Of a DNA stretch of 64,000 nucleotides, positions 1-64,000 are shown in pieces (position 1 is the stretch's first letter; every line of letters begins with the position of its first letter). The DNA is taken from NCBI GenBank assembly GCA_030442055.1, contig JAUJEB010000001.1, forward strand, positions 1,178,001 through 1,242,000, read 5' to 3'. The translations under genes and the position numbers were made by a program. Source of the stretch: Agaribacillus aureus (lineage in GTDB: Bacteria; Bacteroidota; Bacteroidia; Cytophagales; Cyclobacteriaceae). Below the pieces are notes generated by a model. That model worked only from the letters and a program-made list of their open reading frames with translations, made no database searches and was not told where the DNA came from.

Positions 1-2
1 AA

Positions 3-260
3 AAGACTTTCTCGGTTTCAAATTTATTTATTCCTAACGTCATTACCCTCAACAGTGATGGCAACAACGAAAAATTTCAACTTTTATCGGGGGAGCAGAT
101 AGCCGTAACCATCTTTAATCGCTGGGGAAAAAAACTATTTGAAGCCAGCGATTACCAAAATGACTGGCCCAGGAAGGATGTCGGGTCCGGTGTTTATTAC
201 TACGAGGCAGCGTTCCCGAACGGCACGCTTTGCAATGGCTGGGTGCAAGTCCTAAAATAA
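3..260 (+). CDS. T9SS type B (gliding motility-associated) C-terminal domain, 3' fragment
   Basis: An open frame runs from the left edge to a TAA at 258-260 and has no start in the window. The translation carries the hallmarks of the C-terminal domain that targets proteins to the type IX secretion system: FIPNVITLNSDGNN near the beginning, then VTIFNRWGKKLFEASDY, then GVYYYEA and a short final strand ending WVQVLK. In this family the segment is an Ig-like sorting domain recognised at the outer membrane, so the missing upstream part should be a large cell-surface or secreted protein. The cargo part lies outside the window and cannot be named. The variant ITLNSDGNN replaces the usual ITPNGDGxND. 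Confidence 0.85.
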   Translation, partial: KTFSVSNLFIPNVITLNSDGNNEKFQLLSGEQIAVTIFNRWGKKLFEASDYQNDWPRKDVGSGVYYYEAAFPNGTLCNGWVQVLK

Positions 261-433
261 CTGTGCTCGAGAACTTAATAAATTTTTCCATATTTATTTC
301 AGGGTAAAATTTTTAATTCAGGCAAATTCTTCATTTATTGCCTTTTAATTTTTTAAATTCCTTCTTCTAATAACCTGCTTCAGGGATGGAGGCTGGATAT
401 TTTTAACCATGAAATAATCAACAAAAAGAGACT

Positions 434-2266
434 ATGCAACTTAATACTCTGGATTACGGCATCATTATTTGCTTCTTTATTATTGTTCTGGTCATTGGAA
501 TAGTAGTTTCAAAAAAATCAGGAAAAAATACCTCGGAGTATTTTCTATCCGGCCGTAGCATGCCCTGGTGGCTTTTGGGGTTTTCCATGGTGGCGACGAC
601 TTTTTCCACCGATACGCCAAACCTGGTGACAGATATCGTTCGGTCTAGCGGGGTATCCGGCAATTGGGTCTGGTGGGCATTTCTATTGACGGGTTTATCG
701 ACCGTTTTTATATATGCAAAACTATGGCGCAAGTCGGATGTCTTGACTGACATGGAATTTTACGAGCTCCGATATCAAGGCAAACCCGCCAAATTCCTCA
801 GAGGTTTCAGGTCTATTTATCTGGGTCTCTTTTTCAATATCATTACCCTGGCTTCCGTAAATTTGGCAGCTATAAAAATTGGGGGGATTATGTTGGGGTT
901 GTCGCCAGTTGAAACGGTATTAATTGGGGGTGTCATCACTGCCATTTTTAGCGCTGTTGGTGGATTCAGGGGCGTAGTTTACACCGATTTCCTGTTGTTC
1001 TTTGTGGCCATTGTTGGCGCTGTAGGCGCTGCTTATTATTTAGTTAATATACCGGAAGTCGGAGGTGTTTCAAAACTAATTTCGCATGAAAACGTTTCCG
1101 GCAAATTATCCATCTTACCGGATTTTTCGGATACCGAAGCGCTTATTGCCATATTAATCATTCCCTTGGCTATACAGTGGTGGAGTTCCTGGTACCCCGG
1201 TGCTGAACCAGGTGGCGGTGGTTATATCGCACAACGGATGTTGGCGGCGAAAAATGAAAACCATGCCATTGCTTCTACTTTCTTCTTCAATATTATGCAC
1301 TACGCCTTGAGGCCCTGGCCCTGGATACTGGTCGCACTGGCATCTATGGTGGTATATCCCGATATTGCCAGCATCCAGGAGGCTTTTCCCAATATAGAAG
1401 AAAGTAAATTGGGAAATGACCTGGCTTACTCCGCTATGTTAACCAGGTTGCCAAGTGGCCTGCTGGGTCTCGTACTGGCTTCCCTGGGCGCGGCTTATAT
1501 GAGTACCGTTTCAACTCAGCTAAACTGGGGGTCATCATATATTGTTAATGATTTTTACAAACAGCAGATTAAACCGGGAGCATCTGAAAAGGAATTGGTA
1601 AATGCTGGAAGGATCTCTACCGTAATACTGATGGTAGCAGGCGCTATCATGGCATTACTGTTGACGAATGCGCTGCAGCTTTTTGGTATACTGCTTATGT
1701 TTGGTGCCGGTACCGGTCTGGTCTATATTTTACGTTGGTTCTGGTGGCGCATCAACGCATGGAGTGAGATTTCAGTCATGTTTGCTGCCGCCATCGTCAG
1801 CCTTGTTTTAACTTTTTCTTCGCTTGGTGATATCCTTTTTGGCCACACCGACGAGATGGGCATGCTCATTGAAGGGGTCTTCCCCTCATGGGCCAGGTTT
1901 CCAGCAATTGTAGTGGTTACTTCCGTAATCTGGATAGCGGCTACTTTTCTAACCAAACCGGAGGACAAAGAGATTCTGAATAGTTTCTACAAAAAAACAC
2001 AACCGGGAGGTCCGGGCTGGAAGAAAATAGTAGATGAAGCCAAAGCAAATGGTGAGAACATCGTAGAGGATGAAAAAAAATGGATCGTTCCGTCGGGAAT
2101 ATTGGCGATGATCCTGGGTTGTATCCTGGTCTACAGCTGCATGTTTGCGACCGGTAATTGGATTTATGGCAATTATCCTCTGGCTATAGGGCTTTCGGCC
2201 AGTGCCATCATTTCGGGATACTTGCTGGCCAGGGTATGGAAGACCTTGAAAAAGGATATTTTGTAA
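434..2266 (+). CDS. Sodium:solute symporter (SSS family)
   Basis: A 610-residue polytopic inner-membrane protein. The N-terminus has a transmembrane helix (about residues 8-27) followed by SEYFLSGRSMPWWLLG, the conserved start of SSS-family (SLC5-like) transporters, and then FSTDTP in the sodium/substrate region. GGFRGVVYTDFL (about residues 176-187) is the second family landmark. Roughly 13-15 hydrophobic segments are visible, with a hydrophilic stretch near 515-550 before two last helices, which makes it longer than minimal members. Family function is Na+-coupled uptake of sugars, amino acids or organic acids; the substrate cannot be read here. The start is preceded by AAAAAGAGA, a plausible ribosome site. 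It stands alone, with a terminator-like hairpin 145 bp downstream. Confidence 0.9.
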   Translation: MQLNTLDYGIIICFFIIVLVIGIVVSKKSGKNTSEYFLSGRSMPWWLLGFSMVATTFSTDTPNLVTDIVRSSGVSGNWVWWAFLLTGLSTVFIYAKLWRKSDVLTDMEFYELRYQGKPAKFLRGFRSIYLGLFFNIITLASVNLAAIKIGGIMLGLSPVETVLIGGVITAIFSAVGGFRGVVYTDFLLFFVAIVGAVGAAYYLVNIPEVGGVSKLISHENVSGKLSILPDFSDTEALIAILIIPLAIQWWSSWYPGAEPGGGGYIAQRMLAAKNENHAIASTFFFNIMHYALRPWPWILVALASMVVYPDIASIQEAFPNIEESKLGNDLAYSAMLTRLPSGLLGLVLASLGAAYMSTVSTQLNWGSSYIVNDFYKQQIKPGASEKELVNAGRISTVILMVAGAIMALLLTNALQLFGILLMFGAGTGLVYILRWFWWRINAWSEISVMFAAAIVSLVLTFSSLGDILFGHTDEMGMLIEGVFPSWARFPAIVVVTSVIWIAATFLTKPEDKEILNSFYKKTQPGGPGWKKIVDEAKANGENIVEDEKKWIVPSGILAMILGCILVYSCMFATGNWIYGNYPLAIGLSASAIISGYLLARVWKTLKKDIL

Positions 2267-2693
2267 TAGCTGGGGATCGGACTGGTAAGTGGGAGGGTAA
2301 TACGTTTACTCCACTAAATTTAGTATAAGGGTATTACCGCTGTTCCTTGCCTTCGGGATCAGCATAACGTATTAAAAAACCACACCTTATATTCAGTTAA
2401 TTTAGGGGGCAAGCCATTCTCGTAAGAAATGGCTTTTAGTTTCACAAACATTTGACCTGTCCTTTCCAGACATGGTTTACCCTGTTACCGGCTTGGGGTT
2501 TTTAACTAAGATCACTTTTTGCATCAGAACAAACCATTAAATTGTAAAAGTTGTTTTAATCTTACATACTGCTGGTTCACTGAGGCTTTTTATCAAGAAT
2601 TTGAGATGAATAATTTTATAACAATTAAAAACACTTTAAATTCACATAAAAGTTTAACACAAACTATAACTATTAATAATTAAGCGTTTTGTT
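2267..2693. other. Intergenic region upstream of the aldolase gene
   Basis: No credible gene in 427 bp. It holds the terminator-like hairpin at 2411-2440. The last ~130 bp before the aldolase start are very AT-rich and presumably carry its promoter and leader; no clear promoter boxes could be assigned. Confidence 0.5.
2411..2440 (+). terminator. Hairpin terminator candidate after the SSS symporter gene
   Basis: AAGCCATT (2411-2418) pairs perfectly with AATGGCTT (2428-2435) across a 9-nt loop, followed by a short T-rich tail. It lies 145 bp past the symporter stop and before the aldolase promoter region. Confidence 0.55.
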
Positions 2694-3782
2694 ATGACCA
2701 CAGCTGAAATTAAATCAAGTTTTAAGCCCGGCGTATTAGCCGGAAATGATGTTCAGAATTTATTGAATTATGCGAATGAAAATAATTTTGCCCTGCCTGC
2801 TGTTAATGCCATAGGCACTAATTCCATTAACGCCATTCTGGAAACGGCAAAATTCATCAACTCACCGGTCATTATTCAGTTTTCAAACGGCGGAGCAGCG
2901 TTTATTGCGGGAAAAGGTCTTGACAATACCAATCAGCGGGCGGCCATTGCCGGTGGAATTGCAGGTGCAAATCACGTACATATCCTGGCCGAAGAATATG
3001 AGGTGCCTGTGATTTTACACACAGATCATGCTGCCAAAAAATTATTACCCTGGATAGATGGATTGCTGGATGCGGGAGAGAAGTTCTATGAAAGACACGG
3101 TAAGCCTTTATTCAGCTCTCATATGCTGGATTTATCAGAGGAGCCACTGGAAGAAAATATAGAAATTTCAAAACGGTATCTGGAAAGAATGAGTAAACTG
3201 GATATGACGTTGGAAATTGAGCTGGGCGTAACCGGCGGTGAAGAAGATGGTGTCGACAATACCGACGTGGACAGCTCCAAGCTATACACACAACCCGAAG
3301 AGGTGGCTTATGCCTATGAGGAATTAAGCCAGGTAAGTGACAGATTCACCGTGGCTGCAGCTTTTGGTAATGTTCACGGCGTATATAAGCCCGGTAACGT
3401 GGAGTTGAAACCAATTATATTGAAAAACACACAGCAATATATTAAGGAGAAGTTCCAGACTTCTGAAAACCCTGTGAATTTTGTTTTCCATGGAGGTTCC
3501 GGCTCACCAAAACATCAGATCAAAGAGGCCATAGAGTATGGTGCCATTAAAATGAATATTGACACTGATATGCAATGGGCTTATTGGGAAGGCGTAAAAA
3601 ATTATTATGAAGAAAAGAAAGACTTTCTTCAAAGTCAGATAGGAAGTCCTTTGGGAGAAGATAGCCCCAATAAAAAATACTATGATCCGAGGGTTTGGTT
3701 AAGAGAAGGTGAGAAAAACTTTGTAGAAAGGCTGAAACAGGCTTTTGACGATTTAAATTGCATTAATATCAATCCTTCTTAA
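2694..3782 (+). CDS. fbaA: Class II fructose-bisphosphate aldolase
   Basis: A 362-residue cytosolic enzyme that interconverts fructose 1,6-bisphosphate with dihydroxyacetone phosphate plus glyceraldehyde 3-phosphate. The length matches the class IIA (E. coli FbaA-type, ~359 aa) group. Metal and catalytic motifs are intact: HTDHAAKK (about 109-116; zinc His and catalytic Asp), EIELGVTGGEEDGV (about 174-187), NVHGVYKPG (His ligand), FHGGSGS (His ligand and phosphate loop) and MNIDTDMQWAYW for phosphate binding. It is followed after 9 nt by methylglyoxal synthase, which consumes the DHAP this enzyme makes in the glycolytic direction, so the two are probably cotranscribed. Confidence 0.97.
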   Translation: MTTAEIKSSFKPGVLAGNDVQNLLNYANENNFALPAVNAIGTNSINAILETAKFINSPVIIQFSNGGAAFIAGKGLDNTNQRAAIAGGIAGANHVHILAEEYEVPVILHTDHAAKKLLPWIDGLLDAGEKFYERHGKPLFSSHMLDLSEEPLEENIEISKRYLERMSKLDMTLEIELGVTGGEEDGVDNTDVDSSKLYTQPEEVAYAYEELSQVSDRFTVAAAFGNVHGVYKPGNVELKPIILKNTQQYIKEKFQTSENPVNFVFHGGSGSPKHQIKEAIEYGAIKMNIDTDMQWAYWEGVKNYYEEKKDFLQSQIGSPLGEDSPNKKYYDPRVWLREGEKNFVERLKQAFDDLNCININPS

Positions 3783-3791
3783 ATCCTGCAA

Positions 3792-4226
3792 ATGGAGGCA
3801 AGCAAAGCCATTGCATTAGTAGCCCATGATAATGAAAAGGAAAGTTTATTATCATGGGCGCTTCAAAATAAGGCAAAATTAGAAAAGCATTCCCTCTACG
3901 CTACAGGCACCACAGGTAAACTCCTGAAAAGCAAATGTGGCCTGAAAGTAAAATCGCTGCAAAGCGGTCCCCTGGGTGGAGACCTTCAAATTGGCGCCAT
4001 GATTGCCGAAGGAAAAATCAATTTCCTCGTATTTTTCTGGGACCCGCTGGAAGCCCAACCACACGATCCGGATGTGAAGGCTTTGCTGAGAATATGTGCG
4101 GTGTGGAATATCCCTGTCGCATGCAACGAATCATCTGCCGACTTTATGTTTAGCTCACCGCTAATCGATCAAGCCTATGATCATAAGATCAAATCGTTTA
4201 AAGGGCACCTCGATCGTAAAGTTTGA
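3792..4226 (+). CDS. mgsA: Methylglyoxal synthase
   Basis: A 144-residue cytosolic enzyme converting dihydroxyacetone phosphate to methylglyoxal and phosphate, the entry to the methylglyoxal bypass of lower glycolysis. The start IALVAHDNEK and YATGTTGKLL are the phosphate-binding segments. SGPLGGDLQIGA contains the catalytic Asp, and FWDPLEAQPHDPDVKALLR is the diagnostic signature with the second Asp and the active-site His. The length is typical (E. coli MgsA is 152 aa). The start codon lies 9 nt after the aldolase stop. Tight coupling of this enzyme to aldolase is consistent with relief of sugar-phosphate overload when phosphate is limiting (known role of the enzyme; the operon role is inferred). 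Confidence 0.96.
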   Translation: MEASKAIALVAHDNEKESLLSWALQNKAKLEKHSLYATGTTGKLLKSKCGLKVKSLQSGPLGGDLQIGAMIAEGKINFLVFFWDPLEAQPHDPDVKALLRICAVWNIPVACNESSADFMFSSPLIDQAYDHKIKSFKGHLDRKV

Positions 4227-4618
4227 CCCGCCTGGAGAGTGGTAAAACGGCTTTTTTGAGGAAGTCAGGGGCTAGACATCGCTAAAGGATAGCCACACAA
4301 TCCACCCACACCTTGCCCCTCCCAGCAGGAGGGGATTTGATTTGAGGATAGAAATATTGTGTTTTTACATTGATTCAATTTGGTAAAACTCCTTCCCCCG
4401 GGAAGGTGCCCTTGTGGGAATAGGCAGCTTAGCTGGAATAGTGTGGGCGGAAGGGGTAGGTTGATGTCTAGGGTAACAGGTGTTTCATTTCTCAGATTTA
4501 GTGATTTGGATGTTAGCGAAGACATTCGATATGTATTGGATACTATTTCCTGACTTCTGGGCCTAATTTGAGGAAGTCAGGAGAGCGGCAAGACGGCTTT
4601 CAGGCATGCATCCAAAAC
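4227..4618. repeat. Non-coding spacer with duplicated 12-bp ends and G/C-rich blocks
   Basis: This 392-bp convergent spacer has no convincing gene. GAGGAAGTCAGG occurs at 4258-4269 and again at 4570-4581, and each copy adjoins a similar block (GGTAAAACGGCTTT before the first, GGCAAGACGGCTTT after the second). Between them lie C/G-rich stretches such as CCCCTCCCAGCAGGAGGGG (4316-4334) and CTTCCCCCGGGAAGG, resembling an interspersed non-coding repeat. CCTGACTTC (4549-4557) and GAAGTCAGG (4573-4581) form an inverted repeat that could be a hairpin between the convergent genes. Whether it is a small inserted element is not settled. Confidence 0.45.
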
Positions 4619-5983
4619 TTATTTTTTATCACTCTCCAAAGCCTTAAAATATTTCTTTGCCTCTTTTTTAACTTTTGGAGACAATAGAATCGCCGAAATC
4701 ATGGTGGGAATTGACATCAACGCGTAGGAGGCGTCTATGAGGCTAATGATGGAGGCTAGCGAAGCGGTAGATCCAAATACGATGCTGCCAACATAAAAGT
4801 AATTAAACAGATTCTTGTACTTCGCGCCCGCAATAAATGACAAGCACTTGGTGCCATAATAAGAATAAGAAAAAAACGAAGTGGTAGCAAAAATAGTTAC
4901 GCAAAGCATTAATATGTAGATACCCGTTACCGGGATTGCCTGGGCAAAAGCATTTACGGTAACCGTGACGCCTCCGCTTTCACTGTCTTGCCAGGTGCCT
5001 GTAATCAGAATGGCCAGGGCTGTTAAGGTACAAACCACGATGGTATCAATAAAAGGTCCCAGCATCGCCACCAGCCCCTCTCGTACCGGTTCCACGGTTT
5101 TGGCGGCACCATGCGCCATGGGAGCAGTGCCAATGCCCGCCTCATTCGAAAATGCCGCGCGCCGCGCGCCGGCGATAATAATGGCCCCTAACGCTCCTCC
5201 CAATACAGCATCACCGGTAAATGCATCTTTAAATATCAATACAAAAGACGCCGGCACGGCATCGAAGTTAGCCAGTAGGATGTAGAAGACCGATGCAAAA
5301 TAAAGAACCACCATCATGGGCACCATTTTGCCGGCTACTTTGCCAATTCTTTTAATCCCGCCGAATATGACTAAAGATACTACTATGGTGATGATAAATC
5401 CCGTAATTAAATTGGTTTTGAAGGAACCTTCAATGCCATTGGGCACCAGGAGAACATCTCTTAAGATCTGAGTGAATTGATTGGCCTGAAAGATGGGCAA
5501 GACGCCGATCATACCGGCGACTGAAAAAAAGACGGCTAATGGCCTCCACTTCCTGCCAAGCCCCTCTGTGATGACATACATAGGACCGCCTTGTATTTCC
5601 CCAAAAGTATCCTTACCCCGGTACATGATGGCCAATGTGCAAGTAAAAAATTTGGTAGCTATACCGATGATAGCACTTACCCACATCCAAAAGATAGCGC
5701 CGGGACCACCGGTTGTAATGGCCACAGCTACACCACTAATGTTACCCATGCCGACCGTGGCAGCAAGCGCCGTAGACAATGCTTCATAATGATTAATCTG
5801 TCCAGGGTCATGTGGGTCATCGTATTTGCCACGTAATACATCGATGGCATGCCCAAAATATTTAAAGGGAATAAAATTCGAATAAATGACAAAATAAAGC
5901 CCACCACCCAGTAACAAAATCAACAACGGCATACCCCACAACCAATTGCTAAAATCTACAATAAGACGCTCAAAAATTTCCAA
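4619..5983 (-). CDS. Sodium:alanine/glycine symporter (AGCS family)
   Basis: A 454-residue inner-membrane transporter of the alanine or glycine:cation symporter family (AlsT/AgcS type). Visible landmarks are ALAATVGMGNISGVA (about residues 71-85), GGPGAIFWMWVSA and FSNEAGIGTAPMAHGAA in the middle of the protein, which together are diagnostic of the family. About 10-11 membrane helices follow from the hydrophobic pattern, and the length is normal. The predicted activity is Na+-driven uptake of small neutral amino acids; alanine versus glycine cannot be decided by eye. It is monocistronic: the next minus-strand gene upstream ends 215 bp away. Confidence 0.93.
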   Translation of the reverse strand: MEIFERLIVDFSNWLWGMPLLILLLGGGLYFVIYSNFIPFKYFGHAIDVLRGKYDDPHDPGQINHYEALSTALAATVGMGNISGVAVAITTGGPGAIFWMWVSAIIGIATKFFTCTLAIMYRGKDTFGEIQGGPMYVITEGLGRKWRPLAVFFSVAGMIGVLPIFQANQFTQILRDVLLVPNGIEGSFKTNLITGFIITIVVSLVIFGGIKRIGKVAGKMVPMMVVLYFASVFYILLANFDAVPASFVLIFKDAFTGDAVLGGALGAIIIAGARRAAFSNEAGIGTAPMAHGAAKTVEPVREGLVAMLGPFIDTIVVCTLTALAILITGTWQDSESGGVTVTVNAFAQAIPVTGIYILMLCVTIFATTSFFSYSYYGTKCLSFIAGAKYKNLFNYFYVGSIVFGSTASLASIISLIDASYALMSIPTMISAILLSPKVKKEAKKYFKALESDKK

Positions 5984-6198
5984 AAGATAAATTGATTTAT
6001 ATTTGTCAGAAAACGAATTCCCTAAATTAAAAGATTTCAGTTAAAAGTGGTAAGATAGTAAAAATTAAGGCCTGTATTATTTATGCGGCATTTTATTTGC
6101 CGATCGTTAGCCCGAAAAATACTTTTACGACTTGAAAAGACTACCAGGCGGTGGGGTGGTTGGCGAGTGAATCCAAACAAAACCAGGGAACAGCTCTT

Positions 6199-9100
6199 TT
6201 AGCGAATAGAGGCCTTCTCATCTTTGTCTTTCTTATTCTTTTCGTTGATGCCAAGTGAAGGCTTAATACCGCTCAACAGGGATTTCCAAAGAAAGTTAAA
6301 CAGGGATTTCTTTTTGTCCCTCTCAAAATAAATCTCCCCTACTCTCAAATTTTTGCCATTGGGATTTTTATTATTGATGACAAAAGTATTGGCTAAAAAT
6401 GAAGCGAACCCACCTTTATCCCCGGTTTTCTTTTTAATTACCGTGATCTTCAAATCACTATATCTAAAGCGCATTTCACCAACCGCAAAACTATTATTGC
6501 CGTCAAATGAAAAATCCATCTTATCGTTCTGGCCGCTTTTTACTGAAACAAAGGCGACATTTTCCAACATCGGATTCACATCTCTTAAATCAAAACGATC
6601 GATGGTGCCCTGAAGCGTGAATTTGTTCTGTTTGCTGGAAAGGTTGGAACTGAAATATGCCTGGATGCTACCTCTTCCCATCAACATGGCCTTGGCGTCA
6701 ATGGTAAGCAGATCATTTCTTCTCCAGGCCCCGGGCGAATTGGTAATGTTTCTTATGTCGGCATTTACGTTAGTAAATTCAATTTTACCCGGTTTTTGCC
6801 CATCTTCGGTAAATTCTTCGTAGGATACATAGCCATTTTTCAATTGCAACAGATCCAGCTTCAGGTACCGGTCAAAATCTCTGATCCATTCCTGGGGCAT
6901 AAGTGGGTTTTGATCTTTGGGAAACGGCAACCTTTTATCTCTGAAATTCCTCGCTCTAAAATTATTAATATTGACGACGCCTGCCTTCACCCAACCCCGC
7001 AAAATATAATTTTCAAAATCGAAATTCTTAAACTCCACCAGCCGTGCATTAAATTCCACACGGTCTTTTTCATGCCCCAGTTTATTGGCAAATTGAAACT
7101 TCCCGTATTTTGGCTTTAAGACAACGGAATCCATATATATTCTGGATTTTGCCAAACTAACGCCAATTTCATCGGCTTTCAGCGTGTAGAGACTATCCGG
7201 CAAACGATAGGTATAATCCTTAATCTTAAGATCAATGTCATCGGCGTAAAACAGCCTGGAATCAATCTTCCTTGATTTGTTATTCAAATTAAAGTTTTTC
7301 ACCTTACCGGAAATCCGCTCCAGGAGCATGTCCTTACTTTTGGGGTCTTTCGCTTTTTTCAACGAAAAAGTAGCGCCGCTAAAATCGAGTTTTTGCACGT
7401 TCAAAAATTTCAGGTTCTTAGACAGCAATTTGTCCAGGATATCCTTTGGATCGATCCGCTTATCTCCCTGAACTGGCTCTTTATAACTGATTAACTGGAC
7501 ATCCGGGTTTTTGATAAAGGCATTTCTTACTGTGTAATTCTTTTGTAAATAAGCCTTTTCCAGGTCGATACCGGTCAGGTCAATTTTGGGGAAACTTACG
7601 TCAAACAGGAGTTTGCTTTTCTGATTTCTCAGCAATTGATTATAGTTTTTGTTTCTTCTGGGCTTTAGTCTGAAATCTTCTGCTGATAAAAGTTTTTTGC
7701 CCGACGATACATTGATATTCCTGGCGCTTATATGATGTATACTATCCGGCAATCGCATCTGATAGTTCGTCATATCCAGCTCAATGTTATCCGCATAAAG
7801 AATTTTCCGGCTATTGTTTAAAATGACAGAATCCAGTAAAAAATCATTTAACCTCATGGAAAAATCGGTGGTAGAGAAGATTTGTTTTTTCCTTCCCAAT
7901 TGGTTTCCCAAAGCCACCCGGCCGCTGGTCAACTTTACATCCTTGATCTTGACACCCTTTAAAACAGCTGGCATTCTGGCCTGCCGGGAGCGGCTCATAA
8001 ACTTGTTTTTCCCCTTAATTTCTACCTGGTTAATAATTTCAAAGGTGGGTTTGCTGAGTTCAATATCATTAATCTCCAACAGGTTATTGTAATATAACTT
8101 GTTGATATCCACTCCCTCCATAACAATGGTAGGCACCGACACGTTGTAAAATGCCGGTAAATCGACGGTGTCCAGGCGGTTGCTTTTCGGATATAGTCTG
8201 GAAGATTTCAAATATATCTCCGATTTGGCAGTGGAAATGCCTACTTCCCGGGTTCTCAATACATGGATACTGTCGGGAAGGTTAATGAGATAATTGTTTA
8301 ACTTCACTTCAATATCATCCGAGTAAAAAATCCGGTTTCTGTTGCGGCTGGACCGGTTATTCAACACAAAATTGGTGGCCTCGATGGATACATTATTTTG
8401 CGACAAAGTATTGGCGTCTTGCGATGTGTTGGTGACCACATTAAAAAACCCGTTGTTTAAACGCATTTTTGTGATGTTGATTGATTTTAGGTAATCCTCA
8501 AACAAGGCGTACAGATCATCTTTTTTAAATGTTGAATTCCTCCTTTGCCGGGTGATATTGGTGTAGCGATTGAGTACAACATTCGGTTTGTCGATGGTGA
8601 TGGTCTTAATATTTAAAAGATGCCTGAAATAGGCCTTTCGTATATCAGCCCCATTAATAAGCAAAGACGGAATATCTATATTGTACAGGACTGACCGTTT
8701 TGACCTTCTAAGAAACATATCGATGTTTTTGACAGGGATCGGGAATAGCTTTATGCCATTGGCATAGATCTGTGACTTAATGGTTGATATTCCTACCTTC
8801 CTGGCTTTCAATATGTGCAGGTCATCTGACAGCTTCATCAGATAACGCTCTAAAGTGAAGGTGATATTATCGGCAAAGAAAATCCGGTTAGACGTATATT
8901 GTCCTACGGAATCAAGCTTAAAATTGTCCAGTGAAAAAGCAATTCTACCCGCCCTTATGGTATCTTTTTTGGCCCCTTTATAATTCGCATATTCCAGGCT
9001 TCCATCCCTTAGTTGTATCTGGCTGACCGCGATAGATTTCACATAGTTCTTAATCAGCCGGTACAGTGATGCTTCGTCAAGCTGGTTATGGCTGGCCCTG

Positions 9101-10626
9101 GGCTTGCTGTAATCAGAGATTTTTACAATCGGGTTTTCAACCAATAATTTTTTAAATTCAAGATCCCTGTAGTTATATACCTTTTTAAAATCAACACCTT
9201 CAAGGTCTAGTTGTGGAACTGACAAATTATACAATTCATACCCATTTCTCCTTGCCAGGGCCTCGTTCCCCTTTTTCGGCTGCAATGAAACCGTGTTGGC
9301 AACGGCTGATCTATTGAGTGTAGAGAACTCAATTTTTGCAGCTTTTAATACATGGAGACTGTCTGCCAGATCCATGGTATATTCACCGACATCAACAGTC
9401 AAATCATCGGCATAGAATATTTTGTCTTCGTTTCGATAAGACGATGAATCCACCAGGAACTGGCTGATGGCCACCGATACATCGTTGGCCAGGATATGGG
9501 GCCTGTTGTTATCTATTTCCTGGGTAATGGCAAATTTACCATTTACGATCTCAAACGAGTCCACGTGGATCCTGTCCAGGTAGGCAGAGCTTAGCGAGTA
9601 CAAATTTCTGGAAATGGAATCGCGATCCATTTTTGTAAATTTCTTCCTGGTTATAAACCTGATCTCGGGTTCATTCAGGTTTACATAATCAATATCAAAA
9701 ACACCGTCAAAATAGGCTTTGTAAATATCTGCACCGCTGATTTTCATCTCCGGAATGTAGATATCATAAAACTCTTCATTATCGTCATTTTTGATGCTAT
9801 CCGGCGCCATACTTGGCAGCAACCACAATTTCTTCCCCTGAATGGTGGAGGTGGCAGTAGAAACATTGACTTCCTCAGCCTCCAGCACATGCACACCATC
9901 ACTTAATTTTAACCTGTAATCCTCAATGTCAAGATTGATATGATCGGCAAACAATAACCGGCTGCTATCCTGGGTGAAGGTAGAATCAATACGAAATCCG
10001 TTTAAGGTAATGAAGATATCGCCGGCTGTAGACAATGCTGTCTTACCATACTGGCTGTTTTCCAAAATAATTGAGCCATTGGAAAATTTTAATTCCTTGA
10101 TTAACAGCGCTTTAATATATTTTCGAAGAAAGGGATAAACATCATTATATATCTTATTATGTCTGTTCGTCCCGTCAAACTTTTTGGCGCCTAAAAAATC
10201 CATTTTAGGATCGGTAATTTCCACGTTGGCAATTTCCAAAACCCTGTCGTAATAAAGTTTTAATAACCCAATCCCGCCTACCTTAATTTCCGGAAATTTG
10301 ATGTTGTAGTAGCTTTTGACAGTGTCGGCCTTGATCTTATCCAGGAATACATCGTTGGGTTGGATGCTTAAATCCTTAATTTTGAAACCAAGACCCGCCA
10401 GGTTGACATGTACTTTCTCAAATTCGATTTTGTACACCCCATGGCTTTCGGCCATCAGCTTTCGCTGTAAAACCTGCCGGATGAAAGGATCGGAAAAATA
10501 AAATAGCAGTACCTGGAATATCGCTAATATACCAAAGATTGATAATGATACTCTCAAAAACCTGCGTCTGGTCCTTCCAGGCCTTTTGGCTTTTTTTTGT
10601 TTAATATTTGCCTTTTTGTCGCTCAA
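6199..10626 (-). CDS. AsmA-like large envelope protein with seven ~180-residue repeats
   Basis: A 1,475-residue protein with a basic cytoplasmic N-terminus (RPGRTRRRFLR), one membrane helix at about 25-46 and then a long periplasmic part. That part repeats about every 180 residues. Each unit opens with a strand such as YNIKFPEIKVGG (107), YDIYIPEMKISG (~285), YNLSVPQLDLEG (~465), YNIDIPSLLING (~646), YNVSVPTIVMEG (~826), FDVSFPKIDLTG (~1006) and FNARLVEFKNF (~1190). Each ends with a segment like IFYADDIxVxLxxYxxxLPDS. The C-terminal ~250 residues (GSIQAYFSSNL, FDLRDVNPML) resemble the end of AsmA/DUF748-type proteins. AsmA-like proteins form beta-groove bridges carrying phospholipids between membranes; that role is an inference here. 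It stands alone, with a basic Lys-rich tail. Confidence 0.65.
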   Translation of the reverse strand: MSDKKANIKQKKAKRPGRTRRRFLRVSLSIFGILAIFQVLLFYFSDPFIRQVLQRKLMAESHGVYKIEFEKVHVNLAGLGFKIKDLSIQPNDVFLDKIKADTVKSYYNIKFPEIKVGGIGLLKLYYDRVLEIANVEITDPKMDFLGAKKFDGTNRHNKIYNDVYPFLRKYIKALLIKELKFSNGSIILENSQYGKTALSTAGDIFITLNGFRIDSTFTQDSSRLLFADHINLDIEDYRLKLSDGVHVLEAEEVNVSTATSTIQGKKLWLLPSMAPDSIKNDDNEEFYDIYIPEMKISGADIYKAYFDGVFDIDYVNLNEPEIRFITRKKFTKMDRDSISRNLYSLSSAYLDRIHVDSFEIVNGKFAITQEIDNNRPHILANDVSVAISQFLVDSSSYRNEDKIFYADDLTVDVGEYTMDLADSLHVLKAAKIEFSTLNRSAVANTVSLQPKKGNEALARRNGYELYNLSVPQLDLEGVDFKKVYNYRDLEFKKLLVENPIVKISDYSKPRASHNQLDEASLYRLIKNYVKSIAVSQIQLRDGSLEYANYKGAKKDTIRAGRIAFSLDNFKLDSVGQYTSNRIFFADNITFTLERYLMKLSDDLHILKARKVGISTIKSQIYANGIKLFPIPVKNIDMFLRRSKRSVLYNIDIPSLLINGADIRKAYFRHLLNIKTITIDKPNVVLNRYTNITRQRRNSTFKKDDLYALFEDYLKSINITKMRLNNGFFNVVTNTSQDANTLSQNNVSIEATNFVLNNRSSRNRNRIFYSDDIEVKLNNYLINLPDSIHVLRTREVGISTAKSEIYLKSSRLYPKSNRLDTVDLPAFYNVSVPTIVMEGVDINKLYYNNLLEINDIELSKPTFEIINQVEIKGKNKFMSRSRQARMPAVLKGVKIKDVKLTSGRVALGNQLGRKKQIFSTTDFSMRLNDFLLDSVILNNSRKILYADNIELDMTNYQMRLPDSIHHISARNINVSSGKKLLSAEDFRLKPRRNKNYNQLLRNQKSKLLFDVSFPKIDLTGIDLEKAYLQKNYTVRNAFIKNPDVQLISYKEPVQGDKRIDPKDILDKLLSKNLKFLNVQKLDFSGATFSLKKAKDPKSKDMLLERISGKVKNFNLNNKSRKIDSRLFYADDIDLKIKDYTYRLPDSLYTLKADEIGVSLAKSRIYMDSVVLKPKYGKFQFANKLGHEKDRVEFNARLVEFKNFDFENYILRGWVKAGVVNINNFRARNFRDKRLPFPKDQNPLMPQEWIRDFDRYLKLDLLQLKNGYVSYEEFTEDGQKPGKIEFTNVNADIRNITNSPGAWRRNDLLTIDAKAMLMGRGSIQAYFSSNLSSKQNKFTLQGTIDRFDLRDVNPMLENVAFVSVKSGQNDKMDFSFDGNNSFAVGEMRFRYSDLKITVIKKKTGDKGGFASFLANTFVINNKNPNGKNLRVGEIYFERDKKKSLFNFLWKSLLSGIKPSLGINEKNKKDKDEKASIR

Positions 10627-10751
10627 AAAAACAATAGTTATTAGTAAAAATAAGACAATCGCCTTACATATCCTCAGTATGTCCCATAATTCAAATAAAC
10701 TTGCACGGTTAAAAGCCGCGCTCTTCCCCCTGCGAAATGCCCGAAATTATC

Positions 10752-11357
10752 CTAAGTTAACGGGAATGTGCAAATACTTTTGTAGCAGGTGCAATGGTTT
10801 CCGAGATGAAATAATCCCACTTTATCATAGCTGACCGTACCTGGGATCCGGATACTGTCGGGCACTTTTCCATAGCCAAGGGTAATATGGGGCCAATAAT
10901 TTTCGCCTGTATTCCGTTCCCAAAAATTGTTAATGTAGGTTATGCTGGAATCTCCAATTTGAGAATCACCGGCAAACATTGCTCCGGTTATATTGCCCGC
11001 CATAGAAGATCTGAAGCTTTTGATCAATGCTTCATGCAACTGCTGCAGGCGCTTATTTTTTTTAAAATCAAGACTCGCACAGTCATTTTTATAAACCACC
11101 TTATCAATTTTCAGGTGAAATGGAGGGTAAGACGAGGTCAATGACTGAATTGCTTTGGCGGACACCTCCAGTTGGTCCAGCAGAAATCCTCCCATCAGGA
11201 GTGTTAGGTGAGGTAAATTAACGGTCTTCGATAAAACAATTTGCTGATTAGCTGGCTGGTGTAGGGTCCTGTTCAGCAAAACGATATCTTCAATATCCTG
11301 ATCTGACGGTAATAAAACAATGTCTGCCGCTATAATTTCTGTCGGGTGTTGGTACAA
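10752..11357 (-). CDS. 2H phosphoesterase (2'-5' RNA ligase / cyclic phosphodiesterase family)
   Basis: A 201-residue cytosolic protein with two HxTL motifs, LPHLTLLMG (about 49-57) and YWPHITLGYGK (about 155-165). Their spacing is that of the 2H phosphoesterase superfamily, in which the paired His-x-Thr motifs act on 2',3'-cyclic or 2'-5' phosphodiester bonds. No further domain is seen. It starts 32 bp after the stop of the lectin-like gene, at the end of a minus-strand run. The biological substrate (RNA ends, cyclic nucleotides or ADP-ribose derivatives) cannot be read from sequence. Confidence 0.8.
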   Translation of the reverse strand: MYQHPTEIIAADIVLLPSDQDIEDIVLLNRTLHQPANQQIVLSKTVNLPHLTLLMGGFLLDQLEVSAKAIQSLTSSYPPFHLKIDKVVYKNDCASLDFKKNKRLQQLHEALIKSFRSSMAGNITGAMFAGDSQIGDSSITYINNFWERNTGENYWPHITLGYGKVPDSIRIPGTVSYDKVGLFHLGNHCTCYKSICTFPLT

Positions 11358-11389
11358 AGGAATGGTTACTTGATTTATTTCATATTAAA

Positions 11390-11842
11390 TCACCATATTT
11401 CTAATTCCAGGTGTAATTCGCCTTCATTATCATAGATGCCACTATCAATATCATTACACCGCAATTGCAATACCTTGGGGTAATCTGTTTTGGGAATTAA
11501 AATTCCATCTCTGTCAATGGCAAATAATGTAGACCTGGTATTATCGTCATCGTCCTCCAGCTGCGGAAATTCCATAACAAAATGCCCGTTTGACTTTACG
11601 TTTTCGGAATACAATACTCTTCCAATCAGGCAGCCTTCGCTTTGCCCGGTCATTGGATATTCCGACTTTTCAGCTTTGACCGGCCCTCCTTCCGGGCCAT
11701 ATTTATTGGGCCCATGTTTGCCCGGATTAATATTCCATAACCCGTCTTTATAGTGTACAAAAACAGAATATCCTGCTGGAATGGTAATTCCTTTTTGCCA
11801 CGTTTCAAAGGCCACGACTTTTCTAGGTATTTTGGCTCCCAT
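11390..11842 (-). CDS. PA-IL (LecA)-like lectin-fold protein
   Basis: A 150-residue protein without a signal peptide. It shows the order of elements seen in the galactose-binding lectin LecA of Pseudomonas: a strand with IPAGYSVFVHYKDGLW, a KYGPEGG turn, then QSEGCLIGRV (LecA has a comparable GALVMKI), and a C-terminal CNDIDSGIYDNEGELHLEL that parallels the Ca2+/sugar loop of LecA (YNDVPGTYGNNSGSF). Conserved Asp and Asn at that loop suggest calcium-assisted binding of sugar. Differences are an acidic insert (LEDDDDN) and a longer loop before the C-terminus. It may be exported without a classical signal, as LecA is. The assignment rests on visual motif order only. Confidence 0.55.
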   Translation of the reverse strand: MGAKIPRKVVAFETWQKGITIPAGYSVFVHYKDGLWNINPGKHGPNKYGPEGGPVKAEKSEYPMTGQSEGCLIGRVLYSENVKSNGHFVMEFPQLEDDDDNTRSTLFAIDRDGILIPKTDYPKVLQLRCNDIDSGIYDNEGELHLELEIW

Positions 11843-11959
11843 GATTTATTATGTTTTTTCGCATCAACTACGTCAAATATATACATTAAACCACTCGAAA
11901 ATTCCTTAAATACTACCAATACCTAACATGGATTAAATAATTGAGGCAATCGTCTCAAT

Positions 11960-12460
11960 TCAATCCCGGCTCATATAGGCAATGGAAGCTATTTTCCATT
12001 GATTGTTAAATCTGATCAAAGTGATGGCATCAATTCCCTCCCAATGGTAAAGACTATCTTCGCTACCAAACTTAGCTTCGTAAAATACCCACGCCTGGGC
12101 CAGGCCGCCTTCAACCTTAATGTCGCTTTTCACCATCTTTTCCTCAAATATCGGCTGGCTGTCCGGTCCCTCGGGTGCCTTTGCAATAAATTCGGGAATG
12201 GTAGTATAATGAACATCTTCGGCACTTTCACTGGGTTTTTGCCAGACAGTTGTCAATACGGCTCCTTCCCAGAAATGGGTTGCGAAGGCCAGCCAGTTCC
12301 GATCCGAAAAATCCTGATAATATCGGGCCAAAGTCGACTCGATCCTCTTTCTAGACAAGGCATTTTCCTCGCTTTCTTCCAATTCCTTTTTTTTTCGTGA
12401 ACAGGCACTAAAAGAAAGCGCAATTAAAAGTAGTGATATGGCGTAAGCAGCAAGCCTCAT
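11960..12460 (-). CDS. NTF2-fold (SnoaL/DUF4440-like) lipoprotein
   Basis: A 166-residue protein. It begins with an SPII lipoprotein signal: a hydrophobic stretch then LSFSACSRKKK, with the lipidated Cys at about residue 20. The mature part has the NTF2-like pattern: a helix with IESTLARYYQDFSDRNWLAFATHFWEGAVLT, strands, and a terminal NQWKIASIAYMSRD, which is the usual closing strand of SnoaL/DUF4440 proteins. It is probably held in the periplasm or outer-membrane inner leaflet as a small-molecule binding or scaffold protein; no catalytic residues are assigned. It lies 5 nt downstream of a second NTF2-fold gene, so the two are likely cotranscribed. Confidence 0.75.
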   Translation of the reverse strand: MRLAAYAISLLLIALSFSACSRKKKELEESEENALSRKRIESTLARYYQDFSDRNWLAFATHFWEGAVLTTVWQKPSESAEDVHYTTIPEFIAKAPEGPDSQPIFEEKMVKSDIKVEGGLAQAWVFYEAKFGSEDSLYHWEGIDAITLIRFNNQWKIASIAYMSRD

Positions 12461-12465
12461 GTTAA

Positions 12466-12945
12466 TTATTGGTAGGCAGTGTGTTGGGTAATAAATTTTT
12501 CCAGGCTGGCCAAAGCAGTCTTTTGAACTTTATTTTTTAAAACCGGCGACCATCCCAACACCTGGCCCGGCAACCCGAGTGCCTGTCTTGACCATCGCCA
12601 AAAGTTAAATTCATCGATATGTTGTACAATTTTGCCGGCTTCAAACCGAAATTTTGCGTTGATAATATTATGCACTTTATGCCCCGTGGCGGAAAAAGTG
12701 TATTTTGCTTCCCACCTGCAGGAACCTTGATTTTCATCACTTTCCACCTGGCTGAACGTCAGCTCCAAATCCTTTCCTCTTTCACAAAGCATATGCCACA
12801 TGGCCGTCGCCTGTTTGTAATCCAGTGTTGCAAATGCCGGGTCCCTGAAAGTCAGCTGCTCATGGTAGCAGGCAGCCATAGATTGATAATCTCTCCTTTG
12901 GAATGCCTTGTAAAATGACGCGATTAAATGATTGTGATCAGGCAA
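12466..12945 (-). CDS. Cytosolic NTF2-fold (SnoaL-like) protein
   Basis: A 159-residue soluble protein with the SnoaL-like layout. The first helix is LIASFYKAFQRRDYQSMAACY, followed by HEQLTFRDPAF (the typical strand after which ligands enter the pocket) and later FEAGKIVQHIDEFNFWRWSRQALG, a characteristic ending of bacterial SnoaL-like proteins. A C-terminal extension (LGWSPVLKNKVQKTALASLEKFI) follows the fold. Such proteins act as isomerases, cyclases or binding modules; nothing here fixes which. It sits between the PLD gene (23 bp upstream) and the NTF2 lipoprotein (5 bp downstream), suggesting one transcript. Confidence 0.75.
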   Translation of the reverse strand: MPDHNHLIASFYKAFQRRDYQSMAACYHEQLTFRDPAFATLDYKQATAMWHMLCERGKDLELTFSQVESDENQGSCRWEAKYTFSATGHKVHNIINAKFRFEAGKIVQHIDEFNFWRWSRQALGLPGQVLGWSPVLKNKVQKTALASLEKFITQHTAYQ

Positions 12946-12968
12946 GGGTCAAGGGTTAAAGTAATTGT

Positions 12969-13676
12969 CTAATATGTCATGTCGGGAAAACCGACCGGAT
13001 CCGTCCATAATTTGTTAAACTCTTTCTGATAGTTTTTGACTACCGCCACATCCTTCGTTACCATCAAATTCTCATGGTTATTTTCGGCAGCGCTTCTCGT
13101 CCAGTTATAACTACCCGTAAGTACGGAAATACCATCAATAACTGCAAATTTATGGTGCATGTGATGGGAGGTGTCATCGGTTTTTATATGGATACCCGCT
13201 TTTAACATGGCCTTGATATCGGAACCAAGGTCATAAATTTTGTCGTTGTCTGTAATGATCTTGACGGCAATTCCTCTCCTGTGGCTATCAATAATAGCTC
13301 TGGTGATCCTGTCATCGCTAATCGTAAACACACATAGGTTTATCGTTTTTATAGCCTGGTTAAGCGCTGTTAATATAGCCTCCAGACAGGCATTTCCCGG
13401 AGAAAAGTAAACCTGGCTGCTGCCATTTACCGATTTCCTGGGTAATAGAATTTTATTGGCAGTCTCCAGCCAGTCGATAATTTTTGAAATTCCATGCTCA
13501 TGGGCATGGTGCCGGGCAAGCTCAAAAATTTTGTGTCTCAGCAGGTCTAGCGCGCGTTTATCCTGACGGTAGTCTTCTAATTTTTGTTTGAGCGCCCGCT
13601 TTTCCAGCCTTGAAAAATTGCCGTCTTCGATAGTATCCCGAAACGACTGCGCAATCTCTTCCATTGGTTCCGACAT
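12969..13676 (-). CDS. Phospholipase D-like protein with a single HKD motif
   Basis: A 235-residue protein. The first ~80 residues are charged and helical, with many Lys, Arg and Glu (for example ALKQKLEDYRQDKRALDLL). A PLDc_2-type domain follows: VYFSPGNACLEAILTALNQA, then INLCVFTISDDRITRAI, and the catalytic HHKFAVIDGISVLTGSYNWT around residue 173, matching HxKxxxxDxxxxxxGSxN. One HKD per chain implies a homodimer, as in bacterial Nuc-type nucleases and mitochondrial cardiolipin hydrolase; substrate could be nucleic acid or phospholipid. No signal peptide is seen. It begins 24 bp after the XRE/S24-like regulator stop and is likely cotranscribed with it. Confidence 0.85.
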   Translation of the reverse strand: MSEPMEEIAQSFRDTIEDGNFSRLEKRALKQKLEDYRQDKRALDLLRHKIFELARHHAHEHGISKIIDWLETANKILLPRKSVNGSSQVYFSPGNACLEAILTALNQAIKTINLCVFTISDDRITRAIIDSHRRGIAVKIITDNDKIYDLGSDIKAMLKAGIHIKTDDTSHHMHHKFAVIDGISVLTGSYNWTRSAAENNHENLMVTKDVAVVKNYQKEFNKLWTDPVGFPDMTY

Positions 13677-13700
13677 CTTACAACTAATTTTTGAATACGC

Positions 13701-14480
13701 TTATTTTAATTTCTTTTTTATCTCTCTGATTTCATCCTCGATTTTCAGAACCCTTGCCTCCACGGCGGAGGGTGGGTTTAAATAGATACTATAAACCCCA
13801 TAAACCTGCCACAACTCCAGAATCTCATCGGTATTCAGGTAAATGGTGGAGTAGTTGGGATCATCAGCGGAAAATTCAATCTGTTCACTAATATCCGTTA
13901 TTCTTCGTGTAATAATATTGTCTTTGGTCACTACCACGAATACCTTTCCTTTCCTGATATTCCTGGCTGTCAGCGTTTCGATTTGATAACCCAGCAAAAT
14001 GTCTCCGTGATGCAAGCCATTGTGATTATATTCCATCTCGCTGCCATTTAGCTGAAACGCCCTTGATTTTTCCTTGCGACTAATGGGCAGATAAATTTTT
14101 TCCAGTCTGGAAATAAAATCCTTATTCTGATAATTTACAATGTACTCCAGGTATTTGTCCACCAAAACCAGCGATATCCCTCCTTCCGGCATTGCATTTG
14201 TCTTTTTTTCGAGATCAGGCCTGGCACCTCCATCCGCATCACCGACAATAATATCAAATTTATAAAGATCATTTACCGTCAATTCTTTATTTAATAGCAA
14301 ATCAATAGAAAGTCCAAAATAATGAGCAATTTGAACAATTGTTTCAATCTTTGGTTCTGCCCTACCCTCTTCATATGCACCAACACTTGGCCTCGCCAGG
14401 TTAAATAATTCCGCAAAACTGGCCTGACTGAGCTTTTTAACCGTTCTTATCTTTTTAATATTTTTTCCAATATATGACAT
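13701..14480 (-). CDS. XRE-family regulator with degenerate S24 (LexA/CI-like) C-terminal domain
   Basis: A 259-residue DNA-binding protein. Residues about 5-62 form an XRE helix-turn-helix (KIRTVKKLSQASFAELFNLARPSVGAYEEG). The C-terminal part, from about 135 to 225, has the S24 beta-fold pattern, with HHGDILLGYQIE matching the conserved PGD turn and KGKVFVVVTKDNIITRRI matching the strand that normally carries the catalytic Lys. At the positions where the Ser of GDSM and the Lys of KR are expected I read GSEM and RR, so self-cleavage is doubtful. A C-terminal coil (KIEDEIREIKKKLK) may aid dimerisation. A palindrome directly before its start suggests autoregulation, and it is divergent from the PspA cluster. 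Confidence 0.85.
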   Translation of the reverse strand: MSYIGKNIKKIRTVKKLSQASFAELFNLARPSVGAYEEGRAEPKIETIVQIAHYFGLSIDLLLNKELTVNDLYKFDIIVGDADGGARPDLEKKTNAMPEGGISLVLVDKYLEYIVNYQNKDFISRLEKIYLPISRKEKSRAFQLNGSEMEYNHNGLHHGDILLGYQIETLTARNIRKGKVFVVVTKDNIITRRITDISEQIEFSADDPNYSTIYLNTDEILELWQVYGVYSIYLNPPSAVEARVLKIEDEIREIKKKLK

Positions 14481-14481
14481 A

Positions 14482-14496
14482 ATAAAATTATTTTAT
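14482..14496. promoter_or_regulatory. Candidate operator: ATAAAAT-T-ATTTTAT palindrome
   Basis: A perfect inverted repeat with 7-bp arms and one central base lies 1 bp upstream of the XRE/S24-like start codon, a position suited to autorepression. The DNA here is very AT-rich, so chance occurrence is possible. Confidence 0.4.
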
Positions 14497-14530
14497 GCTA
14501 ATTTTTTGAGCTTATCTAAAACTTTTAGTA

Positions 14531-14580
14531 TATTTATTTCGTAAACAATATTGAATGCATTCTAATTTAACGAATAAATA
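14531..14580. promoter_or_regulatory. Extended dyad in the divergent regulatory region
   Basis: TATTTATTTCGTAAA (14531-14545) is an imperfect inverted copy of TTAACGAATAAATA (14567-14580). Between them sits a perfect 10-bp palindrome GAATGCATTC (14553-14562). The nested, nearly co-centred symmetry suggests a dimeric or tetrameric regulator site between the XRE/S24-like gene and the PspA cluster. Binding is inferred only. Confidence 0.45.
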
Positions 14581-14777
14581 TCTAATATTATTATCATAGT
14601 AAATAAAAGTAGCAATTCCAACTTCAATTCACAAACCACTACCAACAAACATATTCATGAAAAAAAAATTAGATCGATACTAAATACCTTCCTTTTAAAT
14701 TAACCTGCTCCAAAATAAGCAGATATATCAAATCAAAACAATTTTACAATGGATAAGAACTTATAAAAACTCAAACA

Positions 14778-15173
14778 ATGGATAACGATTTTAATAAAGT
14801 AAAAAACTACATCCTTGAACTCAATTATCTAATTACCTACGAAAACGAAAGCGACGGTGTGATTGCCATCGAAAAAGAAACTGAAGGAATCAAAAACCTG
14901 GTACTGGGTATTGCCGAACCCTTATTAATTGTGGAGCAATTTATTCTTGAAATAAATAAAGACAACCAGGATGTTTACAAAAGTCTTTTACAAAAAAACC
15001 GGGATATAATTCACGGTGCCTTTGTACTGGACGAAAGCGGCAAAAAACTCATCTTCAGAAACACCCATGAATTAGAAAATCTCAATTTGAATGAAATTGA
15101 AGGGACCTTAAATTCTTTGGGGCTATTGCTCAGTGAATATTCTGAAGAGTTAATAAAATTTTCCAAAAATTAA
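14778..15173 (+). CDS. YbjN-like (type III chaperone fold) protein
   Basis: A 131-residue acidic cytosolic protein. The order of an N-terminal helix (FNKVKNYILELNY), strands around GVIAIEKETEGIKNLVLGIAEPLLIVEQFI, a helix with VYKSLLQKNRDIIHGAFVLDESGKKLIFRNT and a last helix with LNSLGLLLSEYSEELIKFS fits the YbjN/CesT chaperone-like fold. The LLQKNxxxxHGAFxLD segment is typical of YbjN-like proteins found beside pspA in many bacteria. It is the first gene of the plus-strand cluster, 14 bp before pspA. It may act as an adaptor or chaperone for the neighbouring coiled-coil proteins; that is inferred from context. Confidence 0.7.
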   Translation: MDNDFNKVKNYILELNYLITYENESDGVIAIEKETEGIKNLVLGIAEPLLIVEQFILEINKDNQDVYKSLLQKNRDIIHGAFVLDESGKKLIFRNTHELENLNLNEIEGTLNSLGLLLSEYSEELIKFSKN

Positions 15174-15187
15174 ACGCAAGTTGTATT

Positions 15188-15922
15188 ATGAACATTTTCA
15201 AGAGAATCTTTAAAATCGGACAGGCTGAGGCCCATTCCACGGTTGATAAACTGGAGGATCCCATTAAAATGACCGAGCAGGGAATCAGAGATATGAAGGC
15301 AGACCTGGAGAAGAGCCTGAAAGCTTTGGCAGAGGTAAAATCTCTCGCTATAAGAGCCAGGGATGATGCAGAAAGTAATAAAAACAAAGCAAAAGATTAC
15401 GAAAACAAGGCGATGCTGCTTTTAAAGAGAGCACAGTCTGGCGATATGGAAATGGCGGAAGCCGACCGGTTAGCTACTGAGGCCCTGGTAAAAAAAGAGG
15501 AGTGTTTACAACAAACCAGCCGGGCCAATGCACAGCAAAACAAATTTGAGGAAAATGTCGCCGCGCTCAACGCCAACATCAAGACCATACGCGGCAATAT
15601 CAGCAAGTGGGAGAATGAGTTAAAAACCCTGAAAGCCAGGGTAAAAGTTAGCTCGGCCACCAAAACGTTAAATAAACAATTAGCTCAAATAGATTCCTCC
15701 AGCACCGTATCAATGCTGGAAAAAATGAAGGATAAGGTGGCCAGGGAAGAAGCAATCGCCGAATCTTACGGTGAGATTGCCCAGGAAAGCAGATCCGTAG
15801 ATGAAGAAATTGACAAGGCGCTGGCCGGGGCCGGCCATGACAGGGCCGTGGAAGATCTCGGAGCACTCAAAAAGAAACTGGGAATTATCAAAAAAGACGA
15901 TGAGGAGACAGAGGGGAAATAA
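15188..15922 (+). CDS. pspA: PspA/IM30 family protein (ESCRT-III-like)
   Basis: A 244-residue, almost entirely helical protein starting MNIFKRIFKIGQAEAHSTVDKLEDPIKMTEQ. That is the PspA/Vipp1 opening: an amphipathic helix, then a hairpin with the conserved DP at the elbow. Long heptad helices follow (about 30-185), with EALVKKEECLQQTSRA in helix 2/3 and later SMLEKMKDKVAREEA. PspA and Vipp1 polymerise on stressed or leaky inner membranes and are structural homologues of ESCRT-III (established). The gene follows the YbjN-like gene by 14 bp and precedes YqiJ/flotillin genes, a linkage known for PspA partners. The C-terminus (HDRAVEDLGALKKKLG) may be a regulatory helix. Confidence 0.93.
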   Translation: MNIFKRIFKIGQAEAHSTVDKLEDPIKMTEQGIRDMKADLEKSLKALAEVKSLAIRARDDAESNKNKAKDYENKAMLLLKRAQSGDMEMAEADRLATEALVKKEECLQQTSRANAQQNKFEENVAALNANIKTIRGNISKWENELKTLKARVKVSSATKTLNKQLAQIDSSSTVSMLEKMKDKVAREEAIAESYGEIAQESRSVDEEIDKALAGAGHDRAVEDLGALKKKLGIIKKDDEETEGK

Positions 15923-16083
15923 TCCCCACTGCATTCCTCGGCGACTTAACCTATCATACATTTTATAACAAAGGTATTGGGGCATCGTGGTGGTTAACCA
16001 GGTTAATTTCAACCCACGCGCAAATCCGATGCCCGCCTAAAACTGAATTTTTAAATTTTTGATCGTTAGAATTATTTACGTCC

Positions 16084-16737
16084 ATGACAGAACTTTTTAA
16101 TGCAGCGATTTCATTACCCAATATTATCCCAACAGCCTTGCTGGGCCTGGTACTACTATACTGGATAACAGTTGTGTTGGGAGCACTGGATTTTGATTTT
16201 TTGGATTTTGACATGGATACGGAAATCGAGGGTGAATTAGAGGTGAATGCCGACGCAGGCGGTGAGGGTGATGTTTCCATATCCTGGCTCAATTCAATTC
16301 TCGTATTCTTTAACATTGGCAAAGTCCCCTTTATGCTGTTCTTAAGCACTTTGGCCTTGCCATTGTGGGTAATCTCGGTAATGACCAACCATTACCTGGG
16401 CATCGAATCGTTCCTGGGCGGCTTACTGGTTTTTGTTCCGGTATTTTTTGTGAGCCTTTTCATCGCCAAATTTCTGACCTTTCCGTTTGTTAAGTTATTT
16501 CAACACATGGAAAAAGAAGACGGTGAATCGAATTCAGCTGTCGGCAAGATTTGTGTTGTCTCCACCCTGATCACCGATAAAAAAATCGGTCAGGCACAGG
16601 TAACAACCAGCGGATCACCGATTTTACTGAATGTGGTAACGGGATCGGGCCATCAACTTAAAAGTGGCGACACCGCACTGGTCATCGAATTTTTAAAAGA
16701 GAGAAACCTGTATCTGGTAGAACCCTATAGCGGCTGA
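16084..16737 (+). CDS. YqiJ-like membrane protein with C-terminal OB fold
   Basis: A 217-residue inner-membrane protein with hydrophobic segments at about 12-30, 78-103 and 110-140. An acidic loop (DFDFLDFDMDTEIEGE) sits between the first two. A C-terminal soluble domain of about 70 residues, from VGKICVVSTLITDKKIGQAQ to DTALVIEFLKERNLYLVEPY, is an OB-like beta-barrel as in NfeD/YqiJ proteins. Such proteins pair with SPFH/flotillin proteins and are commonly encoded next to them, as here (53 bp before the flotillin). The role is presumed to be membrane anchoring or assembly of the flotillin scaffold. Confidence 0.85.
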   Translation: MTELFNAAISLPNIIPTALLGLVLLYWITVVLGALDFDFLDFDMDTEIEGELEVNADAGGEGDVSISWLNSILVFFNIGKVPFMLFLSTLALPLWVISVMTNHYLGIESFLGGLLVFVPVFFVSLFIAKFLTFPFVKLFQHMEKEDGESNSAVGKICVVSTLITDKKIGQAQVTTSGSPILLNVVTGSGHQLKSGDTALVIEFLKERNLYLVEPYSG

Positions 16738-16790
16738 TAAACGTCGGCCATGAATTATCAATTTTAATCAACAACTTATCATCAAATCAT

Positions 16791-18923
16791 ATGGAAACAT
16801 CAATGCTTTGGACAATAGTCATATTAACAGCATTCTTTTTAATAGCAATTTTGATACTCATTGCCAGAATGTACCGCAAGGCGGTGCAAGGCGAAGCTCT
16901 GGTCAGAACCGGGGCCGGAGGCACTAAAATATCATTTAATGGTATATTATCTTTTCCGGTAATTCACAAACTTGAAATTATGGATATCACCCTGAAAACC
17001 ATGGTGGTCTCCAGAACGGGAAAAGACGGCTTAATTTGTAAAGACAACATGCGAGCCGATATTCAAATCACCTTTTTTGTAAGGGTTAACAAAACCGAGG
17101 AAGACGTAAAACACGTGGCACAATCAATTGGTTGTCATCGCGCTTCCGATACCAAACAATTGGAGTTACTCTTCGATGCCAAGTTTTCCGAGGCACTGAA
17201 GACGGTAGGCAAGCAATTTGATTTTGTAGAGCTTTATAACTCCAGGGCTGATTTCAGGGATAAAATTATTGAGGAAATAGGTACGAATCTTAACGGTTAC
17301 ATACTGGATGATTGTGCTATCGACTACCTGGAACAAACCCCGCTTGATTCCCTTAATGAAAGTAATATCCTGGATGCTGAGGGTATCAAAAAAATCATTG
17401 ACATTACTTCAAGGGAGAAAATCAAAGCCAACTTAATTGAAAAAGAGAAAGAGAAAACGATTACAAAACAAAATGTGGAAGCCCGCGAGACAATACTGGA
17501 GCTGGAAAAACAGCTGGCGGAAACTGAGGAAAAACAACGCAAGGAAATTGCTATCACAAAAGCCCGGGAGGAAGCGGAGACGAAGACTATGCAGGAGCAG
17601 GAAAGGCTGAAGTCGGAAAAAGCCCGCATTGTCACGGATGAAGAGCTACAGGTAGCTGAGGAAAACAAAATGCGTGAAATCATTGTGGCCTTGAAAAACA
17701 AGGAGAAAACAGAAGCCATAGAAAGTGAGCGAGTGGAACAAGCGCGGTCTCTTGAAGCTACGGAAAGAGAAAGAATCGTGACCCTCGCGCAGATAGAAAA
17801 GGAAAAGGCCGTGGAAGAGGAGCGCAAAAACATCCAGGACGTTATCCGTGAAAGGGTAGCCGTGGAAAAAGCTGTGGTGGAGGAAGAGGAGAAAATTAAA
17901 GACACAAAGGCATATGCTGAGGCTGACAGGTTGAAAAAGGTAGCCATCACCAACGCCGAAAAAGACGCTGAGGAAGCACTGGTGAAGGAAATCAAAAGTG
18001 CCGAAGCCAAGAAACACGCAGCGGAGCACCTCGCCAAGCAAAAACTGATCGATGCCGATGCCGAGCAGGCATCTGCCGGACAAAGGGCTGACGCCATTAA
18101 AACACTGGCAGAAGCCAAGGCCGCTGAAGCTGCTGCACTGGGCATGTCCGAAGCCCAGGTAATGGAAGCCAAAGCCGATGCACGTATCAAACAGGGTGAG
18201 GCAGAAGCCAGCGTTATCGAGGATCAGGCCATAGCTGAAGCCAAAGGCATTCAGGCCAAATCGGAAGCTCAGGCGTTGGGGAATCAAAAAATAGGTTTGG
18301 CAGAGGCAACTGTCATTGAAGCCCGGGCCCAGGCCGAAGAAAAGAAAGGCCTAGCCGAAGCAACGGTCATGTCAGAGAAGTTCTCCGTAGACGCCAAAGG
18401 CATCGAGCAAAAAGCCAATGCGATGAAGAAACTGGATGGTGTTGGCAAGGAGCATGAGGAATTCAAGTTGAAATTAGGAAAGGAAAAGGAAATAGAACTG
18501 GCTTCTATCCATATCCAAAAAGACATCGCCGAAGCCCAGGCCAGGGTCATTGCGGAAGCCTTGAAGGCTGCCAACATAGATATCGTAGGCGGAGAAACCA
18601 TGTTCTTTGACCAGATCATCAATGCAGTTACCAGGGGTAAGTCAATTGACAGAATGGTCGACAACAGTCACGTGATCGGCAGTGTTAAAGATACATTCTT
18701 TAATTCCGACACCGGAGGGAATTTCAAAACCAGACTCTCACAATTTATAGATCAGTTTGGTATAAACCCTGAAGATGTCAAAAACTTAAGCCTGTCGGCG
18801 CTGTTGCTGAAAATGATGCATAAAGCCAAGGACCAGGATACCAAGGGCATTATCAGTCAATTGTCCAGCGTTTCCGAAGCGCTCGGGATCGCGGATAAAT
18901 CTGCTGAAAGCATCGGCCTGTAG
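16791..18923 (+). CDS. Flotillin (YqiK-like SPFH protein)
   Basis: A 710-residue protein. A membrane helix at about 7-25 is followed by an SPFH domain (about 35-200) with YRKAVQGEALVRTGAGGTKIS and DNMRADIQITFFVRVNK, the usual flotillin landmarks. A very long Ala/Glu/Lys-rich coiled coil follows (about 205-560) with many EA repeats (AEAKAAEAAALGMSEAQV, AEATVIEARAQAEEK), then a C-terminal domain (IDIVGGETMFFDQIINAV and a helical end). E. coli YqiK is ~550 residues, so this coil is longer. Flotillins form ordered membrane scaffolds. The gene sits directly behind its YqiJ-like partner, in the middle of the PspA cluster. Confidence 0.93.
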   Translation: METSMLWTIVILTAFFLIAILILIARMYRKAVQGEALVRTGAGGTKISFNGILSFPVIHKLEIMDITLKTMVVSRTGKDGLICKDNMRADIQITFFVRVNKTEEDVKHVAQSIGCHRASDTKQLELLFDAKFSEALKTVGKQFDFVELYNSRADFRDKIIEEIGTNLNGYILDDCAIDYLEQTPLDSLNESNILDAEGIKKIIDITSREKIKANLIEKEKEKTITKQNVEARETILELEKQLAETEEKQRKEIAITKAREEAETKTMQEQERLKSEKARIVTDEELQVAEENKMREIIVALKNKEKTEAIESERVEQARSLEATERERIVTLAQIEKEKAVEEERKNIQDVIRERVAVEKAVVEEEEKIKDTKAYAEADRLKKVAITNAEKDAEEALVKEIKSAEAKKHAAEHLAKQKLIDADAEQASAGQRADAIKTLAEAKAAEAAALGMSEAQVMEAKADARIKQGEAEASVIEDQAIAEAKGIQAKSEAQALGNQKIGLAEATVIEARAQAEEKKGLAEATVMSEKFSVDAKGIEQKANAMKKLDGVGKEHEEFKLKLGKEKEIELASIHIQKDIAEAQARVIAEALKAANIDIVGGETMFFDQIINAVTRGKSIDRMVDNSHVIGSVKDTFFNSDTGGNFKTRLSQFIDQFGINPEDVKNLSLSALLLKMMHKAKDQDTKGIISQLSSVSEALGIADKSAESIGL

Positions 18924-18944
18924 CAAGCCGCTTAATTGGACAAA

Positions 18945-18968
18945 GCCGGGGTTTAGTCAAATCCCGGC
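18945..18968 (+). terminator. Hairpin after the flotillin gene
   Basis: GCCGGGGTTT (18945-18954) pairs with AAATCCCGGC (18959-18968) with one G-T pair and a 4-nt loop. No T-run follows, so it may be an attenuator or mRNA-stability stem rather than a full terminator inside this co-oriented cluster. Confidence 0.4.
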
Positions 18969-19059
18969 AATCCCAAAAACCTAATAGTATAAATAGAAAG
19001 ACAATCTTGCTGGATCTGTAAGGGGGAGGTAGCTAATATCATTCTTAAACCTCTGTGAA

Positions 19060-19278
19060 ATGAATAGTTCAAACGAAAAACTTGCTTGTAAAATTAGTGG
19101 TATGATCATCAGCTTTTTCATTGCTGGTATGATGATCATCCTGCTAACCAATGCAGATCACCAAAGAATATCTACCTGGATCGCTTTTTTCATAGCCATG
19201 CTGGGTTTGGTAGCCCTCAATATCATTTACCTGAATTTGATAGAAAATGTATTTAGAAAGCTTAACCACAAGAATTAA
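19060..19278 (+). CDS. Small two-helix membrane protein
   Basis: A 72-residue protein of unrecognised family. The sequence has a short polar start, a first hydrophobic helix (about 11-28, ISGMIISFFIAGMMIILL), a short polar turn (NADHQRIST) and a second helix (about 36-58), then a basic end (VFRKLNHKN). The gene is co-oriented with, and lies between, the flotillin (137 bp upstream) and the ABC exporter genes. It is probably a subunit or regulator of the neighbouring membrane complex, from context only. Confidence 0.6.
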   Translation: MNSSNEKLACKISGMIISFFIAGMMIILLTNADHQRISTWIAFFIAMLGLVALNIIYLNLIENVFRKLNHKN

Positions 19279-19290
19279 CATAAAACCGAC

Positions 19291-19339
19291 ATGTTTACTA
19301 TAATTATTCAACATAAATAGAAATAATTATAGTAAACAT
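19291..19339. repeat. Perfect 18-bp inverted repeat between two small membrane-protein genes
   Basis: ATGTTTACTATAATTATT (19291-19308) is perfectly complementary to AATAATTATAGTAAACAT (19322-19339) across a 13-nt loop. It fills the gap between the two small genes. There is no T-tail, so it may be a regulatory stem, RNA-processing site or operator. Confidence 0.6.
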
Positions 19340-19358
19340 CAAAGGTTCCATGTGACCA

Positions 19359-19652
19359 ATGAAAACAAATTATAAACACATGAAACACTGGCCGAGAGAG
19401 CCGATAAAGGATAGTCTGAAAACACGAAAACAATTAACTAACAAGTCTGAAAAGAATTTTGAAGAGGAGTTACACAGATTCGAGATTACAGGGTTGAAAA
19501 AGAAAATCAAAAAGTTAAAACAACGCAATCTCGAAAAATTTAAAGAAAGAGCAGCCTATAAGAAGCAGGTTTTACAAAAACAAATTACGTTGGTATTACT
19601 GATTTTTACACTGATCTGGTTCTTTATGCTGATTATGATTGGGTTTAATTAA
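19359..19652 (+). CDS. Small basic coiled-coil protein with C-terminal membrane anchor
   Basis: A 97-residue protein of unknown family. Residues 1-70 are strongly basic and helical (GLKKKIKKLKQRNLEKFKERAAYKK). The last ~22 residues form one hydrophobic helix (ITLVLLIFTLIWFFMLIMIGF), giving a tail-anchored topology with the basic coil in the cytoplasm. An internal Met at residue 8 is an alternative start. It is positioned 54 bp before the DUF5687 permease. Its layout (basic N-terminal part plus C-terminal anchor) parallels the small gene at 27008, suggesting related roles in the same cluster. Confidence 0.6.
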   Translation: MKTNYKHMKHWPREPIKDSLKTRKQLTNKSEKNFEEELHRFEITGLKKKIKKLKQRNLEKFKERAAYKKQVLQKQITLVLLIFTLIWFFMLIMIGFN

Positions 19653-19706
19653 GCGATCTCAAACAAGTAGACTTTAACGCAATAACTTAAAAAGACACCA
19701 AACACT

Positions 19707-21185
19707 ATGATAAAACATTTAATAAGTCATCAGTTGAAGCAATCTTCCAGATCCAAAAGATTTGCCGAAGGTACAGGGATTAAAATTGTGTATTGGTTTT
19801 TTATTGGCCTTATGCTTTTATATGTCCTGGCGGCCGGATTTTTTATCGATAAAATTCTGGAGGCATCATTCCCCGGCCAGGACCTTATGACCGTTTTCAA
19901 TAGTTTCATTTTATATTATTTCACAGCAGATATATTTATGCGGTTTTACCTCCAGGATGTGCCTATTTTATCGATCAGTCCCTACCTGCATTTACCCATA
20001 AAAAAGCATAAAATGATTCACTTTATGCTCTCAAAGTCGCTGTTAAGTCTTTTTAATTATCTACCACTCTTCATATTTATCCCATTTGGCCTGAAGGTCA
20101 TCCTGCCGGCGATGGGCGCCGGTTATGCCATCATCTGGCTGTTGGGGATTTATGGCTTAATATTGACCAATAACTTCCTGGCTATTTATTTAAAAAGACA
20201 ATTGGTAGGAAACTTTAAGGTGGTCATCAGCTTTATTGCTTTTATTATTACCTCTGCCATTGTTGATTTCATGGGCTGGGTAGACTTTTCAGAACTGTCA
20301 TCCATGCTTTTCTCGAGCCTGGGACAAAATTACGGCTATCTGCTGGTCATTGGAGGGCTGTTACTATCGGCATACCTGCTAAATTATCTTTTATTAAAGA
20401 AAAATACCTACCTGGACGAAATTGACTATGGAAAAAAGAAAGACGGGTTCAAGGCCATTAACACCTCATTTTTAAAGCGTTACGGCAATATAGGATCCCT
20501 GATCGCTATGGAGTTAAAGCTGATTTTCAGGAATAAAAGGCCCAAATCGATATTTTTCATGAGCGTCATGCTTTTGTTGTATGGTTTTTTATTTTATCCC
20601 AACGACTTCTATATGGAGGGGTTTGCTATGCTCACCTTTGTAGGAGTCTTTATGACCGGCATATTCCTGAGCAATTACGGCCAGCTTTTGCTGAGCTGGA
20701 ATAGCAATTTCTTTGACAAGATCATCACCAGCCGCGTCAATATGCAGGAGTATTTTGAGTCGAAATTCTGGCTGTTTTTTGTTACTTCTACTGCTGCTTT
20801 TATCCTTACGGTTCCATATTTATATTTTGGCTGGAAGGTGTTGGCTATCAACGCAGCCAGTTACTTATTTAACGTTGGCGTCAATGCCTTTGTAATATTT
20901 TATTTCAGCATGCGAAACCCCAAGCGAATAGATCTGTCAAAAAGCGCTTCCTTCAACTACGAGGGAGTTACTGCCACACAGTTCATCTTAATCTTGCCTA
21001 TACTGCTACTCCCGGTTTTGCTGGTAGCGCCCTTCCAATATTTTGGAATGCCATACCTGGGAATTTCCTTACTGGCGGTTATGGGCATAGTTGGGCTATT
21101 TTTGAAAAATACCTGGTTTAAGCTGATTGAAAAAAGATATCGGACCAAAAAACACGAGCTTGCCACCGGTTTCCGGCAGGTATAA
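19707..21185 (+). CDS. ABC transporter permease, DUF5687-like
   Basis: A 492-residue inner-membrane protein with about 12 hydrophobic helices. The start MIKHLISHQLKQSSRSKRF and the following long helix resemble DUF5687 proteins, a Bacteroidota family that pairs with an ABC-2 type ATPase. A soluble segment (about 235-265, YLDEIDYGKKKDGF) precedes LIAMELKLIFRNKRPKS, the motif that typically opens the second half. It is followed 37 bp later by the ABC ATPase start, so together they form an ABC exporter. The substrate is unknown. Confidence 0.8.
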   Translation: MIKHLISHQLKQSSRSKRFAEGTGIKIVYWFFIGLMLLYVLAAGFFIDKILEASFPGQDLMTVFNSFILYYFTADIFMRFYLQDVPILSISPYLHLPIKKHKMIHFMLSKSLLSLFNYLPLFIFIPFGLKVILPAMGAGYAIIWLLGIYGLILTNNFLAIYLKRQLVGNFKVVISFIAFIITSAIVDFMGWVDFSELSSMLFSSLGQNYGYLLVIGGLLLSAYLLNYLLLKKNTYLDEIDYGKKKDGFKAINTSFLKRYGNIGSLIAMELKLIFRNKRPKSIFFMSVMLLLYGFLFYPNDFYMEGFAMLTFVGVFMTGIFLSNYGQLLLSWNSNFFDKIITSRVNMQEYFESKFWLFFVTSTAAFILTVPYLYFGWKVLAINAASYLFNVGVNAFVIFYFSMRNPKRIDLSKSASFNYEGVTATQFILILPILLLPVLLVAPFQYFGMPYLGISLLAVMGIVGLFLKNTWFKLIEKRYRTKKHELATGFRQV

Positions 21186-21222
21186 GTGTAAATTCTTCAT
21201 CAACCTATTAATAATAAATACT

Positions 21223-21924
21223 ATGAATTTTATAGAAATCAATAATCTCAAAAAAGCATATAAACTAACAGAGGTTGTCAATATTCCTCATCTGGCTATT
21301 CCGGTCGGGGAAAGTTTTGGACTCGTGGGGAACAATGGGGCCGGTAAAACCACCCTGTTTAGGATGATCCTCGACCTTACCAGACCCAACTACGGTGAGG
21401 TCACCAGTAAAGGCATAGATGTCAGGCAAAGTGAAGAATGGAAAAGCTATACGGGCTCTTACCTGGACGAAGGCTTTGTCATCGATTTTTTGACACCTGA
21501 TGAATACTTCCATTTTATCGGCGACATTAATCACCTCTCGAAAGGCGATATCAACGAATTTCTGGACGCTTTTGCTGAAGTTTTTAACAATGAAATCATT
21601 GGAAAAAAGAAATACATCCGCGATTTATCCAAAGGCAACCAGAAAAAAGTGGGCATTGCGGCGGCATTGATGGTCAACCCTGAAATAATCCTGCTGGATG
21701 AACCCTTCGCCAACCTGGATCCAAGTACGCAGATACGACTCAAAAAATACCTGATAGAGATCAAGCAACAAAAACAGGTCACGTTACTCATTTCCAGTCA
21801 CGATCTCAATCATGTGACAGAGGTTTGTGAGAGAATTGTAGTATTGGAAAAAGGAGAAATTATTCATGACATAAGAACCAGTCAAAATACCCTAAGGGCG
21901 TTGGAAGAACATTTCGCCGTGTAG
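21223..21924 (+). CDS. ABC transporter ATP-binding protein
   Basis: A 233-residue nucleotide-binding subunit. The ATG at 21223 is chosen because MNFIEINNLKKAYKL is the normal start of this family; the same frame is open to 21127, but that extension overlaps the permease gene and has no domain. Motifs are Walker A GNNGAGKTTL, a signature LSKGNQKKVGIAAALM, Walker B EIILLDEPFANLDP and the H-loop ISSHDLNH. SKGNQ is the variant signature common in ABC-2 exporters. It pairs with the DUF5687-like permease directly upstream and precedes the giant AAA+ gene by 59 bp. Confidence 0.95.
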   Translation: MNFIEINNLKKAYKLTEVVNIPHLAIPVGESFGLVGNNGAGKTTLFRMILDLTRPNYGEVTSKGIDVRQSEEWKSYTGSYLDEGFVIDFLTPDEYFHFIGDINHLSKGDINEFLDAFAEVFNNEIIGKKKYIRDLSKGNQKKVGIAAALMVNPEIILLDEPFANLDPSTQIRLKKYLIEIKQQKQVTLLISSHDLNHVTEVCERIVVLEKGEIIHDIRTSQNTLRALEEHFAV

Positions 21925-21983
21925 GGGCAAAGTCTCCGGATTATTTTTTAAAAACATTTTAATATTAAGCAGAATAATCATTA

Positions 21984-24900
21984 ATGACAGAAAAAAAAGC
22001 AAATAACAAAGAGAAAAATCCAAATCCGGCTACCGAATTGGAGGCGGGAACCTATGAAATTTTAAGCAAAAGGTTGCAAAACAATAGCCTTCAGCTCAGG
22101 GAAAAGCTCAGCGGACTCAATGAATCCAGAAAGGAAGTATTTGGATCAATTGATACAGCGCTGATCACTACCGAAAGAATCAACACAGAGCACAACTGTA
22201 TCCCCTGGGATATGGAACCGATAGGTAATCACTTTATCTTTGGCTACAACGTTCATATTGGATTGAAAGTGGAAATGCAACTCGCCGATGTGTTCAGCAT
22301 TTATACTTTCAGGGATCACGGCTTTCACACTGAAGGACTTGAAATGATCGCTGATAATACCTTCATTGAAGATTTCAGAAAGTTATATAAATATTATAAA
22401 AACACCCGGTTTGTGAAGTTCGCACGGATTGAAAATCACCTTTTCATGATTTTCCGTGTTGGCAAGGGCCGGGATGATATCAAGACATTTAAATGGTTAA
22501 TTAACGGTTTGGAGCTGGTCTATGTGGACAACAGAAGTGATCACGAATATGTTTTTCCCAACCAGCACGAATTTAACTGGGAAAAAACCAACAGAGACTT
22601 CCACCGGGAGGGCGAATTTCCTCATATCTCTATTGAGGACAAAGTTTTTGTAGAAACGATTGGTGGTGACCTTACCATTAAAATCGAGGATAACACCGAC
22701 GAGGGGAAAGGAATTTACTCGGAAAAGGTAGAAAATATAGATCAGCGACTGGAAGATGCGGAGATCTATTATACCATTTTAGGAAATATTATTATCCTTA
22801 AAATCAGACCTTACCAGGAAAAAAACTTCCGCTATATTGTTTACAATGCAAAATTAAAGGAAGCCAGGAGAATTGATGCATTAAAAGATGCCTGCGTATT
22901 GTTGCCGGATGATTATGGCATTATTTTTTCCAACGGCTATTACTTAAAAACAGGAGAGTTTAAGCAATTCGACAACCAGTTGGATAACATGTATTTCGAA
23001 AGAAGAATTGCCTCGCCCAACGGCGAAGATTTTCTTTATGTCTTTTACAACAAAGACTCCGGGATTTATCTTTTATTGCCTTACAATATCATCGAGCAAA
23101 AAGTCAATACGCCGCTGACCTGTCACGGCTATTCCATCTTTGAAAACGGGGAACTTATTATTTTAAATGCAGACGATGCCGCCAAAAAGCACCATACCAT
23201 ACAAATATGGCAGACGCCCTATACCGGACCAAATTTCCAGGTACAGGCATCCAATAACTCTTATTTATATAAAATCGGTAACAAAGAGATCGTTAAAGCC
23301 ATGGCCGAATGCCATGAAGTCATTAGCCTTATCGAGAAGGGCGATGACTATGAAAACCTGTATGCAGATTTAATAGGAATCACGGGCGATTTAAAAGACA
23401 GTTATCATTGGATCGCCAGGGAAGAGGCCCACAACCTGGCTTCATCGTTATCGGCCATTCACGAGACTGCATCATCTGCGATCTCTGAATTTGAAAAAGT
23501 AAGCGCAATCAGAAAAAATACCAGGGAACAGGTAGCCTTGGTATCAAAGGAAACCAAAGGCCTGATCAATAGAATAAAACGCCAAAAGGCAGACACTGTC
23601 AATGCCTATGTGTTGAACCTGCAAGACCTGCGAAACATCCGCGGGAAATTAATTTCTTTAAAAGAACTGCGGTACGCCGATCTTGAGGCCGTAGAGGGGT
23701 TCGAAAAAGAGGTGGAGACGGCCACCGCGAATACCTCGAGAGAATGCATTAAATTCCTGTTAAAAAAAGATGCACTGGCACCTTATGCGCAAAACGTCAC
23801 CAGAATTGAGAACGCCGTAAAACAGTTAAAAAAAATTGTGGAAGCTAACCAATTGGCACAGGAGATTGCCGACGTATCTGCGGAATTGGAATTGCTGATA
23901 GAAATCGTCACCAACCTGAAAATTGAAGATGCAACCGAAACTACCAGAATTGTAGATAACATTTCGACCATCTATTCAGGTTTTAATAAAATAAAAGCCG
24001 ATCTTAAAAATAAGAGAATATTGCTGCTGGGTGTCGAGGGTAAGGCCGAGTTTAATGCGCAAATGAAGTTGGTGGACCAGGGTCTGATCAACTACCTGGA
24101 CATCTGTGACAAACCCGAAAAATGCGATGAATACCTCACCAGGTTAATGGTTCAGCTGGAGGAGCTGGAAGGCAAATTTTCTGAATTCGATGAATTTATA
24201 GATAAAATAAGCCTCAAAAGGGAAGAAGTTTATAACGGGTTTGAAACCCGCAAAATTGCCCTGATCGAGGCGCAAACCAAACGAGCGAATACGTTGATGC
24301 AGGCCGCCGACAGAATTTTAGGGGCGGTCAAAAGCCGCGTGTCCAGGTTTGAGTCAATTGATGAGATCAATGGTTATTATGCCGGAGACCTGATGATAGA
24401 AAAAGTACGCGATATAATTACTTCACTGGTAAGTTTGGGGGACACGGTGAAATCCGATGAGATCCAAAGCCGGTTGAAAGCAGTGCGCGAAGAGGCCGTG
24501 AGGCAACTCAAAGACAAAAAAGAGCTATTTCTTTCCGGGGAAAATATCATTCAATTTGGCAACCATAAGTTTTCGGTCAATACACAACCCCTGAGTCTTA
24601 CCATTGTACCAAAGGGGGATAACATGTATTTTCATCTGACCGGCACCAACTTTTTCGAAAAAATCGACGATGCCGGCTTTAATGATTGCAAAGCCGTCTG
24701 GGATCAGGCCTATGTCTCCGAAAACCCGCAGGTTTACAAGGGCGAATACCTGGCTTACAAAATCATAAAATCAAAGCCTTCAGGTTCGGACACCGCGCAA
24801 AATATACCCATTCTTACACCCGAGAAGTTAATAAAGCTGGATCAAAAAAAATTGAGGAATTACGTACAGCAATTTATGGCCACAAGATATCATGAAGCCT

Positions 24901-26915
24901 ATATAAAAGGCGTTCACGACCACGATGCGATTATGATATTAAATGTTCTACTCAAGTTCCTGAAGTCGGGAGATTTATTGAGATATTCTTCAGAAGCCAG
25001 GGCCTGTGCCACACTGTACTGGAAAGTTTTTATTTCGGAAGAAAGCAAAAACCACCTCAATCATCAGCTAAAAGGTGTCGGCACCATCCTAAAGGTATTC
25101 CCTGAAACCAGGGAATTTGATGATATCAAACTGATCTTACAAAGAGAAATTGAAGCCTTTGTGGACGAAGCCGGTCTCTTTGACCGTACCATTTGCTATC
25201 AGGCAGCTGAATATTTGTTCCACGAGGTCAACCGGGGCGACAAGTTTGTTATCGACGTGGAATCGGCCAGACTCTATGAGCGGTTTTTTCAATACCTCGG
25301 CAAAAAAAAGGCAAAAAAAGAGTTCGACCGATCTACCGCACAAATTGCCACTGACCCATTGGCAAAATATAGATTAATTCAGCACTGGCTGCGGGCCTTT
25401 GTCCGGTCAGACGATGAAATGGTCGGCGACGAATACATCAACGAAACCGCTACCATTATTTTAACAGACTCCTTTAAACCTAACCACGTCATTCATGTTG
25501 CCTTAAAAGAGACGTTGCAAGGGTTGTTGGGTACACATACCATTATTAAAGACAAGAGGTATGAGCTGGATTATAATGCCTTTACCCTGAAACTGGATAA
25601 TTTCGAAAAGCAGGTGGTTCCCAAATACCATAAATTTCTACAATTAAAGAAACAGATATCTACCGATTACAGTGAATCACTCAGGCTGGAGGAATTCAGA
25701 CCAAGAATTTTGTCATCATTCGTAAGAAATCAACTAATAGACCGGGTATACCTTCCGCTGATAGGCGCCAATCTGGCAAAACAGATTGGAACCGTCGGAG
25801 AAAATAAGAGAACCGACCTGATGGGCATGTTACTGCTAATTTCCCCGCCCGGCTACGGTAAAACCACCCTCATGGAATACATAGCTAATCGCCTGGGGCT
25901 TATATTTATGAAAATCAACGGACCTGCTATCGGCCATCAGGTTACCGCTGTTGATCCGGCCGAAGCAACAAATGCCGGTGCCAGGGAGGAGCTGGAAAAA
26001 TTAAACCTCGCATTCGAGATGGGTGACAACGTGATGATTTACCTCGATGACATTCAGCATTGTAATCCGGAGTTTTTGCAAAAATTCATCTCACTCTGCG
26101 ATGGTCAAAGGAAAATTGAGGGAATATATAAAGGCAAAAGTAAAACCTATGATTTCAAAGGGAAAAAAGTTTGCGTGGTAATGGCCGGCAATCCTTATAC
26201 CGAAAGTGGGGAGAAGTTTAGCATTCCCGATATGCTGGCTAACCGGGCCGATATTTATAATTTGGGAGATATTATAGGTGATAATGCCGGTGTATTTAAA
26301 CTGAGCTACCTGGAAAACTGCCTGACTTCTAATCCGGTCATGAATAAGTTAGCGGGAAAAAGCCAGCAGGACCTGTATACCATGATTAAAATTGCCGAAA
26401 CTGGCAACAGGGAAGGGCTTGATTTTGACTACGCTTATTCCGCCACCGAAATAGAGGAATATGTCAACGTTTTAAAAAAACTGTTGAAAGTACGCGATAT
26501 CATATTAAAGGTCAACATGGCCTACATATACTCCGCTGCTCAGGCCGATGAATATCGAACGGAGCCACCTTTTAAACTTCAGGGGTCTTACAGGGATATG
26601 AATAAGATTGCCGAAAAGGTGGTGCCGGTGATGAATGAAAAGGAACTGGCAACCCTGATCGATACCCATTACGAAAATGAGGTACAAACCCTGACAACCG
26701 GTGCCGAGGCAAATTTATTGAAATACAAGGAGCTTCAAAAGGCGCTGAACACACAGGATCAACAAAGGTGGGATGAGATCAAAAAAACCTTTGTACGCAA
26801 ACAGCAACTAAGCGTACTTGGAGGACAAAACCAGGTAGGACAGGTACTTTTGCAGATGGAGCATATTAACGACGGATTGAAAGGCATCATCAGTGCCTTG
26901 ATAAAAGATAAATAA
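21984..26915 (+). CDS. Giant coiled-coil AAA+ ATPase (annotated in other species as DNA repair ATPase, DUF3686-like)
   Basis: A 1,643-residue cytosolic protein. The first ~430 residues are beta-rich. A helical and coiled-coil middle follows (about 480-870), then a mixed region and a C-terminal AAA+ module. Walker A is PPGYGKTTL at about 1288, Walker B VMIYLDDIQH at about 1350, sensor-1 VMAGNP at about 1400, and LANRADIYNLGDI supplies a likely arginine finger near 1418. Length and layout match the large ATPases usually named DNA repair ATPase, a name with weak experimental basis as far as I know. Its position behind PspA, flotillin and an ABC exporter argues for membrane remodelling or assembly of these polymers rather than repair (inference). 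Confidence 0.8.
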   Translation: MTEKKANNKEKNPNPATELEAGTYEILSKRLQNNSLQLREKLSGLNESRKEVFGSIDTALITTERINTEHNCIPWDMEPIGNHFIFGYNVHIGLKVEMQLADVFSIYTFRDHGFHTEGLEMIADNTFIEDFRKLYKYYKNTRFVKFARIENHLFMIFRVGKGRDDIKTFKWLINGLELVYVDNRSDHEYVFPNQHEFNWEKTNRDFHREGEFPHISIEDKVFVETIGGDLTIKIEDNTDEGKGIYSEKVENIDQRLEDAEIYYTILGNIIILKIRPYQEKNFRYIVYNAKLKEARRIDALKDACVLLPDDYGIIFSNGYYLKTGEFKQFDNQLDNMYFERRIASPNGEDFLYVFYNKDSGIYLLLPYNIIEQKVNTPLTCHGYSIFENGELIILNADDAAKKHHTIQIWQTPYTGPNFQVQASNNSYLYKIGNKEIVKAMAECHEVISLIEKGDDYENLYADLIGITGDLKDSYHWIAREEAHNLASSLSAIHETASSAISEFEKVSAIRKNTREQVALVSKETKGLINRIKRQKADTVNAYVLNLQDLRNIRGKLISLKELRYADLEAVEGFEKEVETATANTSRECIKFLLKKDALAPYAQNVTRIENAVKQLKKIVEANQLAQEIADVSAELELLIEIVTNLKIEDATETTRIVDNISTIYSGFNKIKADLKNKRILLLGVEGKAEFNAQMKLVDQGLINYLDICDKPEKCDEYLTRLMVQLEELEGKFSEFDEFIDKISLKREEVYNGFETRKIALIEAQTKRANTLMQAADRILGAVKSRVSRFESIDEINGYYAGDLMIEKVRDIITSLVSLGDTVKSDEIQSRLKAVREEAVRQLKDKKELFLSGENIIQFGNHKFSVNTQPLSLTIVPKGDNMYFHLTGTNFFEKIDDAGFNDCKAVWDQAYVSENPQVYKGEYLAYKIIKSKPSGSDTAQNIPILTPEKLIKLDQKKLRNYVQQFMATRYHEAYIKGVHDHDAIMILNVLLKFLKSGDLLRYSSEARACATLYWKVFISEESKNHLNHQLKGVGTILKVFPETREFDDIKLILQREIEAFVDEAGLFDRTICYQAAEYLFHEVNRGDKFVIDVESARLYERFFQYLGKKKAKKEFDRSTAQIATDPLAKYRLIQHWLRAFVRSDDEMVGDEYINETATIILTDSFKPNHVIHVALKETLQGLLGTHTIIKDKRYELDYNAFTLKLDNFEKQVVPKYHKFLQLKKQISTDYSESLRLEEFRPRILSSFVRNQLIDRVYLPLIGANLAKQIGTVGENKRTDLMGMLLLISPPGYGKTTLMEYIANRLGLIFMKINGPAIGHQVTAVDPAEATNAGAREELEKLNLAFEMGDNVMIYLDDIQHCNPEFLQKFISLCDGQRKIEGIYKGKSKTYDFKGKKVCVVMAGNPYTESGEKFSIPDMLANRADIYNLGDIIGDNAGVFKLSYLENCLTSNPVMNKLAGKSQQDLYTMIKIAETGNREGLDFDYAYSATEIEEYVNVLKKLLKVRDIILKVNMAYIYSAAQADEYRTEPPFKLQGSYRDMNKIAEKVVPVMNEKELATLIDTHYENEVQTLTTGAEANLLKYKELQKALNTQDQQRWDEIKKTFVRKQQLSVLGGQNQVGQVLLQMEHINDGLKGIISALIKDK

Positions 26916-26956
26916 AATAGTTTTTCCTTTTGGCTAGCTTTTAATAAAGGAAATTT

Positions 26957-26972
26957 AGCTATGGCCATAGCT
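26957..26972. promoter_or_regulatory. 16-bp perfect palindrome between the AAA+ gene and the last cluster gene
   Basis: AGCTATGGCCATAGCT is perfectly self-complementary and lies 36 bp before the small gene at 27008. With no loop it is more likely a protein site than an RNA hairpin, but no binding factor can be named. Confidence 0.35.
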
Positions 26973-27007
26973 CTGTATCGTTTTTTTCACTTTAAACCAC
27001 TAAAATT

Positions 27008-27265
27008 ATGGGATACATGGGCTTTGGAATGCGCAAGGAAGTTTATACAAGAAAACCTAAACCCGCATTCAAAAAAATAAAAAAAATCTATGGCAAGCAC
27101 CTGGATTTGCCAAAATCATCATTGCAGTTAACCCCTGCTAAAACAGGGGCATACCGGCAAAAAAAATCAGTTCACCTGGTAGATACCGCCGCTTTTAAGA
27201 TATTTATCTTTTTGATTTTAGTTGGAGGTGTATTACTCATTATGCACTTCTTAGGATCAATATAA
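27008..27265 (+). CDS. Small basic tail-anchored protein
   Basis: An 85-residue protein of unrecognised family. Residues 1-58 are basic and rich in Lys/Arg (KPKPAFKKIKKIYGKH, then SSLQLTPAKTGAYRQKK). One hydrophobic helix (about 65-82, FKIFIFLILVGGVLLIM) ends the protein. It is the last gene of the plus-strand PspA cluster, 92 bp after the AAA+ gene, and faces the giant T9SS gene across a bidirectional terminator. It could tether the AAA+ ATPase or another soluble member to the membrane; this is inference from charge, topology and place. Confidence 0.6.
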   Translation: MGYMGFGMRKEVYTRKPKPAFKKIKKIYGKHLDLPKSSLQLTPAKTGAYRQKKSVHLVDTAAFKIFIFLILVGGVLLIMHFLGSI

Positions 27266-27310
27266 TTCAAGATAAATTAACTTAATACCGGTTGGGTAAT
27301 TTGTTCTTAT

Positions 27311-27350
27311 CATAAAAATCACGGCTACCCTATTGTTTGGGATAGCCGTG
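27311..27350 (-). terminator. Hairpin terminator for the giant T9SS gene
   Basis: CACGGCTACCC (27320-27330) pairs with GGGATAGCCGTG (27339-27350) with one bulged base. Read on the minus strand, the stem is followed by ATTTTTAT, giving an intrinsic terminator 9 bp past the giant gene stop. It can also stop the convergent plus-strand cluster. Confidence 0.8.
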
Positions 27351-27358
27351 AGTCATAC

Positions 27359-30300
27359 TTAATATATAATGATTTTATGTCTTGTTATCTGCTGATTTTG
27401 CTCAATGTTGAGAATATAGATACCATTGCGCAATTCGGCATTTGGCTTAATACTGACGTTTCTATCCATATTTTGAGGATCTATTATATCATAGTAGTAA
27501 CGTTTTCCTGAAATATCCAGCATTTCTATGGCAATTTTATTCCGGTTATTATGAGTTAAAATTTCCAGGTTGATATTACCATTTTTTGTGGGATTGGGAA
27601 AAACCTTGGTCTCCAGTCGCGGCATCAATTGAGAGATCTGCTCCTCCTCGACTTCAACCGCGACCACCGGAGAATATTCAAACTGCCCGTCAAAGTCAAC
27701 TTGTCTCAGGCGGTAATACGATTTTCCAAAGAAAGGTTCACGATCGGTGTAGTTGTAATTAGTTATCTCTTTGGTAGTACCGTTGCCGGCTACCTCACTG
27801 ATAATCTCCCAATTCGTTCCACCCTCAGATCGTTGAACCTCAAAGTAATCATTGTTTATTTCGGAAGCGGTAACCCACTTTAATACTACCTTTTGGTTTT
27901 CGACAGTGGCTGTAAATTCCATCAATTCAACCGGTAGCGGGGTGTTGGATAACACATTGGTTCCGTTGGTAGAACCAAGTGTTAAGGGGCTTAAAGAGGT
28001 TGGCGCATTGGTTCCGGCGATTGAATTTCCCGTCTGTAAAACAATATTTTGTCCTAAATCCTGCCACTGCGTTCCATTCCAGTGTACCACTTTCAAATCA
28101 TCCAGCGCTCCGGCATTTACCACGCTTCTTACGAGGTCTTCCCACCAAAGTCCCAACACGGGATATTCAGTACCTGCTTTTCTTTGCACATCCCAGTATT
28201 CAATAGTGCTCACATTATTTAATCCGGTACCAATACTGGTGGTATTGGTGAAGGACTGATCATAATATTGTGCTCTAAACGTGTTGGCCGCATCAGTCAG
28301 GTCATAAATCGCAATCCTTGCAAATATCGTCCCGTCTCCAATTGGAAAGATAAAGTCATCATCACCTTCCTTGCACATTGGCCCGGAAACATAGCTACTT
28401 TGAGAATAGCCTACGGCCGTGGCATTATCTGCCAAAGTAATCACGCCCGCCTCAGAATCAACTACACCGTCTGTAAGCGTCAACGTACCGGTAATACGAA
28501 TAGGATCCTGCAAACTCACAGCAATGGTGCCGGTTTCCGTGTTGTTGACGGTAAAATTGTTAAAGGTTTCACCTGCCCCTGCACTGTTAAGGATCTGAGT
28601 GCTGGTCCCGGTAAAAGATACCGTTCCGGTTCCGGGGGTAAACACACCACTATTGTCCCAATTACCAAACACATTAATGGCATAGCTGTCAGCGTCCAAA
28701 GTGCTGCCAGCCTGTATGACCAATTCGTTGGTAACAACAATATTGGAAAGCAGCGTCTTGGCACCTGTGCCACCAATATTTAAACTATAAAATGAATTTC
28801 CGCCATTGTCCGTGATATTCTCATTTCCACCGACAAAGAAAATTGTAGATGTATTTGCCGTGAATGAGTTAGCGGCTACTGTCCAGTTTCCACCCAGGTA
28901 AACATTATTGATAGCGTCGAATACCCCGTCAGTCACAGTAAAGTTTCCATCGATGTAAAGGTCTTCGTTAGACTGGAAGGTGGCGGTACCATCCCCGGCA
29001 TTATCACTATCAAATGTTAAATTGTTAAAGTGATTATTGACGGCGTCGGCGTTTGTGGTAATGGTATTTGTTCCGGCTTCAGCCACTAATGTCACGGTGG
29101 ATGTCGTCCCACTATTAAAGGTACCTGCATTATTCCAATCGCGTTTGGCGGTAAAATTGGTGCTACCATTAATCGTAATGGTCCCACCGTTGAGTATGTC
29201 TCCCCCATCGTCGCCGGTAAAATCGCCAATGGTTAAATTAACGCCATTGTTAATCGTTAAAATCGCGTCCGCTGTCAGTGTAAGGTTAAACCCTAGCCCC
29301 GGTGCATCGCCACTTCCTACAAATCCTAAAATTGGATCATTGGCGCCTCCACTACCTATAATTACCCGCAGGGTTTCCGTGGGGATACCGTTATCCCAAT
29401 TACTTGCAACATTCCAATCAGGGCTTGTTCCCCCCACCCATTGTGTCACGTTAGATAAAGTCCACCGCAACAGACCGCTCGTGGCACTAGTAGTCACCTC
29501 GTCATCATCCTCAAAATCGGCTCCTCCAAGCAGACCTCCCCAGTTGTTGAAGGTGATTAAATCGGTGGGGTCACCGCTTTCATACCTGACGTTGTCGGCA
29601 GGTCCGGTATTGAAAGTTACCTCCTCTATTGTTATGGCACCGGTCGGATTAAATTGAAACCACAGGTAACGGCCTCCACTTGCTCCATTGGAGAAGGTAC
29701 CGTTGGAAAAGTTTCTGGTGGCGTTAAGGTTTGCTCCGGAAAGCAAATTCAGTCCCGTAGCATCCGAATAGCTGACCGAATAGTATTGAGCGGCAATATT
29801 ACCGCCACTCTCGACAGTGAATGCATAGTTCCCGGAAGATCTTCTGGTTAAAGTTGCCACATCGGCGGCACCTGTTCCTACAAGGGCAAAAGATCCCCCA
29901 TCCTTCACTCGAAAATCTGCTGCACTTCCCAGTTGTAATGTTTCATTTGCGCCAACCGTTAAATTCCCGTGTATGTTAATGTTATCTAATCCGGTATTAT
30001 CTCCAAGCCTCAATAACTGTCCATTAAGGTCCAGGTCTCCGCTCAGAAGGTTAAAATCACCGTCGGATGTCAGTCCATTGGTCACCAACTGGAAAGTAGT
30101 GCCGTTACCGTGGTCATCGATATCTAAATCAAAGAAAACGTCCCCACCTGTATTAATAGCGACGGTTCCTCCACCAGTGTTATTAAAGGTAACTTTTTGA
30201 CTATTAGCCGTAAAAGTTCCATTGTTTGTGAAATTACTACCTACCGTGAGGTCATGGCTTCCTAAACTGAATGTACCGGTAGTGACAAGAAAATCATTGA

Positions 30301-33300
30301 TGACCGTCGTATTATTACCTAACTGTATGGTTCCAATTACATCAATCTCCAGGTTGTAGAATCTATCATTGCCATTATTCAAAATTTTCAATCCGCTTTG
30401 AGAATTCAATTCCACAGTTCCGCTTCCAGGTGTAAACAGCGCCGATGCATTTTTATCCCAGTTGCCAACCACGGAAATTCTGTCATTGGCGGAATTCATG
30501 ATAAAGATAGAGGTAGCCTCAAATCTGAGATCCCCGGAAACGGTTAGTTCAGTATCGGTTGCTGTGGCAACCGTATTGATGGTTACGATAGCACCTGAGC
30601 CAATGGTCAGGTTATTCACCTGCGGAAATTCTCCCGGGTTGAGCGGATTGTCGTCAGTAATTACCGGAAAGTTTACAATAAATGGAGACATGGTGCTTGG
30701 ATCGGGAATAATAGCATCGGTAGAAGCACTTGGAATGTCTGCAGTGTTCACGCCGCCCTCAGTTTCCCAGTTGTCCGAATCAAACCAGTCCGTACCGTTT
30801 TGTCCGTTCCAAACCAATGTAGGTGGGAAGGTCCAGTTGATAATATTAAAATCATCCTTGTCGAAATCTTCTCCGGCAAAGTTTCCCGAAGAGTTGTAAA
30901 CCTCTATTGTACCTGTTGAAGCGATAGATTTAAAAATGTTGGATGCCCCATTTCCGGGATTATCTGCAAAAGATACATTTTCAATGCGGCCGGCCCCATT
31001 AATGTTTTGTGTATTTTCGATACGTAAATAAGGAGCACCGGCAAGACCATTCGCAAATGCGCCATTACTAAAATTATCAGTCGCATCAACAGTCCCGGTA
31101 GCGGTAACATAAATCCCATTGGTGAGCGTATATTCGATTAGGTAGTTGTTGGCGGCAATGGTACCATCCTCAACCGTAAAATTATACCTTGCGCCACCGT
31201 CTCCTGTCAAAGTGGCCACATTGCTGACATCTCCAATCAGTTCAAATCTGCCGCTATTTTTTACCAGTACGGACGTATTGTTACCCAACGCCAAAGTGCC
31301 GCCGGATCCTACCTGATAGGTACCGGAAGAGATCGTGACCACATCCGACCCATCGCCAAGCGTTACACTTTTACCAGTACCGCTAGTACCTTCTCCGTTA
31401 AATATACCTGCATTTAAATTAAACTGTCCGTCCACATCCAAATCATCTTCCAGGTTGTAAATTCTGGAATTATTATCGGCCTCAATGGTCAAGTTAAAAA
31501 GGGATGAACCATTGGTCCTGATGATGGCGCTTGTGTTCGAGGTATTCAGGAAGTAGGTACCACTGCGGCTGAACGTTCCGCCGGTAGCATTCAGGTTACC
31601 GCCAACGGTTATGGTATGACCGCTGGCATTAAATTCCCCGTTGATAACATTTAAGTCGTTCTGCACGATGAAACTATTATTATCAACATCCACCAAATCT
31701 GCAGATTTATTGACCACCAGGTTGTAAAAATCCTTTGTTCCGGTGAGGTCATTATTAATTCTTTGGTTATTGCCCCCGGAGAATACAACGTTTCCATTTC
31801 TTGCGTTAAAGGAACCGCCGCCAAAATTATACCAGTGACCTTGAATTTCGATATCATAGTTGGCAGTAGTAACGTCTACTGTCGACTCCCTGAAATACAG
31901 GTTTTCCTGTACGCCGATGTCACCGCTTAAAGTTTTGGTATTGGCGTGATCCATGGAGAGCCGGCCATAATTAATCTCAACAACATTACTGGCAGCATCT
32001 GTAAAGGCACCTCTTACGGTTTGGTTACCGGTCCCATAGTACCTGGTATCACTGTTAGCATGCATGTTATAGGCACCAAACCCTGCGGGAAAGTTATTGG
32101 CTCCTTCTACCAAAATTATTTCTCCATCATCCAAAGTAAAGGTTCCCACACCTGGTCCTGAGGTATTGGTGATTAAAAAAGTGCCGACATCCAATACATT
32201 AATGGTATTATTGGCTGTCACATCACCGGTGACATTAATATCTGTAAACAGCTCAATGTTGGAAGTACCGCCAAAGGTAATGCTGCTAAATTCGGGATCT
32301 GTGCCGTCAATACTCTCAATATCCTGCCCCCCGGCAACTTTATCGAAGGTAATCCTTCCATTACCAAGGTAAGAGCCGGCGCCGGCAACCCAGTCATCAC
32401 CGGCAAAGGTATGGCCTGTTTGTCCTCCATCATTAAACACCCCTCCCGAATTGATGGTGACATCACTGTTCATATCAATTGTACCTACATTACCGGAATT
32501 TTGCGCTGCAACGGTACTGGAAATGTTAAAATCAAAGTCTATAATGTTGGTTTTTTCAAAAGTTTTCGTGCCTGTACCTACCGCATTTAATCCATAGAAT
32601 TTCATCTCGGAGATGGTCTGATTGTCACCGTCGAGGTAAATATTTCCTTCGGTTGTGTTAATAAAATCCCCACCGTTTGCCGCATTCCTGGTAATATCTC
32701 CAGCGAAGTAGTAATCGTAGCCTGTGGTGGTTGGCGTCAGGATGCCCCTGTTAATGTTCAAAGCACCATTGATATCAACGTCTGTTCCTTCCAGGTTAAA
32801 GATGGCGCCTCCATCGACGGTAAGGTTGTAAAATGCGCTGGTGCCCTGGTTGATGGTTACACTTCCGGCAGTAGCATCAAAAACTACGGTTCCCGTACCC
32901 GCATCAAATATTGCCGGATCAACGAGGGACCAGCTACCTTGTACATTTATATCACTGGTTGCATGGGCAACGACCAATGCTGCCGTACCTGTTCCATCTC
33001 CTACAATGACATCGCCCTCTACATCCACATCACCATCATTTTCTAATTTCAGTACGCCATCGCCAATAATCCTCAAATTCAGCGATGTTGCTCCGGTACC
33101 ATTTCCCGCATCTATTTTGGCAATGTTTTGTCCCAGGGGAATAATTGCTTCCAACAAATTAGTAGGCACTCCAGCGGTCCAGTTACCTGCTTTATACCAA
33201 TCAGAGTCGACCGTTCCGATCCAGGTGGTGGTAGTTGGCGTTGGCCATATGACAAGGTTGCCATCATCGTCATCAAAAGTCTCTCCAGCAAGCAAACCGT

Positions 33301-36300
33301 TGGTTACTGTTTGAAATGTAATGGTATTGGTCAAGGCGCTGTTTCGGGACACATTAATGTGTGTACCTACAGTGGGAGCTCCATCAAAATTGAAAGTTAC
33401 GTTGCTAACATTAATATTTGCTCCCCCTCCTATATTGTCTGTGTCAATGGTCAAATACCTTGAAGTTTGTGCCGTGCTGGTTGACATATTGGACCAGGTC
33501 CCATTTGACAGGTTATTCGTTACATCAAGTGTCGCGTTGGCATTCATTACCAAACCATTGTAGTACAGATATTGGAAATGATAATATTGCGCCCCTAAAA
33601 CCCCTGTTCCGGCGCCTCCATTATCAACAATAATATTTATCCTGTTATTCCCATCAGATCTTGTGATTGTGGCCACATTACCATCCACCCCGACAACGTT
33701 CAGCGTTCCATCTACATACAAAGTAGCGCCAATATCTGTTGTATTGTTGTTATCATCATGGGTATCAAATTGCAGTAAAGCGCCTGCATCGACCTCAATG
33801 GTACCACCGGCTTCAATGGTGTGTACTTCGCCAGCCGGATCATCGGCATCATTGTTGCCCAGCGTCAGGACGTTACCATCCAGATCCAATGTCGCTCCAT
33901 TTCCTACTACCAATGTTTCATCAATATTGGTAGCCTCTGAAATGGTATAGGTTCTGGTACTGGTTTGGCTCTGATTAAAGGTAACGTTATAAAATGGCAG
34001 TCCTGCCGTAGTAATTGTTTTAGCATCGGTGGAATTACTTTCGAAAGCTACTGTGCCGGCGCGGTCGTTAAACGTTCCTCCGTTATTCAGCCAGTTCCCC
34101 GTTAACGCAATGGTGTAATTGGCATTGGTGACGTCCAGGGTCAGACCTGTATTAATGGTCAGATCATCGATGTGCCAGTTCCCGGCCAATGATTTGTTGC
34201 CTGAAACTTCCAGCACGACATCCTGTGCCGTCAGCGATGGAATTACCTGTGAACCATCCCGGTCAAATGTCAAATTGGCATTGGCAGTGTTCCAGGTACC
34301 ATTGATAGTAAATACGGCGGAAGCAATGGTATGACTTAAAGATCCGAAATTGGCGGTGGCATTGGCAGAAACTTCAAATGCGCCATTTTCTACGTTCAAT
34401 CCGTTGGTTATAATATTTGTGGTACCAAATAAATCCGCAAAAATAACCGCCCCAAAGGCATTGTTCACGCCTGGATCAATATTCTGGGTGGAGGCAATTC
34501 CGCTAAAAGTTACGGGTAATGTAGTGCTGGTATGTTCGAATGTTCCATTGTTTACCCAGGAGGTACCCGCAAAATCCACGGCCCGGCTGAATTGTACAGA
34601 GACGCCGGCATTAATCGTCAAATCACCGTCAATATCGAGGGTTTCATCCAAAGTCTTGGAGCCGGTACCGGAAAAAACCACATTCTGAAAATGCAGATTG
34701 TGCGTACCGCCATTATCGTTTCTAATGCTTTGATCACCGCCGTCAAAGGTTACTGTATTACCTCCTGAGGGGGTGTAGTTTCGGATATCCACAGTGCCTC
34801 CGGCAAAATTCAGGTTAAAACCGCCATCAACCAAAGTGGTATTGGCATTGGAATCAAAATCTCCATCCACATCCAGGTTGGCATCAAGGGTTGCATTCCC
34901 GACTGTGTTTATTGTTAAATTGCCATAGGTTGGTGTGGCATACACATTTTGGTTGGAAGATCCATCCAGCCGTACCAAACTCGTCACATCTATGCTATAG
35001 GCATCAAAACCTGTTGGAAAGGCTGTATTTGGTGTTACTACCTCCACATCCAGGGTACTCTGCTCTTCCATTACAAAGGCCGTTACTGCTGCGCCTCCCT
35101 TGGTGACAGTATACGTCCTCATATTGAAGGTCGCATCCTTATTAATGGTGAAATCTCCTGTGATAGTCGTGTTAGCACTCAGGTTTCTGTTGCCGGTGCC
35201 GGCAAGTATTAAATTATTAAATTGAGTAATATCCGCATCGATGGTCCATCCTGTACCGTCATCGTCATGATATAAGGTTCCCCCTGCCGAACCATCCGTA
35301 CCCCAGTCTACCTGAGGTGCACCCGGATAAAGTACCAATGCATCAACCAGTGAGATCGTTACCCCGTCAGCAACACTAAGCGTCGTTTCGGCATCGGATC
35401 CGGTGCCAACAACCAAATCGTCTTTCACCCTAAAACTACTGGTAGCATTCTTGGTTGTCGGTGTTCCGGCACTGTTGCTAAATAGCTGTAAATCAAAATA
35501 TTCAACACCACCAAAGATATCCTGGTTCCCATCTCCCCGGTATTGAACATTTCCACCGGTAATAGCATAGGTACCGAATCCTGACGGGAAGTTTGTATTT
35601 GGATTGATGCCATATATCTGCAATGTTCCATTGGTCATGGTCATGGTACCAGAGGCGGTACCTGTAACGGTATTTCCATCATTTATTACGACCGAGGCGG
35701 TAGATACAAAGTTCAGATTTCCATTCACAGTTATGCTTTGATTTACGGTTTTTGTACCACTACCCTGAAAACTCAGGTTATTGAATGTGGTGGTTTGATC
35801 GCTTTGGAATTGCATGCCCTCGTTCACCACCACGGTACCGATGCCGGTCTGTGTAAATCCGGATGCACCTATGCCGTTTCTCCAGTTACCACCGATAAAT
35901 ATGATGTTTTCATTACCGTCCACCACCATGCCGGTCGCATTGGTAATATAAAAGGTACCGTTAACATAGATGTTGCTGTTAATCTCTTTTCTTGAAGAGG
36001 CGGTATAAAAATACAATTCATTGAAAGTACCTCCCGATATGTTCTGCGTTCCTGACCCTCTCATTTCAACACGGGCACTCCCGCCATTAAAGACACCGGC
36101 ACCTACGGTCCAGTCCCCGTAATCTCTTATATCATAACCTGAAGAGGCATCTAGTGTTCCGCGGATGATGTTTAGATGATTATTTACCCTGATATTGCTC
36201 CCTAGTGTATAGACGACGCCATCTTCTGCATTAATCTCCAGGGTATAAAACCGGTGTCCCGAGCCATAACCGCCGGTAGTGATGGTGTGCGCTCCGTCAT

Positions 36301-39300
36301 CGCCGATAAAGGCCAGGGTAGGGTTATTACTGATATCATAAGCACCATCACTTGCCCAGCTACCGGCCACATTAATGACACCACCATTCTGTGAAACCGT
36401 ATTCCCGACTTCCATGGTAAAGTTACCTTCGCTTTGCACGCTATTGGCGATGGTCAGGTCGGCATTTACATTCAAGGTCATGCCGGTACCCAAAATCGAT
36501 ACACGTTCCGCAAATGCCGGGCTGGATATATTACAGGTAGTACTTCCTCCTCCCGGCAATGAGTTGGAATCGATATAAACAAAGTCGTCATTGTCGGGAA
36601 CAGTTCCCAACGACCAGTTGCCGCCGGTGTGCCAATCGCTGGAAAGGTCTCCTTCCCAATAATTTCCTGCGGGGTAGGTCCAACGAATAAACCCATCTGT
36701 TGCACCGCCATCCGGCGTGTCATTTTCATGATTTGGTCCGGCCAGTGTACCACCGGCAATTACAAACTCTAAAGTTCCTGAGCCAGAGGTCATATCTACA
36801 TTGAAATTCGGACCGCTGTTAAACACCACATTATTCGCCACTATGGTACCCAACGCAGTACCTGATAGCGTCAGATAAGCGTTAGAACCACTTCTGCCGG
36901 ATGTAAATGTACCATTGCTTAAATTCGATATCGTACCATTGGCGATTTCAATGCCGTTATTTTCCGTTGAAGAAATCACATAATATACTGCCTCAAAACT
37001 GGCAGATGCGCCATTCTGCAAATAATCGAAATAGGCATCTCCATTTACTGTTAAGGTGGCAGGATTACCATCGACCCCTATAAGCCGCAATGCTCCACCG
37101 GTATTGGTTAAAGTTTGCCCCTCATAAATTTGTAAAACCGCGCCTTCATCTACCAATAATGTGCCACCTGCAAGGGTCAGGGCAGCATTTCCCATTTCGA
37201 AGGTTTGGCCATTCAAATCAACTGTTCCGTTGGTAATGGTAACCGTTTCAGCGCTATTATTCCTAAATTCTATGTCGTTAACCAGTTGATAAGTAGCCCC
37301 GGCCGCATCAAATTCCGTTTCGCGTATGATGGTCCCGCCTGCATTGATGCTATGGGTACCATTGTCATCGTCATTAAATGTGATGGTAGAGTTGTTATTT
37401 TGCTCAAAGGTTCCACCATTAATAAAGCTTCCTTCAACATATAAATCAAAGTATACCCTCAGGATACCGGTGGAAATGGTCAAATCACCATCAACGTCTA
37501 GGTTATTTTGCACCAATACCCGGCTTGAAGTAGCTTCATTAATAACAAGGTGATGAAATGACTTGGCGCCGCCGATGCCCCCTGAAAATAAATCTGAGCC
37601 GCCGCCGACAAAAGTAACCGTTCCTTGTTGTTCATTGAACGTTCCATTGTTCGTCCAATCTTCTTCCACTGTTATGCCATAATTTGAAGCAGACACATCC
37701 AGTGTGCTGGTTATGATGAGGTTTCCGGTAACATTAATATTTCCGGAAAGGGTTTTAGTTCCCGAACCGGCAAAGTCTACGTCATGAAAATCGGAAGTGC
37801 TTATAGTTTGGGCAGCCCCATCGAAGGTGACCTCAGCATTGTGCTGAAATGTTCCATTGTTAGTCCAGTTACCTGCCACCTCGACTGCCCTGGACTGTGC
37901 ATCGACGATCGTGGCGGAATTTATGGTAAAATCATCATTGATATCCCATGTCTGTTCTCTAAGTATTTTTTCTCCCGAACCTGAAAAAACCAGGTTGTCA
38001 TAATTCTGCGTGGTTAAATAATTGTATAGATTCTGAACCGCGTCTCCATTAAAATGAACGGTACTACTACCATTCAGCGTGAAGGTAGACCCGGTTCTCA
38101 GATACCAGTTACCCCCTACAAACAATGTAAAATTTTGCAGGAAAAATCTCGCGTTCCGGCCACTTACAAAATCCACATCACCCAATACGGTCACATCGGA
38201 TTGTGCCAATACCCCTATAGAATTAGCCAATAAAAGATCTCCAAAAACACTGGAAGCATTGCGGATCAGGGCCTGAAGTCCTGATCCGTCAAAGGTAGTT
38301 GCCGCGTTGGCCAATTGGTTAAAATAGCCACCGTTTGTTTCGGTCCAGCCGCCGCCCACATCTACGTTTTGATTATCAGCATTTACGAATACTACATCAA
38401 TGGTCAACGCTCCGGAAAGGTCAATATCTCCGGTCAGGGTTTTGGTGCCTGATCCTTCAAAAAGGACGTTGTGAAATTCGGATTCACTAATTTGTTGGTC
38501 CGCTCCTTCGAATTGAACGGTACCTGTCATGGTACCGGTGTAATCATCATCCATCAGCCAATCTCCCGAAACGCCAATGGTGTGTCCACTATCATTAAAA
38601 ACAGGGTTGCCGCCCACTCTTTGGAAGTCGCCTGCCACGGTGATATTGCCGGTAGGATTTTTGTTGCCGGTCCCTGATAAATGTACGGTACCATACCCCC
38701 CCACCACGGGAATATTTTGATCACCGGATCCGTCAAACCGGACCACTGAATTGGTATGCACTGAGACGGTATTGTACTGATTGGCGGTGCTGGCAAAGTT
38801 GTTGCCCGATGTAATACCCGATGTATAGTATCGAACATTTTCTCCTATTGTAAAGGAGCCGCTACCCAAGTTTGTTGGCAAGACCGCAAAATTATCGACG
38901 TCTACTATCAAATAGTTGGCGGCACTGCCGCCGGTATTGGTAGCTGAAAAAACATCGGCCTCAATATCGATATCTATGTTAATGGTTCTGATAGCCGTCG
39001 GCGTGCCTGATCGATCAATAATAAAAGACCCTGTTCCAAGACTGTATTGCACGCCCCCTGTTACGGATTGATTAATGTTAACCCCATCCAGGGTAATATT
39101 TCCTGTGGCAGAAGTCACTGAAGACCCGTCGTCATTGGTAATATTTTCAGCCACAGTGATGTCAAACCCATTCAAGTCCGCTATGACACCATTGTACAGG
39201 CGCCAGGTACCATTGACATCTATGTTATTTAAAAGTGTCTTTATTGCACCGCCTGACTGATCTTCTGCCTGGCCCATTTGTAAATCGTGAAAAGCTATTC

Positions 39301-40666
39301 CGGCCCCTCCTCTGACGTTCTGGCTAAAATTTGCATCAAATAAGACCCTGGAATTATCTCCAAAGGAATAACTGTTAAATCCCGTGGGGAAATTATCGAC
39401 TCCCCTTGCATAAAGCGAAGTACCTGCGGCAAGTGTCAGAGACCGCGTGCCATTAACAGTGATGATACCATCATCTGTACCATCTGATATACCATTTAAC
39501 ACCAAATGTCCGCTGTTAATGGTTAAATCGTTATTTACGATCAGCTCATCCCCTGCACCTACGCTGGAATTACCTTCAATGCTTATGGCAGCATCGCCAA
39601 ATTGTAGCGATCCGTCCGTGGCCGCATTAGCGCCATGGCGCAGTTGTCCGCCAACTGAATGGACGGTAGAGGTCGATGAAAATGTACACAGGGTACTACC
39701 ATCCATTCTTACTTCCTGGATGTAGTGATCACTTCCGGGATCGTCATCGATAACCGCAGAACTGAAAACCCTCATTCTATCCTGCACATTAAGCCCACCG
39801 ATAATTCTTTTATCATCGGGCGAAGCGCCACCAAATTCAAAATCAACAAAATCAAATAGGGCTGTACCGTTACTTCCGTTGATCGTTATATCCTGATGCC
39901 TGGTCCCGTTGAACTCTACGAATCCATCATTAGAGGTCCAGCTGTTACTGGCATTAACCGTGAAATCGCCAAGAAAGACATGATCGGCGGAGGTAATCAC
40001 CGAGGTGCCGCTCCCGCTAAGCAGAAAATCACCGTAAACGGTCAGGCTGGCATTTAATATTCTATTTTGATCGCCATTGATCGTAATATCATGCAGTTCC
40101 ACTCCCTGGCCGGCTATAACTGTGGTAACGGCTCCACCAAAAATCAGGTTGGTAGCCTGGGTGACAGAATTAAACAGATCAATAGTTCCATTGGTCGTGT
40201 TATCCTGGCCGGTAGAGGTTGATATGTCTCCGAGAACCGTAAGTTGATGTAACGCATTGAAGGCACCTGTATTAATAGTTGCACCAGCTTTCACTATTAC
40301 AGAACCTCCAATTGCCAATACAAGCCCTGTTGTGCTGTTACCTATTGTGAGCTGTCCGCTTCCGGTACCACCTCCTGCCCCATCGGGATCGCCATCTCCA
40401 ACGGTCAGATCATCAATGCTGAAATTACCACTTACTGTAACAACATGCGTATTTTGAATTACATAAGAATGGATACCCAGGGTTTCATCCCCAGCCGCCG
40501 ACGTGGATCCTGAGCCGTTAGCGGCAGTGTTCCAATTGATGTGATCGGAAAATAAACCACTTCCCTGAGAATAATAAGTCACCTGAGCTTGTACCTGAAA
40601 GGCACATAAAACAAAAGATAACAATACAATCCACTTGTATTGCCTCTTAAAATAGTATAATTTCAT
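27359..40666 (-). CDS. Giant T9SS-secreted beta-repeat surface protein
   Basis: About 4,435 residues from the ATG at 40666. That start is chosen because MKLYYFKRQYK then WIVLLSFVLCAFQVQAQ forms a standard signal peptide; the frame is open 17 codons further upstream, but that part lies in the leader repeat. The body is dozens of short beta-repeats with recurring phrases such as FSGSGTKTL, NNGTF, DGDLTIN and VTFDG, consistent with a beta-helix. A WxGxxxxDWxxxxNWxxGxxP module occurs four times, near residues 1350, 2490, 3300 and 3760 of the full open frame, dividing the protein into blocks. The end has PVELMEFTA, a strand-rich module with SYYRLRQVDFDG and a type A sorting domain (VFPNPTKNGNINL, NGIYILNIEQ). 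Probable role: adhesion or surface layer. Confidence 0.9.
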   Translation of the reverse strand: MKLYYFKRQYKWIVLLSFVLCAFQVQAQVTYYSQGSGLFSDHINWNTAANGSGSTSAAGDETLGIHSYVIQNTHVVTVSGNFSIDDLTVGDGDPDGAGGGTGSGQLTIGNSTTGLVLAIGGSVIVKAGATINTGAFNALHQLTVLGDISTSTGQDNTTNGTIDLFNSVTQATNLIFGGAVTTVIAGQGVELHDITINGDQNRILNASLTVYGDFLLSGSGTSVITSADHVFLGDFTVNASNSWTSNDGFVEFNGTRHQDITINGSNGTALFDFVDFEFGGASPDDKRIIGGLNVQDRMRVFSSAVIDDDPGSDHYIQEVRMDGSTLCTFSSTSTVHSVGGQLRHGANAATDGSLQFGDAAISIEGNSSVGAGDELIVNNDLTINSGHLVLNGISDGTDDGIITVNGTRSLTLAAGTSLYARGVDNFPTGFNSYSFGDNSRVLFDANFSQNVRGGAGIAFHDLQMGQAEDQSGGAIKTLLNNIDVNGTWRLYNGVIADLNGFDITVAENITNDDGSSVTSATGNITLDGVNINQSVTGGVQYSLGTGSFIIDRSGTPTAIRTINIDIDIEADVFSATNTGGSAANYLIVDVDNFAVLPTNLGSGSFTIGENVRYYTSGITSGNNFASTANQYNTVSVHTNSVVRFDGSGDQNIPVVGGYGTVHLSGTGNKNPTGNITVAGDFQRVGGNPVFNDSGHTIGVSGDWLMDDDYTGTMTGTVQFEGADQQISESEFHNVLFEGSGTKTLTGDIDLSGALTIDVVFVNADNQNVDVGGGWTETNGGYFNQLANAATTFDGSGLQALIRNASSVFGDLLLANSIGVLAQSDVTVLGDVDFVSGRNARFFLQNFTLFVGGNWYLRTGSTFTLNGSSTVHFNGDAVQNLYNYLTTQNYDNLVFSGSGEKILREQTWDINDDFTINSATIVDAQSRAVEVAGNWTNNGTFQHNAEVTFDGAAQTISTSDFHDVDFAGSGTKTLSGNINVTGNLIITSTLDVSASNYGITVEEDWTNNGTFNEQQGTVTFVGGGSDLFSGGIGGAKSFHHLVINEATSSRVLVQNNLDVDGDLTISTGILRVYFDLYVEGSFINGGTFEQNNNSTITFNDDDNGTHSINAGGTIIRETEFDAAGATYQLVNDIEFRNNSAETVTITNGTVDLNGQTFEMGNAALTLAGGTLLVDEGAVLQIYEGQTLTNTGGALRLIGVDGNPATLTVNGDAYFDYLQNGASASFEAVYYVISSTENNGIEIANGTISNLSNGTFTSGRSGSNAYLTLSGTALGTIVANNVVFNSGPNFNVDMTSGSGTLEFVIAGGTLAGPNHENDTPDGGATDGFIRWTYPAGNYWEGDLSSDWHTGGNWSLGTVPDNDDFVYIDSNSLPGGGSTTCNISSPAFAERVSILGTGMTLNVNADLTIANSVQSEGNFTMEVGNTVSQNGGVINVAGSWASDGAYDISNNPTLAFIGDDGAHTITTGGYGSGHRFYTLEINAEDGVVYTLGSNIRVNNHLNIIRGTLDASSGYDIRDYGDWTVGAGVFNGGSARVEMRGSGTQNISGGTFNELYFYTASSRKEINSNIYVNGTFYITNATGMVVDGNENIIFIGGNWRNGIGASGFTQTGIGTVVVNEGMQFQSDQTTTFNNLSFQGSGTKTVNQSITVNGNLNFVSTASVVINDGNTVTGTASGTMTMTNGTLQIYGINPNTNFPSGFGTYAITGGNVQYRGDGNQDIFGGVEYFDLQLFSNSAGTPTTKNATSSFRVKDDLVVGTGSDAETTLSVADGVTISLVDALVLYPGAPQVDWGTDGSAGGTLYHDDDGTGWTIDADITQFNNLILAGTGNRNLSANTTITGDFTINKDATFNMRTYTVTKGGAAVTAFVMEEQSTLDVEVVTPNTAFPTGFDAYSIDVTSLVRLDGSSNQNVYATPTYGNLTINTVGNATLDANLDVDGDFDSNANTTLVDGGFNLNFAGGTVDIRNYTPSGGNTVTFDGGDQSIRNDNGGTHNLHFQNVVFSGTGSKTLDETLDIDGDLTINAGVSVQFSRAVDFAGTSWVNNGTFEHTSTTLPVTFSGIASTQNIDPGVNNAFGAVIFADLFGTTNIITNGLNVENGAFEVSANATANFGSLSHTIASAVFTINGTWNTANANLTFDRDGSQVIPSLTAQDVVLEVSGNKSLAGNWHIDDLTINTGLTLDVTNANYTIALTGNWLNNGGTFNDRAGTVAFESNSTDAKTITTAGLPFYNVTFNQSQTSTRTYTISEATNIDETLVVGNGATLDLDGNVLTLGNNDADDPAGEVHTIEAGGTIEVDAGALLQFDTHDDNNNTTDIGATLYVDGTLNVVGVDGNVATITRSDGNNRINIIVDNGGAGTGVLGAQYYHFQYLYYNGLVMNANATLDVTNNLSNGTWSNMSTSTAQTSRYLTIDTDNIGGGANINVSNVTFNFDGAPTVGTHINVSRNSALTNTITFQTVTNGLLAGETFDDDDGNLVIWPTPTTTTWIGTVDSDWYKAGNWTAGVPTNLLEAIIPLGQNIAKIDAGNGTGATSLNLRIIGDGVLKLENDGDVDVEGDVIVGDGTGTAALVVAHATSDINVQGSWSLVDPAIFDAGTGTVVFDATAGSVTINQGTSAFYNLTVDGGAIFNLEGTDVDINGALNINRGILTPTTTGYDYYFAGDITRNAANGGDFINTTEGNIYLDGDNQTISEMKFYGLNAVGTGTKTFEKTNIIDFDFNISSTVAAQNSGNVGTIDMNSDVTINSGGVFNDGGQTGHTFAGDDWVAGAGSYLGNGRITFDKVAGGQDIESIDGTDPEFSSITFGGTSNIELFTDINVTGDVTANNTINVLDVGTFLITNTSGPGVGTFTLDDGEIILVEGANNFPAGFGAYNMHANSDTRYYGTGNQTVRGAFTDAASNVVEINYGRLSMDHANTKTLSGDIGVQENLYFRESTVDVTTANYDIEIQGHWYNFGGGSFNARNGNVVFSGGNNQRINNDLTGTKDFYNLVVNKSADLVDVDNNSFIVQNDLNVINGEFNASGHTITVGGNLNATGGTFSRSGTYFLNTSNTSAIIRTNGSSLFNLTIEADNNSRIYNLEDDLDVDGQFNLNAGIFNGEGTSGTGKSVTLGDGSDVVTISSGTYQVGSGGTLALGNNTSVLVKNSGRFELIGDVSNVATLTGDGGARYNFTVEDGTIAANNYLIEYTLTNGIYVTATGTVDATDNFSNGAFANGLAGAPYLRIENTQNINGAGRIENVSFADNPGNGASNIFKSIASTGTIEVYNSSGNFAGEDFDKDDFNIINWTFPPTLVWNGQNGTDWFDSDNWETEGGVNTADIPSASTDAIIPDPSTMSPFIVNFPVITDDNPLNPGEFPQVNNLTIGSGAIVTINTVATATDTELTVSGDLRFEATSIFIMNSANDRISVVGNWDKNASALFTPGSGTVELNSQSGLKILNNGNDRFYNLEIDVIGTIQLGNNTTVINDFLVTTGTFSLGSHDLTVGSNFTNNGTFTANSQKVTFNNTGGGTVAINTGGDVFFDLDIDDHGNGTTFQLVTNGLTSDGDFNLLSGDLDLNGQLLRLGDNTGLDNINIHGNLTVGANETLQLGSAADFRVKDGGSFALVGTGAADVATLTRRSSGNYAFTVESGGNIAAQYYSVSYSDATGLNLLSGANLNATRNFSNGTFSNGASGGRYLWFQFNPTGAITIEEVTFNTGPADNVRYESGDPTDLITFNNWGGLLGGADFEDDDEVTTSATSGLLRWTLSNVTQWVGGTSPDWNVASNWDNGIPTETLRVIIGSGGANDPILGFVGSGDAPGLGFNLTLTADAILTINNGVNLTIGDFTGDDGGDILNGGTITINGSTNFTAKRDWNNAGTFNSGTTSTVTLVAEAGTNTITTNADAVNNHFNNLTFDSDNAGDGTATFQSNEDLYIDGNFTVTDGVFDAINNVYLGGNWTVAANSFTANTSTIFFVGGNENITDNGGNSFYSLNIGGTGAKTLLSNIVVTNELVIQAGSTLDADSYAINVFGNWDNSGVFTPGTGTVSFTGTSTQILNSAGAGETFNNFTVNNTETGTIAVSLQDPIRITGTLTLTDGVVDSEAGVITLADNATAVGYSQSSYVSGPMCKEGDDDFIFPIGDGTIFARIAIYDLTDAANTFRAQYYDQSFTNTTSIGTGLNNVSTIEYWDVQRKAGTEYPVLGLWWEDLVRSVVNAGALDDLKVVHWNGTQWQDLGQNIVLQTGNSIAGTNAPTSLSPLTLGSTNGTNVLSNTPLPVELMEFTATVENQKVVLKWVTASEINNDYFEVQRSEGGTNWEIISEVAGNGTTKEITNYNYTDREPFFGKSYYRLRQVDFDGQFEYSPVVAVEVEEEQISQLMPRLETKVFPNPTKNGNINLEILTHNNRNKIAIEMLDISGKRYYYDIIDPQNMDRNVSIKPNAELRNGIYILNIEQNQQITRHKIIIY

Positions 40667-41284
40667 AATCAACCCACATTTTGAATGTGATAACAACATA
40701 TCTTTCCGCAGAACCAACTATTCTTTACAACTTCGCGGTCCGTCTATCACTAATTTTAACTAACTTATATTGTCTTTTAAAATAACATAATCGCATAACC
40801 AACCCACATTTTGAATTTGAAAACAACAAATCTCTTCGCAGAACCAACTATTCTTTACAACTTCGCGGTCCGTCTATCACTAATTTTTAACAACTTGTGT
40901 TGTTTACTAAAATAATACAATTCATAATCAACCCATATTTCGAATATGATAACAACAAATCTTTCCACAGAACCAACTATTCTTTACAACTTCGCGGTCC
41001 GTCTATCACTAATTTTTAATAACTTGTATTGCTTCTTAAAATAACATAATCTAATAATCAACCCACATTTTGAATGGAAAAACAACAGATCTCTTCGCAG
41101 AACCAACTATTCTTTACAACTTCGCGGTCAGTCTATCACTAATTTTTAAATAACCTGTATTGTTTCTTAAAATAATATAATTTCATAATCATTCCACTTT
41201 CTGAATGTGAAACGACAAATCTTTCCGCAGAACCAACTATTCTTTACAACTTCGCGGTCCGTCTAACACTAATTTTATATAAAT
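40633..41284 (-). repeat. Five tandem ~130-bp copies of the giant gene's leader and start region
   Basis: The anchor GAACCAACTATTCTTTACAA recurs at 40711, 40841, 40970, 41100 and 41230, a spacing of 129-130 bp. Copies run into one another with no unique spacers. The copy nearest the gene contains its real ATG and first 11 codons (MKLYYFKRQYK). The copy at ~40796 still has an ATG and encodes MRLCYFKRQYK and 12 more residues to a stop at 40725. The outermost copy encodes MKLYYFKKQYR plus four residues (41186-41139). One copy has lost its ATG and one is frameshifted. The array lies in the presumed 5' untranslated region of the giant gene. Confidence 0.9.
40675..40689 (-). promoter_or_regulatory. 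Short hairpin just upstream of the giant gene start
   Basis: CACATT (40675-40680) pairs with AATGTG (40684-40689) around TTG, 8 nt before the ATG, where a ribosome site would lie. In the third array copy the corresponding arms are CATATT and AATATG, a compensated change. Other copies do not keep full pairing, so function is uncertain. Confidence 0.35.
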
Positions 41285-41606
41285 CGTAGGGATAGGATAC
41301 AGTGTGAAAGTTTTCAATATGATGAAAAATTCTGAGAATTAACATTTTATGGTGTTTGCCCCGAACAATCGGAATGTAAGAATTCAATTCAATGCTTCAA
41401 AAAATACCTGTTAAACTTTAGTGAAATTCAGGTGATTCCGCATTAGCTAACCCTTTTGACGGTACTCAGACAAGAAACCATATAATTATTTCAATATAGC
41501 CAAAATTCAATTTCATTGAATACAAATGAGATAATTCTCACAAAATGTGATTTCCAAATCTACCCGGGGATGGCGTTTCGGATGTTTAGTTTTCAAATTA
41601 GGTTGA
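41285..41606. other. Spacer upstream of the leader array
   Basis: About 320 bp without a credible gene, between the leader array and the end of the aminotransferase gene. The promoter of the giant minus-strand gene should lie here, unless each array copy carries its own; no clear -33/-7 Bacteroidota promoter could be assigned. Confidence 0.45.
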
Positions 41607-42722
41607 CTAACCCATGATTGTCTTTAAGGCCGCCAGTAACATATTTACGTGATTTTTTGAGGAACTCTCTCCCATCAGACCGATACGCCAGATTTTTCCG
41701 GCCAGGTCGCCTAGTCCTCCTCCTATCTCGATATCATATTCTTCCAGGAGTCTTTTGCGGACACCAGCATCATCCAGTCCCTGCGGAAGTACGACCGCAT
41801 TCAGCATAGGTAGCCGGTATTCGGGTTTCACAAGAAACTCAAAACCCAGCTCTTTTAATCCTTCCCGTAACAATTCATGATTTTGCCGATGGCGGATAAA
41901 CCGGTTTTGCAGTCCTTCCTCCATCACAAGTTGTAACGCCTCGCGCAAGGCAAACATAGCCGATACGGGGGCAGTATGGTGGTAGGCTCTTTTGGCACCC
42001 TGCCAATAGTTTTTCACCATGGTCAGGTCCAGAAACCAGCTTTGCACCTTGGTTTTTCTTTCGTCCAACACTTTAATTGCCCGGTCACTAAATGATACCG
42101 GCGATAAACCCGGAGGGGCGCTCAGGCACTTTTGAGTCCCGGAATATAGTGCATCAATCTGCCATTCATCCATTTTAATCTCTGTACCACAAAAAGAGGT
42201 GACGGCATCGACGACAAAGAGGGCCCCTGCTTCATGGGCAAGTTCACTCAAGGTTTCCAAAGGTTGCAAAACGCCGGTGGAAGTTTCGGCATGAACTACA
42301 GCCACCAGCTTTGGTGAACAGTTTTGCAGCGCTTGCTCTACATGGGCAGGATCGATGGACTCTCCCCAGGGAGCATCTACCCGGATCAATCTGGCACCGC
42401 AACGTTCTACGATATCACTCATTCTATTGCCAAACACTCCATTGACACAGATCAACGCTTCATCTCCAGGCTCCAGCAGATTTACCAGGCAGGTTTCCAT
42501 TCCAGCGCTACCGGGGGCAGAAACGGCAAAAGTAAGGTGGTTTTGCGTTTGAAGGGCCCGTTGCAACATTAGTTTAATATCATCCATCACCTCGAGAAAC
42601 TGCGGGTCAAGATGGCCCACAAGTGGTGTGGCCATCGCTTTTAATACACGGGGATGAACATTGCTCGGTCCGGGACCCATTAAGATTCTGGCACTGGTAT
42701 TTAAGGCTTCCTGATATGACAT
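41607..42722 (-). CDS. Serine/alanine-glyoxylate aminotransferase (class V)
   Basis: A 371-residue PLP enzyme of the AGXT/SgaA/PucG group. The ATG at 42722 is preferred because MSYQEALNTSARILMGPGPS leads straight into the family's conserved GPGPSNVHPRV. The open frame to 42803 adds only a low-complexity Lys/Asn stretch. Landmarks are FAVSAPGSAGMETCL (cofactor phosphate region), VVHAETSTGVLQPL, LFVVDAVTSFCG with the PLP Asp, and YSGTQKCLSAPPGLSP containing the Schiff-base Lys. Family reactions transfer amino groups from serine or alanine to glyoxylate, giving glycine. It follows an LctP-family permease, so uptake of glycolate or lactate with glyoxylate use is plausible. Confidence 0.9.
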   Translation of the reverse strand: MSYQEALNTSARILMGPGPSNVHPRVLKAMATPLVGHLDPQFLEVMDDIKLMLQRALQTQNHLTFAVSAPGSAGMETCLVNLLEPGDEALICVNGVFGNRMSDIVERCGARLIRVDAPWGESIDPAHVEQALQNCSPKLVAVVHAETSTGVLQPLETLSELAHEAGALFVVDAVTSFCGTEIKMDEWQIDALYSGTQKCLSAPPGLSPVSFSDRAIKVLDERKTKVQSWFLDLTMVKNYWQGAKRAYHHTAPVSAMFALREALQLVMEEGLQNRFIRHRQNHELLREGLKELGFEFLVKPEYRLPMLNAVVLPQGLDDAGVRKRLLEEYDIEIGGGLGDLAGKIWRIGLMGESSSKNHVNMLLAALKTIMG

Positions 42723-42865
42723 AGATTTTTGATTCTTAGTATTTGGTTTTAAATGCTTGATTTTTAGTTTTCGATTTGGTTGCAGGAGGGCATTTGCGAG
42801 CAAGCCTCATCCACATTGCTTACGAAACCGACGGGGTAAGCCCCGCAACCTTATGGCCTTAGCGC

Positions 42866-44563
42866 CTAGTCGGGGATCAAAGGATCTCCAACATGCAAAA
42901 AGTTTATGGCCAACAATCCCAGTATTCCTACTATGAGAACATAATAAACAGTAGGAATGATGGTTTTACGTAAAGTGTTCCCCTCCTGCCCCAATAGCCC
43001 AACCGTTGCCGATGCAGCCACCACATTATGAATGGCGATCATATTGCCAGCTGCGGCTCCAACTGCCTGCAAAGCCACCACCGAAGCCATTGGCAAGACA
43101 AGACTTTTAGCCACCCCAAACTGAAATAAGCTAAACATAAGATTGCTGACCGTATTGCTTCCGGCAATAAACGCACCCAACGCGCCAATAGAGGGAGCAA
43201 ACAATGGCCAAATTACGCCGACATTACCAGCTACCCATTCAGCCATGGCAATAGGCATTGCTGATATGCCGAGTTCGTTTACACCGGAATTGATGTATAT
43301 TCTCACCATAGGAACAGTAAAAATCAGTACGAAACCCGCACCAAAAACCATTTTTGAGGAATCATTGATTGCTTTACCCAATTGTGGTAATGTCATCTTA
43401 TGCAAAAAATAAGTGATAATTCCGACTAAAATCAAAATGGTTCCAGGCAAATAAAGCGGTGTACTTGCACCGTCAACACCGGTACCCAGGATATCTAACC
43501 AGCTAAATTTCACACTTGTAAGAAAGGTTTTAAACGGCAGCTGCGGCAAACGGGAAATTACCAGTAACAACGCCAGCAGCAAGTAGGGAAGCCAAGCGCG
43601 GGAAATGCTCATGGATTTTGTTGAAGTCAACGCTTCCACTTTAATCTCTATTTTTCCCATCCAATGCTTCGGCCATGCTTCCCGGGGCGCAAAATCCCAA
43701 TCCTGTTTGGGGGTTAAAACCTTTTTCTTTGCCAGAAAAGTTATTAATATCATGCCTATCAAAGACCCCAGCAATGAGGGAAATTCAGGGCCCAGGAAAA
43801 TACCTGTCAGTAAATATGGAATCGTAAACGCCAACCCACCGATAAGGGCAAAAGGAAATATTGCCAACCCCTCCTTCCAGGATTTGTTTTTACCAAAGTA
43901 TCGGGTCATCATAGCACACATAAAAAGTGGCATTATTGTTCCTGCGATGGCATGCAATATGGCAACGTTAACTGTTATTAGCTGCAAATAATCACCAAAC
44001 TCCCAGCCTGCTAAAGCCAGTTCGGCATGAAGATCGGGGTTTTCCAGTCCTCCTTTAATACCCACTAAAACGGGTGTTCCAACAGCTCCGAAAGTGACCG
44101 GGGTACTTTGCACCATCATACCAAGCATAACGGCTGCTGCTGCAGGAAAGCCAAGCGCTACCATCAGCGGGGCAGTAATAGCTGCCGGCGTACCAAACCC
44201 TGCAGCACCTTCAATGAAGGCACCGAATAGCCATATAGCAATTACCACCTGCACACGCCGGTCGGTACTTATGACCGAAAAGCCAGCCCGGATTACCTGG
44301 ATGGCCCCGGAATATTTTAAAATATTGAGTAATAATATAGCGCCGAAAATTATATATAGAATATCGAAAGTAATAAACAATCCCTGAATAGTGGATGCGA
44401 TAACTCTTTGGAAAGTCATCCCCCAGCCCGAAATCACTATTATTATTGTCAGCAAAAAGGCAAGCGGCATGGTACGACTAGCAGGCCACCGGAAACCGAT
44501 CAACATAACCCCCGCACCTAAAATTGGAAGAATGGCCAGCAAGGCTTGTAGATCCGGGGACAT
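42866..44563 (-). CDS. L-lactate/glycolate permease (LctP family)
   Basis: A 565-residue inner-membrane transporter with about 13-14 helices. [20 protein letters not shown] (about 112-131), [14 protein letters not shown] (about 154-167) and [19 protein letters not shown] near the C-terminus are the signature regions of the LctP family (LldP, GlcA). These carriers take up L-lactate, D-lactate and glycolate by proton symport (established). The downstream gene, an AGXT-type aminotransferase 143 bp away on the same strand, tips the guess toward glycolate, but no glycolate or lactate oxidase is nearby. The length is typical (E. coli LldP is 551). Confidence 0.92.
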
Positions 44564-44873
44564 AAATTAACTTTTTGTTTACAGTCGATTAAAATGGCTA
44601 TTTGTTTAGGATCAAAAGTCAGCAATCGCAGCAAACAATTGATATAGCAAATAACCTATTGTTAAATTACGGTAACCCTGAAAACTCAAAAATCATTCGG
44701 ATTACCAGCTCAATGCCATATTCTTAGGTTCACCAGTTGCTTACTTCTTGAATTGCCTCACAAAAAATTGGCATTACCAAATCCTAATCCAGCCACCTAA
44801 GGAGGGCCGGGTTCAGGCAAGCATTTGGTTAAAATATTACCTTTTAACTTAAAAATCAAGAAAAATTATTTTG
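44564..44873. other. Intergenic region upstream of the LctP gene
   Basis: 310 bp with no credible gene; AATGCCA (about 44721) and TGGCATT (about 44770) form a distant inverted pair. I see no clear promoter or terminator. Confidence 0.4.
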
Positions 44874-46997
44874 TTAGGGCATAAGCTGTTTGATGGCCAG
44901 GGCCGTTTCGGTAACCGGCAAACGACAGGACTTGTCCTGGCACACGTAAATAGTTGTTTTACCATCCACCAATTTATTTTCGAGTAAAGGCAGTTTTCCT
45001 TCATCTTTCCCTCCCATAAAGAAAACATTTGGTAAATAGCTTTGGTCAAATTCCTTTCTTATATTTTCAAAATTGTTGCCTACAATAGCCACCTCGTAGG
45101 GTTGGGTAATCATCCAGCTCATCAAAACAGACCAATTGGCATAATATGGACCACCTTCCACCAGACTCTCCTTTACATTATTCAGCATTTGTTCAGCTTT
45201 TTCCACCCACTCAGGCTTGTATAAATATTGCCCCAAAATATACAAATTTTTCGCCATCACAGAATTGGAGGAGGGGATTACATTGTCAGGCACCTCAGTT
45301 TTTCTGGCCACCAGGGCGGGGTCCAGATCCGAGGTATAATAAAACATACCGTTTTCGGGGTTGTAAAAATGCACTAATGTATAATCCAATAATTTCTCGG
45401 CCTTAAAAAGCCATTCCTCGTCGAAGGTAGCTTGATACAAACTGATAAAAGCATCTATGGTAAATGCGTAGTCTTCTAAAAATCCGTTGATACTTACTTT
45501 GCCATCCTTGAAATTTCTCATCAACCTGTAGTCATCCTGCAAAACATGATTGAGTATCAGTGCTGCATTGGATTTAGCTTTGTCGAGAAATTCTTTTTCA
45601 TTAAATGCCCTATAGGCATCCACGTAGCCTTTAAGCATCAACGCATTCAAGCTGGTTAGGGATTTGTCATCCAGGGGTGGTTTTTCTCTTTTATCCCTGA
45701 CTTCAAATAGCTTCTTCCTGGAAACTGTTAATTGTTTATGAAGTTCTTCGATCGTAATGCCAAATTTCTCAGCGATTTCGCTATCGGTCTTAGTTTTTAG
45801 CAATATATTCTTACCTTCCTCCCAGTTACCTTCTTCCTCTACGGAATAATAGGCATTGAAAACTTCTGCGTTATCGCCCAGCACGGCATCGATCTCTGAT
45901 TTTTGCCAAATGTAAAATTTACCCTCCTCTCCCTCGCTGTCAGCATCCAGTGACGTATAAAAGGCCCCAGAAGAGGCTGTTAATTCTCGCTCAACAAATC
46001 CCAGCGTTTCATAGACCACCTGTTTATATAATGGTTTTTTGGTCATCTGAAAAGCATGGGAATAGAGGGTAACCAACTGTGCATTATCGTAAAGCATTTT
46101 TTCAAAATGTGGCACCTTCCAGTAAATATCAGTCGAATACCTGGCAAATCCGCCGCCAATCTGGTCATATATACCTCCGGAAGCTATTTTATCAAGCGTC
46201 AGTAACACTGCTTTTTTCGCGGACTCGTCTCCGGTTAAAAATGCATATTTCAAGAGAAATTCCTGTCCGACAGGCATGGGGAATTTGGGTGCCCTTTTTT
46301 GCCCACCCAATTCATAGTCAATGATTGGCTCCCAATTCGAGAAAACCGCTTTTAAATCGTCTAAACTGTAGGTCTGCTCTTCTTTAATCATGGGTACCAG
46401 TCCGATGGTGTTGATCCCCTCGGTAATCTTCTCCGCCTGCTCATTCACCTTGTCCGGACTCTTTATATATACATCCTGAATTTTGTGCAATAAATTAAGC
46501 CAATTCTCCTTCGGGAAATAAGTGCCGGCAAATATGGGCCTGCCGTCGGGCAGCGCAATGGCATTCAGTGGCCATCCTCCCCTGCCGGTAAGCAATTCTG
46601 CGGCACCCTGGTAAATCTGATCAACATCGGGCCTTTCCTCCCTATCTACCTTAATTGATATAAAATTCTTGTTCATGATCTCAGCCACTGTAGAGTCTTC
46701 AAAAGACTCATGTTCCATGACATGACACCAATGGCAGGCGGCATAACCAATACTGATAATCATCAACTTATTCTCATCCTTGGCTTTTTCCAGGGCTTCT
46801 TCTCCCCAGGGATACCAATCCACAGGATTGTGGGCATGTTGCAAAAGATAAGGGCTGCTTTGATTCACCAGCCTGTTTGTATAGGTATGACCGTCAGTTT
46901 GTTTCAAGTAATTAGATTTTTGTCCGCACGAATTATTTATAATAATACATAATGCCAGCCACAATACTATTCTTATTTTAATATTTATCATCATCAT
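44874..46997 (-). CDS. YyaL/SSP411-family thioredoxin-domain lipoprotein
   Basis: A 707-residue protein. It begins with a hydrophobic signal ending INNSCGQK, a lipobox with the modified Cys at about residue 24, so it is probably membrane-anchored in the periplasm; most family members lack such a signal. The N-terminal thioredoxin-like domain has [20 protein letters not shown] and [16 protein letters not shown], with the CHWC redox motif, then [11 protein letters not shown] and GRGGWPLNA. The remainder is an alpha/alpha-toroid with the glycosidase-like six-hairpin pattern ([27 protein letters not shown]). Function of the family (DUF255, SPATA20) is poorly known. Monocistronic. Confidence 0.92.
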
Positions 46998-47073
46998 TCA
47001 ATCGACAGAAGTATATACTTCATTTCACGGAAACAATCAATTAAGGTTAATAATGTAGTCAAAGTTCCCCACT

Positions 47074-47745
47074 TTAAAAAAAATAAAATACGATACCGAC
47101 GCGGTAAAGAAACTTTCCACTGCTGATTTTTAAATTTTCATCGTCTACGTTTACCAGGTTTTTATACACGTAGTCTGCACCAATTTGCAAGGCAACATCT
47201 TTTGTTTCGTTAAGGAATATATCATATCCTAATCCCCCCATGGCATAGATTCCATTGAAATTTGTATTGGTTACGGAACTGCCGCTTTCTGTTTTGAGAT
47301 TTTGTATTCCGTAACCACCCAAGGCCTGAAAGAATAACTGATCAATAAAATACCAACGAATAAACGGCCCCCCGAAAAAATCTACGGCCGTACTTTCTAC
47401 CCCATCAGCGCCATCTACGTATTCCACATCGAGGGTCAGCCCCAAACCAATAGCAAATCTATCCATTACAAAATATCCTCCCTGAGCGGTACCCCATATG
47501 TCCATCATACTTTCTTCGATTTGCGTGTTGGGAGAATTATCCCTTTTATCTTTGCCATGCCTAAGACCAAAATTCGCGTTTAGCAACAGGTCATCTTTTA
47601 AATACAATTCATCCTCGTTGATGGTATAGGGAAGTAACCGGTCTACTGACGGCGTTTGACTGGTGTCTTCGGATTCTGTTTCCTGCGCAAACAGCGGACT
47701 TGCAAGCAGAACACACAGCAATAAAATAATGGCATTTACTTTCAT
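47074..47745 (-). CDS. Outer-membrane beta-barrel protein
   Basis: A 223-residue exported protein. The signal peptide is MKVNAIILLLCVLLASPLFAQ with cleavage after AQ. An acidic linker follows (ETESEDTSQTPSVDRLLP), then alternating polar/aromatic strands characteristic of an eight-stranded barrel (GGYFVMDRFAIGLGLTLDV, GGPFIRWYFIDQLFFQALG, AMGGLGYDIF) and a terminal FLYRVGIVFYFF with the aromatic last residue needed for barrel assembly. It fits the PF13505-like OMP family. It stands alone, 77 bp upstream of the YyaL-like gene, and may share its transcript. Confidence 0.8.
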   Translation of the reverse strand: MKVNAIILLLCVLLASPLFAQETESEDTSQTPSVDRLLPYTINEDELYLKDDLLLNANFGLRHGKDKRDNSPNTQIEESMMDIWGTAQGGYFVMDRFAIGLGLTLDVEYVDGADGVESTAVDFFGGPFIRWYFIDQLFFQALGGYGIQNLKTESGSSVTNTNFNGIYAMGGLGYDIFLNETKDVALQIGADYVYKNLVNVDDENLKISSGKFLYRVGIVFYFF

Positions 47746-48093
47746 GAACGTTACTAGGGTTAAGTAATATATTTAGTTGACTGTCTTTAAGTTATTGCAA
47801 AATAGCCTCATTTAATGTAAAAAATTATGATTATATCAAGAAATTTGATCTTTTAACAGATAAAATCAGTAATGGGTCAGGTGAAATTAAACTTTACGAT
47901 TTTGACTTTTTGCAGATTTCAATCAGCCATTCCAGACTACAAAGCTTCGCAAAGGTAAATTTTTTAAGGAAATATTACATATTTGAGTCACGGCCGGTTT
48001 GTTCTTTATTTTGACTGTCAATTTACCTAAATTGATATAAGCTTAATTCTAAACAGAGAAAGCTAAATGTAACAATCAATAAGTGAAACAGCC
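47746..48093. other. Divergent intergenic region between the barrel gene and the Ig-repeat gene
   Basis: A 348-bp AT-rich region with no credible gene; it should hold promoters for both flanking genes, but none could be assigned with confidence. Confidence 0.4.
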
Positions 48094-50529
48094 ATGAAAT
48101 TGAAGCAAGTAATCTTTACCATTTTAATGGTTTCGGTCTTTCAAAACCTGTTTGCAATCGAAAAAAAAGGGATTTTTTCTGATGAGCCAGAAGTATATGA
48201 ACAGCACCCTGCCTATTTTCAACCGGTCGGAATTTATTTCGCATTAGGTTTTTATGCGGAAAACTACGTCCAGTCAAATGGTGACAAGGAATTAAAAATA
48301 AGGATTAATCGGGGTAGGAAATTTACTAATAAAGGAGAAATCGAGGTAGAAATACGACCAATTAAGCTCAGTGCTACACTCATCTCAAAAATGAAAATTG
48401 GTTTCCAACCGGACCTTAGCGATGCCGAATGGGAAACCTTCAAGTACAATAAATTTTTGAATATTCCCCAAAAGAACGGTGAGTTGGTAGTATATGCAAG
48501 TTTACAGGATAAAGCCGGAAATAATTCCCCTATTGAAAAAGCAAAAATAATCATCGACACCACGCCACCTACCGGTACCGGTGTGATTATAAATAAAGGT
48601 GCCGAATTTACCAATGACCCTGAAATGCGTGTACGCCTGACAATCGAGGCCACAGATGCCTATAAGATGCAGGTTAGCAATACAGGTCAATTTAATGACT
48701 CGGAATGGGAAGATTACGTGCCTCAAAAAAACTGGATGATTGGTCCTAAAAAGGAAGGCAAAAAAACAGTATACGTTCGCTTTGCCGACAAGGCCACCAA
48801 TATCAGTGAACCTATATCGGCCTCTATTATGGTAGACCTAACACCACCGGTCGGGACACTTGAGATCAATCAGGGCGCGAAATATACCAACAGCAGAGAT
48901 GTATCTATTAACATCAACTCCAAAGACGCAACGGTGGTGAGAATTGTTGGTTCCAAAATTCAAAACGCTCCATACCAAAAGACCGAAGACGATGGCAGTA
49001 TGACCAAAAGCCTGCGGTTAGACTCAGTAGATGGCAGGAAATTCGTCAAGGTTTATTTCAGGGATAATGCCGGAAATATAAACAAGCAACCTGCTATTGA
49101 CGAAATCATCCTGGATACCAAAGCGCCACACATCGGGTTGTTTAAGATCAATCAGGGTGAAAAATATTGTACCAACAAAGAGGGTAAAGTAACCTTAAAA
49201 ATTGGAACCCGGGAGGAGCTGGGCTCATTCGATATGTACGTCAGTAATGACAGGGAATTTAAAGATGCCAAGCCCAGGGCCTATGTACCCAAGATTGACA
49301 ACTGGCAGCTCGACGCCTCATCAGATGGGCTGAAACAAGTCTATTTAAAGTTTGTGGATAAAGCGGGAAATGTTTCAAAAATAGCTGTATCTAAAGTAAT
49401 TCTGGATCGCCAGCCTCCTATAGCCGATAAGATTATTGTCGACAATGGCAATGAATGGGTCAGTAAAAATTATGCCAGCTTATCACTCCGAGCCATGGAT
49501 GCTGATTATATGGAAGTTAGCAACAGCCCCAAATTTTCTCAGATCAATGCCTGGGAAGCATTTGCCACCAACAGGGCTAATTGGATGTTACCGGCAAGAG
49601 ATGGGAAAATTAATGTCTATGCCAGGTTTAAAGATAGAGCGGGAAATGTTTCTGAGGTTATTTCCGATTTTATACACAAAGACACCAAATCGCCTACTGG
49701 AAAAATCAGTATCAACAATGGTGCTAAATTTACCAACGATGTATCAAAAACTGTGAGTTTAGCCATGTCTTACGACAGCGATGCTTATGAAATGCAAATA
49801 AATAACAGTCCGAATTTCAACAATGTAAAATGGGAAATGGTCAGTACCAAAATTGAGTCCTGGAATTTGGATGAGGAAGATGGGGAAAAAAGAATTTTTG
49901 CCCGCTATAAGGACAAGGCGGGTAACATATCTGAGATAATAGCTGCCAGAATTATACTTGATACACAACCACCGTTATATCCCTCAATAGCCATTAACGG
50001 GGACTCTTTATATACGGGAAGGATGGATAAAATGGTTGACCTGGACATTAATGCTGAAGATGCTGCTTATATGATGGTATCTTCCAAAGCAGATTTTAGT
50101 GATGCCAAATGGGAGCAATATAATCAGCAAAGAAAATTTATGCTTGCCGGGTCAGATGGCGAAAAAGAAATATTTGTGAAATTCAAAGATGAGGCTGGCA
50201 ACGTATCTCCGGCAGCCAGCAGTAAGATAATTCTGGACCGCTATCCGCCAAAGCCTATTTCATTTCAAATCAACAATGGCGATGAATGGAGTAACCAGGC
50301 AAACAAAGAAGTGACACTTCAAATCCAGGCCGAAGGCGCTACGAAAATGATCATTTCTGACAATCCGGAGTTTGCCGGGGCCAAATGGCAACCTTATAAG
50401 GCCAAAATAGCTAATTTTGAACTTCAGGGAGGTGACGGTCTAAAGACACTTTTTATCTCCTTCAAAGACGAGGCTGGCCATCAATCCAAGAACCTTTCAG
50501 CTACGATCAAACTTAAAAGAGAATTCTAG
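48094..50529 (+). CDS. Secreted protein with eight Ig-like repeats
   Basis: An 811-residue protein with a signal peptide (MKLKQVIFTILMVSVFQNLFA). About eight copies of a ~90-residue unit follow. Each opens with a strand like INNGAKFTND, INQGAKYTNS or VDNGNEWVSK, continues with VSNxxxFxxAxWExY and closes with KFKDxAGNVSxxxxxxIILDxxPP. The DxAGNxS motif is common in bacterial Ig-like repeats of adhesins. No T9SS sorting domain is found at the C-terminus, which ends LKREF after the last repeat, so it is presumably periplasmic or exported by another route. A 19-bp perfect stem overlaps its stop codon. Confidence 0.8.
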   Translation: MKLKQVIFTILMVSVFQNLFAIEKKGIFSDEPEVYEQHPAYFQPVGIYFALGFYAENYVQSNGDKELKIRINRGRKFTNKGEIEVEIRPIKLSATLISKMKIGFQPDLSDAEWETFKYNKFLNIPQKNGELVVYASLQDKAGNNSPIEKAKIIIDTTPPTGTGVIINKGAEFTNDPEMRVRLTIEATDAYKMQVSNTGQFNDSEWEDYVPQKNWMIGPKKEGKKTVYVRFADKATNISEPISASIMVDLTPPVGTLEINQGAKYTNSRDVSININSKDATVVRIVGSKIQNAPYQKTEDDGSMTKSLRLDSVDGRKFVKVYFRDNAGNINKQPAIDEIILDTKAPHIGLFKINQGEKYCTNKEGKVTLKIGTREELGSFDMYVSNDREFKDAKPRAYVPKIDNWQLDASSDGLKQVYLKFVDKAGNVSKIAVSKVILDRQPPIADKIIVDNGNEWVSKNYASLSLRAMDADYMEVSNSPKFSQINAWEAFATNRANWMLPARDGKINVYARFKDRAGNVSEVISDFIHKDTKSPTGKISINNGAKFTNDVSKTVSLAMSYDSDAYEMQINNSPNFNNVKWEMVSTKIESWNLDEEDGEKRIFARYKDKAGNISEIIAARIILDTQPPLYPSIAINGDSLYTGRMDKMVDLDINAEDAAYMMVSSKADFSDAKWEQYNQQRKFMLAGSDGEKEIFVKFKDEAGNVSPAASSKIILDRYPPKPISFQINNGDEWSNQANKEVTLQIQAEGATKMIISDNPEFAGAKWQPYKAKIANFELQGGDGLKTLFISFKDEAGHQSKNLSATIKLKREF

Positions 50530-50569
50530 TGTCAAGTTAACCATAAAATGATGGTTAACTTGACACTAG
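50526..50569 (+). terminator. Long perfect hairpin overlapping the stop codon of the Ig-repeat gene
   Basis: CTAGTGTCAAGTTAACCAT (50526-50544) pairs perfectly over 19 bp with ATGGTTAACTTGACACTAG (50551-50569), loop AAAATG. The stop codon TAG lies within the left arm. No T-run follows, so it is either an unusual terminator or an mRNA 3'-end stabiliser. Confidence 0.6.
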
Positions 50570-50698
50570 TAACATTCTTAAATTAGCGAAGCAGTGTCAT
50601 AATTGCCGACCGTAATTACAGATTAAAGCGGTCTGCAATTTTATTTTAGAGCGGGTCTTAATAAATTTACATCCAACCCGTTCCGAAATCACTACTGG

Positions 50699-51763
50699 AT
50701 GTTTAAGCTACTGTATAAATTATTTCTTTTTTTTACCGCCCTGGTTTATTTAAGCAGCTTTGTTTCGCCAGGATGGATTTGGTTCTTTGGGTTATCTTCA
50801 TTTATCATACCGGTTTTGTTGTTACTTAACCTATCCTCATTCGTTTTCTGGGCGGTTTTCAAAAGAAAGTTCCTAATTTATCCTACCGTGGGGCTGCTGA
50901 TGAGCCTGCCTTATCTCTTAATAACCGTTTCCTTTCATGCAGGAAAAGAAAAGCCTGAAGGATTATCAGTATTAAGTTATAATGTGCGCGTATTTAATGT
51001 ATACAAACATTTAAATCATAATTACGAATCTTCCAAAAAGATGATTGCGTGGGCTACGCAGGATACATCAGCTATCAAGTGCTTTCAGGAATTTCACAAT
51101 CAAAAGGAGTCTGAAATATTTAATACTACCAAAATCTTTAGTCAGAACGGTAGATACGAACCCTTTGTAAAGCCTTATGTCATCAACCATATGGGGCACG
51201 AATTTGGTCTGGCTATATTCAGCAAATATCCGGTTATCAATAAGGGGATGGTAGTATTTAAGCACCCGGGCAATAACAACAGCGCCATATACGTAGATGT
51301 TGTTTACAATAGTGATACCGTAAGAATATATAATGCCCATTTTGAATCAATGAGTATTGGCGGAAAGGAACTGGATACGCAATCAGGCCTCAAACAGGTT
51401 TGGAATAACCTCATGCCACGGCTGCAAAAAGGCATGGTGATACGGGCCAGGCAAGTTGAAGAGTTGATGAGACATATTGAAAATTGTCCCTTCGATGTAG
51501 TACTATGCTGTGATCTCAATGAGCTGCCCTATAGCTACGTTTATCATAAAATTAAAAATCAACTGGCAAATTCGTTTGAGAAAGGTGGTCGTGGTTTTGG
51601 ATTCAGTTATAATGGTAAAATACCTTTTTTGCGCATAGACAATCAATTTTTCAGCAGCCAGCTTGAGGTCCTGAAATATCAAAACTTACAAAAAATCAAT
51701 TATTCAGATCATTATCCCATTAAATGCGTTTATGGTTTTAAAAAAAAGGATAAAAACGAATGA
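50699..51763 (+). CDS. Membrane-anchored endonuclease/exonuclease/phosphatase (EEP) protein
   Basis: A 354-residue protein. Three hydrophobic helices occupy about 1-85, followed by a periplasmic EEP (DNase I-like) domain. Motifs are LSYNVRVFNVY (metal Asn), IKCFQEFHN (metal Glu), RIYNAHFESM, VVLCCDLNELPYSY (catalytic Asp/Asn) and INYSDHYPIKC (the terminal catalytic Asp-His). All catalytic residues are present, so it is probably active on phosphodiester or phosphomonoester substrates outside the cytoplasm, such as extracellular nucleic acids or phospholipids. It is monocistronic or precedes the aminotransferase-fold gene 73 bp downstream. Confidence 0.88.
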   Translation: MFKLLYKLFLFFTALVYLSSFVSPGWIWFFGLSSFIIPVLLLLNLSSFVFWAVFKRKFLIYPTVGLLMSLPYLLITVSFHAGKEKPEGLSVLSYNVRVFNVYKHLNHNYESSKKMIAWATQDTSAIKCFQEFHNQKESEIFNTTKIFSQNGRYEPFVKPYVINHMGHEFGLAIFSKYPVINKGMVVFKHPGNNNSAIYVDVVYNSDTVRIYNAHFESMSIGGKELDTQSGLKQVWNNLMPRLQKGMVIRARQVEELMRHIENCPFDVVLCCDLNELPYSYVYHKIKNQLANSFEKGGRGFGFSYNGKIPFLRIDNQFFSSQLEVLKYQNLQKINYSDHYPIKCVYGFKKKDKNE

Positions 51764-51836
51764 TTGGCACAAATCATTGCCATCATCAAAAACATAGATA
51801 TATTACATAAAATTTTTTAACCATATTTCGCGGTAT

Positions 51837-52988
51837 ATGCTTTGTCAAAAAGACCATTTTTCCATTCCCGATCACGTCACTTACCTGAATTGCGCTTACA
51901 TGTCACCGCAGTTAAAAACGGTTATGGACGCCGGGATTGAAGCAGCTCACATAAAAAATTACCCTTTTCAGATTAAAGCCGAAGATTTCTTTAATGCCAC
52001 CACATTGCTGCGCCAGACATTCTCCAAATTAATCGGCAACCCTGATCCGGACAGGATTGCTGTCATTCCATCCGTATCCTACGGGATGGCCATTGTAAGT
52101 AAAAATCTGAATTTGCAAGCTGGTGAAGAAATCCTGCTGACACATGAACAATTTCCCAGTAATTTTTATCCCTGGCAAAAGTTAGCTTGCGAAAAAAAAG
52201 GGCGACTGGTCATTGTTGAAGCGCCAAATGAAGACGACCGGGGCAAAAAGTGGAATGAAAAAATTCTGGAAAACATCAACGAAAAGACAAAATTGGTTAC
52301 CATCGGCAATGTTCACTGGGCAGATGGAACCAAATTTGATCTCAAAGCTATCCGCCAAAGAACGTCAGAAGTGGGTGCGCTGCTGGTGGTAGACGGTACC
52401 CAGTCGGTGGGCGCCCTGCCATTCGACGTAGGAGATATACAACCCGACGCGCTTGTATGTTCGGGTTATAAATGGTTGCTAGGACCTTATTCTATGGCCT
52501 TTGCCTATTTTGGATCTTTCTTCGATGATGGTGACCCTATTGAAGAAAACTGGATCAATCGGCACAATAGCGAGGACTTTGCCGGTTTGGTAGCTTATGA
52601 GTCTAACTACAAGGAAAAAGCACTTCGATATGCAGTGGGAGAGCATAGTAATTTTTCTTTAACACCTATGATGCAAAAAGCGCTCGAGCAATTAAATGAA
52701 TGGGGTGCTTCGAACATCCAGCAATATTGTAGTCAGTTAACAAAGGCCCCAATCGCCGAGTTATTATCGCTGGGTTTCAGGATTGAAAATGAAAACTACA
52801 GGGGATCTCATTTAATCGGCATAAGAGTACCTGATCACCTGGATGTCAAAGCCTTGTCAAACCAGTTCAAGAAGCATGATGTATACATTTCTGTCAGGGG
52901 AAATGCCATTAGAGTAGCCCCCCATGTTTACAACGATCAAAATGATATGGACAAACTGGTGGAAATAATTAAGAAAGCAGCGCTATGA
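51837..52988 (+). CDS. Class V aminotransferase-fold PLP enzyme (cysteine desulfurase-like)
   Basis: A 383-residue cytosolic enzyme. The N-terminal YLNCAYMSPQLKTV resembles the opening of isopenicillin N epimerase/kynureninase-like class V proteins. VDGTQSVGALPFDV holds the PLP-binding Asp and Gln, and VCSGYKWLLGPYSMAFAYF contains the Schiff-base Lys. No conserved catalytic Cys loop typical of IscS is evident, so desulfurase activity is not assured; epimerase, lyase or aminotransferase activity is equally possible. Its neighbours do not indicate a pathway. Confidence 0.88.
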   Translation: MLCQKDHFSIPDHVTYLNCAYMSPQLKTVMDAGIEAAHIKNYPFQIKAEDFFNATTLLRQTFSKLIGNPDPDRIAVIPSVSYGMAIVSKNLNLQAGEEILLTHEQFPSNFYPWQKLACEKKGRLVIVEAPNEDDRGKKWNEKILENINEKTKLVTIGNVHWADGTKFDLKAIRQRTSEVGALLVVDGTQSVGALPFDVGDIQPDALVCSGYKWLLGPYSMAFAYFGSFFDDGDPIEENWINRHNSEDFAGLVAYESNYKEKALRYAVGEHSNFSLTPMMQKALEQLNEWGASNIQQYCSQLTKAPIAELLSLGFRIENENYRGSHLIGIRVPDHLDVKALSNQFKKHDVYISVRGNAIRVAPHVYNDQNDMDKLVEIIKKAAL

Positions 52989-53047
52989 TGACATTTTTTA
53001 ACCGGGATCCGGCGAACTGTAATAAGTCTTGTTTTTGATACGGTGCG

Positions 53048-54748
53048 CTACAGGCTTCGCACAAAATGCAACTCCACCCGCTTATTTTTAACCCTGCCCA
53101 AAGGGTCTCCCGATGGCACCATAGGGTTACTATCGCCAAAACCTTCGATCCTGATACGGTGTCCCGGCACCCCCTGTTTCAGGAAATGATTTAATAATGT
53201 CTCCGCCTGTTTGATCGTTCTATCATTGTGATAGGTATATTTTATGGCCTGAATAGCTGGTTCAGGAATACTATTATTCAGGCTATCCAAATCAACATCT
53301 TTATCAATGTCTTCAACATCGGTCCACCCGCTACCATTACCACTTCCGGAATTTTCCTCATTTGAGGAACTGAATTCATCGAAGGCATAGACAGTATCGA
53401 TTCTGATCTCGGTCAAATCTTCGCTGCTTTGAATAGAATCGCTAAATACCTGATCAGTATGCACCCCGATCTCAAGGTTTAATTCGGGATTATCTTTTAA
53501 CGTTTTCATTATTCTTTTAAGCTCAAAGCCGGAAGCGTTATCCAATTCAGCGGAATGGGGCTTGAACCTGATATTCTCCGAGATTACAGTCAAGCCATCT
53601 TTTATTTTTTTCAGCCTGAATGTGTGGTTTTCTTTCACGGAGCTTTTCATTGAATCGGCAAAATATATTTTTGAGCTATGTAAATACTTCTTATCCAGCG
53701 ATTGAATTGAAAAATCGCAAACTCTGCCAACCGGAAATACCGTGTAAAATTTACCACTGGCTTCGTCGGTCCTTGCGTATAGAATCCTTTTTTGTGTCTC
53801 GGCATCATATACCTGGATAAAGGCTTTCAACGGGTCTTCTGTCTCATCATCCACTACCAGCCCATCCATTAACACCACTTTTTCGCCCTGGAAGTCTTCC
53901 GGTAATTTTGAGACTATTATGTTTTCCTTGCCCCTGTAATCGGCTGAAAAATAGATTTCGGTTCCTTTGGCAGTCAGGCTGGTAAACATTTCATCCCTGG
54001 CTGAATTCAAAAATGACATCGAAACCGGCTTTGACCAGCCATCCTGCTTTTTTTTAGTCAAGTAAAAGTCAAGCCCTCCCTTACCCCCCGGCCGGCCGGA
54101 GGCAAAAACCAAGGTTTTATTGTCTGGAAATATTGATGGAAACTGTTCATTGCCCAGATTTACCGGAGATGGCAATTTTGTAGGCGCATTCCATAACTCC
54201 CGGTTTCTTTTTTTAGACACCCAAATACCACAATCCGAGGCTGCATCTTTTGACATACTTGCACAACGCATAAAATACAGGTATTGACCATCAGGAGATA
54301 TCGAAGGAGCCCCTTCATGCCCACTGGAGTTTACCGGCTTTCCAATATTTCTGGCCGGCGTCCAGTATCCTCCTTTTTTTTCGGTGTACATGATGTCGTA
54401 GCCACCAATTCCCTGACCGCGTTTAGATGTAAAATAAATGGTTTTTCCATCGGCGCTAAGACAGGCACCTCCAATGAAGTTTAGCTCTAAAAAATTGTTA
54501 ACCTCTTTGACATCTTCGGGTGTCGTCCATTTGCTGGGTCCCACTTTGCGGGTATATTTTAGTTCGGGAGCTCCGCTGGCTGAATAGGTTGATAAAAATA
54601 TCATGGTTTTGCCATCAGCGCTGAGGCTGGGAGCAAAATTGTCTTTGTTCATGATATTGATACTCTTTGGTAATACTTTTCGCCCCACCTGGGCGTTGGA
54701 AGCCAGATGAAAAACTATTACAAAAAATAGAAAGTATAAGTATCTCAT
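53048..54748 (-). CDS. PD40 propeller-OmpA outer-membrane protein with acidic insert
   Basis: A 566-residue exported protein with a signal peptide ending HLASNAQ. It has about five WD40-like PD40 repeats (APSLSADGKTMIF, ACLSADGKTIYFTSKR, APSISPDGQYLYFM, FPSIFPDNKTLVFASGR). A strand-rich region (LMDGLVVDDETEDPLKAFI, ~290-370) follows, then a C-terminal OmpA-like domain beginning FKPHSAELD and ending HRIRIEGFGDSNP and RVKNKRVELHFV. Between the first OmpA strand/helix and the rest lies an unusual ~85-residue acidic, Ser/Gly-rich stretch (SSSNEENSGSGNGSG). Such proteins bind peptidoglycan and are common as T9SS or outer-membrane accessories (PorE-like). A role here is unproven. Confidence 0.85.
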   Translation of the reverse strand: MRYLYFLFFVIVFHLASNAQVGRKVLPKSINIMNKDNFAPSLSADGKTMIFLSTYSASGAPELKYTRKVGPSKWTTPEDVKEVNNFLELNFIGGACLSADGKTIYFTSKRGQGIGGYDIMYTEKKGGYWTPARNIGKPVNSSGHEGAPSISPDGQYLYFMRCASMSKDAASDCGIWVSKKRNRELWNAPTKLPSPVNLGNEQFPSIFPDNKTLVFASGRPGGKGGLDFYLTKKKQDGWSKPVSMSFLNSARDEMFTSLTAKGTEIYFSADYRGKENIIVSKLPEDFQGEKVVLMDGLVVDDETEDPLKAFIQVYDAETQKRILYARTDEASGKFYTVFPVGRVCDFSIQSLDKKYLHSSKIYFADSMKSSVKENHTFRLKKIKDGLTVISENIRFKPHSAELDNASGFELKRIMKTLKDNPELNLEIGVHTDQVFSDSIQSSEDLTEIRIDTVYAFDEFSSSNEENSGSGNGSGWTDVEDIDKDVDLDSLNNSIPEPAIQAIKYTYHNDRTIKQAETLLNHFLKQGVPGHRIRIEGFGDSNPMVPSGDPLGRVKNKRVELHFVRSL

Positions 54749-54960
54749 TTGTAAAGCATTTACTATATAACTTAGATATTCTAAAATTAGTGAATCTGGA
54801 ACTTAAAAACTTTGAAAGATATTTTGATTGATTGCCAATGACATGTTTTGCCCAAAAACTGTACAAATTCGATCGAACAAGTGTCCGAAATTAATACAAT
54901 ATATAGCAAAACAAATAGCTGATAGTATATAACTATTTGATTATCAGTATTTTATAAAAA

Positions 54961-54978
54961 TTGGCACATTCATTGGCA
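54961..54978 (+). promoter_or_regulatory. Candidate -24/-12 (sigma-54-like) promoter
   Basis: TTGGCACATTCATTGGCA, 57 bp before the start at 55035. The left half matches TGGCAC; TTGG stands where TTGC is usual. A closely similar sequence precedes the adaptor gene at 62770, which argues against chance. Confidence 0.45.
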
Positions 54979-55034
54979 TTGTAATGGCGAAGGTCAAAAC
55001 TCAATTTAAAAACTCCAAATAACTCTCAACAACA

Positions 55035-55382
55035 ATGAAAAGCGCCATTACCCTACTAAAATACACATCGGCTGCCTTTTGTATTTTCCTACTTTGCAGT
55101 TTTTTCCCCGATCGACCTGTAACAAAAAATACAGATGGCGATAAAAACAAAAAAGAGAAAATCAAGGAACTGTCTTACGACAGGGTCTTCTCATCAAATT
55201 CTTTGGATTTTGAATTTGAAGTTCAGCCAAAAGTAAAAATTTATAACAGCAACGATATTCTCGTTTATGAAGACAATGTCGCTTCAATCGAGGATATACC
55301 ACAAGAGAGCCTGAAAAAATTGTTTTCAAAATGTAATTTTTTAATGGAGAATAATAACATCCGTTACTACATTATTAATTGA
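55035..55382 (+). CDS. Small exported protein of unknown family
   Basis: A 115-residue protein not recognised. An N-terminal hydrophobic segment (about 10-27, TSAAFCIFLLCSFFPD) looks like a signal peptide or lipoprotein signal. The mature part is charged (KNKKEKIKELSYDRV, FEFEVQPKVKIYNSNDILVYEDN) and ends in NNIRYYIIN, suggesting a small beta-rich periplasmic domain. It is preceded by a -24/-12-like promoter and followed 38 bp later by a strong intrinsic terminator, so it is a single-gene transcription unit, probably expressed under a specific condition. Confidence 0.65.
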   Translation: MKSAITLLKYTSAAFCIFLLCSFFPDRPVTKNTDGDKNKKEKIKELSYDRVFSSNSLDFEFEVQPKVKIYNSNDILVYEDNVASIEDIPQESLKKLFSKCNFLMENNNIRYYIIN

Positions 55383-55420
55383 TAGCCATAAAGATCTTCT
55401 TCATAAGTGATAGTTTAGTT

Positions 55421-55460
55421 AAAATCTTATTCAAGCCCTTGAATAAGATTTTTTCTTTTT
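55421..55460 (+). terminator. Strong intrinsic terminator
   Basis: AAAATCTTATTCAA (55421-55434) pairs perfectly with TTGAATAAGATTTT around GCCC, followed by TTCTTTTT. It closes the transcription unit of the small exported protein. Confidence 0.9.
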
Positions 55461-55592
55461 GGTAGACATAAAACTTCCCTGCCGCCGGGGAGATTCAAGA
55501 TCTATCGATCAGATTTCGTACTTATGCCCTTTTTCCTTTCTGGGCGATTCTCTAATTTTAGTTCGAATTCATCTACCGAACCATGTTTGCGA

Positions 55593-56384
55593 ATGGACGC
55601 ATTTAAAATTGTTCCCCCTGTTGAAAAAAAAGTACCCATAGTGGTCAGTGTACCCCATTGTGGCATTGCGCTGCCACCTGAAGTCAAACCCCAGCTTAAA
55701 CCAGATATGATCGCGTTTATCGATGACACGGATTGGTATGTTGATCGACTTTATGATTTTACCCCGGATCTGGGCATTACGATGATCAGCGCCAATTACA
55801 GCAGGTGGGTCATTGACTTAAACCGGGCGCCCGGCAACGAGCCGTTGTACCAGGACGGACGAATAATTACAGATTTATTGCCCACTACTGATTTTCTAGG
55901 TAATCCGCTATACCTGCATGCTCCTCCCGGACCGGAAGAAATAGCCAGAAGATCCAGGTTATACTACTATCCTTACCACCAGGCCCTGGAGCAGCTTTTG
56001 CTGGATTTAAAAGAGGAATTTGGCAAAGCAATACTGTTTGACGCACATTCTATCCGACAACATGTCCCCACCATATCCCCCGAAAAATTTCCCGACGCTA
56101 TTTTAGGAGATAACAACGGTAAAAGTGCAGACCCAAAGTTTATAACAGCTGCCTTGCAACAACTGAAACTTGGAGCGTGGCGCGTTGAGCACAATTACTT
56201 GTTTAAAGGGGGACATATCACCAGGAGGTTTGGTAATCCAAAAGATGACATTCATGCCCTTCAGTTGGAAATGACCAAGATCAATTATATGGATTCCGAT
56301 GAAAAAACTTATGAGCCGGCAAGAGCGAACAAAACCAGGAAAATATTGGAAAACACTTTCAATGCCATAATCGACCTACTGTAA
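55593..56384 (+). CDS. hutG: N-formylglutamate amidohydrolase
   Basis: A 263-residue cytosolic metal enzyme that hydrolyses N-formylglutamate to glutamate and formate. The ATG at 55593 (MDAFKIVPPVEKK) is preferred over the open frame to 55524, whose 23 extra residues are Ser/Phe-rich and without domain content. Motifs are VSVPHCGIALPP (metal ligand region), DWYVDRLYDF, NYSRWVIDLNR (substrate Arg) and LFDAHSIRQHVP, with HNYLFKGGHITRRFG near the end; these match the FGase (PF05013) pattern. It is followed 5 nt later by hutF, forming the formimidoylglutamate deiminase route of histidine breakdown. Confidence 0.9.
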   Translation: MDAFKIVPPVEKKVPIVVSVPHCGIALPPEVKPQLKPDMIAFIDDTDWYVDRLYDFTPDLGITMISANYSRWVIDLNRAPGNEPLYQDGRIITDLLPTTDFLGNPLYLHAPPGPEEIARRSRLYYYPYHQALEQLLLDLKEEFGKAILFDAHSIRQHVPTISPEKFPDAILGDNNGKSADPKFITAALQQLKLGAWRVEHNYLFKGGHITRRFGNPKDDIHALQLEMTKINYMDSDEKTYEPARANKTRKILENTFNAIIDLL

Positions 56385-56389
56385 GTCAT

Positions 56390-57775
56390 ATGAAAACACT
56401 AAAATTTCAAGGATTATTACAAAGCAAAGGGTGGTTAAGCCCTGCCTATGTCGGTATTGATGATAATGGCATAATTGAAAGTATTAATAACCAAAGTACA
56501 CCCGGTAGTAAGGTAGAATCAATTGAAGGTCTGGCGCTGCCAGGTTTCCAGAATGCGCATTCACACGCCTTTCAATATGCCATGGCAGGGTTGGCTGAAG
56601 ATCATACTAATACTGCAGGACTTAATGATAACTTCTGGTCCTGGCGGGAAAAAATGTATCAAATAGCTCTGTCTATTAACCCCGATCAGTTAGAAGCCAT
56701 CGCCGCCAGGTTATATGCCGAAATGGTACGACATGGATATACTCACGTGGCTGAATTTCATTACTTGCATTTAGACCCAACGGGAAAGCCTTATGCAAAC
56801 AAAGCTGAGTTGGCGGAAAAATTGATTTCAGCAGCCAAAACAGCTGGCATTAATATCACGTTGATTCCAATTTTTTATCAAAAAGGAGGTTTTGGTAAAG
56901 TTGCCGGGGAGGAACAAAAAAGATTTATCTGCCGGGACAGGGCTGCCTATTTCGAGCTATGGCAAGCTACAAGTGAGGTCTGCGACCAGCATGACCATGC
57001 CAACATGGCCCTGGGAATTCATTCTATGCGAGCCGTTGAACCCAATGAAATCATAGCCACCCTGGACGAGGCACCATCGCAGGTACCCATTCACATGCAC
57101 ATTGCCGAGCAGCTGCTGGAAGTAGAAGCGTCTTTGGCGTATTTAGGTCAAAGGCCCGTGGAGTGGCTATCGAATGAGGTGGGGTTAAATGATAATTTCC
57201 ACCTGGTTCACGCTACACATCTGAATGACAAAGAGATAAAAAAAATTGCCGATGCCAAGGCCAACGTGGTATTGTGTCCTTCAACCGAGGGTAATCTGGG
57301 CGACGGCTTATTTCCATATCATCAGTTTCAGGAGCATAACGGACGATGGTCAGTTGGGACGGACAGCCACATTGGCTTGAATCCCATGGAAGAATTGAGA
57401 TGGCTGGATTACGGCCAGCGGCTTCATACACACAACAGAAACACTTTTCGTGTGCCCTCACAAAAATGCATCAGCGGGTTAATAGCCATCGATCATTGTT
57501 TTCGACATGGGAGAAAGGCCATGGGTTTCAATGGCCACGAATTTTTTAAAGTTGGCGATCCCATGAACGCCCTGGTCATCGATACCGGTAATCCACTTAT
57601 ACAGGCTACAGGCTTTGATAGTTTGGCATCAACCATCGTCTACAGCAGCGATGCCACCTTTAACCTGGGTACGTTAATAAACGGTAAGTGGTTGGTGAAA
57701 AACAATGTCCATAATGATATGGAAAATATAAACCGGCAATTTATGCAGGCCATGAAAAGCCTGGCGCTTAGATAA
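56390..57775 (+). CDS. hutF: Formimidoylglutamate deiminase
   Basis: A 461-residue amidohydrolase-fold enzyme that converts N-formimidoyl-L-glutamate to N-formylglutamate and ammonia. The metal site is visible as FQNAHSHAFQYAMAG (HxH), HMHIAEQLLEVE, VHATHL and GTDSHIGLNPMEELRWL (the last Asp). AEFHYLHLDPTGKPY and NFWSWREKMYQIA are typical of HutF rather than of other deaminases. It is translationally close to hutG (5-nt gap), so the product of this enzyme is directly handled by HutG. The earlier hut genes (hutH, hutU, hutI) are not in the window. Confidence 0.95.
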   Translation: MKTLKFQGLLQSKGWLSPAYVGIDDNGIIESINNQSTPGSKVESIEGLALPGFQNAHSHAFQYAMAGLAEDHTNTAGLNDNFWSWREKMYQIALSINPDQLEAIAARLYAEMVRHGYTHVAEFHYLHLDPTGKPYANKAELAEKLISAAKTAGINITLIPIFYQKGGFGKVAGEEQKRFICRDRAAYFELWQATSEVCDQHDHANMALGIHSMRAVEPNEIIATLDEAPSQVPIHMHIAEQLLEVEASLAYLGQRPVEWLSNEVGLNDNFHLVHATHLNDKEIKKIADAKANVVLCPSTEGNLGDGLFPYHQFQEHNGRWSVGTDSHIGLNPMEELRWLDYGQRLHTHNRNTFRVPSQKCISGLIAIDHCFRHGRKAMGFNGHEFFKVGDPMNALVIDTGNPLIQATGFDSLASTIVYSSDATFNLGTLINGKWLVKNNVHNDMENINRQFMQAMKSLALR

Positions 57776-57803
57776 TTTTTTTTTAATTACCCCCTGGTGT
57801 TAA

Positions 57804-58097
57804 TTACGCATAGGTCACACCTATGACAATCAACATCAGAATAATAAAACCCAGAGAAAGATTAAAAATATTGCGGAGCTGGGTACTGCTAAGGGTGATG
57901 GCTGTTATCACTCCTACGATTAAACCCCCTAAAAACCCAATGAAAACATAGCCTAAAAAATTACTTAATTTATCCCATCCTATTCCTGTTGGGTTAAAAT
58001 TCAAAGCAAAATTTGAAAATATAATACCCATTAAAATGCCATCCATACACATTATGATTACCAAGAGAAATCTTGGTAATTGCTTCGAAAAATCCAT
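57804..58097 (-). CDS. Small three-helix membrane protein
   Basis: A 97-residue protein of unknown family with three hydrophobic segments (about 9-28, 47-68 and 75-95) separated by short polar loops. It is translated 4 nt after the stop of the barrel/anti-sigma-like gene, so it belongs to the ECF sigma operon. It could be an accessory to the regulator, but no motif supports a specific role. Confidence 0.65.
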   Translation of the reverse strand: MDFSKQLPRFLLVIIMCMDGILMGIIFSNFALNFNPTGIGWDKLSNFLGYVFIGFLGGLIVGVITAITLSSTQLRNIFNLSLGFIILMLIVIGVTYA

Positions 58098-58101
58098 CCA
58101 G

Positions 58102-59376
58102 TTATCTTAATTTATAAAAAGCACCCAGGTTTAAGCTTAATGCATTAACGGACCTTCTCTCAACCCCGAGCTTTCCTAGTCCGTATTGGTAGTCTACACT
58201 CATTTGACCGGCAAGTTTTCTACCGAACTTATGCTCAATACCTACCGATCCAGTAAAGTTACCTAAATAAATTCTTAAATCCTTCTCTTGCCTAACTTCA
58301 TTGGTCTCAACAAGTTGGTCATTGTCGATTTCAATGTATTTGTAGTTAAATGACTGATTGAGTAAAAAGTCGATGGTTGGGCCACCTGACATGAAAACTG
58401 ACCAGCTATAGTTTAAATCCTTGTAAACTCTCAGGTGTATCGGTACCTGAATAATTTCGTTGTCAATAATAATCTCATCGGGAATCCTGCCTAGCTCGGC
58501 ATAACCTGGATATCGAGCCAAATCCTCCGCGTTAAAGTTGTTATCGTCAACTTCATCCAATTTATAATTAAATCGATTCAGGTGGATGCCGGTTAAAAAC
58601 CTAAGATTTCTTTTTAACGAAAACTCTCCCTGAAGCCCAAATTTTTCACTTATGTATCTTTCGCCAATGTCGGGGTCAGGTACTAGCAGACCTGCCGTTA
58701 CTCCCAACCTGGCCTCAAAAGGATTTGAAAGATATTTTCTATGAGGCGTCTTTTTGCCGCGTTTTACCCCTTTTATCGTAACCCTTTGCCTGTAATCTTC
58801 CAACCATTTTTCAGGATCAACTATTTCAGATTCTATCGTGGCTATGTCTTCTGACTTAACAAGCGCCGGGTCACCGCTTGCAGGATATTGCACAGGCGAT
58901 AAAAAGCTTTTCCACGAAGACTGCGGAAACGCATTGTTATGAAGAGATGCTGATAAATTCAGATAATTGGGTACACCTTTTCCGGATTTAGCAGGCCACC
59001 AGGTGTTTGATAAAGATTGGGATGATATTGCCTGACCCGCAGTCTGTGTGGGGGCAGTGCGAGCAACGTTTTTGGTAATAAATAAAGTGTCAAATACACG
59101 AATGGTATCCACCACCTGCACCATAGATTGCGGCTGGTGCTTCAAATCATGCAAACCATTTTTTTCAGATCTGATTTGCCAGAGTAAATAAAAATTCAAC
59201 AACGAAAAAAATAGAAGTCCACCTGTCCAAAACGCCTTTTGCCATCGTTGGTACCATGGCTGCGGTGCAGAATAGCGTAGAATATCCGCCATGTCATCCC
59301 AACTATCCGGACTAAACTTTGGATTTAATTCGGCAAATTTCTCTCTAATACGATCATCAAAATCTTTATGATCCAT
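58102..59376 (-). CDS. Anti-sigma-like protein fused to an outer-membrane barrel-like domain
   Basis: A 424-residue protein. Residues 1-45 are soluble and charged (DDRIREKFAELNPKFSPDSWDDMADILR), typical of anti-sigma partners encoded after ECF factors in Bacteroidota. A membrane helix follows (about 49-68, FWTGGLLFFSLLNFYLLW). A ~140-residue linker leads to a strand-rich C-terminus (about 215-424) with barrel-type strands (RLGVTAGLLVPDP, FTGSVGIEHKFGRKLAGQMS, LNLGAFYKL). The start overlaps the sigma gene by 11 nt, indicating translational coupling. The combination of an inner-membrane helix with an outer-membrane-type barrel is unusual and could couple envelope state to sigma release (inference). 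Confidence 0.75.
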   Translation of the reverse strand: MDHKDFDDRIREKFAELNPKFSPDSWDDMADILRYSAPQPWYQRWQKAFWTGGLLFFSLLNFYLLWQIRSEKNGLHDLKHQPQSMVQVVDTIRVFDTLFITKNVARTAPTQTAGQAISSQSLSNTWWPAKSGKGVPNYLNLSASLHNNAFPQSSWKSFLSPVQYPASGDPALVKSEDIATIESEIVDPEKWLEDYRQRVTIKGVKRGKKTPHRKYLSNPFEARLGVTAGLLVPDPDIGERYISEKFGLQGEFSLKRNLRFLTGIHLNRFNYKLDEVDDNNFNAEDLARYPGYAELGRIPDEIIIDNEIIQVPIHLRVYKDLNYSWSVFMSGGPTIDFLLNQSFNYKYIEIDNDQLVETNEVRQEKDLRIYLGNFTGSVGIEHKFGRKLAGQMSVDYQYGLGKLGVERRSVNALSLNLGAFYKLR

Positions 59377-59935
59377 ATATGCTTAATCCCTCTGTTTTGT
59401 TTACTTCCAACATTGCCTTTAACTTCATCCTCGCTTTGGCAAGGTTTGATTTTGACGTTCCTTCGCTAATACCCAACTTTTCACTGATTTCACGGTGGTT
59501 GTATCCTTCAATGACAAATAAGTTGAATACTATTTGATATGCCGGGGGCAATTTCTGCACCATTTTAAGTATTTCATCAACTGAAAACTGTTCAACAACC
59601 TCCGGGTTAATAACCTCTGAGTCGGCTTTGGTAATCTCCAACATATGCCGAAAATGATTATGTTTCCGGTAATGGTCGATAGAGGTGTTAACCATAATTC
59701 TCCTGACCCAGGCTTTAAATGATTGGCCGGGCGAGTGTTGATCAATTTTCGTAAATACTTTCAGGAATCCATCGTTGAGAATCTCTTTTGCTTCATCCTC
59801 TCCGTTAGAATACCTAAGGCATATACTCATCGTATAGGGATATAACATTCTGTAAAGCTTTTTTTGAGCTTTTCTATCACCCTTTTTACACCCGTTTATG
59901 AGTGCATTTACGATATTTTTGTTGTCAAAATCCAA
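59366..59935 (-). CDS. ECF RNA polymerase sigma factor
   Basis: A 189-residue sigma-70 family protein. Region 2 spans about 25-95, with YPYTMSICLRYSNGEDEAKEILNDGFLKVF and SFKAWVRRIMVNTSIDHYRK; region 4 spans about 125-175, with LPPAYQIVFNLFVIEGYNHREISEKLGISEGTSKSNLAKAR. It directs RNA polymerase to promoters controlled by the downstream partner protein, whose gene overlaps by 11 nt. Transcribed divergently from the four-repeat lipoprotein gene, a likely target. Confidence 0.95.
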   Translation of the reverse strand: MDFDNKNIVNALINGCKKGDRKAQKKLYRMLYPYTMSICLRYSNGEDEAKEILNDGFLKVFTKIDQHSPGQSFKAWVRRIMVNTSIDHYRKHNHFRHMLEITKADSEVINPEVVEQFSVDEILKMVQKLPPAYQIVFNLFVIEGYNHREISEKLGISEGTSKSNLAKARMKLKAMLEVNKTEGLSIYGS

Positions 59936-60112
59936 AAGTGGAATTTTTGTGTAAACAAGACGTAAATATTACAACCATCGTTGCCATTACCCTAATACCT
60001 TAATAAATTTAATACTTTGAGTTTATAAAAGTAACTTTGCGATAATAAATAGGCAACTTAACCTAATAACACCTCGTCATGTGGTCAGGTGCAGCAAATA
60101 CTATATCGGTCA

Positions 60113-61585
60113 ATGAAAAATTTTTTAATCATATGCCTGCTTTCATCAATATTGTTGTCTTGCAATGATATTCTTGAAGATCCTGATCTGGTCAGGACGG
60201 GTATTACCATTGACCCGGAATTGATGGCTTCAAGCATCTGGAAGGTAGCATATACCAATAGCGATCCCCAAAACGGCTTTACCGATTTTCAGGGAGCATT
60301 TCTTGAATTTAATACAGATAACACTTTTGACCTTGTAAATAGCGATCATGAGCTTTTTACGGGAGAATGGGCACTTTCACAAGAAAGGGACCTACTGGTG
60401 ATAAGGTCTGATGGTAAAATCCAGGCTCCCTTTGATGAAATTGAAAATGAGTGGGTTATTTTAATCGCTGAAGATAACCATATCAGGATACAGGAACGAG
60501 ACCCTCAAGGTAGTGAAGAGATTAACTTTACCACCGCTTCCAACGACGAAATCCCAAACATGTGCGAAGGCATTACCAACCTGATCAAGAAAAAGGAATG
60601 GCGCATCCAACGTTTTGTGATGGCGGGCGACGATATTACCTCCTGGTATAGCAACTTTGAGTTTGTGTTTGACACCGAAAATAAGGCCGTTGCCACCAAT
60701 GGTCCCAATACATTTGACGGAAGCTGGCAGCCCGGAATTCGGTGCGATAAATTTCAGCTGGGTTTCGATCACATCGGTGCCTTGAATCCTATCTCTCATT
60801 TGTGGAGACTTTCTTATTTTACCGAAAATACCATTAGCTTGACCCTTACCAAAGAATCTTTCACCTGGGAGATGATATTAGTAACCGGCCAGAACCTTGC
60901 TGATAACCTGTGCGACAAGGCCCAATCGATTGTAAAGGCGGGCAGTTGGAAGGTTTCAAAGTTTGTGACCGGTAACGACAACTATAGCAATGATTTTCAG
61001 GACTTTCTTTTCCGTTTTAATAGCAATGGTCAATTAGTGGCCGCCACCGAAAATACGGAATTTATTGGGGACTGGTCCCTGGTCAATGGCTGTAAAAACA
61101 TGCCGCTGAACATCCGTGGCAATGACTTTTTGGAGAAAATCAGTGAAGACTGGAAGCTGGTTTTAGTTTCCGAAAGTCTAATCAATTTGATTACAGAGAC
61201 AGAAAACAGGAAAAAGGAAATTCAATTCACCAAACTGCCGGAACCAACCGATTTATGCGACTCACTGATAAAACAATTCGATAAAGAACAAAGCTGGCAC
61301 GTGTCTTTGTATCAGGTAAACAATGAAGATTTAAGCGACCAGCTGAAGGGTATAGCGATCGCATTCAATAAAGATGGTACCTTAACATTAACCAATGGAG
61401 ATCTTAAAATTAACGGTGATTGGAACATAAAGGAAAATTGCGAAAAAGTTGAAATCAAGGTACAAGGCGGTGGTATAGTGAATAAAATTGCCGGGGAATG
61501 GTACATATCCGAAGTAACTGAAAAAAAGATTATCCTGGTATACGAAAGTGAAACGGAGAGCATTGAGTTACAGCTAGCCCTCTGA
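60113..61585 (+). CDS. Lipoprotein with four lipocalin-like repeats
   Basis: A 490-residue outer-membrane or periplasmic lipoprotein. The ATG at 60113 gives MKNFLIICLLSSILLSCND, a clean SPII signal with the lipobox Cys at about residue 17; an ATG 24 bp upstream adds eight residues and is less likely. Four ~115-residue units follow. Each starts with a W-containing strand (SIWKVAYTNS, KKEWRIQRFVM, GSWKVSKFV, QSWHVSLYQV), contains DF..FLFxFNxxGxL and a later GDW or GSW strand with a Cys, and ends with a strand set like WKLVLVSESLINL. The layout matches lipocalin-like (DUF) repeats of Bacteroidota. A strong terminator follows. Confidence 0.75.
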   Translation: MKNFLIICLLSSILLSCNDILEDPDLVRTGITIDPELMASSIWKVAYTNSDPQNGFTDFQGAFLEFNTDNTFDLVNSDHELFTGEWALSQERDLLVIRSDGKIQAPFDEIENEWVILIAEDNHIRIQERDPQGSEEINFTTASNDEIPNMCEGITNLIKKKEWRIQRFVMAGDDITSWYSNFEFVFDTENKAVATNGPNTFDGSWQPGIRCDKFQLGFDHIGALNPISHLWRLSYFTENTISLTLTKESFTWEMILVTGQNLADNLCDKAQSIVKAGSWKVSKFVTGNDNYSNDFQDFLFRFNSNGQLVAATENTEFIGDWSLVNGCKNMPLNIRGNDFLEKISEDWKLVLVSESLINLITETENRKKEIQFTKLPEPTDLCDSLIKQFDKEQSWHVSLYQVNNEDLSDQLKGIAIAFNKDGTLTLTNGDLKINGDWNIKENCEKVEIKVQGGGIVNKIAGEWYISEVTEKKIILVYESETESIELQLAL

Positions 61586-61642
61586 CAAGAAATCGCTCCT
61601 TACAGCTTCTATGCTGTATTCTTTTTATTCAATTGCTCATTG

Positions 61643-61676
61643 AAGCCGTGGTATATTCATATCACGGCTTTTTCTT
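61643..61676 (+). terminator. Intrinsic terminator after the four-repeat lipoprotein gene
   Basis: AAGCCGTG and CACGGCTT form a stem extended by TAT/ATA with a short loop, followed by TTTTTCTT on the plus strand. It also separates the convergent ABC ATPase gene. Confidence 0.85.
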
Positions 61677-61706
61677 GAAAGCTGGAAATTCTGCGACAAT
61701 GTGTAT

Positions 61707-62396
61707 TTAAGTTTGGGCTGTTACCACCTGCGAATCTTTCACCACAGCGCCATCTTCGATCCTTACAATTCTTTTGCCAAACTGGGCATTTTTTTCCGAG
61801 TGGGTCACCTGGATAATCGTCATCCCCTCCTCATTAAGCTTTTGAAAAACACCCATAATTTCTTCTCCCTGCTCGGAATGCAAATTGCCCGTAGGCTCAT
61901 CGGCCAGAAGAAGTTTAGGGTTACCGACAATAGCTCTGGCGACGCCCACCAATTGTTGCTGGCCTCCGGAAAGCTGATCAGGAAAAAGATCTTTTTTAGC
62001 CACCATATTGAAACGGTCTAACATTTCAGCCACCATGCTCTTTCTTTCCTTGGATTTTATTCCCTTATATAATAAGGGGGTTTCAATGTTCTCGTATACC
62101 GTAAGTTCATCAATTAAATGGTAGGCCTGAAAAATAAAGCCAATGTGATGCTTGTGCAACTCCGTCTTCATTCTTTCTCTTAATCGGTGCACCGGCTCAT
62201 CCATAAAAAAATATTCTCCGGCGGAGGGTTGATCCAGCATGCCAATAATATTTAACAAAGTAGATTTTCCCGCACCACTTGGGCCCATAATGGTCAAAAA
62301 CTCTCCTTGCTGTACTTCAAGTTCAACACCTTTTAGAATAAATACCCGCTGGTATTTCGAATCTACGTATTTGTCTATATCATTAAGTTTAATCAT
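61707..62396 (-). CDS. MacB/LolD-type ABC transporter ATP-binding protein
   Basis: A 229-residue nucleotide-binding protein without a fused permease. Walker A is GPSGAGKSTLLN (about 39-50), signature DQLSGGQQQLVGVARAI, Walker B LLLADEPTGNLHSEQG and the H-loop VTHSEKNAQ. YQRVFILKGVELEVQQGEF is the usual N-terminus of the MacB/LolD group, which drives mechanotransmission-type efflux with an adaptor and an FtsX-like permease. It diverges from an HlyD/MacA-type adaptor gene; the permease is expected past the right edge. Confidence 0.93.
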   Translation of the reverse strand: MIKLNDIDKYVDSKYQRVFILKGVELEVQQGEFLTIMGPSGAGKSTLLNIIGMLDQPSAGEYFFMDEPVHRLRERMKTELHKHHIGFIFQAYHLIDELTVYENIETPLLYKGIKSKERKSMVAEMLDRFNMVAKKDLFPDQLSGGQQQLVGVARAIVGNPKLLLADEPTGNLHSEQGEEIMGVFQKLNEEGMTIIQVTHSEKNAQFGKRIVRIEDGAVVKDSQVVTAQT

Positions 62397-62769
62397 AGTG
62401 TAAGCGTTTGTTGGACAAAAGCCAATAAATATGCCAAATTCACCATTTAGCAGGATCCAGCATTATTTCAACCATTTATATCCATTAATATACTAATCCT
62501 ATGACAATATTAAATGGTTTTAAACTAATTTAAAGATGGAAATATTACTTTGGACCGGCTGCATAATTATGAGTTATGGTTTAAATCATCCATTGGTGGA
62601 TGCTTTTCCACATAAACGGTAATGTTCAAAAATGAACAGAATCGTACGAAATCGATCAATTAATTATATTAAATAGGGCAAATACCCCAAAATGGCGAAA
62701 AAATCACTTTGGCACATTTGTTGGCAAGTCACTGTTATAAGTATAAACCGAAAATAATTGCTCATAATT
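62397..62769. other. Divergent promoter region of the efflux genes
   Basis: 373 bp between the two efflux genes; it holds the -24/-12-like site at 62709-62726 directed at the adaptor gene and no credible gene. Confidence 0.5.
62709..62726 (+). promoter_or_regulatory. Candidate -24/-12 (sigma-54-like) promoter
   Basis: TTGGCACATTTGTTGGCA, 44 bp before the adaptor start, differing by two bases from the element at 54961. Efflux operons of this kind in Bacteroidota are often next to sigma-54 response regulators, which supports the reading. Confidence 0.5.
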
Positions 62770-64000
62770 ATGGGAATGGATAGAAAAATCAAAAAGAAAA
62801 TGTGGACGCCCAAAAGGATATTAACCATTGGAGGCGCCACTGCCCTCTTCTCGGTGATTCTATATACCTTACTGTTTGCAGATAACAGGTCTAAATTAAA
62901 TGTGGACTCCAATAAAATCACAATTTCAACCATTACCGAAGGTGATTTTCAGGAATGGATCCCCGAGACCGGCACGGTACAACCCATTAAAACTTACTTC
63001 CTGGACGCTATAGAAGGTGGCATTATCCAGGCCTTAAACATAGAAACCGGCTCGATGGTAAAAAAGGGTGATGCACTCATTACCCTGAGCAACTCAAATT
63101 TACAACTGGATGTTCTACAGCGTGAAGCCCAACTATATGAGCAAATCGACCGCCTAAGAAATTCAAGATTACTCCTCGATCAAAATACCCAGGATTTAGA
63201 AACCCGCCTCGCAGAAATCGATTATCAGATCAAGTTATTGCAACCCCAGAAGAAAAGGCAGGAATATCTGCTGGAAGAAAAGGCTATTTCCCAACAGGAA
63301 TATGAAGATGTTATTGAAAATTATAACTATAATCTCAAAAGGAGAGCCCTCACTTATAAGGCGTACCGGAGAGATTCCGTCTTAAAAAATATCCAACTAA
63401 GACAACTCAATGACTCCGAGGCAAGGATGTGGAAAAGCCTCGAGGCGGTGGGCAGCATTTTAGATAACCTTGTTGTAAAAGCACCCAAAGACGGCCTTTT
63501 TGCGTCTCCGCAGCTGGAAATAGGGCAATCTATCGCCCCCAGGGAAAGGCTTGGCCAAATCGATATCATTGATGATTTCAAATTAAGAATAGAAATTGAC
63601 GAAATATACCTGCCCAGAATCAGTGTAGGACAAATTGCTACCTATACCAATCCGGGCGGAAAAGTTTATAAACTGGAGGTGACAAAAGTATACCCTACTA
63701 TCGCCAACGGCAACTTTGAGGTGGATATGGAATTCGAGTCGGGAGCTCCCGCCGGTGTAAAACGGGGGCAGTCACTTCGAATCAGAATCGAGCTGGGTAA
63801 TCCAGGCCAGGCATTACTATTATCTACAGGCGGTTTCTTTCAATCAACGGGTGGTAATTGGGTATATCTATTGGATGAATCAGGACAAAAAGCCGTTAAG
63901 CAACCGATCCGGGTTGGGCGCAAAAATTCTGAAAACTATGAGGTACTGGAAGGCCTGAAACCAGGTGACAGGGTAATCACCTCCAGCTATGATAACTTTG
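62770..64000 (+). CDS. HlyD/MacA-type periplasmic adaptor protein, cut by the window end
   Basis: The frame opens at ATG 62770 and is still open at the right edge (410 codons seen). MDRKIKKKMWTPKRIL, then a membrane anchor (about 18-36), leads to the barrel/lipoyl region (GTVQPIKTYFLDAIEGGIIQ, GSMVKKGDALITLSNSN). An alpha-hairpin with long coiled helices follows (LYEQIDRLRNSRLLLDQ, EEKAISQQEYEDVIENYNY), then the second lipoyl half (VVKAPKDGLFASPQLEIGQ) and the beta-barrel (IEIDEIYLPRISVGQIA). It links an inner-membrane transporter with an outer-membrane channel. The preceding -24/-12-like site suggests regulated expression; the MacB-like ATPase is divergent. Confidence 0.92.
   Translation, partial: MGMDRKIKKKMWTPKRILTIGGATALFSVILYTLLFADNRSKLNVDSNKITISTITEGDFQEWIPETGTVQPIKTYFLDAIEGGIIQALNIETGSMVKKGDALITLSNSNLQLDVLQREAQLYEQIDRLRNSRLLLDQNTQDLETRLAEIDYQIKLLQPQKKRQEYLLEEKAISQQEYEDVIENYNYNLKRRALTYKAYRRDSVLKNIQLRQLNDSEARMWKSLEAVGSILDNLVVKAPKDGLFASPQLEIGQSIAPRERLGQIDIIDDFKLRIEIDEIYLPRISVGQIATYTNPGGKVYKLEVTKVYPTIANGNFEVDMEFESGAPAGVKRGQSLRIRIELGNPGQALLLSTGGFFQSTGGNWVYLLDESGQKAVKQPIRVGRKNSENYEVLEGLKPGDRVITSSYDNF

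What the first reader, a model, noticed from the sequence alone, without database searches (positions are those of the whole stretch)
14778..27265. PspA-YqiJ-flotillin-ABC-giant AAA+ cluster as a candidate membrane-remodelling system
Ten plus-strand genes in a row join a YbjN-like protein, PspA, a YqiJ-like protein, a YqiK-like flotillin, two small membrane proteins, a DUF5687 ABC exporter, a 1,643-residue AAA+ ATPase and a tail-anchored protein. PspA is an ESCRT-III homologue and eukaryotic ESCRT-III is recycled by the AAA+ ATPase Vps4 (established). A linked AAA+ machine plus a flotillin scaffold suggests a bacterial analogue (inference). PspA with YbjN/YqiJ/YqiK linkages are known; the addition of the exporter and giant ATPase is what seems little described.
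Basis: partly seen in the sequence, partly recalled or inferred. Interest (0 to 1): 0.85.

Follow-up and report, generated by a model that had tools for sequence, protein, structure and literature searches.

The report
PspA-flotillin-giant AAA+ ATPase membrane operon

Summary
The ten plus-strand genes are real. The core (CesT/Tir-like, PspA, YqiJ-like, Band-7 flotillin, propeller-AAA+ ATPase) is an operon type published by Ravi et al. 2024 (PMC11237479, section 19), who also proposed ESCRT-like roles; this is a new member. Comparative tests refine it. (1) In 80 loci the ATPase sits with flotillin in 76 and YqiJ in 75, but with PspA in 41; 10 of 38 ATPase genomes without linked PspA show none anywhere. 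(2) Of the 41 PspA loci, 40 have CesT and a divergent XRE/S24-like regulator; so do 13 of 16 dyads from ATPase-free genomes: two modules joined. (3) The regulator-operon gap carries CTAA-N5-TTAG in 20 of 37 regions (shuffles: mean 0.3, maximum 2), but only 2 of 20 stand-alone dyad loci. (4) The exporter is linked in 2 of 80 loci and co-occurs with the ATPase no more than chance (25 against 24.6). (5) The AAA+ domain is not Vps4-type. Most likely an inducible membrane-repair scaffold whose ATPase works with flotillin/YqiJ and, where present, PspA. No biochemistry was done.

The parts
12969..13676 (-). PLD-like (HKD) protein, 235 aa; accessory gene behind the regulator
   Evidence: PLDc_2 1.1e-30; PLD relative in 7 of 80 loci, the window included, beside the divergent regulator in 6 of the 7
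13701..14480 (-). Divergent XRE-type HTH regulator with S24-like C-terminal domain, apparently without the catalytic Ser/Lys pair
   Evidence: HTH_3 7.8e-11, Peptidase_S24 1.6e-6; in the columns taken by eye as catalytic the window has E and R, and 0 of 14 rows have the pair; divergent in 40 of 40 loci that have it
14516..14528 (.). Predicted operator CTAAAACTTTTAG, 35 bp from the regulator start and 249 bp from the CesT start
   Evidence: CTAA-N5-TTAG in 20 of 37 regulator-CesT regions, shuffles mean 0.3, max 2; distances. The window's 16-base version has one exact match in the 9.39 Mb genome, itself, and one more with 1 mismatch, against 12 for the reversed control pattern
14778..15173 (+). 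CesT/Tir (YbjN)-like small protein, candidate PspA chaperone/adaptor
   Evidence: CesT_Tir_1 2.1e-53, YbjN 5.6e-5
15188..15922 (+). PspA (bacterial ESCRT-III family), the only PF04012 match in the genome
   Evidence: PspA_IM30 4.1e-41; single in genome; family profile matches Vipp1/PspA structures 1.9e-24
16084..16737 (+). YqiJ/YuaF (NfeD-like) membrane protein, three TM-like stretches
   Evidence: TM scan; YqiJ_N in 6 of 12 family members, best 0.001, not in the window protein; YuaF 2k14 E 0.061; present in 75 of 80 loci
16791..18923 (+). Flotillin-like Band-7/SPFH protein with N-terminal TM
   Evidence: Band_7 1.6e-10 on the N-terminal 220 aa; TM-like 1-30; 76 of 80 loci
19060..19278 (+). 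Small two-TM protein (72 aa), lineage-specific
   Evidence: TM scan; 3 of 80 loci: window, L050, L054
19359..19652 (+). Small tail-anchored-like protein (97 aa), lineage-specific
   Evidence: TM-like 71-97; 3 of 80 loci
19707..21185 (+). DUF5687 permease, lineage-specific insertion
   Evidence: PF18940 3.7e-153; linked in 2 of 80 loci; neighbours of the ATPase in 2 of 53 ATPase genomes of the family, by coordinates
21223..21924 (+). ABC ATPase partner of DUF5687 (233 aa from the likely ATG)
   Evidence: ABC_tran 4.1e-23 (scanned from 21217); start; DUF5687-ABC pairs away from the ATPase in L013-L018
21984..26915 (+). Giant ATPase, 1,643 aa: beta-propeller, long helices, helical region, AAA+ module
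   Evidence: DUF3686 38-475, DUF7902 596-678, AAA 1283-1403; AlphaFold2 models pLDDT 85.2 and 85.5; Walker A/B, N1403, R1421, R1537 invariant in 81 of 81 rows
27008..27265 (+). Tail-anchored-like 85-aa protein, sporadic
   Evidence: TM-like 54-85; relatives in 3 of 80 loci: window, L047, L054

Best explanation
This is an inducible membrane-repair operon built from two modules. Module A is a divergent XRE/S24-like regulator with CesT-PspA; module B is YqiJ-flotillin-giant AAA+. Proposed working (inferred): the regulator represses itself and the operon from dyad operators and lets go on an envelope signal. YqiJ and flotillin then build a membrane scaffold. The CesT-like protein keeps or delivers PspA, which polymerises on damaged membrane at that scaffold. 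The AAA+ ring is tethered by its propeller and long helices and uses ATP to remodel the assembly; its constant client is the flotillin/YqiJ scaffold, and PspA is an added client or recruited partner where present. The exporter, the two small membrane proteins and the tail-anchored protein are lineage-specific passengers or accessories. Shown: genes, conservation, module structure, intact ATPase motifs, dyad enrichment. Inferred: regulation, interactions, client, membrane role.
For: Linkage counts in 80 loci: flotillin 76, YqiJ 75, PspA 41, CesT 40, XRE 40; 34 loci have YqiJ-flotillin-AAA+ without linked PspA. On the ATPase tree the PspA label changes 7 times, at least 5 forced by starred branches, shuffled mean 27: the PspA module was gained or lost repeatedly beside a steadier module B. 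CesT-PspA comes with the divergent regulator in 13 of 16 dyads of ATPase-free genomes (16 picked of 44 such PspA genomes). In the host family 53 of 53 ATPase genomes have PspA and CesT. Dyad: 28 sites in 8,147 bp against 39 in 864,337 bp elsewhere in the same loci; spacing 5 stands out (20 loci; next, 4 at spacing 2); symmetric variants CTCAAA-N-TTTGAG in L066, L081 and stand-alone L145. ATPase motifs invariant in 81 of 81 rows. No detectable PspA in 10 of 38 ATPase genomes, nor with an operon-specific profile at E up to 1, which did find the control genome. Precedent: the SPFH protein YdjI is required to bring PspA to the membrane in B. subtilis (PMC8581546, abstract).
Against: In the host family the ATPase was never found without PspA (53 of 53), which favours PspA as an essential partner there. 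PspA can be coded elsewhere: 28 of the 38 genomes have some match (23 over the cut-off), and absence in draft or metagenome assemblies is weak evidence. The exact dyad is missing in 17 of 37 linked regions and present in only 2 of 20 stand-alone loci (with one mismatch 7 of 14 regions against a shuffle mean of 1.9). Of 4 dyads lying away from the ATPase in ATPase genomes, 3 lack the regulator. The 80 loci are largely the best-scoring relatives of the window's ATPase, not an even sample. No interaction, expression or phenotype data.
Confidence: 0.5

Rival explanations
1. One reading: the giant ATPase is the bacterial functional counterpart of Vps4, and its main job is to extract or recycle PspA polymers; flotillin only positions it.
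For: PspA is an ESCRT-III family member (PMC8281802, passages). In the host family ATPase implies PspA in 53 of 53 genomes. Ravi et al. propose ESCRT-like analogues for PspA-AAA+ operons. Liu et al. 2021 call it unclear whether PspF acts like Vps4 on PspA or whether Vipp1 has an equivalent ATPase (PMC8281802, passages).
Against: 34 of 80 loci have YqiJ-flotillin-ATPase without linked PspA; 10 of 38 ATPase genomes have no detectable PspA, among them two Pontibacter isolates. No MIT domain, no classical SRH; modelled pre-sensor-1 hairpin.
Confidence: 0.25
2. The exporter is a working part: the DUF5687-ABC transporter moves lipid or another envelope component as the output of the remodelling system in this lineage.
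For: The pair sits inside the operon with 31-59 nt gaps, between the small TM genes and the ATPase in two genera, with DUF5687 58.5% and ABC 76.8% identical against 66.3% for the ATPase, so it has been kept there since their split or a shared transfer.
Against: Absent from the window's congener, which keeps both small membrane genes and the rest. Linked in 2 of 80 loci. In 295 family genomes 25 have both families against 24.6 expected, P 0.51. DUF5687-ABC pairs also occur away from the ATPase.
Confidence: 0.1
3. The ATPase works like FtsH in an SPFH cage (HflKC-FtsH, recalled): an AAA+ quality-control machine enclosed or gated by flotillin.
For: Constant pairing of an SPFH protein with an AAA+ protein (76 of 80); QmcA (SPFH) is the one PDB match at E up to 0.1 to the flotillin profile, 0.0035.
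Against: No TM stretch and no HEXXH motif in the window ATPase; HEXXH in 3 of 81 rows. So it is not an FtsH-type protease. A non-proteolytic version is not excluded.
Confidence: 0.12
4. A DNA-repair ATPase, as the Pfam description of DUF3686 says.
For: The Pfam text 'ATPase involved in DNA repair' and RuvB among the fold matches.
Against: The constant partners are membrane proteins; RuvB similarity is that of the AAA+ module in general (TMt 0.32-0.37 for near-full RuvB chains).
Confidence: 0.03

Closest known systems
CesT/Tir-PspA operon group 1 of Ravi et al. 2024 (PMC11237479, example ANH61662/ANH61663)
   Same: CesT/Tir-PspA dyad, TM + Band-7 flotillin, YqiJ/YuaF protein, AAA+ fused to N-terminal beta-propeller and coiled coil; abbreviated versions without the dyad also described there
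   Different: Here with a DUF5687-ABC exporter, two small TM genes and a tail-anchored gene. The divergent XRE/S24-like regulator is not named in section 19 or the passages seen; their supplements were not readable
ESCRT-III / Vps4
   Same: A polymerising PspA (ESCRT-III family) next to an AAA+ ATPase
   Different: ATPase without MIT domain or classical SRH, with propeller, long helices and a modelled pre-sensor-1 hairpin; in 39 of 80 loci without linked PspA
Bacillus subtilis YdjI/YdjGH-PspA network
   Same: An SPFH protein is required to bring PspA to the membrane, with membrane partners (PMC8581546, abstract)
   Different: No giant AAA+ ATPase is named in the part read (abstract and outline only)
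HflKC-FtsH
   Same: SPFH protein paired with an AAA+ machine (recalled)
   Different: ATPase here without TM stretch and without the FtsH protease motif
MoxR-type ATPases CbbQ and NorQ
   Same: AAA+ module; TMt up to 0.53 (CbbQ) and 0.54 (NorQ), the highest in the 50 rows shown apart from one truncated RuvB chain of 146 aa
   Different: Their chains there are 235-267 aa; a VWA partner was not looked for here

Membership tests
Ravi et al. CesT/Tir-PspA + Band-7 + AAA+ + YqiJ operon | CesT/Tir-PspA dyad | tested here: met
   CesT_Tir_1 2.1e-53 and PspA_IM30 4.1e-41, 14 nt apart
Ravi et al. CesT/Tir-PspA + Band-7 + AAA+ + YqiJ operon | TM + Band-7 + coiled coil + C-terminal flotillin domain in one protein | tested here: inconclusive
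   TM-like 1-30 and Band_7 1.6e-10 met; no Pfam flotillin hit on the C-terminal 174 aa; coiled coil not measured
Ravi et al. [quoted passage not shown]
   Strands 59-410 followed by long helices in the model, propeller proteins among the fold matches, with low TM-scores; AAA 1283-1403
Ravi et al. CesT/Tir-PspA + Band-7 + AAA+ + YqiJ operon | YqiJ/YuaF-type three-TM protein | tested here: inconclusive
   Three TM-like stretches fit; sequence support is weak: YqiJ_N in 6 of 12 family members, best 0.001, none for the window protein; YuaF 2k14 E 0.061
Ravi et al. CesT/Tir-PspA + Band-7 + AAA+ + YqiJ operon | Sequence identity to the published examples ANH61662/ANH61663 | not tested
   Those records were not fetched
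Vps4 | N-terminal MIT domain | tested here: not met
   No MIT match at E up to 0.1 in Pfam; N-terminus modelled as a helix and propeller
Vps4 | Classical AAA module with SRH and without pre-sensor-1 hairpin (definition recalled) | tested here: not met
   Strands 1377-1382 and 1385-1390 before the sensor-1 strand in the model; AGNP and a later RxD instead of an SRH, these residues invariant in 81 of 81 rows; no Vps4 named in the 50 fold matches shown of 368 or the 60 PDB sequence matches shown of 96
Vps4 | Acts on ESCRT-III-family polymers | not testable with these tools
   Needs protein biochemistry; genetic linkage only
ESCRT-III superfamily (PspA branch) | PspA/Vipp1 sequence family | tested here: met
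   PF04012 4.1e-41; Vipp1/PspA chains 1.9e-24
HflKC-FtsH | Membrane-anchored AAA+ with HEXXH zinc-protease motif (recalled) | tested here: not met
   No TM stretch, no HEXXH in the window protein
SPFH/flotillin | Band-7/SPFH domain | tested here: met
   Band_7 1.6e-10 on the N-terminal 220 aa
MoxR AAA+ family | Pre-sensor-1 beta-hairpin (definition recalled; shared with RuvB, MCM and others) | tested here: met
   DSSP of the model; CbbQ/NorQ TMt up to 0.53-0.54
MoxR AAA+ family | VWA-domain partner (recalled) | not tested
   No search for a VWA protein was made
S24/LexA self-cleaving repressors | Catalytic Ser/Lys pair in the C-terminal domain (motif recalled) | tested here: not met
   In the columns taken by eye as catalytic the window has E and R; Ser in 2 of 14 rows (L045, L056), Lys in 0 of 14 (in the next column in 4), so the pair in none. 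Four short or divergent rows align poorly there

The most novel reading that the evidence does not exclude
The YqiJ-flotillin-DUF3686 ATPase is a widespread bacterial membrane-scaffold motor that has repeatedly captured a self-regulated PspA cassette (XRE / CesT-PspA with a 13-bp dyad operator) and, in Bacteroidota, works as the missing ATP-driven remodeller of bacterial ESCRT-III at flotillin platforms, with a non-Vps4 (pre-sensor-1-hairpin) AAA+ motor: a second, independently built ESCRT-III plus AAA+ pairing.
Probability: 0.25. Interest if true: 0.85.

Novelty: new member of a known kind. Interest (0 to 1): 0.42.

Why it matters
Whether any ATPase remodels bacterial PspA/Vipp1 as Vps4 does for ESCRT-III is stated as unclear in PMC8281802 (passages), and PMC11746142 suggests chaperones or PspF (passages). 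This operon gives a concrete, conserved candidate and, through lineages with no detectable PspA such as Pontibacter, a natural control that separates 'ATPase acts on PspA' from 'ATPase acts on flotillin'. The regulator and its predicted operator offer a handle for finding the inducing stress. The exporter can be left out of the general model.

Tried and rejected
Exporter as a core part: rejected on linkage (2 of 80) and co-occurrence (25 against 24.6 expected); many of the 25 have the two genes on different contigs of draft genomes, so a link across a contig end is not excluded there. Anti-phage defence: PADLOC, eight of the ten proteins scanned, gives only weak coiled-coil or generic ATPase matches. 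DNA repair: rests on a Pfam description and general AAA+ similarity. Solved relatives of the propeller half: two weak matches to a coiled-coil protein by sequence; fold matches include many propellers, all with low TM-scores. The VIA-align library was not available. Published work: in the held open library no paper holds DUF3686, DUF5687, DUF3686 with PspA, 'DNA repair ATPase' with flotillin, or SPFH, NfeD, PspA and ATPase together; subscription papers and supplements were not searched. SPFH papers seen in passages only (PMC2636767, PMC13086221, PMC1468410) name no giant ATPase there ('ATPase' 0 occurrences in each). A perfect 6-1-6 dyad as a general rule for the operator: 13 of 37 linked regions (shuffles mean 2.8, max 8), some of them other words, and 2 of 14 stand-alone regions (shuffles mean 0.98, max 4), so not general. 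Genome-wide uniqueness of the operator says little: the exact match is the window's own site, and the reversed control pattern has 12 one-mismatch matches.
Full report
OBSERVATION. The ten plus-strand ORFs of the finding are there, 14778-27265, with gaps of 14-161 nt. Pfam identifies CesT_Tir_1, PspA_IM30, DUF5687, ABC_tran, and DUF3686 + DUF7902 + AAA on the 1,643-aa protein. The flotillin has no hit at full length, but its first 220 aa match Band_7 at 1.6e-10, and those of three relatives at 5.6e-13 to 2e-11; the full-length miss is probably a composition-filter effect (inference). The genome (9.39 Mb, 36 contigs) has one DUF3686 and one PspA match.

WHAT WAS MISSED. Upstream, on the minus strand, lies an XRE-type regulator with an S24-like domain (13701-14480) and behind it a PLD-like gene (12969-13676). 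In the two columns that I took by eye as the S24 catalytic pair (motif recalled), Ser stands in 2 of 14 rows and Lys in none, so self-cleavage is unlikely.

KNOWN OR NEW. Ravi et al. 2024 (PMC11237479; sections 18 and 19 read; [quoted passage not shown] and shorter versions without the dyad. They also propose ESCRT-like roles. Popp et al. 2022 (PMC9239133, passages) report Band-7 genes beside pspA in several phyla, Bacteroidota among them, and HTH genes beside pspA in others such as Acidobacteriota. I did not find the divergent regulator of this group in section 19 or in the passages shown ('XRE' 0 and 'S24' 0 occurrences; 'transcription factor' 12, of 20 places 12 shown); supplements were not readable, so it may be listed there.

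NEIGHBOURHOODS. I took 24 loci from unnamed relatives and 80 named loci from the genome collection, the best 80 of at least 579, and scored all with profiles built from the unnamed loci and the window. With L060 dropped as a duplicate of L054 and only loci with at least 7 kb upstream kept, 80 loci remain, the window included: flotillin 76 (75 on the ATPase's strand), YqiJ 75, PspA 41, CesT 40, XRE 40 (all 40 divergent), PLD 7, small-TM genes 3 each, tail-anchored gene 3, DUF5687 2. All 40 loci with XRE and CesT have PspA; one locus (L069) has PspA without them; 34 have YqiJ and flotillin but none of the three; 1 has flotillin only; 4 have none of these partners in reach. The PspA-less loci span Planctomycetota, Verrucomicrobiota, Kiritimatiellota, Thermodesulfobacteriota, Calditrichota and Bacteroidota; all PspA-linked loci whose organism is shown are Bacteroidota (tree labels). 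On the ATPase tree (quick method, 80 rows) the PspA label needs 7 changes, at least 5 forced by starred branches, against a shuffled mean of 27.

GENOME-LEVEL TESTS. In 295 genomes of the host family: ATPase 53, PspA 97 and CesT 96 over the cut-off, DUF5687 137. All 53 ATPase genomes have PspA and CesT (hypergeometric 6.6e-32, no correction for kinship); PspA lies within 15 kb of the ATPase in 46 of 53; PspA and CesT lie within 2 kb in 94 of 97. ATPase and DUF5687 coincide in 25 genomes, 24.6 expected, P 0.51; by coordinates they are neighbours only in the window and G410. Outside the family the picture differs. I gave 38 genomes with an ATPase and no linked PspA in view: 35 of the 38 genomes behind the 39 PspA-less loci (three on short metagenome contigs left out), plus three with less upstream sequence. 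28 have a PspA match somewhere (23 over the cut-off) and 10 none; an operon-specific PspA profile finds none in those 10 at E up to 1 but does find the control genome. Two of the ten are Pontibacter isolates (L061, L100; titles); the completeness of eight of the ten is not told.

THE PspA CASSETTE. I fetched 20 CesT-PspA dyads away from the ATPase: 16 picked from the 44 PspA genomes without the ATPase, and 4 in ATPase genomes. The divergent regulator is present in 13 of 16 and 1 of 4. So XRE / CesT-PspA looks like a cassette of its own.

THE OPERATOR. Of 40 regulator-CesT gaps, 37 have at least 40 bp. CTAA-N5-TTAG, found by looking for shared dyads, occurs in 20 of 37 (28 sites in 8,147 bp; 39 in the other 864,337 bp of the same loci; 1 in 60,477 bp of other intergenic sequence); 200 dinucleotide shuffles give mean 0.3, maximum 2; other spacings give 0-4 loci. 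With one mismatch 32 of 37 against a shuffle mean of 7.2. In 17 of the 20 loci a site lies 26-48 bp from the regulator start; three loci (L116, L119, L121) have a second site 32 bp further and four Aquimarina loci one 93 bp further. Hymenobacter loci L066 and L081 have CTCAAA-N-TTTGAG instead, a symmetric change. Against this: the exact form is in only 2 of the 20 stand-alone dyad loci, with one mismatch in 7 of 14 regions against 1.9 in shuffles. Related loci are not independent.

THE ATPase. Walker A SPPGYGKTT, the Walker B acidic pair, sensor-1 N1403, R1421 and R1537 are invariant in 81 of 81 rows (roles assigned from recalled AAA+ anatomy). AlphaFold2 with alignments of the family: residues 1-880, pLDDT 85.2, a strand-rich propeller-like part (59-410) and long helices; residues 862-1643, pLDDT 85.5, with a beta-hairpin before the sensor-1 strand. 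Fold matches of the second model are RuvB, ClpA, MCM, Cdc48 and the MoxR-type CbbQ and NorQ; no Vps4 is named in the 50 rows shown. Whole-model TM-scores are low, since only the AAA+ module is matched. By sequence the best PDB matches are p97/Cdc48 over about 37 residues around Walker A, 1.9e-5, which does not settle the clade. It fails the Vps4 features tested; whether it works like Vps4 remains open.

THE EXPORTER. DUF5687 of the window and of G410 are 58.5% identical, against 32-37% to DUF5687 proteins lying elsewhere, so the operon copy is an old local variant; the congener G395 lacks DUF5687 altogether but keeps both small-TM genes. It was inserted or lost within this lineage.

VERDICT. 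Real, well conserved, mostly published. New from this work, as far as the papers seen go: the two-module structure, the regulator tie, the predicted operator, the exclusion of the exporter, and the argument that flotillin/YqiJ is the ATPase's constant partner. The Vps4-like action on PspA is still a live and testable idea.

Noticed in passing
window 27359-40717 (-): A 4,452-aa ORF with a Por secretion tail (2.8e-7) directly downstream, convergent with the operon; looks like a giant secreted repeat protein.
   Followed up: no
window 12969-13676 (-): PLD-like gene behind the regulator recurs in the same divergent place in L050, L062, L063, L084 and L136, extending to Bacteroidota what PMC11237479 notes for Proteobacteria.
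   Followed up: partly
window 12466-12945 and 10752-11357 (-): SnoaL-like and 2'-5' RNA ligase-like genes also near the regulator; SnoaL also beside PLD in L050.
   Followed up: no
L058 (G404:C1:743000-762900): A second, divergent giant ATPase copy with none of the profiled partners nearby; longest branch of the tree.
   Followed up: no
L117: YqiJ-flotillin and the ATPase are on opposite strands, the only such case of 76 flotillin-bearing loci.
   Followed up: no
window 16791-18923 (+): Full-length Pfam scan of this flotillin misses Band_7, which its N-terminal third alone shows clearly: an annotation pitfall.
   Followed up: yes
L158-L160: CesT-PspA copies elsewhere in ATPase genomes without the divergent regulator: possibly differently controlled paralogues.
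   Followed up: no
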